Source: a virus. Taken from it: a DNA stretch of 39,290 bases. The translations under genes were made by a program, and so were the position numbers. The stretch is from positions 1-39,290 of IMG/VR virus record IMGVR_UViG_3300036770_002235; one strand, given 5' to 3'. Below the pieces are notes generated by a model. That model was not told the DNA's origin. It searched no databases and saw only the letters and a program-made list of their open reading frames with translations. This document shows, in pieces, positions 1 through 39,290 of this stretch (position 1 is the stretch's first letter; each line of letters opens with the position of its first letter).

Positions 1-1338
1 ACGGTACTTATCGTTGAAACGATCATAGGTATATTTGATACCACTGTCCAGAACAACATAAGAACTGGAAGCGATATTATCAAAGAATGAGATGGTGTTT
101 GAAAGTTGAGTTGCTGGAGTAATCGCAGCACCACCAGAGGTAGCTACCTGATTGCCAACATATGGCGAGATGAAAGCAACACAATCTTTTCTGCTATTTG
201 CGATAGCAGCAACTGCCTGTGCCTTAGCAATTGTGTCTGTTTCATTGCTCATTGAACCACCCATTAGAACAAAGTCAATTTGGGTTTCTTCTGTATCAAG
301 GAACGCATCATATGCTGCCTGAATTTCTCCGGAAGAATATGCGAAATCATCAAGACCACCTGATAGAGTTCCACCAGCAGTTTGAAGAATTCTTGATAGT
401 TCTTTTGGAGCACCAGAAGTTGCTGCGTATGAAGCAGCAGTTCCACCAGGATTTTCACCAGCAGTTGTGATCTCAGCAGAAGTCAATTCTTGACCAGCAT
501 AGATGTAGTTTGAAAACTCATTGATTGCTGACTTCCAGTATGTTGAATTTCCTTCTGGTGACTTAGCATCAGAGATCTTTGAAAGATATGTGAAACGCTC
601 AACAACTGTATTGTCTCTCTCATCAATTACAGCAACGTGAACTTCGTCATATGAAATATAACGCTCTGCTGCCCAAGGTGAAGTGCCAGGACGAGGACCG
701 ATTGCCTTGAATGCTAAACCTGTAGATCCAATTACTTCAGCATTCCAATCAGAATTGGTATAAGCAACAACAGTTTCTCCGGCACCTGCTGTTGGAACAG
801 CAGATCCCTTTACGATTAGGAAGTTATTTGCGTCAATAACTTTGTAAACTTCGTGAGTTACAGAAGCACCATCAGTATAAGTTCCTCCAACTGATAGACC
901 ATGATTGGTGTCAGTTACTTTATAATCGGCGCCGCGATCAAGGATAACTACACGATAGTAATTCCCTTCGGTTCCCGCATAGCGAGCAAGGAATTTTTCT
1001 GTTGTAACGCCAGCATCAAATGCGTCTTTATCGGAAACAAGAACACCAGTGCCACTCTTGGTTGCGTTCTTAACGGTTGTTGCTGCGCGAAGAACAGCGA
1101 GCTGTCCACCATAGCGAAGAAACTCTGCTGCGACTAACCAATCAGAAGCATTCGCCTCGGCTGGTGTTCCGAAAGTATCAATTAGTTCTCTTTCTGAATT
1201 TACGTTAATTACTTTGCCTACTGGTCCAGTGCGGAATGTTGAAGCAAAAGCAGCACGGATAGCGAGTGCTCCTGTAACAACGGCATTGGATAAATCACGC
1301 TCTTTAATAACAACACCAGGCGAGACTTGACTTGCCAT
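1..1338 (-). CDS. 18: Tail sheath protein gp18 (3' end cut by window)
   Basis: Contractile tail sheath subunit. It polymerises around the tail tube and contracts to drive the tube through the cell envelope. The reading frame is open from the ATG at 1338 to the window edge, 446 codons, so the C-terminal part is missing; T4 gp18 is about 659 residues. The N-terminus (ASQVSPGVVIKERDLSN) is the classic phage-sheath start, and later segments such as VVLDSGIKYTYDRFND match the conserved sheath core. The start is supported by a Shine-Dalgarno (AGAGG) seven bases upstream. It follows gp17 and a zinc-ribbon mini-gene, as in the T4 order 17-18, and has its own CTAAATA late-promoter motif. Family recognised from memory of cyanophage gp18 proteins; identity is confident. 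Confidence 0.93.
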   Translation of the reverse strand, partial: MASQVSPGVVIKERDLSNAVVTGALAIRAAFASTFRTGPVGKVINVNSERELIDTFGTPAEANASDWLVAAEFLRYGGQLAVLRAATTVKNATKSGTGVLVSDKDAFDAGVTTEKFLARYAGTEGNYYRVVILDRGADYKVTDTNHGLSVGGTYTDGASVTHEVYKVIDANNFLIVKGSAVPTAGAGETVVAYTNSDWNAEVIGSTGLAFKAIGPRPGTSPWAAERYISYDEVHVAVIDERDNTVVERFTYLSKISDAKSPEGNSTYWKSAINEFSNYIYAGQELTSAEITTAGENPGGTAASYAATSGAPKELSRILQTAGGTLSGGLDDFAYSSGEIQAAYDAFLDTEETQIDFVLMGGSMSNETDTIAKAQAVAAIANSRKDCVAFISPYVGNQVATSGGAAITPATQLSNTISFFDNIASSSYVVLDSGIKYTYDRFNDKYR

Positions 1339-1355
1339 TTTTTTACCTCTTAGAT

Positions 1356-1389
1356 ATCAAATTTATCTAAAAGTATTTAGAAATTTGAT
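1356..1389. repeat. Perfect 9-bp inverted repeat enclosing the gp18 promoter
   Basis: The arms ATCAAATTT (1356-1364) and AAATTTGAT (1381-1389) are exact reverse complements around a 16-base loop. The loop holds the CTAAATA motif (1374-1380, minus strand). The stem is entirely A/T except one pair and has no U-run, so it is not an obvious terminator. It lies between the stop of the zinc-ribbon gene and the start of gp18. Confidence 0.6.
1374..1380 (-). promoter_or_regulatory. Late-promoter motif CTAAATA upstream of gp18
   Basis: CTAAATA on the minus strand, ending 35 bases before the gp18 ATG. T4 late promoters are TATAAATA boxes read by the phage late sigma factor gp55. CTAAATA/NATAAATA forms are, as I recall, the marine T4-like equivalent. 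The same motif recurs before gp17, gp13 and the 2698-residue gene in this window. Confidence 0.6.
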
Positions 1390-1417
1390 TACTTCAAATG
1401 GGGAAACCGCGCATGAA

Positions 1418-1642
1418 CTACCAGTCAGGATATGCCCACAAAGTTTTCTCAGCTTTTTTAGCATTGGATACCCGTTTTTTGGTACATTCCTTACACTCAT
1501 ATGAGTATGCCGATGGGAATATTTTCTTGTGCTTCCTGATCAAATAATACCCATCTATTAAGTCTTTTGTCTGCCCACAAACTCGGCAAGTTCTTTCTAC
1601 AAATAATAAGTGTTCTAATGAAAACTGTTCATCTAATTCCAT
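1418..1642 (-). CDS. Small zinc-ribbon protein between gp17 and gp18
   Basis: A 74-residue protein with two Cys pairs, CRVC and CKEC, about 30 residues apart, followed by a basic KKRVSNAKK stretch. This is a probable four-Cys zinc ribbon. The spacing and the basic tail resemble the N-terminal ribbon of the endonuclease VII-like protein at 4241-4687, but no HNH catalytic segment follows. I chose the ATG at 1642, which overlaps the gp17 stop as TAATG, over a GTG twelve bases upstream; a GGA-type ribosome site lies about ten bases before it. It could be the remnant of a free-standing endonuclease or a domesticated nucleic-acid-binding mini-protein. Function unknown. Confidence 0.7.
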   Translation of the reverse strand: MELDEQFSLEHLLFVERTCRVCGQTKDLIDGYYLIRKHKKIFPSAYSYECKECTKKRVSNAKKAEKTLWAYPDW

Positions 1643-3294
1643 TAGTAATTCCACATGTAACTGACTTGTTCTTGAGTATTACCATACTCCCATAGAGTTC
1701 CATCAGCATCAACGAATGTATTATCTCCCAATCCATCGTCAATAAATCCGAAGGGTGCCATGTCTTGCTCAATCTGATTTCTTTGTTCTTCATAGATACG
1801 ACGACGAACATCTTGATCTGTCATCTCTTTGAAGTATTCCTGCATGACTAACCACGCAAAAAGAACCAGACACATCACAAGGTCATCATGGTATCCTTCA
1901 TCTGCTTCCCATGCCATCTTTTTCTGAATGAATGTGGTGAGCTCCTGTAGGATCTCAAAATCACCAAACATTAATTTGTCTTCTTCAATAATTGCTTTGA
2001 GATTAGCGCAACCCAATTTCTTAACTGTCACACTCATCTTCACGCCAAGTTGAGTTTTGGTTCCAGAGAAGCCAGTTCCAACAATTTGCCCTGCCCTACC
2101 TCTCATGGCACACATCAGAACATTGGGATACTCTAAATCGTAGTTCAATGTAGCAGCAATACTATCACCAATATCGTTGACTTCTACTAAGATATATGGT
2201 AAATTATATTCCTTCGCTACTTGTAAGATTACCGAGGGAAACAGTACAGGTTTAATCTCATTATTTCTGTACTTTGCCACGATCTTATACGGCAATGTGG
2301 TGATATCAAACACGACAAAAGCACTGTAGTCGCCACCAATTCCTCTTGCAACATCAACAGTAATAATGTATTCGTGATCTTTTTGTACTCTTTCGTGAAT
2401 ATCAAGTCCTGCATTGGATGTAATTGGGTCAGAAAATGGTATGTTTTGAAGCTTGGATGGACTGATAAGCGTATCAGCAGAACCAAGGAAATCACATTCA
2501 AACTCTTGTGCGAACTGTCTGGCAGATGTATTCTTGAGTGTCTCTTCTTTCCATTTAGCATCTCTACCAGGAACTTGAGACCAATGAACCTCATTCATTA
2601 CATAACCATTCTTTCCGTTCTTAGCATCCATCCACATCTTGTAGAAGTGGTTCATGCCATTCGGCGTTGAAATGATTATGACTTTTGTGCTCTTACCAGA
2701 AGTAATAGTAGGATAAACAGAGGCAAAGAATTGCTCCGCAACATGGTTTGGAACGAAAGCGAATTCGTCGAGGAACAAGATATTAAAAGACATGCCTCGG
2801 ACAGCAGACGCAGATGTAGAAGATGCCAGAATTTTTGATCCATTTTCAAGTTCGACATTACCTTTGTTCCAAACAACTACACCGTGCTGCATCCACTTTG
2901 GTAAGTTCTCATAAGCAAGTTGAAGTCTGCTTAAGAGTTCCCTTGATGTGGAAGCCTTGTTAGCCAGAATGCCAATATTAACGCTATCAAAGAATATTGC
3001 GTAATAAAGCAGATAAGCAACAACCGTAGTGGATTTTCCGGTTTGTCTTGGGAGTTTTGCGATGTTAAATCTGTTTTCATGGAAATCTTCTAAGATTTTT
3101 TTTTGAAAATCATACATCTCAAACGGCACCAAACCTTCATCGAGTGAGATGATTTTGATATAGTTGACAGCAAAATATACCGGATCACTCTTACATTTGA
3201 TCCATTCGTTAATTTGCTTCTTAGTGAAGTTTATGGGAGTTCCTACTTTCTTTAAATTAGGATTACCCAAATAGACATCATTAGTCGCTGCCAC
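1642..3294 (-). CDS. 17: Terminase large subunit gp17
   Basis: DNA-packaging motor: an N-terminal ATPase translocates DNA into the prohead and a C-terminal nuclease cuts the concatemer. It has 550 residues (T4 gp17 has 610). Walker A is PRQTGKSTT (82-90), Walker B is NILFLDE (171-177), and the coupling motif starts at STPNG (209-213). The nuclease domain shows the acidic residues of the RNase H-like fold: VDVARG (Asp314), VEVND (370-374) and YHDDLV (468-473). The start is a GTG at 3294; the next in-frame Met is after about 60 residues and would remove conserved sequence, so GTG is preferred although no clear Shine-Dalgarno is visible. It has a CTAAATA promoter motif just upstream and is coupled to the zinc-ribbon gene by TAATG. 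Confidence 0.96.
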   Translation of the reverse strand: MAATNDVYLGNPNLKKVGTPINFTKKQINEWIKCKSDPVYFAVNYIKIISLDEGLVPFEMYDFQKKILEDFHENRFNIAKLPRQTGKSTTVVAYLLYYAIFFDSVNIGILANKASTSRELLSRLQLAYENLPKWMQHGVVVWNKGNVELENGSKILASSTSASAVRGMSFNILFLDEFAFVPNHVAEQFFASVYPTITSGKSTKVIIISTPNGMNHFYKMWMDAKNGKNGYVMNEVHWSQVPGRDAKWKEETLKNTSARQFAQEFECDFLGSADTLISPSKLQNIPFSDPITSNAGLDIHERVQKDHEYIITVDVARGIGGDYSAFVVFDITTLPYKIVAKYRNNEIKPVLFPSVILQVAKEYNLPYILVEVNDIGDSIAATLNYDLEYPNVLMCAMRGRAGQIVGTGFSGTKTQLGVKMSVTVKKLGCANLKAIIEEDKLMFGDFEILQELTTFIQKKMAWEADEGYHDDLVMCLVLFAWLVMQEYFKEMTDQDVRRRIYEEQRNQIEQDMAPFGFIDDGLGDNTFVDADGTLWEYGNTQEQVSYMWNY

Positions 3295-3317
3295 AATAAA
3301 ACACAGTCACTACTTGA

Positions 3318-3324
3318 TATTTAG
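3318..3324 (-). promoter_or_regulatory. Late-promoter motif CTAAATA upstream of gp17
   Basis: CTAAATA on the minus strand, 23 bases before the gp17 GTG. The TAA within the motif is the stop codon of the preceding 70-residue gene, so promoter and stop are the same bases. Confidence 0.55.
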
Positions 3325-3533
3325 GGATGGTCTTCTTCTAACTCCTTTAATCTTTTCTCCCAAGTAACTCCGCCTTCTTTACCACGGCAAGGATTGATAC
3401 AAGTATCATCTCCCAATTTATTACAAACTAAACCAGCAAGATCAAGTTCGTTGCCAAGTTTATTTGTGCCAGTCCAGTAGTGCTGCCCGTCAATCCAATT
3501 GGCACCACACTTAGGGCAAGTCTTTGTGTTCAT
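3321..3533 (-). CDS. Small Cys-rich (zinc-ribbon-like) protein
   Basis: Seventy residues. An N-terminal CPKCG knuckle (Cys6, Cys9) is followed by Cys37, Cys45 and Cys49, which fits a single structural zinc site, and the C-terminal third is charged and probably helical. It starts four bases inside the preceding membrane-protein gene (ATGA overlap), so the pair should be translationally coupled, and it ends in the gp17 promoter motif. No function is known to me. Its position next to gp17 suggests, but does not prove, a late role alongside packaging. Confidence 0.75.
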   Translation of the reverse strand: MNTKTCPKCGANWIDGQHYWTGTNKLGNELDLAGLVCNKLGDDTCINPCRGKEGGVTWEKRLKELEEDHP

Positions 3534-3742
3534 TTTTCATACTCCTTGAGGAACTTTTTGAAATCGGTTGTATCTCGTACAAGTTGCCTCTTGAGTTTCC
3601 AACCCATCCATTTCATCTGAACCCGAATAAACGCATAGCGCAATTGGAGATCAGCATAAGCAAAGAGTTTCATAGTCTCTTCGACCCCAGCATATGCCAC
3701 CAAGATCGCAAAGAAGACAACAATAAAATAAGTTCCGTACAT
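3530..3742 (-). CDS. Small membrane protein, single N-terminal TM segment
   Basis: Seventy residues beginning MYGTYFIVVFFAILVAYAG, a clear hydrophobic transmembrane helix at about residues 4-18. The remainder is amphipathic and rich in Lys/Arg, ending FKKFLKEYEK. AAGAG upstream of the ATG at 3742 is a plausible ribosome site. It overlaps the following Cys-rich gene by four bases (ATGA). The size and single helix recall small phage membrane proteins, but nothing marks it as a holin. Function unknown. Confidence 0.75.
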   Translation of the reverse strand: MYGTYFIVVFFAILVAYAGVEETMKLFAYADLQLRYAFIRVQMKWMGWKLKRQLVRDTTDFKKFLKEYEK

Positions 3743-3839
3743 ATGTAACTCTTAGCCACATAACATTATAAGCTATGTAGGAAAAAATAGTGTTACAATA
3801 TGTTAAGATTTAATAAGAATAACTTTACACTTGTATAAA

Positions 3840-3962
3840 TTACTCTTCCTCTTTTTTTCTATGGATGTATTGAATGCCCAGAATAGGAACTACAATAACT
3901 CCAAATCCGCATAATCCTAACCAGATTTGACTTGATGCTAAATGTTCAATTAGGGTAAGCAT
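3840..3962 (-). CDS. Predicted 40-residue single-TM protein
   Basis: Translating the minus strand from the ATG at 3962 gives 40 residues. The middle (IWLGLCGFGVIVVPILGIQ, about residues 13-31) is a strong transmembrane segment and the tail is RKKEEE. A GGGG run lies about eleven bases before the ATG, and the terminator of the previous gene sits just upstream. The hydrophobic core with flanking charges is not what random AT-rich sequence gives, but the ORF is very short. Function unknown. Confidence 0.5.
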   Translation of the reverse strand: MLTLIEHLASSQIWLGLCGFGVIVVPILGIQYIHRKKEEE

Positions 3963-3985
3963 GTGTAAGACCCCAGTAAATAAAA

Positions 3986-4017
3986 AATGCTATAGTAGAA
4001 AAAATCACTATAGCATT
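3986..4017 (-). terminator. Intrinsic terminator after the 52-residue gene
   Basis: AATGCTATAGT (3986-3996) and ACTATAGCATT (4007-4017) form a perfect 11-bp stem with a 10-base loop. On the minus strand the stem runs into TTTTTTATTT, an intrinsic-terminator layout. It begins about ten bases after the stop of the 4028-4186 gene and lies before the 40-residue membrane-protein gene. Confidence 0.65.
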
Positions 4018-4027
4018 GAAGATTGTA

Positions 4028-4186
4028 TTATTCATCGTCCGTGGAATATTGTTCCAAGTATGTTTTGAGTTTCCCTACAAGTTCATTGTATTCATCCCAA
4101 ATATATTCTGATCCAGTAGTATCTTTATACAGTTCACAGGCAAGAATAAGCCTAACTATATCCTCTTCTTTCAGTCTCATTGTCAT
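4028..4186 (-). CDS. Small acidic hypothetical protein, 52 residues
   Basis: Translating from the ATG at 4186 gives 52 residues beginning MTMRLKEEDIVRLILACELY and ending YSTDDE. The composition is acidic and probably helical throughout (IWDEYNELVGKLKTYLEQ). The upstream ATG is favoured over the one at 4180 because GAGG lies eight bases before it. A strong terminator-like hairpin follows immediately, which supports a real transcription unit. I do not recognise the family. Confidence 0.6.
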   Translation of the reverse strand: MTMRLKEEDIVRLILACELYKDTTGSEYIWDEYNELVGKLKTYLEQYSTDDE

Positions 4187-4240
4187 TTGAGAAACCTCAA
4201 AACTAATTATAATAGTCTGATTTTTATCGGCGGGTTTATG

Positions 4241-4687
4241 TCAGCAATTCCACTTTTTTAGGTATGTATAAACACGCAAAGCATACTCACTACTATCACC
4301 AACATTTCCCAAAGCTAAATTACAACCATAGCAAAGTAGTTCTCTAACCTCATTTGTCTTGTGGTTGTGATCTATTACTGGTCTTTCATTATAATTATCT
4401 GATCCGTCTAAAAGTTGTTTTTCACAGATAGCGCATTTTGATGTCTGTGATGCCAATAAACTATCATACTTTTCCAAAGTAATACCATATTTTGATGGCA
4501 GGTTATATTTTCTTACATGTCTTTTAGCACAACTTCTACAAGAATAATGTAATCCACTTTTTTGTGATTTGTTTTTATTATATTCCGATGGTAATTTCCA
4601 CTCTCCACAAACAGAACATAACCATTCTCCATTTTGATTTGGAGATTTCCTTTTATTTGGTTTGATAGACCCTAATTTAGCAGCCAT
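4241..4687 (-). CDS. Endonuclease VII-like HNH nuclease (free-standing)
   Basis: A 148-residue protein with two zinc sites. The first is an N-terminal ribbon with Cys24/Cys27 and Cys50/Cys53. The second is a recombination-endonuclease-VII core with CAIC (85-88), the catalytic DHNH (106-109), then CYGCNLALG with Cys119/Cys122. This is the layout of phage T4 gp49-like nucleases, which cleave branched DNA, and of many free-standing phage HNH genes thought to be mobile. It lies alone among structural genes and carries its own upstream pair of T4-consensus TATAAATA boxes. Family assignment is firm. Whether it resolves junctions or acts as a homing endonuclease cannot be told from sequence. Confidence 0.88.
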   Translation of the reverse strand: MAAKLGSIKPNKRKSPNQNGEWLCSVCGEWKLPSEYNKNKSQKSGLHYSCRSCAKRHVRKYNLPSKYGITLEKYDSLLASQTSKCAICEKQLLDGSDNYNERPVIDHNHKTNEVRELLCYGCNLALGNVGDSSEYALRVYTYLKKWNC

Positions 4688-4711
4688 TTATAAACAGCAA
4701 TAATCTATAAC

Positions 4712-4735
4712 TATTTATAAAAATTGTTATTTATA
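4712..4735 (-). promoter_or_regulatory. Two TATAAATA late-promoter boxes upstream of the endonuclease
   Basis: TATAAATA occurs twice on the minus strand, at 4728-4735 and 4712-4719, both exact matches to the T4 late consensus. The nearer box ends 24 bases before the ATG at 4687. The 60-base gap (4688-4747) is almost pure A/T and has related ATTTATAAA repeats, so chance matches are more likely here than elsewhere. Confidence 0.5.
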
Positions 4736-4747
4736 AATTGCTATTCA

Positions 4748-5179
4748 TCAACAAGCCCACGCCCTCAAACTTTTATTGATCCTGCTATCTGGATCTCTGG
4801 CAGTTTTCTTAGAAGTTAATTTCTTTTTCATTCCCCTCATACGTGAGCAAAATGACGCCCTGCGGGGATTTCCAACTTTCTTTGAAGGTGCCTTAAGGTC
4901 GCTTCCAGGATTAGCTCTTTCATATGACTTTCTACCTTTCTCGTTAAGACCGCCATTTTTGTTTTGACCCTCCTTACGTGTCCAAGCAGCTTCGTCTAAT
5001 TCTACTTCTTCTCTCTTTATAGATTGAATAGGAACTGCGAAACGGTCCCATGCTTTCTCGCCATAGGAACACTCACTTCTGGTCTCTGGTTTTTGACAGA
5101 GCTTACAGAAACGCTTTTCTTCCTTCTCTTTTTTCTTTGCTTCTTCAGCAAGGTGTCTGATTTCTTTAAAGTTTTTCAT
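4748..5179 (-). CDS. DUF6321-type protein with N-terminal Cys knuckle
   Basis: A 143-residue basic protein. Residues about 1-40 hold a Lys/Glu-rich helix and CKLC (Cys25/Cys28) plus Cys37. Residues 64-143 contain a very conserved phage segment with AAWTRKEGQNKNGGLNEKGR, later NPGSDLKAPS, FCSRMRGMK and a terminal LRAWAC, which I recognise as the DUF6321 family. No activity is established as far as I know. The strong Arg/Lys content suggests nucleic-acid contact (inference). The start at 5179 is supported by GGAG eight bases upstream. It follows the 238-residue structural gene with almost no gap. Confidence 0.8.
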   Translation of the reverse strand: MKNFKEIRHLAEEAKKKEKEEKRFCKLCQKPETRSECSYGEKAWDRFAVPIQSIKREEVELDEAAWTRKEGQNKNGGLNEKGRKSYERANPGSDLKAPSKKVGNPRRASFCSRMRGMKKKLTSKKTARDPDSRINKSLRAWAC

Positions 5180-5183
5180 TTTA

Positions 5184-5900
5184 TTACTCCGCTAAAAGAA
5201 GAATATCAAATGCTGCTGTATAGCGTCCGTTGTTTGATCTGGTTGTCATTCTTACATCAATATCAGATTTCTCTGGAATTCTAATGGGGAATGAAAATTC
5301 ATAATCATATTCTCCGCCACTTGAAACTTCAAATGAGTGACCAATTCTGAATGCTGTTTGACCAAAGTATCTTATAAACATACTTCCAGTTCCATCAGCA
5401 CCTGCTTGAGAAGTGCTAACACCTTTATAGAGATATCCAGTTTTACCAGCAGGGATAGTGTAGATTGCCATAAGAGTTTGCCCCTTGGTGGCAGTAATTC
5501 TCAAGACATCAGATCCATTTTTGGTGAAGGTAATATCTCCAACATTATTAGTTCCAGTTGAAATGTATGCTCTAAAGACACGGCGGAACTGAACTGTTCC
5601 TGATACAGTTGCTGTGCTCGATAAAGTAAAAGTTTCTGACACTTCGTTGAAGTCGTTATCTAATCCAATAACTGTTACAACCTTGCCAGCATCAGAAGCA
5701 TTGGCAATAGCAGCAGTAATTATCCCAGCAGTATCAAAGGCACTCCAGGGATAAACAGTGTCGTTCTTATCCCAGATAGTTCCAGTTGTGTTTTGTGATA
5801 GAGCGGGGACAGCACCAAACTTGTGAATAAACGAAGCTCCACGGACTTTACCCATGGAAACATTTAATCTAAAGTTGTCGTCCCAATTGAATTGTGCCAT
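5184..5900 (-). CDS. Virion structural protein, all-beta, 238 residues
   Basis: Begins MAQFNWDDNFRLNVSMGKV and is predicted to be beta-rich throughout, with short Gly/Thr/Ser-rich strands such as GDITFTKNGSDVLRITATKG. It ends RYTAAFDILLLAE. I recognise the type from marine T4-like phages, where it is annotated only as a structural protein and lies between gp16 and gp17. The start codon overlaps the previous gene's stop as TAATG. No catalytic motif is visible. Plausible roles are a capsid-surface or tail-accessory protein; this is inference. Confidence 0.75.
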   Translation of the reverse strand: MAQFNWDDNFRLNVSMGKVRGASFIHKFGAVPALSQNTTGTIWDKNDTVYPWSAFDTAGIITAAIANASDAGKVVTVIGLDNDFNEVSETFTLSSTATVSGTVQFRRVFRAYISTGTNNVGDITFTKNGSDVLRITATKGQTLMAIYTIPAGKTGYLYKGVSTSQAGADGTGSMFIRYFGQTAFRIGHSFEVSSGGEYDYEFSFPIRIPEKSDIDVRMTTRSNNGRYTAAFDILLLAE

Positions 5901-6178
5901 TATGCTAATACTGCGGTATTGGTTTCATCATAACGTTGATAATCAGCAGGAGTTCTAACGGTATTGTCATAGTTCCTTGCTTGAAATGTCCCAGGTGTTC
6001 TCACAGTATTGTTTGAATTCCTGGCAACATAATCACCGTTGAAATCTTTGTATTGAAATGCCGTCCAACCCTCGGTACTATTGAATACATCAATAGTAGT
6101 TGAAGCAGGTTGTGTTACTAATGGATCACAATTTATGTCATTTCTGACATAGTTTGTATTAGTTGTTGGAACCGACAT
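5900..6178 (-). CDS. Small Asn/Thr-rich hypothetical protein with internal repeat
   Basis: Ninety-two residues, rich in Asn, Thr and Tyr. The C-terminal half carries two copies of a short unit, NNTVRTPGTFQ and DNTVRTPADYQ, each preceded by an ARN-type tripeptide. No transmembrane segment or known fold is apparent. It is coupled to the 238-residue structural gene by TAATG, so a partner or virion role is likely but unproven. The start at 6178 has only a weak GTCGG ribosome-site candidate. Confidence 0.7.
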   Translation of the reverse strand: MSVPTTNTNYVRNDINCDPLVTQPASTTIDVFNSTEGWTAFQYKDFNGDYVARNSNNTVRTPGTFQARNYDNTVRTPADYQRYDETNTAVLA

Positions 6179-6196
6179 TTTCCGACCACATATATT

Positions 6197-6406
6197 TTAT
6201 TTATTTCTATGAAATCCTTCCGGTTCTGTCGCATGGATCCAATCTTTTAATGATCTAACGTAATCTCTTAATTTTTCTGCTTGAATTTCGTGAAACCTAT
6301 CGCCGGTTTCTATGTAAATTTGTGTGTGGAGATCTGCGCCATCTAAACACCTCTTAATGATAGGGTTCCACGGTTCCCTAAACGAGGTATTCCATTCGCG
6401 TGGCAT
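6197..6406 (-). CDS. Small conserved phage hypothetical protein, 69 residues
   Basis: Starts MPREWNTSFREPWNPIIKRC and ends PEGFHRNK. It is predicted mostly helical (EIQAEKLRDYVRSLKDWIHA). I recall similar small proteins beside gp16 in marine T4-like phages, without a function. No Shine-Dalgarno is visible; instead a 7-bp hairpin lies directly before the start. It follows gp16 by 29 bases, which hold a GATAAATA motif. Confidence 0.7.
   Translation of the reverse strand: MPREWNTSFREPWNPIIKRCLDGADLHTQIYIETGDRFHEIQAEKLRDYVRSLKDWIHATEPEGFHRNK
6198..6204 (-). promoter_or_regulatory. Weak late-promoter-like ATAAATA before the 92-residue gene
   Basis: ATAAATA on the minus strand with A before it (AATAAATA), overlapping the last codons and stop of the 69-residue gene and 19 bases before the ATG at 6178. 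It could be coincidental Lys/stop codons (AAA TAA). Confidence 0.25.
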
Positions 6407-6409
6407 ATA

Positions 6410-6433
6410 AAGTTGTCACAACGGTAACAACTT
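6410..6433. repeat. Seven-bp hairpin before the 69-residue gene
   Basis: AAGTTGT (6410-6416) and ACAACTT (6427-6433) can pair around a 10-base loop. On the minus strand the hairpin follows the GATAAATA motif at once and ends three bases before the ATG at 6406, where a ribosome-binding site would be expected but is absent. It may affect translation start; unproven. Confidence 0.4.
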
Positions 6434-6439
6434 ATTTAT
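6433..6439 (-). promoter_or_regulatory. Late-promoter-like GATAAATA at the gp16 stop
   Basis: ATAAATA preceded by G on the minus strand. The gp16 stop codon TAA (6436-6438) lies inside the motif. It is 26 bases from the next start at 6406, the same arrangement seen before gp17 and at 11015. Confidence 0.45.
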
Positions 6440-6849
6440 CTTTTGTTGCCACCCATCTGTTTGAGCATCTTCTGTAGCTCTGTGGTGCTGCCAACAAACA
6501 TCGCATTGTTTGTAACATTTGTGACTTTCTTATTCTCGGTATCCAGATCTTTCATTTTCTTCTGAAGATCTACAAGCTTGTCAGTCATGTCTGCTACCTG
6601 CTTCATGGCGTTCACAGCGACTTCATACGCTCTTGGGTGCCCACTCTCCTGTGCGACCTCTAAAGCGCCTTGTACCGCCTCCTGACCCTTGCTGATGAGG
6701 TTGTATAATTCTCCTCTCGTATATTCATAATCTTTTAATCTATCTTGAAGAGGATCAATGCTTTCAACGACCTCTTTTTTTGGCAAGCATTCAACATCCT
6801 GAACTTCAATGTTCAGAATGTTTTCCATGTTCTTTTCTAAGTCTTCCAT
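6436..6849 (-). CDS. 16: Terminase small subunit gp16
   Basis: A 137-residue helical protein that recognises DNA and regulates the gp17 packaging motor (family knowledge). Diagnostic segments are LKDYEYTRGELYNLISKGQE, the central HPRAYEVAVNAMKQVADMTD and the C-terminal MFVGSTTELQKMLKQ, all typical of T4-like gp16; T4's protein is 164 residues. It starts two bases after gp15. Unlike T4, where 16 and 17 are adjacent and overlapping, about 3.1 kb of accessory genes separate them here. Confidence 0.9.
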   Translation of the reverse strand: MEDLEKNMENILNIEVQDVECLPKKEVVESIDPLQDRLKDYEYTRGELYNLISKGQEAVQGALEVAQESGHPRAYEVAVNAMKQVADMTDKLVDLQKKMKDLDTENKKVTNVTNNAMFVGSTTELQKMLKQMGGNKR

Positions 6850-6851
6850 AA

Positions 6852-7655
6852 TTAATAGATCGTAATACCTTCATTAAATCCAAAATCATCATCGGCAGTT
6901 ACAATTGCTGTATCAGCCGCATCTACATCATTATCACCATCAAGGTCTGTAGTGGCAACAGGAGTATATGTTCTGGTAATTGCTCTTCTGTTGACAGCAG
7001 CATCACCAACGGTCTCGTGAATGATTGCCTGCCTGATGATGTCAGAAGTGCTGTATGGACCATAGAAGTATGTTCTGGCAGTAAATCTTAAAGTGTAGAC
7101 AATAAATCTACGCTGCATGTAGTCATCTTCCCACTCATCTTCATACGAGATATCATTTAATACGATGGCAACATCTTTCTTTTCATTCATATCTGGGATC
7201 ATATTCAACGTCACAGAAAATGATGGTTGGAAATATGGAATGATTTGTTCAACAATTTGTAGCGCATCATCTTGTGACTTTGCGATGATACCAAGATCAA
7301 AGTTCATGTTATAAGGAACAGGAACATACTGAACTCTGACTTCATCACCATCATTGTTGATGACTGTCTTATACTTTTGAATTGGAGATGTTTTACGGGA
7401 AGCATCATATTCAATGCCAGTCATCTCAAAATATAAACGTGGCAATGTGATCGCTACCTTTCTGCCAACCTCTGGATTTTGTTCTAAGCGAGCAAGAAAC
7501 TTTTGCTTTGGACCATAAGCCAAAGGAACTTTCTCTTCCTCTAATACATCACCGTTTGCTGGATTTTTCTTTCTCAGTGTGATGTTGTTAAAAAGAGTTC
7601 CAAACGCAATGATGTTCTTGCGCGTGATTTCGTTGTAAAAATGAGATCCTAACAT
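6852..7655 (-). CDS. 15: Tail completion / sheath terminator protein gp15
   Basis: A 267-residue protein matching the length and position of T4 gp15 (272), which caps the finished tail and joins it to the neck. The N-terminus (MLGSHFYNEITRKNIIAFGT) and the segment PYNMNFDLGIIAKSQDDALQ are typical. Near the C-terminus, residues 237-248 read DLDGDNDVDAAD, with Asp at positions 1, 3, 5, 7, 9 and 12 as in an EF-hand or dockerin calcium loop; this lies beyond the conserved core. The ATG overlaps the gp14 stop as TGATG, indicating coupled translation. Confidence 0.9.
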   Translation of the reverse strand: MLGSHFYNEITRKNIIAFGTLFNNITLRKKNPANGDVLEEEKVPLAYGPKQKFLARLEQNPEVGRKVAITLPRLYFEMTGIEYDASRKTSPIQKYKTVINNDGDEVRVQYVPVPYNMNFDLGIIAKSQDDALQIVEQIIPYFQPSFSVTLNMIPDMNEKKDVAIVLNDISYEDEWEDDYMQRRFIVYTLRFTARTYFYGPYSTSDIIRQAIIHETVGDAAVNRRAITRTYTPVATTDLDGDNDVDAADTAIVTADDDFGFNEGITIY

Positions 7656-8539
7656 CAGATGCTACCTGTATAATTTCCAAATTCACCAAATGGATTTTTT
7701 TCAGTCCAATTTATGATATTATCAGCTTCGTCTTCAATTTCTCTATTTTGATCGTATTCGCTGTTTGTATTATTTAGAGTGTCAAATGATCCAAGAACCC
7801 ATACAGCATTACTATCATCGCCAGTAATTGTTTCAGTCGTTACAAAACTTCCAGTTCTATTGATGACCTGAAGAGTTCTGGTAGCAGCAGTCCAAGACTT
7901 AACAGTAGCTACTGTATTGCTTGTTCCGCCAGTGACCAACTCACCCACAGTAAATGTTCCAGTACCACCTGTATTCATTACCAACGATATCGCAGAACTG
8001 AATAGTGTTTCTATCTCATCAATATCAGCAATACCGGTATCAATGAGATCATTTCCAACCTCATAGATCTCAGCAGTTATAATCAGAAACTGAATTTTAC
8101 CAAACTGATAGAATGGAGTTTCTCTTTCTACAAATTTGATTTCGTAGATATCTTTTGTGAGAGGGAAATACAAAAGATCTCCTTCGTTTGGTCTTCCAGG
8201 AACAGTGAGCGTTGGAGTGTATTGTGCTTCCGCCTGGTCCCATCTTCTGGAAGAAACAATAAATTTTACTTCATCAGTAATACGAATGCCAAACTTACTG
8301 ATGAATTCTGATTGAGCACCAAAACCTTCTACATTCTGTAGAAGCATCTCTACTTGAAATTGATCTTGATACTTAGAATAGATAACATCATCAAGTGTGT
8401 TATCTCTAAGAATAGTCCTCGGCAGATAATAGATATCTGTTCCGAACAGCTTGATCTGTTCGTCAGCAAGATCCTGTGCCAGGTTCTGTTCTCCTGGGTG
8501 ACCTTGATAGTAGGTAGGAAAATAAGGACTGGTAGGCAT
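7655..8539 (-). CDS. 14: Neck protein gp14
   Basis: Head-completion neck protein that with gp13 forms the connector to which tails attach. It has 294 residues against 256 in T4. The core starts SPYFPTYYQGHPGEQNLAQD and the conserved end is INWTEKNPFGEFGNY. Between them, about residues 182-255, is a beta-type module (FTVGELVTGGTSNTVATVKS ... TETITGDDSNAV) of the kind also seen in the gp8-like and fibre proteins here; it accounts for the extra length. It starts one base after the gp13 stop. Confidence 0.9.
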   Translation of the reverse strand: MPTSPYFPTYYQGHPGEQNLAQDLADEQIKLFGTDIYYLPRTILRDNTLDDVIYSKYQDQFQVEMLLQNVEGFGAQSEFISKFGIRITDEVKFIVSSRRWDQAEAQYTPTLTVPGRPNEGDLLYFPLTKDIYEIKFVERETPFYQFGKIQFLIITAEIYEVGNDLIDTGIADIDEIETLFSSAISLVMNTGGTGTFTVGELVTGGTSNTVATVKSWTAATRTLQVINRTGSFVTTETITGDDSNAVWVLGSFDTLNNTNSEYDQNREIEDEADNIINWTEKNPFGEFGNYTGSI

Positions 8540-8540
8540 C

Positions 8541-9341
8541 TTATCCGATCATATCCATAGGTGGTTCGGCATACTTACTGAGGACTTCACTCTCTATCTT
8601 TTCAATTTCACCAATCGCATCCTCATACAACTGCCTACCATTTAATGTTAATCCACCAGGCAATTGAACATTATTATATTTGATGAGGTTCTGCCCCCAC
8701 TGCTTTTTCATAAGGGCAGTGGCATAACGCTTCACAAACATATCATTGTACATTTCAGTAGCATCATTTGGATTGACAAGACGGTGTGCTTCAATCAACA
8801 ACCACTGACCTTCTTGTAGAAAATCCTTATCCACATCAAGATACAAACGATCACGACGCATCGTGTATCTAAACTGTTGAAATGATCCATTGTTCAAAAC
8901 CATATCCAGAGTTTCCAGATATTGTTTTGTCATATAATAATTCAGAATGTCAAGTGATCCAAAAGCATACAGGTCATTAAGGAAGATCTGATATTCAATA
9001 CCAAATAAATTACTGCGAATGCTATTTCCAACCACTCCAAACACTCTGCTAACACCCACGACATGATCTGGAATTGGAATATAATTTGTTGCCTCTTCCC
9101 AATTTGTAGTTCCATTTGTGGTTGTAACTTCACCTTCTAATCTTGTCTTATCATCAGCATTAATTTCGTGTCTTAAGTAGCAACGCTCCATACCGTTATA
9201 GCAGTTCTCTTGGAAGAACTGAATAGTATCATCAATAACGTTACTGACCTGCTCATCATCAATGTTAATCTGAAGGACAGGTTCACCAAGCTGCCTCTTA
9301 CAGTATGTGATGAGTTCAGTTCTTGAGCTTGGTTTTGCCAT
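8541..9341 (-). CDS. 13: Neck protein gp13
   Basis: Head-completion neck protein, 266 residues (T4 gp13 has 309). Characteristic segments are SRTELITYCKRQLGEPVLQI, the central IPDHVVGVSRVFGV and the C-terminal LPGGLTLNGRQLYEDAIGEI. I use the ATG at 9341 (MAKPSSR) rather than the TTG at 9350, because the upstream bases belong to the U-run of a terminator-like hairpin. It heads the 13-14-15-16 run and has a CTAAATA promoter motif 25 bases upstream, inside that hairpin's loop. Confidence 0.92.
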   Translation of the reverse strand: MAKPSSRTELITYCKRQLGEPVLQINIDDEQVSNVIDDTIQFFQENCYNGMERCYLRHEINADDKTRLEGEVTTTNGTTNWEEATNYIPIPDHVVGVSRVFGVVGNSIRSNLFGIEYQIFLNDLYAFGSLDILNYYMTKQYLETLDMVLNNGSFQQFRYTMRRDRLYLDVDKDFLQEGQWLLIEAHRLVNPNDATEMYNDMFVKRYATALMKKQWGQNLIKYNNVQLPGGLTLNGRQLYEDAIGEIEKIESEVLSKYAEPPMDMIG

Positions 9342-9351
9342 TAGACACAAA

Positions 9352-9386
9352 AAATCCCTTCATACCTATTTAGTAAGAAGGGATTT
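9352..9386 (-). terminator. Intrinsic-terminator-like hairpin between the coiled-coil gene and gp13
   Basis: AAATCCCTTC (9352-9361) and GAAGGGATTT (9377-9386) make a perfect 10-bp stem with a 15-base loop. On the minus strand the stem runs into TTTTTT then GTG, as an intrinsic terminator would. It starts five bases after the stop of the 9391-9582 gene. The CTAAATA motif that should fire gp13 is in the loop. Confidence 0.7.
9367..9373 (-). promoter_or_regulatory. Late-promoter motif CTAAATA upstream of gp13
   Basis: CTAAATA on the minus strand, 25 bases before the gp13 ATG. It is wholly inside the loop of the terminator-like hairpin, so transcription starting here would begin within or just after the hairpin. 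Confidence 0.6.
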
Positions 9387-9390
9387 GAGA

Positions 9391-9582
9391 TTACTCTGCT
9401 ACTACTTCAGTAGGAGTGTCTTCTGCTTCTGGTTCTTCTAGAAGACTTAGAGTTTCTAGACCACCTTGTAACTTAAGCTTGTATTCTCTTGCTTTAGTCA
9501 GGTTTTCTTCTAGTTCAGCAATTTGCTTATCAGTGGTAGCAATTTGCTCTTCAAAGTTTTTCTTAAGTGCTGCTGGATCCAT
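9391..9582 (-). CDS. Small coiled-coil protein upstream of gp13
   Basis: Sixty-three residues from the ATG at 9582 (MDPAALKKNFEEQIATTDKQ); a GTG nine bases earlier is an alternative start. The first two thirds form a heptad-rich coiled coil (IAELEENLTKAREYKLKLQG), and the tail is acidic (EEPEAEDTPTEVV). Similar short coiled-coil proteins sit before gp13 in marine T4-like phages, as I recall, without a known role. It is followed by a strong terminator-like hairpin. Confidence 0.75.
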   Translation of the reverse strand: MDPAALKKNFEEQIATTDKQIAELEENLTKAREYKLKLQGGLETLSLLEEPEAEDTPTEVVAE

Positions 9583-9609
9583 AGTTATCACATGTAATAG
9601 TGTGTAAGA

Positions 9610-9792
9610 TTATTTATTTAAATATTCAACCACTTCTTCTAAAGTACCCTCAATTATTATAGGAGAACGATCTTCCAGTAACGTGGTAAAGATTTTACAA
9701 TAGTTTTTACCATCTTTTGGATCTATACCGCCATCTTCAATTTTTGTAATGTGATTTTTATTAAAATAAAAGTTATTGATTAGTTTAAACAT
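9610..9792 (-). CDS. Small hypothetical protein, 60 residues
   Basis: I take the ATG at 9792 (MFKLINNFYFNKNHITKIED) as the start; a longer version from 9852 would overlap the adhesin gene by about 55 bases and has a low-complexity Leu stretch. The 60-residue form begins just after that gene's stop. Residues such as DGKNYCKIFTTLLEDRSPII suggest a small beta-sheet protein with a final helix. No ribosome site is evident and the family is not recognised. Confidence 0.6.
   Translation of the reverse strand: MFKLINNFYFNKNHITKIEDGGIDPKDGKNYCKIFTTLLEDRSPIIIEGTLEEVVEYLNK
9611..9617 (-). promoter_or_regulatory. Weak late-promoter-like ATAAATA before the coiled-coil gene
   Basis: AATAAATA on the minus strand, overlapping the last Asn-Lys-stop codons of the 60-residue gene and 28 bases before the ATG at 9582. 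Position fits the stop-overlap pattern, but the sequence could just be codons. Confidence 0.25.
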
Positions 9793-9796
9793 ATTT

Positions 9797-10996
9797 TTAA
9801 ATGGTAATAGTAATATCAGATCCTGTAAATAATACAGATGTCCAACTTCCACCTGCTATTCTATAAATAATCGCTCCATTTTCTCCATTATAACCAGATG
9901 GACCACCTTGATTTATCAATCTAAATGCTCCACCATAACCGACATTACTTCCAGGATAATTTGCGTCACCAGTTCCTGTTGGCATTCTCATTGATCCATA
10001 ACCTGGAGTACTTCCATTTCCCCATGCTCCATATGTTTGTAAACTGAATATATGAGAAACATATTCTATTGGTGTAAGATCTGAATTAATTGGAACTGTT
10101 GTTATTCCAGATTCTCTAACAAATGCAGATCCAGCACCCCCGCCGCCACCAGACCAAGAATCTCCATCATTAGAACCAGAACCTCCACCCCACCAACCTC
10201 CGCCGCCACCGCCGCCGCTACCCCAGGCATTTCTATAATGAACGGCATTGCCACCTTGTAAAGCAGATCCAGCAGCACCATCTCCAGATCCAGACGAAGA
10301 ATCTCCACCAACTCCACCAGCACTTGTAGTTCCACCACCAGCATTTGCTACGTGATAACCATAAGATCTTCTACCAGCATTTCCTACTCCATTAACATTA
10401 TTAATACCACCACCACCATTCGCTTCATCATTGGAGTTAGCTGGATAACCAGGACCACCTCCCCCACCGCCTCCACCAGGAGCAATTACTAAGGCATTTG
10501 CTTGTGATTTAGTGCCAACAAAAACTCCAGAATATCCACCACCTCCACCTCCTGCATCATATGTTGAGTATGTACTATTTCCTCCACCGTTATAACCACC
10601 TAAAGCATCAGAAGGGTTGCCACCAATTAATCCTCCTCTACCACCTCCACCAACACTTAATAATAATGAAGTTCCAGTAGCAATATTAAAAGAAGCAGTT
10701 ACAAATCCACCAGCACCACCTTCTTTAACATTGTAAAAAGTATTAGTGTGATAACTAGTTCCATTTCTTTGCTGAGATCCAGAACCACCTCCAGCTCCCC
10801 ATAGTTTAAATTCTACTAATTTTTTTCCTCCCCCGCCAACATCACTCCATTGACCAGAAATATAAGCTTGTATGGATTGCTTTTCACTATTATAAATCAT
10901 CAACCCTTCAACTCCAGAAGGTCTATTTGAATTAGTAAATGATGGTAATTTTAAACCATTGGTAAGAGTTACTGTACCAACATTTATGTTAGACAT
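9797..10996 (-). CDS. Adhesin-like fibre protein with glycine-rich head
   Basis: A 399-residue protein. Residues 1-55 are a short form of the attachment module shared with its upstream neighbours (LKLPSFTNSNRPS, GLMIYNSEKQ, ISGQWSDVG). Residues from about 60 onward are a glycine-rich domain opening VEFKLWGAGGGSGSQQ, with many runs of four to seven Gly separated by Ser/Asn/Tyr. It ends in a beta segment (YRIAGGSWTSVLFTGSDITI). Polyglycine domains with stacked helices occur in phage adhesins of the gp38 type; a shared fold is inference. The probable role is receptor binding at a fibre tip. No Shine-Dalgarno is visible; a GATAAATA motif lies 18 bases upstream. Confidence 0.8.
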   Translation of the reverse strand: MSNINVGTVTLTNGLKLPSFTNSNRPSGVEGLMIYNSEKQSIQAYISGQWSDVGGGGKKLVEFKLWGAGGGSGSQQRNGTSYHTNTFYNVKEGGAGGFVTASFNIATGTSLLLSVGGGGRGGLIGGNPSDALGGYNGGGNSTYSTYDAGGGGGGYSGVFVGTKSQANALVIAPGGGGGGGGPGYPANSNDEANGGGGINNVNGVGNAGRRSYGYHVANAGGGTTSAGGVGGDSSSGSGDGAAGSALQGGNAVHYRNAWGSGGGGGGGWWGGGSGSNDGDSWSGGGGGAGSAFVRESGITTVPINSDLTPIEYVSHIFSLQTYGAWGNGSTPGYGSMRMPTGTGDANYPGSNVGYGGAFRLINQGGPSGYNGENGAIIYRIAGGSWTSVLFTGSDITITI

Positions 10997-11014
10997 ATCG
11001 TAAAATTTTTTAAG

Positions 11015-11021
11015 TATTTAT
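11015..11021 (-). promoter_or_regulatory. Late-promoter-like GATAAATA before a glycine-rich adhesin gene
   Basis: ATAAATA preceded by G on the minus strand, overlapping the TAA stop of the 11018-12136 gene and 18 bases before the ATG at 10996. A short inverted repeat (AGTATT 11013-11018, AATACT 11025-11030) surrounds it. Confidence 0.45.
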
Positions 11022-12136
11022 CTTAATACTAAAGTTATACATCCATTACCGCCAGCAAATCCATTTGCACCTCCACTTCCATATGGAATTACTGGTCCAG
11101 TTGGTCTAGTTGAGTCTGGATTTGCTGCGTCACCAGGAGATCCACCAGTAAAAGTAGAACCAGAAGTTACTGATGGAGATACGTATCCAGATCCACCACC
11201 TCCAGCTCCTGGACCAACTTCAGTACCACCACCTCCTCCATAATATCCACCGCCACCGCCAGCACCAGGATAAGTATTCCAACGACCATTACCACCCTGT
11301 AAAGCTGATCCAGATTGAGCAACTCCTGGACCACCACCAACACCACCAGAACTTTGGGAACCTCCAGCACCACCCCTACCAGTAGCATTGGAAGCGTTTC
11401 CTCCAGAAGATCCACCACCACCACCACCAAAAGCAGTATCACCAGATCCGCCCCCGCCTCCTCCAGCAATCATGATGCTATTAGCAAATGCTACAGTACT
11501 GGTAAAAATTCCACTAAATCCTCCACCACCAGCAGCGTCAGCAGTATTGCCAGCTCCTGCTGCTGGTTGTCCACTTTGACCTCCTCCACCAGGAGTTCCT
11601 GCTGATCCAGTAGCACCACCACCGCCTCCGCCGCCAACTACAAATTGGTATGTAGTTCCTGGATTTAAAGTAAAAATTCCTTTAGTGTAACCGCCACCGC
11701 CTCCAGTTATTCCAGAACTTCTTTGAGTTCCACCCCCACCAGCACCCCAGAGATAAAATTGGAAAGTTAAAGATTGTGATGTGGTAATAGAATATGTACC
11801 TGGAGTTGTAAAATTATAAGAACTACCAGTGGATGAAAATTCTATATTTGAACCATTTGCTAGAATTGTCTTTGGTATAGTTCCTGCTATAGATACCCAA
11901 GGAGAAGTGCCACCAACATAAACATCTATATTATTAGTTTGTGTATTGAAACCAGTATATCCAATACTAATATTTGTTGCTGGTCTAGTACCAGTCGTCC
12001 AAGTTGGGAGTTTGAAGATATTATTTAATAATAAACTATTTACATTAACAGTATTAATAGTTCCAGAAGAAGAAAAATTACAAACTTCCGAACCAGTTAA
12101 ACTTTGTATAGTATCTAATTTTATAATTCTAGGCAT
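11018..12136 (-). CDS. Adhesin-like fibre protein with glycine-rich head
   Basis: A 372-residue paralogue of the neighbouring fibre genes. The N-terminus (MPRIIKLDTIQSLTGSEV) and the segment NSLLLNNIFKLPTWTTGTRP, then YTGFNTQTNNIDVY, are close to the upstream LamG-type gene. From about residue 130 comes a glycine-rich domain opening TFQFYLWGAGGGGTQRSSG, with repeated Gly runs and the segments NPGTTYQFVVGGGG and SIMIAGGGGG. It ends NGCITLVLR. The likely role is a receptor-binding tip. It starts eight bases after the previous gene with no visible Shine-Dalgarno, which suggests coupled translation. Confidence 0.82.
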   Translation of the reverse strand: MPRIIKLDTIQSLTGSEVCNFSSSGTINTVNVNSLLLNNIFKLPTWTTGTRPATNISIGYTGFNTQTNNIDVYVGGTSPWVSIAGTIPKTILANGSNIEFSSTGSSYNFTTPGTYSITTSQSLTFQFYLWGAGGGGTQRSSGITGGGGGYTKGIFTLNPGTTYQFVVGGGGGGGATGSAGTPGGGGQSGQPAAGAGNTADAAGGGGFSGIFTSTVAFANSIMIAGGGGGGSGDTAFGGGGGGSSGGNASNATGRGGAGGSQSSGGVGGGPGVAQSGSALQGGNGRWNTYPGAGGGGGYYGGGGGTEVGPGAGGGGSGYVSPSVTSGSTFTGGSPGDAANPDSTRPTGPVIPYGSGGANGFAGGNGCITLVLR

Positions 12137-12143
12137 AATTTAA

Positions 12144-13058
12144 TTATTGAGAGAAATTAGAAGAATTATAAACTTGTAAAACTTCGGCGTCTGTTAATAT
12201 TCTTTCGTAAACAACTGCTTGATCTATAGAAGTTGGAGCAGCATAACCACTATAAGGATAGTGAGCTCCAATATCACTACATCTTGTATACGTTTCATTA
12301 ATTGATACAGAAGTATATGTATTTGTTAAAGCTCCATTAGTGTATATTTTTAAAGTATTTGCGGTAGTCATAGAAAAAGCAATATGTGTCCAACTACCAG
12401 TATTTACTAACGATCCTTGATAAGCATTTCCAGAATCTCTGAATTCGCATCTTCCACTACTAATACCAAATCCCCCATAAACACTTCCCCTAATATCTCC
12501 AAATAGAGGAACAGCTGGACCATATGTTTGTGGAGCAACAGTTTGAGTGCCTCTATACCATATGCAAAAAGTTAAATCTGTAGATGTTCCAACAATAGGC
12601 ATCTGATCAATACGGAAGAAATTATTATTTACAGATCTTCCAGTATCACTAAAATATCCAGATTCGCCTACTCCACCACTAGTAACAAATGTTCCTGCTG
12701 TTCCATTTGGTTGTGAAATAGTCCAAGTACTTCCTGGCAATAATCCTCCAGATGAAGAATCAAATGTCATAGCAATTCTATAACCAGTAGGTAAATTTGG
12801 TTTTGACGCATTGGAAAAAACAACCCAAGCAGTTCCATTGTAAACTTCTACTTGATTTGTTTGAGTATTAAATCCAGAATATCCAACTTGTAAATTAGCA
12901 GTTGGTCTTGTGCTTGTTGTCCAAGTTGGAAATTTTATATTGTTATTAACCAACAATGAATTAACAGAAATTTGCTCAACACTTCCATTAGAGTTAAAAA
13001 GAGCTACTCTATTTCCAGTTGGTGATTGTAATTCATCTATTCTTAGTATGCTTGCCAT
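12144..13058 (-). CDS. Adhesin-like fibre protein with LamG/concanavalin-type head
   Basis: A 304-residue protein. Residues 1-80 are the shared attachment module (MASILRIDELQSPTGNRV, FPTWTTSTRP, GYSGFNTQTNQVEVYNGTAW). Residues about 95-300 look like a laminin-G/concanavalin A-like jelly roll: LTFCIWYRG, a central GSWTHIAFSMTTANTLKIYT, and the closing SIDQAVVYERILTDAEV that marks LamG_3-type domains. Such domains bind glycans, so a role in host-surface recognition is likely. It stands between the small 108-residue gene and a glycine-rich paralogue. Confidence 0.83.
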   Translation of the reverse strand: MASILRIDELQSPTGNRVALFNSNGSVEQISVNSLLVNNNIKFPTWTTSTRPTANLQVGYSGFNTQTNQVEVYNGTAWVVFSNASKPNLPTGYRIAMTFDSSSGGLLPGSTWTISQPNGTAGTFVTSGGVGESGYFSDTGRSVNNNFFRIDQMPIVGTSTDLTFCIWYRGTQTVAPQTYGPAVPLFGDIRGSVYGGFGISSGRCEFRDSGNAYQGSLVNTGSWTHIAFSMTTANTLKIYTNGALTNTYTSVSINETYTRCSDIGAHYPYSGYAAPTSIDQAVVYERILTDAEVLQVYNSSNFSQ

Positions 13059-13060
13059 TT

Positions 13061-13387
13061 TTACTCAAACTTAGATACGTTAGTTAATGACCAAGAATTT
13101 CCCTGGCATAGTTTTTTGGTAATATTTAAATTTTCTATACACTCTTTAAAGAATGACAACTCAAAAATATTGTCAACGTTTTCCGATTTTAAAACAATAT
13201 CAATAATATCTTTAACACCCTCTAGTGTATTAAATTTCGTATTAACTTGATAAAAATCTTCTTTGTATGAGTATCCAGAAGTACTGTCTTTATAGTAAAC
13301 AGATAAATTGTATTTAAAAGAGATGATAAAATCATCTTTTAAATTACATTCAGTGACTACAAAATTGTATTCAATGTTGTTTTCCAT
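13061..13387 (-). CDS. Hypothetical protein, 108 residues
   Basis: Starts MENNIEYNFVVTECNLKDDF. It is predicted as N-terminal beta strands (FIISFKYNLSVYYKD) followed by helices (LEGVKDIIDIVLKSENVDNI). No motif is recognised. It begins directly after the oxygenase stop and ends two bases before the LamG-type adhesin, so it lies in the same transcription unit. It could serve as a chaperone or assembly factor for a neighbouring fibre, but nothing in the sequence proves it. Confidence 0.7.
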   Translation of the reverse strand: MENNIEYNFVVTECNLKDDFIISFKYNLSVYYKDSTSGYSYKEDFYQVNTKFNTLEGVKDIIDIVLKSENVDNIFELSFFKECIENLNITKKLCQGNSWSLTNVSKFE

Positions 13388-13963
13388 TTACTTCTGTTTC
13401 TCCTGTATAAATTTTGAAGCTAGAGTTATTCTAAATGGTGGGGCATCATGATTTTGAGATTTTGCTGAATGTGGAATAGAAGAATCAAAAATCACAATTC
13501 TTCCTGGAACAAATGAACAACAATGAATTATCTCTTTCCTTTGATCATCATAAAATAAAGTTTCTCCTCCCCAATCAGAACTCCAATTTCTATTTACATA
13601 GTACAGTAGTGTTATTCCTTTAGATTTGGAAAACTCATCAACATGAATTAAATGTGTATCACTGTGTATACCCAAATTTAAGTATGATCGCCAATGATTA
13701 TATGTATCTTGTGGAATTAAATCTTTTAATAAATCTAATCTATCACCAGAAAATATGTTTTCTAAAATATAATCATTTTGTTCCAGAGGACATCCCAATC
13801 TTTTATTTGTAAGATTTTGAACCTCTGCCTCACTTGAATTATATATTGAGTATTTATGATTGATGGCGGAAGCGTATATTCCAGAAATTTCTGAAAACGT
13901 AAACAAATCATCAACCATTATTATTTTTCTTTGATCATCAATATCAATATTTTTCAAAAACAT
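13388..13963 (-). CDS. 2OG-Fe(II) oxygenase (prolyl-hydroxylase-like)
   Basis: A 191-residue protein with the double-stranded beta-helix signature. The iron-binding HVD is at 107-109; the next segment is GITLLYYVNRNWSSDWGGET (116-135); the distal iron His165 is in SSIPHSAKS; and the 2-oxoglutarate-binding Arg178 is in FRITLASKF. This is the prolyl 4-hydroxylase-type branch, which uses 2-oxoglutarate, O2 and Fe(II) to hydroxylate side chains. Marine T4-like phages often carry such genes near tail fibres. The substrate is unknown; a structural protein encoded next door is a reasonable guess. An alternative first His is His100 (HSD), judged less likely from spacing. Confidence 0.85.
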   Translation of the reverse strand: MFLKNIDIDDQRKIIMVDDLFTFSEISGIYASAINHKYSIYNSSEAEVQNLTNKRLGCPLEQNDYILENIFSGDRLDLLKDLIPQDTYNHWRSYLNLGIHSDTHLIHVDEFSKSKGITLLYYVNRNWSSDWGGETLFYDDQRKEIIHCCSFVPGRIVIFDSSIPHSAKSQNHDAPPFRITLASKFIQEKQK

Positions 13964-13966
13964 AAA

Positions 13967-15052
13967 TTAACTGGCAACGTTTCCAACTGGGTATAGTATA
14001 GCATAGTAATCTCTCAGAGATTGTACTTGAGCATCTGTTAATGCTACGTTAAATAAAACAGCATCTAGAACATACCCAGTAGTTGTCCATGAAGAACTAT
14101 CTACTCTTCTTGTGTTACTCATCCCAGAAATAAGAATACTAGCTCCATAAGTCGGACCAGCACCAATACTAATTCCACTTATTGAACCATTGTAGAAAGG
14201 TCCTGAAGTTTTACCTTTCCAAGATTTTTGAATATTTTGTGAAGCATTGGTATTTACGACATTAACATATTGATTAATTGTCGCATTATCTCCACCTGGA
14301 TCCCCAGCAATAGCACCACCATCATTGTCATACCAATGTTGATATGTAGAATTAGTCCCCCATTGAGGGTTGCCCCATCCAAACAATCCACCACCAACTC
14401 TATCGGGGATACCTGTGCCTGGTCCTTGGTTGTGACCAGAAAAAGATGGGCTATAATTTGTTGTACTACTTGCTGATGTTCCACCACCATAAACATAAGC
14501 AACTGTCCATAGTGGATAAGAACTAGCAGGACAGAAATTAAAATATGCTGCTGATTTAAATGCTAATCCACAAAATCCACTGAAATTTGCTGCTTTTTTT
14601 CCACCTTGAGTTGTAACAGTAACATTGCTACTAAAATGAGAAGAAGTATCATTGATTAAATCATAGGTTGATCCATATGATCCATTATTTTTCCAAAAAT
14701 TTGAAGAATTTAAAACTGTTCCATCTGAATATGTAGTTAAATCAGATGCTTGATAATGTAAAATTGGAGTTACACCAACAGATTGAGATAATGTTTTTGT
14801 AACAGATGACCCAACAGAAACCCAACCATTTGTGGATCCTGTATAAATTTCAGTGACTTCTACTTGTGTATTATATCCAATCATTCCAACTTCTGGAGTT
14901 CCTGGTCTCGTAGCAGTGGTCCAAGATGGAACCTTTAATGTTCCATTTGCTACTAATTTTCCATATGTTTCAAAATTATGTCCAGCAGGAACTCTGACTG
15001 TATTACTATAGGCAGAAATACCTTGAATGTCGCGTACAGATAAAATACTCAT
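13967..15052 (-). CDS. Adhesin-like fibre protein with lectin-type head
   Basis: A 361-residue protein. The N-terminus (MSILSVRDIQGISAYSNTVR) and the segments LKVPSWTTATRP and GMIGYNTQVEVTEIY form the attachment module shared by the array. Residues about 100-350 look like a concanavalin A-like jelly roll: ILHYQASDLTTYSDGT, AANFSGFCGLAFKSAAYF, and the closing GYVLDAVLFNVALTDAQVQS. A likely host-binding tip protein. It begins one base after the stop of the 2893-residue fibre gene and is the first of the four adhesin-type genes. Confidence 0.82.
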   Translation of the reverse strand: MSILSVRDIQGISAYSNTVRVPAGHNFETYGKLVANGTLKVPSWTTATRPGTPEVGMIGYNTQVEVTEIYTGSTNGWVSVGSSVTKTLSQSVGVTPILHYQASDLTTYSDGTVLNSSNFWKNNGSYGSTYDLINDTSSHFSSNVTVTTQGGKKAANFSGFCGLAFKSAAYFNFCPASSYPLWTVAYVYGGGTSASSTTNYSPSFSGHNQGPGTGIPDRVGGGLFGWGNPQWGTNSTYQHWYDNDGGAIAGDPGGDNATINQYVNVVNTNASQNIQKSWKGKTSGPFYNGSISGISIGAGPTYGASILISGMSNTRRVDSSSWTTTGYVLDAVLFNVALTDAQVQSLRDYYAILYPVGNVAS

Positions 15053-15053
15053 T

Positions 15054-18000
15054 TTATACTATGCTCCAGGAAGCTCCGTCTTGAATTGTTATTGTATATC
15101 CATTATTTATGGTCATTGGTCCAGCGGTCATACAGTTAGTATTTGCTGGAATTGTTATACTTTCAGCAATTGTGTTTCTATTTGCCTTAAACACACCATA
15201 AGTATCCAACCACTGTTTATCGCCATTGGCAGAAAGAATACCAGTAGCATTAATTGTGCCACCAACATCTAACTGATAAGAAGGAGCGGTAACGTTACCA
15301 ATACCAACTCTAGAATTTCTGTAAATGTGAGTACCACTGTCATTTGTAGAATTTGTCCATCTGGAAGTTACAAATGGTAGATTATTCTGATAAACAGTAC
15401 CATTAATATTGATGTTACCTTCTACGTTTAATTTGTAAGTAACTGTAGATCCAGTTGCTGTGCTTGTAAATGTAGTTGTTCCAATACCGACTAGACTGCT
15501 TGTTCCAGAGATAGCAATCGCTGGTGTTGTTGCCCAAGTACTTCCGCCAGCAGCAGTAGAAGGTGTAATCTCAAAAATATCATTAGCAAGTAACTGGTTG
15601 CCAATTCTAAAGTTTCTGAAACCAGAAGCACCAAGGAACAACATAGGCGCTCCAGCATTGCTTGTTGCGCTTCCAATTTGAATATTTGTAGTTGCTAAGA
15701 ATGAGGTTGATTGAGTAGTTCCAGTTACAGTTAATTTATTTGTTGGGTTTAAATCAGCAGCACCAATACCAACATTACCATTCCATCCAATAACTAGTTT
15801 TGTTGTTGGGGCGGAAGTTGTTGTGGCATCATCTAAAGTTTGGAATACAATTGAAGTTCCTCTTGTTGTATTAGTAGATTCATCATTAATTTGATGTAAA
15901 ATTCTACCAAGAGTTCTTTGTGTAGTATTGTTATATGTAGAACCTCTAAAAACAATACCTTGACCAAACCCACCAAATTCTACAGCTCCTGTATTTTCGG
16001 ATTCTATAGTTAATACATCTAGTGGAGTTGTTCTTGCTGTATTATCTGTTCCAGATACAGAAGCATAGGCATGTAGAGAAGTTACTGGGGAAGTTCTATT
16101 AACACCAACTCTGTTATTTGTTGAATCAACAAATAGTGTTCCACTGTCAACATTTAAGTTGGCACTCATGGTTACGTTTCCAGTAAATCCAGAAGTACCA
16201 GAAACACTTAGATTGCTTCCGGCGCCAGTCAAGGTTAGCGAACCAGTCATGGTATCGCCTGCTTTAAGGACGTTACCAGAGGCGTTACCAGTTAAAGCAG
16301 CAGTGATAGTACCAGCAGAGAAGTTACCAGAAGCATCACGAATAACGGCAGTAGAAACAACGTTTGTGCTGTTGAATGTTACGTTACCAGAGTTCCAAAT
16401 AGTATTACCATTAATAGTAAATCCATTAGCACTAACAACCTTAACATCAAGAGTACCACTAGCAGTTGATCCATTACCACCAGTAGCTACGATAGCAGCA
16501 TTATAGGTAGCAGCAAGGGTTGATGAGTTGAAGTATAATCCAGGTGAAGATGCCTGACCATCTTTTCTACCAAGTCTTAGATTGGCAGTTCCACCATCGC
16601 TTTCAAGAGTAGCAGCAACAAATGTACCATCAGGAATTCCATTGGCATCCGCATCCAGATAAGAAATACTATAATCTCTGATTGCTTTTTTGTTGCTAGC
16701 AGTTCCGATTGAAACAGCACCAGTAAAATTGCCAGTTGTTAATGTGCCAGTAATAATTGTGTAATTATTAAACACATCGTTTGTATCATTATTTACAGTA
16801 ACATCTGTAATAGAAATTGTTCCAGTTCCCTGATCATTTGAATTATAAAGATTGACTGTTAAACCAGGAAGGAATGGAGTTGTTGTTAGTGTTTCATCTG
16901 GAATATAAATTCTATATCTTGGTTGACCAGTAAACGAAACAACTCTTATTGTATCCTGAAAATCTTTTTTGGTTTGATAAGATGGTAGACGATTATCACT
17001 TAGAATACCATAGTTCATATTAATGGCATTCTGGAACCAAGTGCCTTGTCTATTATCAAGTCTGTCGGCATCAAGATTTGTTCCTGGACCATCATTTAAA
17101 GATGTCCAGACTTTTGCCCAGGATCCGAAAGCATCTACAGCAGTTCCAGATCCACGCAACCACATATTATCATTATCTGTGAATGCTAATTGCTTCACAC
17201 CACCATCAACGGTAAAACCAGATCCTCCTGGTCTGATGGTCATAACAAGATTTTTTGTACCTCCATCAGATAATCCGTTGGAAGCATTATTTCTCGTATC
17301 AGCAACAATACCAACAGAGAAAGCATTTGGAGCTGGATTTGAAGTTGGGTTTGTGGTGTTTGAAATGAGACGTAGTGTATTACCAGACTGACCAGAAATA
17401 CTAATGTTATAAGTACCAGAAAGTCTATCTACTGATAGAGTACCAGCATTCATATTTGAAGCGTTTAGATAATATGCTCCCTGTGATCCATCTAATAAAT
17501 CAGCATCCAATCCACTATCAGCACCAGTCTTTAATCTTACTGAACCATTGCCTGCTAGTCCAACTTCAAATTGAGATTTTTTAAATCTGGCTACACCAAC
17601 AGTACCAAATTCATCTGCGTTAACAGTAGATCCTTCTCCACCAGCTCTTGCGATATCTAATGAAGTATTGGCATACTGTTTATTAATTGTGCTTATCTTT
17701 GCTGCTAAGATTAATCCAGATCCACCACCAAGTTCTGCTGGTGCTGTTGAAACATTAAAATCTGCTGAATAGTTTATTCCTCCACTTGTTACTGTTATTT
17801 CGCTAACAGATCCGCTGCTTACAATGATATTTGCTTTTAATCCAGTTCCTGTCCCTCCAGTTAATGGAATATCAAAATATTGACCATTAGTAAATCCTGT
17901 ACCACCGTTCGCAATAATAACAGAATCAACAAATGAACCTTGAGTGAAAGTAGATTCAAATACTAATGGAGACTGACCTCGGTTAAATTCAATAACAGTA

Positions 18001-21000
18001 CCAACTGGTAATGTAGCAGTCAAAGCATTGCTCAAAGTTACTGTAGTTAAACCAAGAGCAGTAGATACAGCATTAACTGTTGTATTTTGCTGAATGCCAG
18101 TAATGTTTGCTACTACGCTATGTCCTACTAAAACATTTGAATTTGTTGTAAATATTAGTTGACTTGAAGCACTTGATGCTTGAGTGTACAACTTAGCAAA
18201 ATATCTTGTTTCGGCACCTTTTATGGATTGAACGACAGGAGCATATGCTTGATCTCCTCTTAAAAACGTAAATGAGTTAGCAGCATCAGAATTATTTGCT
18301 AGATTTGTTGTACTAATAATACCAGTAATATTATTAGATGCTACTGTAGTTGTTGATAGAGATACCCAGTTATTATTATTTGAAGCAGAAGTATTTACAA
18401 CTCTATTAATATCAATAGTTTCTGCTGGTATATCACTTGACTGAATTGTATCAGTTTCTGTTATCTTGATATTATTTACAATATTTCCATATACTCTACT
18501 TTCAATCAACGCAACACCAGTTGCTTGTGTTCCAGCACCAGATGGAGCAGAGAATGTTACAGTTGGCGGAGTTGTATATCCTTTACCCCCTTTAAATCCA
18601 TTAAAGGTTTGGATTGTAATAGTAACAACTTGACCATTAGCAATAGTACATGTTGCTGCCGCTGCTACAGCACCTGCTTGAGGAGATCCTCCAGTGATTG
18701 TAATTACTGGAGGAGCAGTATATCCAGATCCTGGATCTGTGATGTTAATCTGATAGACAACTCCTTGACGATATTCAGTTGCTTGAATTTTACCGCCAGA
18801 AAGACTGCCAGTAAATACATCATTGACGGTAAATTGTAAGGTTGGATCTACAGCAAAAGAAACAAACAAACTAGCATTATCATTATTCAGAATGAGAGAA
18901 GCAGAAGTATCTTGTTGAATCGCAATATCTCCAGCAAGAGCCCCTTCAATCGCAAGACGAGCTGCCTGATCTGCGACCGTATAAACGCTAAATGGTCTAA
19001 GTGGTGGGATCTGATCAATAGAGATCTTACCACTATCTGTAAGTTCTACAAGTGCTCTAGGAACAGCGTTTGTAGAATATGGTTTGTTGATATATGGACC
19101 AAGATTATTCGTGATGTAATCTCTAACTGCTTTCTGAGTTGGTAGTTTGGAGTCAGTTGAGTTAGCACCTCCAAGGGTATTGGAAGCATCAAAACCAGTA
19201 ACAACAACTGATCCACCTTTTAGTTTTAGGAATTCAACTTCAGAAATTGTAACAGTACCTGTAAACGTAATCCTACCAGTTCTGTTTTCAATTTGTGCGA
19301 ATGTGCCAACTTTGAAATCTCCAAGTTCATCAGTACCAGAACAATATACACGACCATATCCTTCTGAAACTTGTTCATTTGCTACATCTTTTACACCACC
19401 ATTTTCTGGTAGAGCATTATAATTTGTACCAGATCCAGCAAATTCCCAAGTATGTGATGAAGAGTTAACAATAGATGGTCTATGTAATCTGATTGTTGCT
19501 CCAGTTAAAGATGAGTTTGATATTGGATTGCCAGTAGAAATAGATTTAAATTCTGCTGGAGTTCCAAGACCTCCTTCCAGAACAATTTTAGCACTCTCAT
19601 TTGATACTGGCTCCACCGTATCAACAAAATATTCAACATCTGGATTTACATTTTCATATCCATCAATTTTTACGATATAGTGTTCAAGTGGTCGTCTTCC
19701 CAATCCTTCAATCGTGAACTGAGTTCTTCCAGCTGGAGTTGATGTTACATTACTAATAGTTCCAACGTCAAATGAATACGCAAAGTCATTAAAACCAGTT
19801 GCTCTTAGAGCATAGATACCAAAGTTAGTAGCAGAGTTTGTTACCGAAGCATAACCACCACTCTCGGCAAGAATACCATCTTCGCAGAAAATAACAAACA
19901 CAGAAACCAACTGTACATAACCATCATTGATGATCTTGTATCCTGTTCCACCAAATGACACAATGGTGAATGCTGAAGCAACCATTGATTTGCCTTGATT
20001 TGGGAATGTAGCGGAACCATCAAGTTCTAGACCAGGGAATGGGCAGTTTGGTTGTTTTACTTTAGATCCATCTACAAGAGCTCCACTACCTCCAAGGAAT
20101 GAAATTACGGAGGCGTTTTGTGTATAAGGTGAAGCTTCAATAATTGGATAATCATCATAATCTGAACGGGGAGTATAAATTACACCGTCTGCGTCATAAA
20201 TTGTGCTATCTGGATATGTTACAATTCCAACTGTACTATACAAAGTACCAAAAGTTTTAGTTGTTGCTCCAGGAGCAATTGTTCCATCTAAAATATCTTC
20301 TAGAAGCGCAAATGAAGTTGTAATAGCTGAAACAATAGAGGCGCACTTATTAACATTTGGATCTACTAGAATAGTATTATCAGTGAATTTTGGAATTGGA
20401 CTATGGAGAGTAGTATATACAGTACCAGTTCCATTTGTACCTGTCTTCCAATTTCTCATGGCAAGGATACAAAGATCTCTTACTTGATTAAAAGCATAGA
20501 TTGTTTCATCTCTTTGTGCTTCTGGAATGCCAGTAAGTGCTGTACCAGTGAAATATGATTCGACAGCAGTAACAATTCCAGCATTGCCTCCCAGAACAAG
20601 ATCTCTAAGTAGTCCATTAATAATATAATTGATATCTCTACGACACTTGCTTTCATTTAAGTTTGATAAACCGAGAGATGGGTATTGTGCTTTTGTAATA
20701 CCATAAGCCTCATCAGCAATAAAATCTCTGTTTCTAGCAATTAGATAAGCAGCATCTAAAGTTGTACCACTAGCATTATTTGCTAATACATCAACAAATA
20801 GATATGAAAGTGTGTTGATAGCAGATGCTACGTTGGCACATGCTGGAGAAGCAATATCATCAATTACAGTTGGATCAAAATAACGTGTAACGGAAGAATA
20901 TTCTGGAACATAAACTGGATCACTTGGAGTTCCATTTCCAGTTCTCCACTTTCTCATCGCATAGATTGCTAACTCTCTAGCATATTCAATAGCACGAACA

Positions 21001-23735
21001 GTTTGAGTAATTTCGTAATCTACAAGATCAATTTGTCCAGCAGAAATATATTTTTTAGCTGCTTCAATTACATTATAATTGCTTCCAAATTCTAAGTCCC
21101 TACAAACAGCATTCAAGAAGTGCCCAATATCTCTACGGCACTTAGCATCGCTTACTGGAATGTTGAAGCTTGGATATGTCTTTTGAGTTGTTACTCCATC
21201 TATAACGCAACTAACAACAATACCAGCAAGTCTTACAACGCTATCATCTACTAAAGAAGCAACTGGAATTGATGTTGTAATTGTTGCTTCTCCAGTAACA
21301 ACATTATCATACGTAAATCCAGTTACATTATAAGTAGTACCGCCAAATGTTACTGTACCTCCACTTACATACGTATGTGCGAATGATGATGGTCCGAGAT
21401 ATATTTTAAATTGAACACCACTAATTCCATATACAGGGAAATATTCTCTCTTGAATTGATCATTGATTTTTCTTACAACTTCATCAGCGATAAAGTCAAT
21501 ATTGTTTCTAATCTGTAAGCAAGCATCTTGGTATCTTCTTGCTACTGGAGTTGCTACTGGAAATTTGTTTGGTGAGTTTAATAGCGAAAGAGTGATAGAT
21601 TTTGAATATGACTTTACAGTAGCAAATTGACCAGGATCAAAGTTTGAAACAGTAGTTACTGTAGTTTTCTTTGGAATAACAAATCTTCTCGCTCTTCCAT
21701 CAGCATCTTCGAGCACCTTGTAGATTCTTTGTTTTCCATTTAAGAAAGAAAGATCTGGTGATGATGTTGGAAGATTTGAAATAAAGATTTCCTGACCTTC
21801 TTTGAAATTGTGAGTATTCTGTCTTCCAACCAGAGCATTCGTATAGAAGACAATACCACCAAGATCTTCTGGTGTTCCGTAATCTCCAAAACCACCAGTA
21901 GCGACTTCTGGATCACCCTGCTTAGAAAAATCAATTCTTACAATAGGTAAGGCAGAAGTGATATCTTCATCAATATAAACAACCTCTCCCTCTGCTCGGA
22001 TAGAACGAATGTCAGTAGAAATAAATTCGTATGCTGCTCTTAAGAATGTAAATACTACGGTTCCATTTGTAGCAGTTCCAGTGGTATGAGATGGAGCAGT
22101 GGATCCAGAAGTACCAGCAGTTGTTACAGTGTAAACATTATCACCAGTCCAAACTAATTGACCTAATGTATATGCTGTATTTTGAGCAAAACTTACTGTA
22201 CCAGTACCACCATATTGGAATGTTTCACCAGCATTAAAGCTGCCACTGATAACACTAAAATCAACAGATCCTGCTATATAAGCACTTGCTCCTGTAGTGG
22301 TTGTAAAATCTACACCAGATATTAATCCAATCGCACCAGTGTTAACACCTTTTATTCTTTGTCCAGATGTTAATTGACTTAATCCTGTGTTTGTTTGGAA
22401 TGTAGATCTAAATCTTTCTGGACCAAAAATTTGGTGACCAACTGGAAAATCAACTCCATAATCACCATTTGCTGTTACATCAATTTCAATACGCTGTTTA
22501 TCATCAAAGACCATCGCGTAGTCCCAAGTAGCAACTGGATCACCATTAGAATCAACTTTATCTCTATATGTGACACCAGTTACATAGTTTTTATCTCCAA
22601 ACTTAAAGATATGCTTACGTGGATTATTTGGTCTAATAATAACAAGACGTAAGTTATCACCGACAACCGAAGCATCTGGTGGAAGTGAAATTGGGTTATC
22701 CTCTACATAATCACCACCAGAAACAACAATTGTTTCTTTTACTCCTGGCGTTGTCCAGGCAATCTGAGCAGCTTTTTTAATCGTTCTAACTGGATTAACA
22801 GCAGAGCGACCATCATTTAAGTCAGAACCAATCTGCTCCGAGACATAGATACGGCCACCAACGTCATTGGTAGCAAGATTAAGAACGTATTCTGTGGTAG
22901 CAATTTTATCTGATTTGTCACCAAATGATGGAGTAATAGATCTTGGAAATATTCCAGATTGACCGCCTTGACCAAAATATGGTTGATTGACATCAACTGC
23001 TCTAATACCAATATGCTTGAATTGTACCTCACCATTTAATACAGTTCCATCTGTGTGTTGTGGTGGAGTTGTACCAGTAGTTCCAGTATTTAATGCTTGA
23101 TAAACATTTGTATTGTGATAACGATATTGATTTTGCTGTACAATAACTCCAGAAGCCCATGGAGTACCACCAGAGTTCAAGTATGTTTTTAAATTTGGTG
23201 CTCTAAACTGAGCATCTGGAGTAACAAAATTATCAATATCAAGATTTAGAATTCTTGCCGTATCAGAAATGATGGAAGTAGATGTTCTGATAGCACCATT
23301 AATATCAAGTTCAAAATCAACAGTATCAAGAAAAGCAGTCGCAGCAGCACCTTGACCATTACCACCAGTGATAGTTACAGAAGGAGCAGTTAAATATCCT
23401 TTACCAATATTATCAACCAATATTGCTACAACTTTACCATCGCTAATTACAGCGGAAGCAAGAGCTTGAACTCCACCATTTGGTGGAGCAGATAGAGTAA
23501 CAGTTGGTTGTAGACTATAACCAGAACCTTGAGCTGTTACTTCAATTCTATCTATTCTGTTACCAGTTCTATTAATACCAATGCGAGGCAAAGTAGTTAC
23601 TGAGTCAAGTTGTGCTCTTAGAACCTCTTTTTCATTAGATCCAGAACCAGAACGAATTGTTAATTCATTACTACCGATTAGAGAAGGATTAGTAGCTTTG
23701 ATTTGTTCTCTATCGGAATTAAACTGAAAACTCAT
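15054..23735 (-). CDS. Giant tail-fibre / baseplate-periphery protein, 2893 residues
   Basis: A mosaic, mostly beta protein. In order: about residues 60-140, a GSGYSLQPTVTLSAP / GKGYLTAPSVTITGG repeat pair; about 290-390, a pectin-lyase-like stretch (VSEQIGSDLNDGRSAVNPVR, GGDYVEDNPISLPPDASVVG); about 730-1150, two helical repeats built on RNxDFIADE and KCRRDI; about 1650-1760, further GxGY repeats; about 2075-2250, two fibre motifs (DLLDGSQGAYYLNASNMNAG and DRLDNRQGTWFQNAINMNYG); about 2480-2560, trimeric-fibre-like repeats (GDTMTGSLTLTGA, TLFVDSTNNRVGVNRTSP). It ends in TIQDGASWSIV, a common marine-phage fibre tail. Role inferred as a long fibre or baseplate spike platform; no T4 name can be given. 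AGAGG and GGA lie before the ATG. Confidence 0.85.
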   Translation of the reverse strand: MSFQFNSDREQIKATNPSLIGSNELTIRSGSGSNEKEVLRAQLDSVTTLPRIGINRTGNRIDRIEVTAQGSGYSLQPTVTLSAPPNGGVQALASAVISDGKVVAILVDNIGKGYLTAPSVTITGGNGQGAAATAFLDTVDFELDINGAIRTSTSIISDTARILNLDIDNFVTPDAQFRAPNLKTYLNSGGTPWASGVIVQQNQYRYHNTNVYQALNTGTTGTTPPQHTDGTVLNGEVQFKHIGIRAVDVNQPYFGQGGQSGIFPRSITPSFGDKSDKIATTEYVLNLATNDVGGRIYVSEQIGSDLNDGRSAVNPVRTIKKAAQIAWTTPGVKETIVVSGGDYVEDNPISLPPDASVVGDNLRLVIIRPNNPRKHIFKFGDKNYVTGVTYRDKVDSNGDPVATWDYAMVFDDKQRIEIDVTANGDYGVDFPVGHQIFGPERFRSTFQTNTGLSQLTSGQRIKGVNTGAIGLISGVDFTTTTGASAYIAGSVDFSVISGSFNAGETFQYGGTGTVSFAQNTAYTLGQLVWTGDNVYTVTTAGTSGSTAPSHTTGTATNGTVVFTFLRAAYEFISTDIRSIRAEGEVVYIDEDITSALPIVRIDFSKQGDPEVATGGFGDYGTPEDLGGIVFYTNALVGRQNTHNFKEGQEIFISNLPTSSPDLSFLNGKQRIYKVLEDADGRARRFVIPKKTTVTTVSNFDPGQFATVKSYSKSITLSLLNSPNKFPVATPVARRYQDACLQIRNNIDFIADEVVRKINDQFKREYFPVYGISGVQFKIYLGPSSFAHTYVSGGTVTFGGTTYNVTGFTYDNVVTGEATITTSIPVASLVDDSVVRLAGIVVSCVIDGVTTQKTYPSFNIPVSDAKCRRDIGHFLNAVCRDLEFGSNYNVIEAAKKYISAGQIDLVDYEITQTVRAIEYARELAIYAMRKWRTGNGTPSDPVYVPEYSSVTRYFDPTVIDDIASPACANVASAINTLSYLFVDVLANNASGTTLDAAYLIARNRDFIADEAYGITKAQYPSLGLSNLNESKCRRDINYIINGLLRDLVLGGNAGIVTAVESYFTGTALTGIPEAQRDETIYAFNQVRDLCILAMRNWKTGTNGTGTVYTTLHSPIPKFTDNTILVDPNVNKCASIVSAITTSFALLEDILDGTIAPGATTKTFGTLYSTVGIVTYPDSTIYDADGVIYTPRSDYDDYPIIEASPYTQNASVISFLGGSGALVDGSKVKQPNCPFPGLELDGSATFPNQGKSMVASAFTIVSFGGTGYKIINDGYVQLVSVFVIFCEDGILAESGGYASVTNSATNFGIYALRATGFNDFAYSFDVGTISNVTSTPAGRTQFTIEGLGRRPLEHYIVKIDGYENVNPDVEYFVDTVEPVSNESAKIVLEGGLGTPAEFKSISTGNPISNSSLTGATIRLHRPSIVNSSSHTWEFAGSGTNYNALPENGGVKDVANEQVSEGYGRVYCSGTDELGDFKVGTFAQIENRTGRITFTGTVTISEVEFLKLKGGSVVVTGFDASNTLGGANSTDSKLPTQKAVRDYITNNLGPYINKPYSTNAVPRALVELTDSGKISIDQIPPLRPFSVYTVADQAARLAIEGALAGDIAIQQDTSASLILNNDNASLFVSFAVDPTLQFTVNDVFTGSLSGGKIQATEYRQGVVYQINITDPGSGYTAPPVITITGGSPQAGAVAAAATCTIANGQVVTITIQTFNGFKGGKGYTTPPTVTFSAPSGAGTQATGVALIESRVYGNIVNNIKITETDTIQSSDIPAETIDINRVVNTSASNNNNWVSLSTTTVASNNITGIISTTNLANNSDAANSFTFLRGDQAYAPVVQSIKGAETRYFAKLYTQASSASSQLIFTTNSNVLVGHSVVANITGIQQNTTVNAVSTALGLTTVTLSNALTATLPVGTVIEFNRGQSPLVFESTFTQGSFVDSVIIANGGTGFTNGQYFDIPLTGGTGTGLKANIIVSSGSVSEITVTSGGINYSADFNVSTAPAELGGGSGLILAAKISTINKQYANTSLDIARAGGEGSTVNADEFGTVGVARFKKSQFEVGLAGNGSVRLKTGADSGLDADLLDGSQGAYYLNASNMNAGTLSVDRLSGTYNISISGQSGNTLRLISNTTNPTSNPAPNAFSVGIVADTRNNASNGLSDGGTKNLVMTIRPGGSGFTVDGGVKQLAFTDNDNMWLRGSGTAVDAFGSWAKVWTSLNDGPGTNLDADRLDNRQGTWFQNAINMNYGILSDNRLPSYQTKKDFQDTIRVVSFTGQPRYRIYIPDETLTTTPFLPGLTVNLYNSNDQGTGTISITDVTVNNDTNDVFNNYTIITGTLTTGNFTGAVSIGTASNKKAIRDYSISYLDADANGIPDGTFVAATLESDGGTANLRLGRKDGQASSPGLYFNSSTLAATYNAAIVATGGNGSTASGTLDVKVVSANGFTINGNTIWNSGNVTFNSTNVVSTAVIRDASGNFSAGTITAALTGNASGNVLKAGDTMTGSLTLTGAGSNLSVSGTSGFTGNVTMSANLNVDSGTLFVDSTNNRVGVNRTSPVTSLHAYASVSGTDNTARTTPLDVLTIESENTGAVEFGGFGQGIVFRGSTYNNTTQRTLGRILHQINDESTNTTRGTSIVFQTLDDATTTSAPTTKLVIGWNGNVGIGAADLNPTNKLTVTGTTQSTSFLATTNIQIGSATSNAGAPMLFLGASGFRNFRIGNQLLANDIFEITPSTAAGGSTWATTPAIAISGTSSLVGIGTTTFTSTATGSTVTYKLNVEGNININGTVYQNNLPFVTSRWTNSTNDSGTHIYRNSRVGIGNVTAPSYQLDVGGTINATGILSANGDKQWLDTYGVFKANRNTIAESITIPANTNCMTAGPMTINNGYTITIQDGASWSIV
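20300..21535 (-). repeat. Tandem helical repeat within the 2893-residue fibre gene
   Basis: Two copies of a helical unit. Copy one starts near 21531 with DACLQIRNNIDFIADEVVRK, copy two near 20755 with DAAYLIARNRDFIADEAYGI. Each continues to KCRRDI (GHFLNAVCRDL or NYIINGLLRDL) and ends in an Ala-Met-Arg-(Lys/Asn)-Trp helix. Copy one is longer because a beta segment with HTYVSGGTVTFGGTTYNVTG is inserted between its first helix and KCRRDI. Confidence 0.7.
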
Positions 23736-23773
23736 TGTACTATCCAGCCTCTGCCGTAGGTTTTATTCTTTTC

Positions 23774-23780
23774 TATTTAT
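23774..23780 (-). promoter_or_regulatory. Late-promoter-like GATAAATA before the 2893-residue gene
   Basis: ATAAATA preceded by G on the minus strand, directly after the TGA stop of the 169-residue gene and 38 bases before the ATG at 23735. The following leader contains AGAGG. Confidence 0.45.
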
Positions 23781-23782
23781 CA

Positions 23783-24292
23783 TCAAGTCCAAGTGATGCT
23801 TACTACTTTCACATAAACAACCCACTTGATATTAATTGTTGTACCTGCTCTTATTGTGGAGTAACTATATCTATTAGATGCTCCGCCATCGAATGGTTCA
23901 ATTGTCCAAGATTGACCTTCTGGAATACTATCTTTAATAATAGTTGTCATTGATGATAATTCTTGAACTGCTCCAGCAGATCCTACAGAAACAGCACTTT
24001 CAATTTTTGATGATAAAGATCCTCCACCAGTATCATTTACAGCAACAATATTTGCTGTGATGAAATTAATTGTATTTGATGGTAATATAATTTGAGAACC
24101 AACATCATCCAGGGAAAGAATAGATGTATTAGTTCCTCTTAAGACATAATATGATGTTGAACTATCTTGATAAAAAGAATTTTTTATTTCTAAAGAATTC
24201 GCATTCTTGATATCTTTTTTATCATTAACTAATGTGGTATTTCCAACAGAAAATCCGCCAAGTGAATCTAATGTTTGTAAATTTGATGCCAT
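23783..24292 (-). CDS. Small fibre-associated structural protein, 169 residues
   Basis: Starts MASNLQTLDSLGGFSVGNTT, continues ANSLEIKNSFYQDSSTSYYV and ends in beta strands (STIRAGTTINIKWVVYVKVV). I recognise the pattern from marine T4-like phages, where it is found as a separate small virion protein or as a fibre domain. No catalytic residues are visible. It starts two bases after the 1711-residue fibre gene and has a good AGAGG ribosome site inside that gene's end. Confidence 0.72.
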   Translation of the reverse strand: MASNLQTLDSLGGFSVGNTTLVNDKKDIKNANSLEIKNSFYQDSSTSYYVLRGTNTSILSLDDVGSQIILPSNTINFITANIVAVNDTGGGSLSSKIESAVSVGSAGAVQELSSMTTIIKDSIPEGQSWTIEPFDGGASNRYSYSTIRAGTTINIKWVVYVKVVSITWT

Positions 24293-24294
24293 TT

Positions 24295-27200
24295 TTACCT
24301 CTTGATGATGTTACTGATAACAGTCACTTTTACTACATTTCCAGTGGATAGAGAAGTATTGAGCGTGAATGTAACACGAACATTATTGCTAGCGTTAAAA
24401 TCAAAAACACAAGAGATTAACTCAGCACCAGTCTTAACATTACCAAAATCAGTAAAGAATATATCAGTACCTTTATCTATAACAGAATATTCAATAAACT
24501 CTTTATCACCTGTGGTTTCATTATGAGCAATAATTTGTACTTTAGAAGAAGCATGTAATGCTGGATCATACAATACTGTATTGCCAGAATTAACAGTTCC
24601 ACGAGTAAGAGTAACGTTTGTTGTTGATATCTTATAATCAGCAATTTCTAACTCTTTAAGTTCACTATCAAATACTTTAATACCATTATAAACACCAGTT
24701 CCAAATCCTAAGTTATAGTAAATATCACCAGTGTCACTCAATCTCAACAGAGGATCATTTGTTAATCCACTAGAAAGTCCAAGATCTAAATTATCTTTTG
24801 TTGTTGAAATAAAAGCATTTGTAGAAGATGATGTATCAATAGAAACTGCTAGGTTATTGAACGTAATTAAAGATGCGTCTAGATTTAAAGTGTTTGATGT
24901 ATCAGAAGTAATCGTATCAATAGTATCTAATTGAATATCATTTGCGGTAACTCTCAGCGTGTTGCTTCCATTATTATAGAAGTATAAAATATTTTCATTA
25001 GAACCAGCAGAGAGTTCGGGAATAATATAAGTGTTTCCATCTACATCACGAACTCCTCCAAGAGAAGACCAGTTAGTTCCGTCATATCCTTCATACTGAG
25101 AGATCGTGGTGTTAAATCTAACAGATCCTTGAATTGGAGCTCCTCTCTCATTGATATTTCCAACTGGAAGAACCAAAGAAGTAGCAGCATCAATTGTAAC
25201 TTTTTTACCAGTATTTGGTCTTAATTTTAAATCATTGATATCTGTGGAAATTTCATTGGTCTGTAATCTTAAATCTCCATTAATAACCAAAGATGTTCCA
25301 CCATCTGGAGCAACACGAAGTTCTGAAATTTCTTCAAAAGTTAAAGGAGCAACAGCAGATATAGAATATCTTAATGTTGCTGTTCCATTTGCGAAATTGT
25401 TTCCAGTTGTATTTGTTGGTTCGTTTCCAGATGTGCCAGTTGTTCCACCAGTCACAACCTCATAAATGTTATTTCTATACTTAAGATACTGACCAGTTGT
25501 TACTGGTGTACTTGCTGTCCAATTTACATTCAATGGAGCAGAAAGATTTAATGATCTTACTTTTTTTACATTTATAAATTCTTGATATTCTGTAGTAAAT
25601 CTTACAGTATTAATATTATCATTATAGAACCATAAACGATTATCATTTGATCCTATAGTTTGTTCTGCCGTAATGTAAGTATTACCATCAAGATCTCTTA
25701 CACCACCAAGAGAAGACCACGAAGATGTCGTTCCGCTATATCCTTCATATTGGTTAGTATCTGTATTAAAACGGATAGATCCACTCTCTACTACGCCAGC
25801 TGCTGGTCTTTGTGCTGTTGTTCCAGATGGAATAGTTATAGCTGAAGTAGCATTAATTTTGGTAACTCTTCCTGTTCCTGGAGATAGTAAAATATTATTT
25901 CCAGCAGCAGAGGATATAGTATTATTTGTTATTGATAAAATATCGTTAATGTTAAGAGAATTTGTCGTTTTTAAAATTCCAGAGGTAGTAATGTTACCAG
26001 AAGAATTTGTTATCTGAACATTCGTTCCAACATTTAGATTTCCAGTAATATTTACATTTGAAGATGTTACAGATAGATTTGTACTAGATGATATAGATGA
26101 CGTTGTAATTGAATTACTCGTAATTGTTGGAGATGTTAATGATCCACTTACAGAAACTGTGGATATTTCTGCGTCAGTTCCAATAAATTTTATTGCTGTG
26201 AATTCTCCAGTTCCAATATCTCCAGTTATTACATCAGAAGATTGTAATTGAGCTACCGATAAAGAAAAATCACTTCCAAACACTTTTGGATTATTTGAAT
26301 TAATTGTAAGAACTGCTTCTTGATTATCTTCACCTCCCTCATTTTGGTGAGAATTTCCTTGAGAAGCACAATAATAATATAAATTTGGAGTGGTTTCTGT
26401 AATTTTAATTGTTAAAGAATCGCTAGATCTTACAACTCCATTTAAATATTCTACACCACGGAAGGTTAATATAGAATTTCCTGATGATAAAGGATTATTG
26501 CTTAATGTCACAACATTTCCAACTACAGATTGTACCGTAGTTCCAGAAACTAAAGATCCAGTACCAGATGATACTGTTACTGCCATTCCTGGAAGAATAC
26601 CAGAAGCATTGGTTAAAGTTAATTGATTTGATGTAGTTAATAAAGTTACATCTATGTTTTCAATTAAACTTGGTCCCCATATTCCATCACGATATTTACT
26701 AAGAGAAAAAATATGACCACTGTTTGAATTATCTGAAAGATCAAATCTATAAGTATTTCCAACATATAAAGTTATATTTGGAGTTAATACTGGTCCACTT
26801 CCAAGATCAATGAAATATCTATATTGTAAAGCAGAAGCACTGTCAACTTGATAACCTAGAGTAGTTGTTCCAGGAACAATTAAAAAATTGCCAGAAGATA
26901 TAGAATCAAAAGATAGCAATATTGATGTTACATTAGTTCCATCATCTTGTATATCTAAAATCTCTAAATTTTGCGTTGATGATACATCAGTTGCTGTTAA
27001 AATAATATTATCTGCTGGAGCAGTTCCACCAACAAGAGATCCAGAAATAGTTATCGTATCTCCAGAAGAATAATAATAACCAGAACTATTAATTGTAATT
27101 GATGTTATAACACCAAGAGCACTTCTTTGAATATTAAATGTAGCTCCTGTGCCACTCCCAGATGTTGTTGAAGAAATATTATTAAAATTTTGAACCTGTC

Positions 27201-29430
27201 CAGTTCCAGTTGTTTGTGTTATAGTAGTTTGATCAAATTGTAAAAGTTCTCCATCTTTTTTCTTTAAAAAATTACCAACAGTAAAAGTAGTCTTTGGTAT
27301 TTGATTAACAAAATCAACTGAAACTACACTAATATTACTTACTGAATATTGAATTGGTTGTGTTAAATCTGAAGGATTTACCGTTAGTTCATCTAATAAT
27401 GAATATCCATTTCCACCTGAAGAAATGCTAACCGAAGATATTTCTCCTAAATTTGATATTTGATATTCAAAATTATTAACAGGATCACCAAAAGGTGGAA
27501 TAAATGACAAAATAACACTTCCAGCTTGTGTTGGTTGTTGAGAGAGTAAAACAGTATTTGATGTGGCATTAACAGAAATTACGGTTGTATCTGAACTTAA
27601 AATACCAGATCCAGAACTTTTTATTACACTAGATCCTGGTATAATATTCTGAGCAACAGCAGATGAAACAGTTATTTCTAAAGAATTTCCAGGAGAAATA
27701 AAATTTAAATTCGCACTTCCTGAAGATATTGGAGTTTGAGATAATGTAATTTGAGTAGAACCATTTACAGATATAACCGTTGTTCCTGGAGATAATTCTC
27801 CAGTGTCATCAATACTATTAAAAACTGCCATATTTGGCAAAATACCAGTAGTACTGCCAACAGTAATTGTCGCAGAAGAACTACTCAATGTAGTAGATAC
27901 ATTAGATACTTGAGATTTTAAATTTGTACTAACTCCAGTTATAGATTTTGGAAGTTCTAATACATCATTAACTAAATATCCAGTTCCTTTTGAATTAAAA
28001 GTAATCTCTTCTATAAGTCCAGGATTATTATCAATAGTAAAAGTAAATCCACTACCAAATCCACCAACGCTAGAAGAATTAAATGATAAAATATTACCTA
28101 ATATGTAATTCTGTCCATTACTTTGAATTGCCACATTAGATACTTCGCCAGTATATGTTGGAGTATTTAAAGTATATACAAATCCAGATCCAGTTCCTTC
28201 AATATCACCATTATAAATTTGTAATGTGTCGTTTTGTTTATAACCAGTACCAGAAGATGTAAATTGTATAGCAGATATTACACCAGAATTGTTTACAGTA
28301 ATATTTGCTTGTACTCCACTTCCGTATTTCCCAGCGGTTCCACTTACAATATTAATATTTGCTCCCATTCCATCATGAACTTCGCAATTATATCTGATTG
28401 TTCCAACGGTTGCCGTTGGTTTAATAATCAAATCAATTAAAGCTCCACTACTTCCAGCTTGTCCTTTTTGTATAACAATATAATCTGCTGTAGAGAGAGC
28501 TCCACCAGTAGAAGTTTCAAATACTATAGGATGACCAATATTTGATGCATCAGATATATCAAATCTGTATGTATTTCCTCTTATTAATGTAAGAACATCT
28601 TGGGTAACACCATCAATGACATATAGATTATCTGGAGGTGGTGTACCTGGATTTTCTATTGTTGTAACAACAAAAGTATCTGTTGGTGTATTAAGTAATG
28701 ATATCGCTGGAAATACTCCAGCCTCATTTTGTGTGTATCCAGATCCACCTGAAGTAATTGTTCCACTAAGGATAGTTTCTCCAGTTATGGTAATATTTGC
28801 TGTAGATCCTGTTCCAGAACCACCAGTTAAAGGTACACTTGAATAAGTTCCTGGTATATATCCAGATCCATTATTAGAGATAAATCCTTCTATTCCTTCA
28901 ATGTCAAATGAAACATTTGCTCCAGATCCACTACCATTTATTAAATCAATATTAGTAAAAGAACCTTCAATATAATTTGATCCACTATTGGTAATAGTGC
29001 CAGTAAATTCTGTTACTGTAATATCTACAGTGGCTTCATCTCCAGTTCCCCCAAGAAGAGGAATATTTGTGTATGATCCAGGATCATAATTAGTTCCACT
29101 ATCAAGTACAGATAGACCACTTGATGTCAATACTGACTTCCTTATTATAAAATCTTTAAAATTATAAAACGCTGTTGGTGAAAAATCAGCAATTTTCTTG
29201 CCATCACTAACATATCCAATTGTATTATCATCTGATTTATAAATTCCCAATCCAGGATCAGAAACAAATGCTAGTGATGGACTCGTTCTGGTTCCATCTC
29301 CAAGCTTTAGATTGCCAGTTGAAAGATCACTACCGCCAGCAGTAATACTAAAAAGTGTAGATCCTATCTGATTAATCTTTTGCCTCTGCTGCTCAAAAGT
29401 ATCAGTTCTAGCGACTTGAATTGCTGGCAT
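24295..29430 (-). CDS. Large fibre protein with cupredoxin-like segments, 1711 residues
   Basis: The N-terminus (MPAIQVARTDTFEQQRQKIN) and SDLSTGNLKLGDGTRTSPSL are typical of a marine T4-like fibre family. It continues as a beta mosaic: GxGY-type repeats (about 110-260), a cupredoxin-like segment (about 267-362), three copies of a GILPxM / SGTTVxSV repeat (about 515-640 and 922-990), a second cupredoxin-like segment (about 890-1040) split by one of those copies, and two tandem attachment-type modules (IRFNTDTNQYEGYSG at about 1195-1280 and VRFNTTISQYEGYDG at about 1417-1497). It is probably a virion fibre at the baseplate periphery. Its start overlaps the 71-residue gene by 23 bases; GAGAG is the ribosome site. 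Confidence 0.83.
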   Translation of the reverse strand: MPAIQVARTDTFEQQRQKINQIGSTLFSITAGGSDLSTGNLKLGDGTRTSPSLAFVSDPGLGIYKSDDNTIGYVSDGKKIADFSPTAFYNFKDFIIRKSVLTSSGLSVLDSGTNYDPGSYTNIPLLGGTGDEATVDITVTEFTGTITNSGSNYIEGSFTNIDLINGSGSGANVSFDIEGIEGFISNNGSGYIPGTYSSVPLTGGSGTGSTANITITGETILSGTITSGGSGYTQNEAGVFPAISLLNTPTDTFVVTTIENPGTPPPDNLYVIDGVTQDVLTLIRGNTYRFDISDASNIGHPIVFETSTGGALSTADYIVIQKGQAGSSGALIDLIIKPTATVGTIRYNCEVHDGMGANINIVSGTAGKYGSGVQANITVNNSGVISAIQFTSSGTGYKQNDTLQIYNGDIEGTGSGFVYTLNTPTYTGEVSNVAIQSNGQNYILGNILSFNSSSVGGFGSGFTFTIDNNPGLIEEITFNSKGTGYLVNDVLELPKSITGVSTNLKSQVSNVSTTLSSSSATITVGSTTGILPNMAVFNSIDDTGELSPGTTVISVNGSTQITLSQTPISSGSANLNFISPGNSLEITVSSAVAQNIIPGSSVIKSSGSGILSSDTTVISVNATSNTVLLSQQPTQAGSVILSFIPPFGDPVNNFEYQISNLGEISSVSISSGGNGYSLLDELTVNPSDLTQPIQYSVSNISVVSVDFVNQIPKTTFTVGNFLKKKDGELLQFDQTTITQTTGTGQVQNFNNISSTTSGSGTGATFNIQRSALGVITSITINSSGYYYSSGDTITISGSLVGGTAPADNIILTATDVSSTQNLEILDIQDDGTNVTSILLSFDSISSGNFLIVPGTTTLGYQVDSASALQYRYFIDLGSGPVLTPNITLYVGNTYRFDLSDNSNSGHIFSLSKYRDGIWGPSLIENIDVTLLTTSNQLTLTNASGILPGMAVTVSSGTGSLVSGTTVQSVVGNVVTLSNNPLSSGNSILTFRGVEYLNGVVRSSDSLTIKITETTPNLYYYCASQGNSHQNEGGEDNQEAVLTINSNNPKVFGSDFSLSVAQLQSSDVITGDIGTGEFTAIKFIGTDAEISTVSVSGSLTSPTITSNSITTSSISSSTNLSVTSSNVNITGNLNVGTNVQITNSSGNITTSGILKTTNSLNINDILSITNNTISSAAGNNILLSPGTGRVTKINATSAITIPSGTTAQRPAAGVVESGSIRFNTDTNQYEGYSGTTSSWSSLGGVRDLDGNTYITAEQTIGSNDNRLWFYNDNINTVRFTTEYQEFINVKKVRSLNLSAPLNVNWTASTPVTTGQYLKYRNNIYEVVTGGTTGTSGNEPTNTTGNNFANGTATLRYSISAVAPLTFEEISELRVAPDGGTSLVINGDLRLQTNEISTDINDLKLRPNTGKKVTIDAATSLVLPVGNINERGAPIQGSVRFNTTISQYEGYDGTNWSSLGGVRDVDGNTYIIPELSAGSNENILYFYNNGSNTLRVTANDIQLDTIDTITSDTSNTLNLDASLITFNNLAVSIDTSSSTNAFISTTKDNLDLGLSSGLTNDPLLRLSDTGDIYYNLGFGTGVYNGIKVFDSELKELEIADYKISTTNVTLTRGTVNSGNTVLYDPALHASSKVQIIAHNETTGDKEFIEYSVIDKGTDIFFTDFGNVKTGAELISCVFDFNASNNVRVTFTLNTSLSTGNVVKVTVISNIIKR
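26350..26770 (-). other. Second cupredoxin-like segment (interrupted)
   Basis: Within the 1711-residue protein: YRFDLSDNSNSGHIFSLS (His906) and, over a hundred residues later, LYYYCASQGNSHQNEGG (Cys1021, His1028). This follows the His...Cys...His order of blue-copper proteins, but no Met follows. A GILPGM-type repeat is inserted between the two halves. Confidence 0.5.
28346..28635 (-). other. First cupredoxin-like segment
   Basis: Within the 1711-residue protein: a strand pattern LTLIRGNTYRFDISDASNIG then His300, and IRYNCEVHDGMG with Cys349, His352 and Met355. The His...Cys-x2-His-x2-Met arrangement resembles plastocyanin/pseudoazurin copper ligands, although the usual axial Met is four, not two, residues after the second His. 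Confidence 0.6.
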
Positions 29431-29623
29431 TTTTAATTAACTCTCTAAGTAAAGTTTTGATCTCAGAAACTTCATTCTTCAACATATTTATGTCTTCTAA
29501 TGCGGAACTGAGGTGTTTTGATTTACGTCTTGCTTCAATCGCAGAATTGTCTAAATTCACGATAGCACCTGTAGTTTCATCTCTTACAAGACCGTCGTGA
29601 CCGGAGACTTTAGTGTAATTCAT
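29408..29623 (-). CDS. Small conserved phage protein with coiled coil, 71 residues
   Basis: Starts MNYTKVSGHDGLVRDETTGA, followed by NLDNSAIEARRKSK and then a coiled coil (LEDINMLKNEVSEIKTLLRE). Similar small proteins are widespread in marine T4-like phages, as I recall, without an assigned role. It follows the 2698-residue gene by nine bases and overlaps the start of the 1711-residue gene by 23 bases, so it is probably translated together with it. Confidence 0.8.
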   Translation of the reverse strand: MNYTKVSGHDGLVRDETTGAIVNLDNSAIEARRKSKHLSSALEDINMLKNEVSEIKTLLRELIKNASNSSR

Positions 29624-29632
29624 ATGCGGAAA

Positions 29633-32600
29633 TCAGAACGAAGCAACAGCACGAATATCCTGAATTTTTGGAACATATGCTGGGTCAACAGACTTCATAA
29701 CAATCTTGATCGCAAATGACGAATATTCTGGTAGATTTGAAACACTATACGTGAACTCTTGATATGAAGATTGCTTCTCTGTGGCACCAGAAATTGTATT
29801 CTCGCTAGAAGCAATTTCCAGAATATCTGGTTCTCCATTTGAGTTAAAATATATCCAATCAATATCTTCAAAGTTTTCTTGACTTGATGCCTTCTTATAT
29901 CTGTAAAGAACCTGAATGTTCTGAACATCCTTTACGTTAGCAGTCAAGCGAACATCAATCGCAGTTGCTGGATTATTGATTGAAATCTCTTTCGTTACAT
30001 ACTTAGCAACAGAAGAGCTATTCTTTGAAGTGTTATCGGAAACATAATCAATACCGTTTGTATAAGTAATTGTTTTTACTTCTAAGAATGAAGCTTCGTC
30101 GTTTGCTTGGTTTGGATACTTGATGAAATCACCAACTCTAAAAATATCAGAAATTTGATCCGCTACGACAGCATTGCGATTAAATGCCGCGTTGTCAATA
30201 ATTCTTCCGAAGAAGTTATCTAAGATAGGTTGTACATCAACTCTTACAATCAACTGTTGTGTCTTATTATTCCAAACAACAGTTCTTCCGGTGATAATAT
30301 TATCATATGTCTGTAGAATTACAGAAGGATTGCGAGCAACAATAGTTGAAGCATCCGCAATCGACACAAGAATTTGAGATGGATTGGAATCAATAACAAC
30401 ATTGGTTAGTGCTAATTGATTACCTAATGTTACTCCTTCTCCTCTTTGGAAGAATTGACTGGTCTTTACACGAACCCAAACTGTATTACCACTTACTTTA
30501 GCAATGGTTCCAGTAGCTTTTGTTGTTTCGCCTGTTATTGTCTGATTAGATTGAAGTTGTGTTCCGCCATTTCCCGACAGTTCAAATCTATAAACTGGAT
30601 AGAATTCGATGATTTGATCTCTTCTACCATATCTATCTTCGGTTCCAGATGCTGCCTCAACTCTATTTGATACAGTCTTAACACATGCGCTAGACAAATC
30701 AATTACAGGAGATAGATATGACTTAGTTGAAGATAGTGTCATCTTATAAGTCAGTGATCTATCAACACCATTCAATGTTTCATTAATTTGAGAAGCAATA
30801 ACTTTTTGATTTGTAAAGTAATGTGGTTCATTCAAGAAGGTCTTTTCATATTCAGATTGAGAATATGAAGTGTAGTTTGTAGTTGATGAATCAACTGGTA
30901 TAACGTTTGTTGTCTTTACAAATGTATCAAGTTTTGTTCCTGTTACTGTCAAGTAGTGAATTTGTGGGTATAGAATTTCAAATTTACGATTGTAGGTAGC
31001 ATAAACACCTGATCCACCACCAAGCGCATTTCCTGCTGCTTTTGAGAGAGATCTAATGTTATAGCTATCAATTCCAGAATTGCTAACCTGGAATAATGTT
31101 GTGTTTAGAATATCAGATGTAATACCGGCAACTTCTTCAGCACTTCTATAGAAGACATAAGAATCTCCAGAATCCTCAAATCCATTGTCTCTGTGATTTA
31201 CCTTAATGATACTGTTGTTATTCTTAAACAGTTTTGATGTAGCATTTGTATTAGCACTTGCGTTTGTTTCAAATGGGTTTGAATTTAGTAATTCATATCC
31301 AAGATTTCTATTTGTCAATAGAAGTTCTGCTGGTCTACTAATACTAAACTCTGCTCTATACAGTTTAAACTTGAGATCTTCAAAAATATCTTCAGTCCAA
31401 TTATCAATATTTTGAGATCTATAAACAGAACCAAGTGATGGTTGTGTTGTAATTACTGTGCTTGTTGAAATATCAATATCTCCAAGACGTGAAGCCCAGA
31501 TTTGATAATCAACCGAATCTGTTTCTACAACAAGAGCATATTCTGTATCATTTTGTAAATAAACTGGATAATCAAAATTAAATCTTGTTGGAATTGTTGA
31601 GTTTGTAACCCCAACAGTATCTATTGCCACTCCCATTACAACAGCAGGAGTATCAATCTCAATAAATGTCTCTATCTCACACCCCCCAGCACCGTTTCCA
31701 ACGCCTTTTACAACAACTGATGGTGGTTCGGTATATCCAAAACCAAACAGTGAAATCTCGGCGTTGTAGATCTTACCGTTAGACACTTCAATACGAGCAG
31801 TTGCCACGGATCCACCTGGAAGCTGTGGGCTTTCAATTGTCAAGATTGCGCTACTATAGTTTTGTCCTGGGTTCTTAATTCTGATATCGGATAACTTTCC
31901 GCTGTCCTTAGCAATCGTCAACTTAAGATCTGTACCATCTGTAGCATTTGCTAAAGTGACCGATGGAATGATTAGATCTTCATTTTGCTTAAATGACTTA
32001 CCATTATGATTTCCAAGAACTAAAGTATATACTTGTTCGTTAGTCAGTGAATATCTTCCTGATGTTGATGCTGTAAGTTCTACACCATTCTTATCAATAA
32101 TCTTTAGTATTGGACCACTGGCAGAAGAACTTGCTCCAGTAACAATCTCTCCCTGTGTGACAGAAACATTACCATTCGCATAACACTTTAAGAATGTATT
32201 TGGATTTAATACCTTCTCTGTTCCGGGAATGACATTCTTTCCTGGTTTTCCAGAAATAACATCAGTTAAGTAAACTTTGACTGGAATATTACTACTCTTC
32301 TTAGAGAAGAAAAGGTCCAATCCTGTAGTGAACAATCCACCATCATAGTTCTCAATCTTGAAAGTTTGAGCTAGAGGATTTGGTCTTAGAGGATTGTCAG
32401 TGTTGCTATCAATAACCTGAACACCTTCATTTGATTTGAAATATGATGGTTTTGTTGAAACAATACTTGCTGGGTTCTCTGGTAGTAAACCAGTAGCATA
32501 ATATTTTACTTCGGCATATGTATCAACTGTTTCTTTTGCGGCATCTGTTGCGCTAGAAGTAAATCTAAATGTTAGAACTCCGGTGGTTAAACGTATTTCT

Positions 32601-35600
32601 TCTCCCGTAGTATCATAATCAATGGTATTAACATCTCCGGTCCAAGTAGCATTTTCTCTTGGTGGAACTCCAGCAGGGATTAAAATTAATCCGCTGGCAT
32701 TACCATTTTCATCGGTAGTAATTTGACCATTGAAAGCAGATAATGAATTTCCAGCAACACCAGTAAATCTTAAGTCAGGATTTACCCAACGATTTACATT
32801 CCTACCTTCTAAGAACACATTTACTGTTGTATTTGGTTTTAATCTTCTAATAACATATTTTACTGGAACACTACGTACAAAGAATGAGAGTGCTGTAGAA
32901 ACAAGATTACCATTGACTGATTTTGCTTGTACACCCTTTCCAATATCATTATTCTGTGGACTAATATTTGACGAACTAGCAACCGAAGCAATTGAAACAG
33001 CAGATGTCGCCTGCTGTGTATTTACTTCTCCAAGTGAATTGATAGCACTGAATGCTGGAGCTGTTCCTACCCAGTTGACAATAAATGAATTGTGTAAACT
33101 AGAGAAACTTTCTTTTGAATCATCCTTTGCCAAGAAAATATTGAACAAACTGGTATTTGTATCAACTACAACTGGATCAATTGATTGATCATACCAATGG
33201 TCAATATTTGGAGAAACCTCAACATCACCAACATACTGAATAACAACAAATGGATTTGGATTTAGTGTCTTAGAAGCAAAAGAATTTCCTAGTAATTCTA
33301 GATCACTATATGGAAGAGTTACGATGTTTCCTGATTTTTGATATCCAGCAACAGACCTTTGATCTTCTCTTGTATTAACTTCTCTTAGAAGAATTGAATC
33401 TTCTTTAGATTGTGGACGTAAAACTGATTGTTGACTATCAACAGCACACTTATAATCTAACGATGACAAGTTACCAACTTTGTGCGATTCGAAGTTATCA
33501 ACAAAAAATCCACTCTTAAATCTGTCTAGACCAATTTCATCCTTGACCTGCATGTTGAGAGCTTGCTGCTCAAGAATGCTGAGAGTTGTGTAATACTCAA
33601 GACGCTCGATACGCTTCTCAAGTTTACCAATATCTCTCATTGTGTATCTACGATTATCCACAGGAGTAACTCTTACATCCTTGCTTGTTTTTGTATATGC
33701 TGGAATATAAACATAGAACAGAGAAACTGCGTCATCAACAGTATCTGGTTTTGAAGGATTTAAAGAAGAATTGCCTTCTTTGATAAAAAACTCTCCTCTC
33801 TTATTCAAGAATATTCCATCAATACGATCTAAGTATTGAACTTGACTAAATGAGAATGTGTATTCAATTCCTAGATCTGGCGCAGGTGTGGCGGCGATAA
33901 CAGATCCAGATCCGGAGAATTGACCAGATGTAATTTCTAATGAAGATACATCCTGATAACCAGCAATAATAGCATTATTATCTACTTTTGGTCTAAAATC
34001 CAAAACGTTCTTTAATTCAAGATTTCCATGTACTGAAGAATTGAAAGTAGGAATTTCATCTTCTCCAACACCAGCTTCGTGGAGATAACTGTCAATAGTA
34101 CAGAAGTCTCCCTGTGAGTGCTCAAAGTAATCGAATGCGATCAATATCTGACCAGTGGTTGGTTCAAATCCTGGTTTTAATACAATCCTAGAAACATCAT
34201 AAATTGTATCTCTTTGACCATTATCAAATGTAAATCTTGATGTAACATCAGTTCCGGAAATAAGGTTGCCAGCACTGTCTACATCGGGTGGTTGTGTGCT
34301 AGTTCCTTCATAAACATATCTCAGTCTGAAAGCGTCTGAATATGATAGAACTTCAACAACTTCATTATCATAGTCTGTTCCTCTGAATGGTAATACTCTA
34401 TCACCAGAAGAATTTACAACAATTCTCTTATTTCTAACCGCAGTTTTTAGTCTTGGTTTAGCGTTACTTACTTCTAGAGTTGCTGTTAGCTTTAATTTTG
34501 GAAATGTTCCATTTGATGGAATTGTTCCAAAATAAGTTGAAGGCAAGTTGAGACTGATGCTTCCAGAAGTTAATCCGCTTGCTGTATCCGTTGAAGATGA
34601 AATTTCAATAGCGTCTGGATCAACATATGCAATGTCTCCATTTTGAATATTCGGAGCGTCTCCTTTATTAAGAACAGTGATAATAAAGTTGTTCTCGGTA
34701 AATGCCGCAAATCTTTGTGTTCCAAATGGCAACTGAGCAGCAAATGTAATTGTTCCACCACTAGCAGAAGCAGTTGTTACAAAATCTCTTCTGAAATAAT
34801 ACTTAATCTTTGTGTCATCTCCACCAGCAGAAATTTTTTGTACCTGCTTACTTCCTGTTGGGAATAGAAGAGTTCCTGAATTTGGATTTTGTAATTTAGG
34901 TCTTAAACGAACAATACTAGTATTGCTAACATCTCCAGGAAGGACGGTATCTAAATAAACTCTTGTTTTTGAAGATCCAATTGGTTTTGTGGCATATTGT
35001 ACAATTGCTCTGACTAGATTGTTGTCCACATCAGAAAATTGAACCATATCTCCCTGTATTAGTAAAGAACTTGCGTCGGCACTAAAACTGGTTGATTCAA
35101 TAAAGTCATAACCTTGAGAACCAAAAAATGTAAAGTCTGTAACAGATTTAATCTCAGAAAAATTTTGATCGTCGATTAAAATATCTGCGCTAAAAGCATT
35201 GGCATTTCCAGAACCGTATCTACATCCAATAGACTTAACATTTTGTGGAGTGTATGTAACAACAGTATCTCTGAATAGAATTGGAACAATTGCTGCCCCA
35301 GCATTTGGTGTGGTGGCTCCCTCTGGATTTTTTACACTTACTGCTGGTGGTTGTGAATATTCCGTATTGAGAGCAGCTCGATTATTAATAATTGCTTTAT
35401 ATACTTTTCCATCGCCAGTTAATGACAGTTGTACTTTTGATGAATCAAATTCTAATCCGTTAATTATAATTGTTGCTCCGGTGGAATATCCAAGACCTCT
35501 GTTTTGAATGATAAAGTGTGAAATTGTGTTTTCTTTGGCAATTTTTATTGTATTACCAGATTCGTCTCTGATCGTTTCCCCAGGTAAAAATCTACCAGAA

Positions 35601-37729
35601 AGAGTTTTTACAAATAGAAGATTGCTTGTGGTATATACTCCAGACGCAGTGCCCTCTACAACGCCATATGCGCCGCTTGTAAGACCAAATATATACTTTC
35701 CTTCATCAAAAGCATCGGTGCCTGTTATAACCGATTCTAAAGTTATCTTGGTAAAAAATTGTGGATCAAAGTAAGAAAGACCAAAAACAGAATTGTAAGC
35801 AGAACTTCCTCTAGATAGGCGACCTTTTGAAAGGATGATATCGGAATCGGAATTGAAACCGGATCCTCGTTGTTGTAGATAAAAATTACTTGGCTTTACT
35901 TTACCAATAACCGGAGTAATTGTCTGACGATAATCGACAATAAATCCAAATTCATTATCATCAATTTGAGCACTAGCTTCTGTAAAGAATAATCTTCTTC
36001 TAAACTCTGTATCTCCATTATCATATTCTAGTAACAAAAGTTCTAATTCGTCTTTTGGTCCAAGAACAGTCAGCTCAAGAAACTGTACTGAAACTGAAGG
36101 ATTGATTAATGGTTTATTTACAGTCGCATATGAAAGAGATGTCATTCTTCCAATCGCAGTTGGAGATCCTACATCACTTCTTGATTTAATGTAATACAAT
36201 GTTCCGATTAAATTTTGGAACGTTCCATCGGTAATGGAACCAATCAAGGTAGTTGTGCTTGTTACCTGAATTGTAATCGTCTTAATAGCGTCATTTGAAT
36301 TAAAAATTAATCCCCTTCTGTCAAGAGTTTGTCTGTGATCAGATGATAATTCTGTATTGTTTAATCCAATTGATCCATCATTGAAACTAGAGTACAAAAA
36401 TACATCAGGATACGCAGTAAGATCAGATCCCTCTTTGTTTAGTGGAACACTGCCATAAACATTAGTAATACTAAAAGTTGGTAATCCTTTTGTTTTCAGT
36501 GTTACATTATCACTACTTAAACTTTCTCTTGCTTTGTTTATCTCTAAGTATTTTATTTCCTTATTTACAATTTCATATCCTTTAATGTATGCCTTTCCAG
36601 GACCAATGCTAGCGATCATTTTTCTAGAAGCTTCGCTAGAAGTTAATCCATTGTATAAATCAAATTCATCAACAGAATATATTCCTCTATTGCCATCTTT
36701 TTGAGCATATTCTCTAACATCAATGGAGAAATTATCTACTACATAATCTCCACTTTCATCAAAAGTTCTTCTTGCTAATGTATCTTCTAAAAGATTATAA
36801 TCTGTTGGAGATACTTTCTTTTGTATTACACCTCTAGAAACTGTAAGAAGTTGAATAAAATTTTTATCTGTAATAGCATTTAAATCAAATTCTTTCAATG
36901 AAAGTGTGATTTTTAATCTATGTGCTCCAGGAGCAGTATAGTTAGATGATCCAATAGCATTGTCATAAAGAGAAGCATCTTCTTCTGGAGTTACAATTTG
37001 CTCATTAATAACAAATCCAACTTTGGCAGATGGTTTGTCATAATACTCTTCAATTACTAATAGATCAGTATCGTTTCTTACAAAATATCCATTGACAAAA
37101 TAAATTCCTTCTTCAACTTTTACAGCAGAAGCATATCCCATTGCTGGGCTTTCTAATGATGTAACTTCTCCTGTGTCTGGATTTGTGACACTAATACTTG
37201 TTGGAAGAACGCTACCATCTGTTCCAACAACCAAAAGAGGAGTATTTACACCATCAACAACTTCTAGCGTTTCTCCCTGTCTAAAAGTTGGTTCTGTGGT
37301 TGAATTGCCACTTGTTAAGTAGTTTATAAAAATTGTGTCAGCAGAAAATTCTGTTGCTGCTTTAGTAGCTAAAATTGTTCCTATAACGCCAGAAGTTAAC
37401 CCAACTAGTTGTTGTCCAACCAGTTGGGAAATATCATACTTTTTATAGACGATATCGTTACCTTCACTTACTGCTACTTCTGAAACAGAAGAAAGTTTAA
37501 CGTAGTCTAATTTTGTGTTAAGACCAACCTCACCTGGGATAACCATTTCTCCTTGCTTGAAAGCATATTTTCCAAAGCTTTCAATTTGATTTTGGAGAGT
37601 TGATTGTAATTGGGTTAATTCCCTGCCTTGAATTGAGTAACCTGGACGAAAAAGTATTTTGTAAAAATTCTTGTTCGCATCAAAGTCCTCGTAATAAGGA
37701 TTTACGTTAAGGTTGGTCTTCTGTGGCAT
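29633..37729 (-). CDS. DUF4815-type giant baseplate/fibre protein, 2698 residues
   Basis: The N-terminus (MPQKTNLNVNPYYEDFDANK, FRPGYSIQGRELTQLQSTLQ) is the DUF4815 family signature, found in large virion proteins of marine T4-like phages. About residues 1358-1385 form a coiled coil (RYTMRDIGKLEKRIERLEYY) followed by NGLDRFK-like sequence (GLDRFKSGFFVDNFESH), both typical. Near 1785 comes NPLAQTFKIENYDGGLFTTG, a conserved jelly-roll start. GxGY repeats occur near 740 and 1960, and a TITGETTKATGTIAKVSG module near 2390. It ends FAIKIVMKSVDPAYVPKIQD. It follows the gp8-like wedge gene, so a baseplate or fibre-anchor role is likely. GCGAGG precedes the ATG. It is much longer than the family core. 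Confidence 0.87.
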   Translation of the reverse strand: MPQKTNLNVNPYYEDFDANKNFYKILFRPGYSIQGRELTQLQSTLQNQIESFGKYAFKQGEMVIPGEVGLNTKLDYVKLSSVSEVAVSEGNDIVYKKYDISQLVGQQLVGLTSGVIGTILATKAATEFSADTIFINYLTSGNSTTEPTFRQGETLEVVDGVNTPLLVVGTDGSVLPTSISVTNPDTGEVTSLESPAMGYASAVKVEEGIYFVNGYFVRNDTDLLVIEEYYDKPSAKVGFVINEQIVTPEEDASLYDNAIGSSNYTAPGAHRLKITLSLKEFDLNAITDKNFIQLLTVSRGVIQKKVSPTDYNLLEDTLARRTFDESGDYVVDNFSIDVREYAQKDGNRGIYSVDEFDLYNGLTSSEASRKMIASIGPGKAYIKGYEIVNKEIKYLEINKARESLSSDNVTLKTKGLPTFSITNVYGSVPLNKEGSDLTAYPDVFLYSSFNDGSIGLNNTELSSDHRQTLDRRGLIFNSNDAIKTITIQVTSTTTLIGSITDGTFQNLIGTLYYIKSRSDVGSPTAIGRMTSLSYATVNKPLINPSVSVQFLELTVLGPKDELELLLLEYDNGDTEFRRRLFFTEASAQIDDNEFGFIVDYRQTITPVIGKVKPSNFYLQQRGSGFNSDSDIILSKGRLSRGSSAYNSVFGLSYFDPQFFTKITLESVITGTDAFDEGKYIFGLTSGAYGVVEGTASGVYTTSNLLFVKTLSGRFLPGETIRDESGNTIKIAKENTISHFIIQNRGLGYSTGATIIINGLEFDSSKVQLSLTGDGKVYKAIINNRAALNTEYSQPPAVSVKNPEGATTPNAGAAIVPILFRDTVVTYTPQNVKSIGCRYGSGNANAFSADILIDDQNFSEIKSVTDFTFFGSQGYDFIESTSFSADASSLLIQGDMVQFSDVDNNLVRAIVQYATKPIGSSKTRVYLDTVLPGDVSNTSIVRLRPKLQNPNSGTLLFPTGSKQVQKISAGGDDTKIKYYFRRDFVTTASASGGTITFAAQLPFGTQRFAAFTENNFIITVLNKGDAPNIQNGDIAYVDPDAIEISSSTDTASGLTSGSISLNLPSTYFGTIPSNGTFPKLKLTATLEVSNAKPRLKTAVRNKRIVVNSSGDRVLPFRGTDYDNEVVEVLSYSDAFRLRYVYEGTSTQPPDVDSAGNLISGTDVTSRFTFDNGQRDTIYDVSRIVLKPGFEPTTGQILIAFDYFEHSQGDFCTIDSYLHEAGVGEDEIPTFNSSVHGNLELKNVLDFRPKVDNNAIIAGYQDVSSLEITSGQFSGSGSVIAATPAPDLGIEYTFSFSQVQYLDRIDGIFLNKRGEFFIKEGNSSLNPSKPDTVDDAVSLFYVYIPAYTKTSKDVRVTPVDNRRYTMRDIGKLEKRIERLEYYTTLSILEQQALNMQVKDEIGLDRFKSGFFVDNFESHKVGNLSSLDYKCAVDSQQSVLRPQSKEDSILLREVNTREDQRSVAGYQKSGNIVTLPYSDLELLGNSFASKTLNPNPFVVIQYVGDVEVSPNIDHWYDQSIDPVVVDTNTSLFNIFLAKDDSKESFSSLHNSFIVNWVGTAPAFSAINSLGEVNTQQATSAVSIASVASSSNISPQNNDIGKGVQAKSVNGNLVSTALSFFVRSVPVKYVIRRLKPNTTVNVFLEGRNVNRWVNPDLRFTGVAGNSLSAFNGQITTDENGNASGLILIPAGVPPRENATWTGDVNTIDYDTTGEEIRLTTGVLTFRFTSSATDAAKETVDTYAEVKYYATGLLPENPASIVSTKPSYFKSNEGVQVIDSNTDNPLRPNPLAQTFKIENYDGGLFTTGLDLFFSKKSSNIPVKVYLTDVISGKPGKNVIPGTEKVLNPNTFLKCYANGNVSVTQGEIVTGASSSASGPILKIIDKNGVELTASTSGRYSLTNEQVYTLVLGNHNGKSFKQNEDLIIPSVTLANATDGTDLKLTIAKDSGKLSDIRIKNPGQNYSSAILTIESPQLPGGSVATARIEVSNGKIYNAEISLFGFGYTEPPSVVVKGVGNGAGGCEIETFIEIDTPAVVMGVAIDTVGVTNSTIPTRFNFDYPVYLQNDTEYALVVETDSVDYQIWASRLGDIDISTSTVITTQPSLGSVYRSQNIDNWTEDIFEDLKFKLYRAEFSISRPAELLLTNRNLGYELLNSNPFETNASANTNATSKLFKNNNSIIKVNHRDNGFEDSGDSYVFYRSAEEVAGITSDILNTTLFQVSNSGIDSYNIRSLSKAAGNALGGGSGVYATYNRKFEILYPQIHYLTVTGTKLDTFVKTTNVIPVDSSTTNYTSYSQSEYEKTFLNEPHYFTNQKVIASQINETLNGVDRSLTYKMTLSSTKSYLSPVIDLSSACVKTVSNRVEAASGTEDRYGRRDQIIEFYPVYRFELSGNGGTQLQSNQTITGETTKATGTIAKVSGNTVWVRVKTSQFFQRGEGVTLGNQLALTNVVIDSNPSQILVSIADASTIVARNPSVILQTYDNIITGRTVVWNNKTQQLIVRVDVQPILDNFFGRIIDNAAFNRNAVVADQISDIFRVGDFIKYPNQANDEASFLEVKTITYTNGIDYVSDNTSKNSSSVAKYVTKEISINNPATAIDVRLTANVKDVQNIQVLYRYKKASSQENFEDIDWIYFNSNGEPDILEIASSENTISGATEKQSSYQEFTYSVSNLPEYSSFAIKIVMKSVDPAYVPKIQDIRAVASF

Positions 37730-37765
37730 TGTACCTCGCCAATAATACTAGCATTCTCGTTGAAG

Positions 37766-37772
37766 TATTTAG
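37766..37772 (-). promoter_or_regulatory. Late-promoter motif CTAAATA upstream of the DUF4815-type gene
   Basis: CTAAATA on the minus strand in the 58-base gap after the gp8-like gene, 36 bases before the ATG at 37729. The leader then carries GCGAGG as ribosome site. Confidence 0.6.
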
Positions 37773-37787
37773 CGAAGTTTTGAGAGA

Positions 37788-39290
37788 TCAGAACTCAATT
37801 ACGAGTTTGATATCTTCAATCTGGTCAGGTGCGCGAGTGATAAGACGACGGTTCTCAACATAAATTACTTCACCAGAGTTATTCTTAACTTCTGGAGTTG
37901 CTAATCCATTGGTAAATGTTGATCCAAGTAGCGATGAATTGTAAGAAGTATTTACAGTTCCAGAAGCACTTGATAGTTGTCCTGTAATTGCGTTAGCACC
38001 ATTGCTCTCAAATGCTCTTACAACACCGGAATCGGTGTGAGCATCATTAGTTTGAATGTACTTAAGAACACCGGCAGTTGTTGAACCAGAATCAAGTGTC
38101 CACGAAACAACAGTACCATAAGCAGTACCACCAGTTACAGTCTGTTGAATTCTTTCGTCTGCGATATAATCGGCAGTAGCTCCAGTGATCTTAATTGCTC
38201 TTAAACCAGAGAGAGTATCTGCGGTAGAGAAAGTTGTTGTTCCAAAGTTTTGTGGATCTTTTAGGATACCAATTCTGCGGAAATCGTTATCAACTGGGAA
38301 GTCACCGGAACCTTCAGCATAAGTTAGACGAATGTTCGTCATAACTCTCTTAGCATTGAGTTCTTCCTCATGGTCACTGCCATGACCACCAAGAGGAGGA
38401 AGAATTGCCTCGATAGCACCTTTCCAACCACTTGTTGTAGCAACAGCAGTTGTCAAACCAATATTGCTGAATAGATTGCCGTTTCCAAGAAGAATATTGG
38501 CATAAGTGTATCCAGATCCTCTTGCTTGAATTTCTGCCGAAGTAATAGTACCGCTTCCATTTGTTACAAACTTAACAATACCACCTGTTCCATCACCTTT
38601 GATTGATGTATAGAGGGTTTGTGAAGCAGGAAGACCAGATCCAGCGTCTTCAATAGTTACTACATCAATTGCTCCGTCAACTGCTGCTGCTACCACTGCT
38701 TGGCGCGAAGAGTTTGATGGAAGAACAATTGGCATAAAGTCCGATGAAAGGAATCTTAGAACATCATCGGTAGGCATTGTATACATATACTTCCAGATGT
38801 ATCCGGCGCCTGTTGTTTCCTTGTAAAGACCGGTTCCTGCGGTATAGTTAGCACCAGTAGTGATTGGTTCTTCTGTTGCGTTTTGACCGCTGGCATTTGC
38901 TGGATTTTCTCCATTATAAAGGCACTTGAATACTTCATATGCCGAATTCATTACATAAAACTTCGCATCTGCGATTGATGTTGCGCCAGTTGCGGCTGCT
39001 TTTCCAATCTGACCACCGCCACCTGGAGTAGCAGAGTAGTCTGGCTTCCACATATCAAACTTGGGGTTAGCAACCAAGTCCCAATTGTAACGACGAACTA
39101 CTGCTCTTGCGAAAGCATCAGTGATACGCTTCGCAGCAATAATCTCATCATAAACGGCAATTTTCTCTGCCTGATTGTCTAAAGGAAGTGGTGGCACATC
39201 TTCTGTAGCATAACGATACACACCAGTCTTTGCTGTTGCGTTGGTGACGATCGTTGCTCCGTCGTCAGCAGTGGCGGTAATTGTGCTTCC
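37788..39290 (-). CDS. 8: Baseplate wedge protein, gp8-like (5' end outside window)
   Basis: The frame is open to the window edge (501 codons including stop); the GTG at 39221 is an internal Val (TGVYRYATED), so the true start is outside. Diagnostic segments are VVRRYNWDLVANPKFDMWKP, AKFYVMNSAYEVFKCLYNGE and GYIWKYMYTMPTDDVLRFLS, as in marine T4-like gp8 wedge proteins; T4 gp8 is 334 residues and these are longer. The C-terminal half has a GxGY module (DAGSGLPASQ, ARGSGYTYANILLGNG) and a QTVTGGTAYGTVVSW module shared with other virion genes here. gp8 joins the baseplate wedge in T4. The number is given by family resemblance only. Confidence 0.78.
   Translation of the reverse strand, partial: GSTITATADDGATIVTNATAKTGVYRYATEDVPPLPLDNQAEKIAVYDEIIAAKRITDAFARAVVRRYNWDLVANPKFDMWKPDYSATPGGGGQIGKAAATGATSIADAKFYVMNSAYEVFKCLYNGENPANASGQNATEEPITTGANYTAGTGLYKETTGAGYIWKYMYTMPTDDVLRFLSSDFMPIVLPSNSSRQAVVAAAVDGAIDVVTIEDAGSGLPASQTLYTSIKGDGTGGIVKFVTNGSGTITSAEIQARGSGYTYANILLGNGNLFSNIGLTTAVATTSGWKGAIEAILPPLGGHGSDHEEELNAKRVMTNIRLTYAEGSGDFPVDNDFRRIGILKDPQNFGTTTFSTADTLSGLRAIKITGATADYIADERIQQTVTGGTAYGTVVSWTLDSGSTTAGVLKYIQTNDAHTDSGVVRAFESNGANAITGQLSSASGTVNTSYNSSLLGSTFTNGLATPEVKNNSGEVIYVENRRLITRAPDQIEDIKLVIEF

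Follow-up and report, generated by a model that had tools for sequence, protein, structure and literature searches.

A probable multi-adhesin array with late expression and exchangeable heads in the host recognition cluster of a T4-like cyanophage

How T4-like cyanophages bind their receptors is still poorly understood. A passage of one review (PMC2984593) notes that several T4 tail genes, including g12, g34 and g37, are missing from cyanomyoviruses and may be replaced by uncharacterised structural proteins. A viral sequence of 39,290 nucleotides (IMG/VR record IMGVR_UViG_3300036770_002235; hereafter the window) contains a row of adhesin-like genes that had been read as copies of a duplicated docking module with swapped heads, and raises the question of whether such a row gives one virion several receptor-binding tips or a switchable set. 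The four predicted open reading frames are all present, intact and on the minus strand: gene A (13967-15052), the first after the giant fibre gene, followed by genes B (12144-13058), C (11018-12136) and D (9797-10996). The interval 9797-15052 also holds two genes without the shared module, namely a 2OG-Fe(II) oxygenase gene (OX, 13388-13963, minus strand; PF13640, E 2.6e-9) between A and B, and a gene for a 108-residue protein (HYP, 13061-13387, minus strand).

The array occupies part of a slot bordered on the left by the giant fibre gene (15054-23735, minus strand; 2893 amino acids, phrog_5342 tail fiber protein) and on the right by a conserved small ORF (9391-9591, minus strand), the counterpart of T4-GC 834, which lies upstream of g13 in 84 of 87 sequences, made up of the window and 86 loci numbered with the prefix L. 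The neck gene g13 (head-tail adaptor; 8541-9350, minus strand), named in syntenic loci, served as synteny anchor. Comparison of gene content across related phages, suggested as a check in the original prediction, showed that slot content differs: 46 complete slots were reduced to 39 distinct ones of 314-9822 bases, 22 of which have one to four module genes and 17 none. In L008, which is 99.0% identical to the window over 3494 bases at g13 and 82% identical in the fibre, no DNA match to the window's slot was detectable despite the near-identical g13 flank. By these comparisons the content of the slot is hypervariable between conserved flanks. Judged on the g13 side of the cluster, whose other border is the VrlC gene, the slot is part of the cyanomyophage host recognition cluster (HRC), a hypervariable island by the fibre genes and just before the neck genes that is already in print; in S-PM2, the three slot proteins are labelled virion structural proteins by RefSeq.

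The N-terminal segments of A-D are homologous. All six pairs align beyond composition, with scores of 65-237 (highest for B/C, 237) that none of 2000 shuffles reached for any pair. In place of the expected WTTxTRP pattern, D has SFTNSNRP, and its N-terminus is ~27 residues shorter. Likeness at the DNA level, claimed for two of the N-termini, is clear for B/C, with a score of 57 where codon shuffles reach at most 20; A/C (31 against 21) and A/B (26 against 23) lie just above their shuffles, and the same codon-shuffle comparison detected no DNA-level likeness of the D N-terminus to those of A, B or C. To place these segments, 84 slot-type proteins were listed, six were dropped (incomplete sequences, sequences lacking a full module, or a part of the long protein), and 71 of the remaining 78 were distinct; of 62 module proteins, 56 were kept after removal of duplicates and 53 of these entered alignment A2 (L023, L036:3-971 and L049 were left out). 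Judged by sequence, the N-termini form two classes, long (A, B and C) and short (D). The length label and a leave-one-out HMM agreed in 59 of 60 class calls, and the long/short split of the tree (support 0.94) matched the call for 71 of 71 proteins.

The two classes are also ordered, with the long class ahead of the short class in all nine mixed arrays (4.3e-5 under random order, in a test that ignores phylogeny). Two class calls are close: that of L004:15169-16086 is narrow (56.7 against 51.9 bits) and its reversal would break the order rule, and that of the last S-CAM8 gene, which has a long stretch before the module, is narrow or ambiguous (68.6 against 53.0 bits). Both classes coexist across phages with g13 identities of ~50 to 99%. 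The order may reflect inheritance of one ancestral array rather than two docking sites, a reading to which we give slightly less than an even chance: all arrays come from related phages and the order test takes no account of this, while heads and gene numbers vary widely from array to array, and the order is also seen in S-CAM8, whose array is not beside g13 in the stretch read. The N-terminus of A is nearest to those of first-position genes in other phages. Its tip (residues 1-30; 14963-15052, minus strand), a candidate docking address, is over the first 20 columns 90% identical to that of the first gene of L088 and 70% identical to that of L089, and first-position tips are more alike than random long-class sets (16 of 5000 permutations reach the observed value). 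We tentatively consider, as possible though rather unlikely, that long-class proteins dock at one site, probably the giant fibre encoded just ahead of them, and short-class proteins at another, with co-encoded 2OG-Fe(II) oxygenases chemically modifying some of the heads; heads moving with their partners between the two addresses would then give each virion an ordered, combinatorial set of receptor-binding tips.

What follows the tip is less specific to this locus. The compact WTT...W module (residues 41-84 in A; 14801-14932, minus strand) appears to be a DUF7360-like element, and it is also seen within other phage proteins or at their termini. Profile tests used 54 of 65 listed module slices plus two internal copies; of these 56 modules, 12 match PF24059 (DUF7360) at E<=1 (E 3e-7 for the strongest; the module of A, with E 0.031, falls below the curated cut-off) and three match PF18454 (Mtd N-terminal domain) at E<=1 (best 0.0013). 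The prediction that related modules lie inside the 1711-residue protein held: a 56-column profile finds two copies in this virion structural protein, at residues 1189-1243 (25702-25866, minus strand) and 1410-1459 (25054-25203, minus strand), and no match at E<10 in reversed proteins. The module is also found near the C-terminal ends of CBA120 TSP3 and of Gp49 (PDB). The model of A has a pLDDT of about 91-94 at residues 41-80 and is poor outside these and residues about 280-340. Fold matches of the A module, all with Z under 6, include CBA120 TSP3 residues 583-625 (Z 5.9), the Mtd N-terminal domain (Z 4.5-4.8 over 42-43 residues) and the collagen XV trimerization domain (Z 4.4). PDB matches to designed SAKe propellers were discarded as repeated weak matches to one short motif. 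Because copies occur in mid-fibre and near C-terminal ends elsewhere, which weakens a docking role, we do not argue that the module itself docks; it is more likely a trimerising joint.

Of the four different heads that had been described, we distinguish three kinds. The heads of C and D are glycine-rich, as proposed, and related to each other (score 374, shuffle mean 189, 0 of 500 shuffles reaching it); those of A and B show no resemblance to the other heads (68 to 372 of 500 shuffles reach their scores). Two heads had been called lectin- or LamG-like, and Pfam bears this out for the LamG/ConA-like head of B (PF13385, E 6.3e-11, 43.1 bits against a cut-off of 27.6), whereas the head of A has no Pfam match at E<=1 and no match in the PDB by sequence. 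Structural confidence is weak over most of the A model, so that we do not infer a fold for its head; weak fold matches at residues 280-345 were left unused. PF12810 matches the heads of C (E 8.8e-10, 39.4 bits) and D (32.9 bits) above its cut-off of 24.5. The modelled D head matches the Pam3 fibre (7yfw_a, Z 10.1 over 158 residues) and LTK/ALK (Z about 10). An ALK/LTK glycine-rich, Pam3-type head is therefore indicated by profile for C and D and by fold for the modelled D; in its predicted structure, the D head resembles the receptor-binding tip of cyanophage Pam3.

Head swapping on the shared N-terminal module is seen in both directions, with related heads (60-75% identity) on dissimilar N-termini (29-38%) and similar N-termini (at least 50%) with unrelated heads. 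The head of the long-class protein L003:14481-15452 is 62-63% identical to those of the short-class proteins L008:7847-8827 and L004:13867-14802, while the N-termini are 38% and 30% identical, respectively. These comparisons indicate that heads recombine across N-terminal classes. Within the window, the sequence of C identifies it as a chimera of a B-like long-class N-terminus (42/79 identical to B) and a head kind otherwise found only on short N-termini: the three genes whose heads match it best all belong to the short class, and glycine-rich heads occur in 22 of 38 short-class proteins and in 1 of 31 long-class proteins, which is C (69 of the 71 proteins counted; one near-duplicate and one head under 60 residues left out). 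Since glycine-rich heads can score high by composition, we do not use them as the main proof of exchange. C has no full-length relatives in viral contigs and no match in phage records or, by sequence, in the PDB; D has a full-length relative in L090:402-1601, and B in L088:6001-6912 (64%) and L089:6001-6894 (55%). Between B and its L088 relative, 33/78 N-terminal and 162/215 head residues are identical, so that here the head is better conserved than the N-terminus, opposite to what a constant dock bearing variable heads would show.

Heads also appear to travel with accessory genes. Three head families each have their own small downstream ORF, and among 12 adhesins with such an ORF, related heads had related small ORFs in 8 of 9 pairs and unrelated heads in 0 of 57 (of 16 small ORFs, four, in L020, L055, L077 and L101, were left out as repeats of a gene from another locus). 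In this test the window's HYP was taken as the downstream ORF of A, with OX intervening. A has no full-length relatives in viral contigs; its head is related to that of L018:1947-3080 (75/230 identical), and HYP is related to L018:3082-3408 (z 10.5, 0 of 2000 shuffles), which sits directly downstream of that gene. OX is 61% identical to L018:1291-1914, which adjoins the same gene. HYP is thus probably a folding partner of the A head, as a candidate chaperone or cap. The PHROG name of OX, 'DNA endonuclease V', looks misleading beside its oxygenase match in Pfam.

We consider it likely that the locus, which lies in the hypervariable part of the HRC of a T4-like cyanophage, is a multi-adhesin array that is expressed late and whose heads are exchangeable. 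Each gene product would have three parts, of which the short, class-specific N-terminal tip would most likely attach the protein to a particular site on the virion, the ~45-residue module would most likely form a trimerising joint, and the exchangeable C-terminal head (LamG-like in B, TNF-like/glycine-rich in C and D) would probably bind the host surface. Some heads would come with a dedicated small downstream protein, probably a folding partner (HYP for A), and A also with an oxygenase. Were the genes expressed together late, one virion would carry several heads, which makes several receptor-binding tips per virion plausible. Between phages, recombination at the joint, together with the gain and loss of whole genes, would reshape the slot, during which the N-terminal classes would keep their long-before-short order. 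One published observation counts against this reading: in the portion of the study of evolved S-TIM4 drawn on here (PMC6224464), 14.5% of mutations fell in hypervariable regions, a share below the 16.6% of the genome that these regions make up. It seems improbable to us that the heads are general virion decorations or have another late role, perhaps at the host surface during lysis. An oxygenase gene lies among the array genes, and 17 of 39 slots have no module adhesin, both of which would suit such a role; against it stand the match of D to a receptor-binding tip, the LamG head of B, the hypervariable position beside a fibre gene and the RefSeq naming of the S-PM2 slot proteins as virion structural.

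Neither does the array appear to have arisen by one recent tandem duplication of all four genes with later replacement of heads in place, which we regard as still more improbable. The four genes are close together and all have the module, and the B and C N-termini are sisters (support 0.998). However, in the tree proposed as a check on the prediction, in which all four segments could be aligned, only these two group together: A lies with genes from other phages, most of which immediately follow the giant fibre, and D with short-class genes from other phages, which contradicts a single local duplication for A and D; the two classes also stand side by side across the range of g13 identities given above. 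The proposed duplication of a docking module is thus retained for B and C, which alone among the four look like local duplicates, and the module itself is not specific to docking.

With regard to expression, late-promoter-like ATAAATA motifs lie upstream of D (11015-11021, minus strand; position -26) and of A (15104-15110, minus strand; position -59). The latter falls within the 3'-terminal part of the giant fibre gene, and coding constraint on the fibre is also a possible source of it. Such motifs precede 33 of the 71 genes, against 2.0% of random windows. Their total across the window, 11 where 16.75 are expected, does not exceed chance, and 10 of the 11 are on the gene strand, so that the signal lies only in strand and position. 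No inverted-repeat pair longer than 26 nt was found in the window, and the pairs of longer range, of 17-20 nt, are 82-90% complementary. Neither an invertase nor a reverse transcriptase was noticed in this 39-kb fragment, a minority of whose genes were scanned for such enzymes. With several alternative heads, the locus could form a switchable set, in which DNA inversion or some other mechanism of variation lets a single adhesin be produced or presented at any one time, but the lack of a suitable invertase-type repeat pair, the four intact genes on one strand and the motifs before A and D make this part of the original prediction extremely unlikely, and nothing seen in this fragment supports a genetic switch.

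In an array of exchangeable heads, head exchange that keeps the plug order may help this virus of marine cyanobacteria to track changing host surfaces. With the two-class adapter profile and the head catalogue, cyanophage genomes and metagenomes can be screened for candidate receptor-binding proteins, and the partner protein that each head needs can be predicted. Testable claims on the virion position of each adhesin follow from the order rule and from the C chimera.

Several known systems bear comparison with this array. The major tropism determinant (Mtd) of a Bordetella phage has an N-terminal domain that the window's module may resemble, by the profile and fold matches given above, together with a variable C-type lectin head and a diversity-generating retroelement, nothing like which was noticed in the window. 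The HRC of pelagimyophages and cyanomyophages is described, in the sections of PMC7029224 drawn on here, as a hypervariable island in the structural region before gp14 that contains tail fibres as well as proteins bearing host-recognition domains, concanavalin A-like ones among them. The array shares its location with this island, which those sections treat as a whole; N-terminal classes, their order, cross-class head exchange and head-linked small ORFs do not appear in them. The branched tailspikes of Ackermannviridae, such as CBA120 TSP1-4, assemble through an anchor domain and gp10-like XD domains, according to the parts of PMC8825819 and PMC11414711 used here, and, as proposed for the array, unite on one virion the products of several neighbouring receptor-binding genes, whose N-terminal parts are conserved for assembly while the receptor-binding parts are exchangeable. 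Compared with these, the window's N-termini are of about 55-90 residues, and HMMER, which can miss remote domains, gave no gp10-like Pfam match in A-D at E<=1. The head of D resembles the Pam3 tail fibre gp24 (PDB 7yfw), which, as reported in the part of PMC9608196 consulted, has a TNF-like and glycine-rich receptor-binding part and a dedicated folding chaperone, gp25. The D head aligns with gp24 residues 94-280 (Z 10.1); gp24, however, is the sole fibre protein and has an alpha-helical N-terminal docking domain, whereas D, one of four, carries a beta module.

The 39,290-base IMG/VR viral record carries T4-like cyanophage structural genes, among them an array on the minus strand, A-OX-HYP-B-C-D, bounded on one side by a giant fibre gene (15054-23735, PHROG tail fiber protein) and on the other by g13 (8541-9350) and a small conserved ORF between D and g13 (9391-9591). 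The module adhesin gene A (13967-15052) is followed by OX, a 2OG-Fe(II) oxygenase gene (13388-13963), HYP, which encodes 108 aa (13061-13387), and the adhesin genes B (12144-13058), C (11018-12136) and D (9797-10996). The array recognized in the original prediction is real and was, for the most part, correctly interpreted. The N-termini of A-D align beyond composition in all six pairs, with 0 of 2000 shuffles matching any observed score, and the closest pair, B and C, is alike at the DNA level too, as had been noticed for two of the N-termini. Of the proposed heads, Pfam bears out a LamG-like head in B and an ALK/LTK glycine-rich domain in C and D; the heads are not four different ones, however, as C is related to D; those of A and B show no likeness to any other.

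Searching 1558 ORFs with a 56-column profile of the shared module gave 75 domains in 69 ORFs, and zero matches at E<10 among reversed proteins. Slot genes account for 63 of these domains; the remaining 12 are pairs in the 1711-aa structural protein, where related modules had been predicted, and in its counterparts in five phages. Nine further phage loci hold the same internal pair. Two separate 61-aa ORFs (L094:17232-17417 and L095:17383-17568) are headless and hardly more than a module.

The module had been viewed as a dock; it is likely a joint instead. Confidence in the model of A is limited to residues 41-80, which align to CBA120 TSP3 583-625 (Z 5.9), the Mtd N-terminal domain (Z 4.8) and the trimerization domains of collagen XV and XVIII (Z 4.4 and 4.3), and a separate model of D again retrieves TSP3 for residues 17-54 (rmsd 1.4 over 38, Z 4.3). 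Sequence matches point to DUF7360 (12 of 56 modules, best 3e-7), Mtd_N (3 of 56, best 0.0013) and, among PDB sequences, Gp49 370-407 (E 8.5e-4) and TSP3 (E about 1). Since several of these relatives are trimeric (TSP3 as reported, the collagen domains by name), a trimerising joint would be the likeliest role; the Z values are low. Among the listed matches of the A model to predicted viral structures are many phage proteins that align over ~80 columns and whose names reflect other heads, e.g., F5/8 type C or glycine-rich. The D head model (pLDDT 57.9, pTM 0.60) resembles LTK/ALK (Z about 10) and the cyanophage Pam3 fibre (Z 10.1 over 158 residues).

The N-termini fall into two classes, long (A, B and C) and short (D). 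Length labels agreed with leave-one-out HMMs for 59 of 60 N-termini, and a tree of 71 N-termini splits the classes completely (71/71, support 0.94). In all nine mixed arrays the long genes precede the short ones, with a probability under random order of 4.3e-5 that ignores phylogeny and includes narrow or ambiguous class calls for L004:15169-16086 and the last S-CAM8 gene. Twelve long-class genes presumed to hold the first position after the fibre resemble one another over their first 30 residues more closely than do random sets of 12 from 33 (equalled by 16 of 5000); A and the first gene of L088 share 42 of 72 N-terminal residues, with unrelated heads. Genes in L036:1-5555 start with the module's second half only (RFNTDS...W), possibly a third N-terminal form, and were excluded from the class analysis.

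The loci compared for slot content were retrieved by synteny, 80 from the environment and six from named phages; twelve more named phages were added later, as were three loci with full-length relatives of B or D. Slot content differs between matching flanks: L008 DNA is 99.0% identical to the window in the 3494 bases surrounding g13, with 94% identity in the small ORF and 82% across the main stretch of the giant fibre, and the slot has no detectable match in this comparison. The 39 distinct complete slots span 314 to 9822 bases; module genes, between one and four of them, are present in 22 and lacking in 17. Cargo of slots that lack them includes 2OG-Fe(II) oxygenases, tryptophan halogenase and sets of ~190-aa 'tail fiber proteins'. 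Three successive ORFs of ~185-200 aa, tail fiber proteins by annotation or match, immediately follow the giant fibre as alternative cargo in L014:6386-8069, L091:16030-17796 and L092:15670-17347. In some phages, annotated tryptophan halogenases adjoin 2OG-Fe(II) oxygenases in the same slot (L097:12531-14087, L098:14194-15795, L005:15112-16668). A 2OG-Fe(II) oxygenase also neighbours a 567-aa protein (L009:5986-7689) that carries a methyltransferase domain (PF13578, E 3e-7); the slot fragment there has no module adhesins.

The proposed head swapping is evident in both directions. Heads 60-75% identical are paired with N-termini of just 29-38% identity in three pairs (L008:7847-8827 with L004:13867-14802, L003:15822-16754 with L067:5257-6189, and L004:12772-13536 with L072:676-1413), and, conversely, unrelated heads sit on N-termini at least 50% identical. 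Sliding identity shifts near residues 70-100 in such pairs. The head of B is 75% identical to that of its L088 relative, with 33 of 78 N-terminal residues shared. Exchange also crosses the classes: one head family (62-63% identical) includes the long-class L003:14481-15452 and the short-class L004:13867-14802 and L008:7847-8827. Glycine-rich heads occur in 22 of 38 short-class versus 1 of 31 long-class proteins (Fisher p 6e-7, the proteins not being independent). That sole long-class protein is C, whose N-terminus is identical to that of B at 42 of 79 residues and whose head finds its three best matches in the short class.

Many of these adhesins are followed by a small ORF (104-124 aa). Among 12 such adhesins (66 pairs), small ORFs are related in 8 of 9 head-related pairs, drawn from three separate head families, and in 0 of 57 head-unrelated pairs; the lone exception involves two glycine-rich heads. 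HYP is related to the small ORF after the A-head relative in L018 (z 10.5, 0 of 2000 shuffles); the oxygenase adjoining that relative shares 61% identity with OX. The A head, OX and HYP thus recur jointly in two otherwise different slots, which suggests that the A head travels as a set with 13061-13963. OX may modify the A head.

The alternative of a switchable set of tips is not favoured by the motif placement. A reported S-PM2 late promoter, in the available text of PMC2984593, is NATAAATA. ATAAATA motifs lie on the gene strand in 10 of 11 cases in the window, and of 71 module genes, 33 have the motif in the 70 nt preceding them, versus 2.0% of random windows. In the window it precedes A (-59, within the fibre gene) and D (-26), with none before B or C, a placement that fits co-expression of two late units rather than a switch.

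Modular multi-adhesin host recognition loci are already known as a kind of system: the available text of PMC7029224 places a host recognition cluster in the slot region, and that of PMC3909814 describes metaviromic islands with lectin-like, fibrinogen-like, gp38-like and Fe(II)-oxygenase genes. We found no prior description of the two classes or their order in the literature searched, subscription journals and supplements lying outside it. New here are two ordered adapter classes, head exchange between them, head-linked small ORFs and the likely recasting of the WTT module as a joint instead of a dock. By analogy with Pam3, whose fibre gp24 has the chaperone gp25 and so provides a precedent for an adhesin with a folding partner, the small ORF could encode the folding partner of its head.
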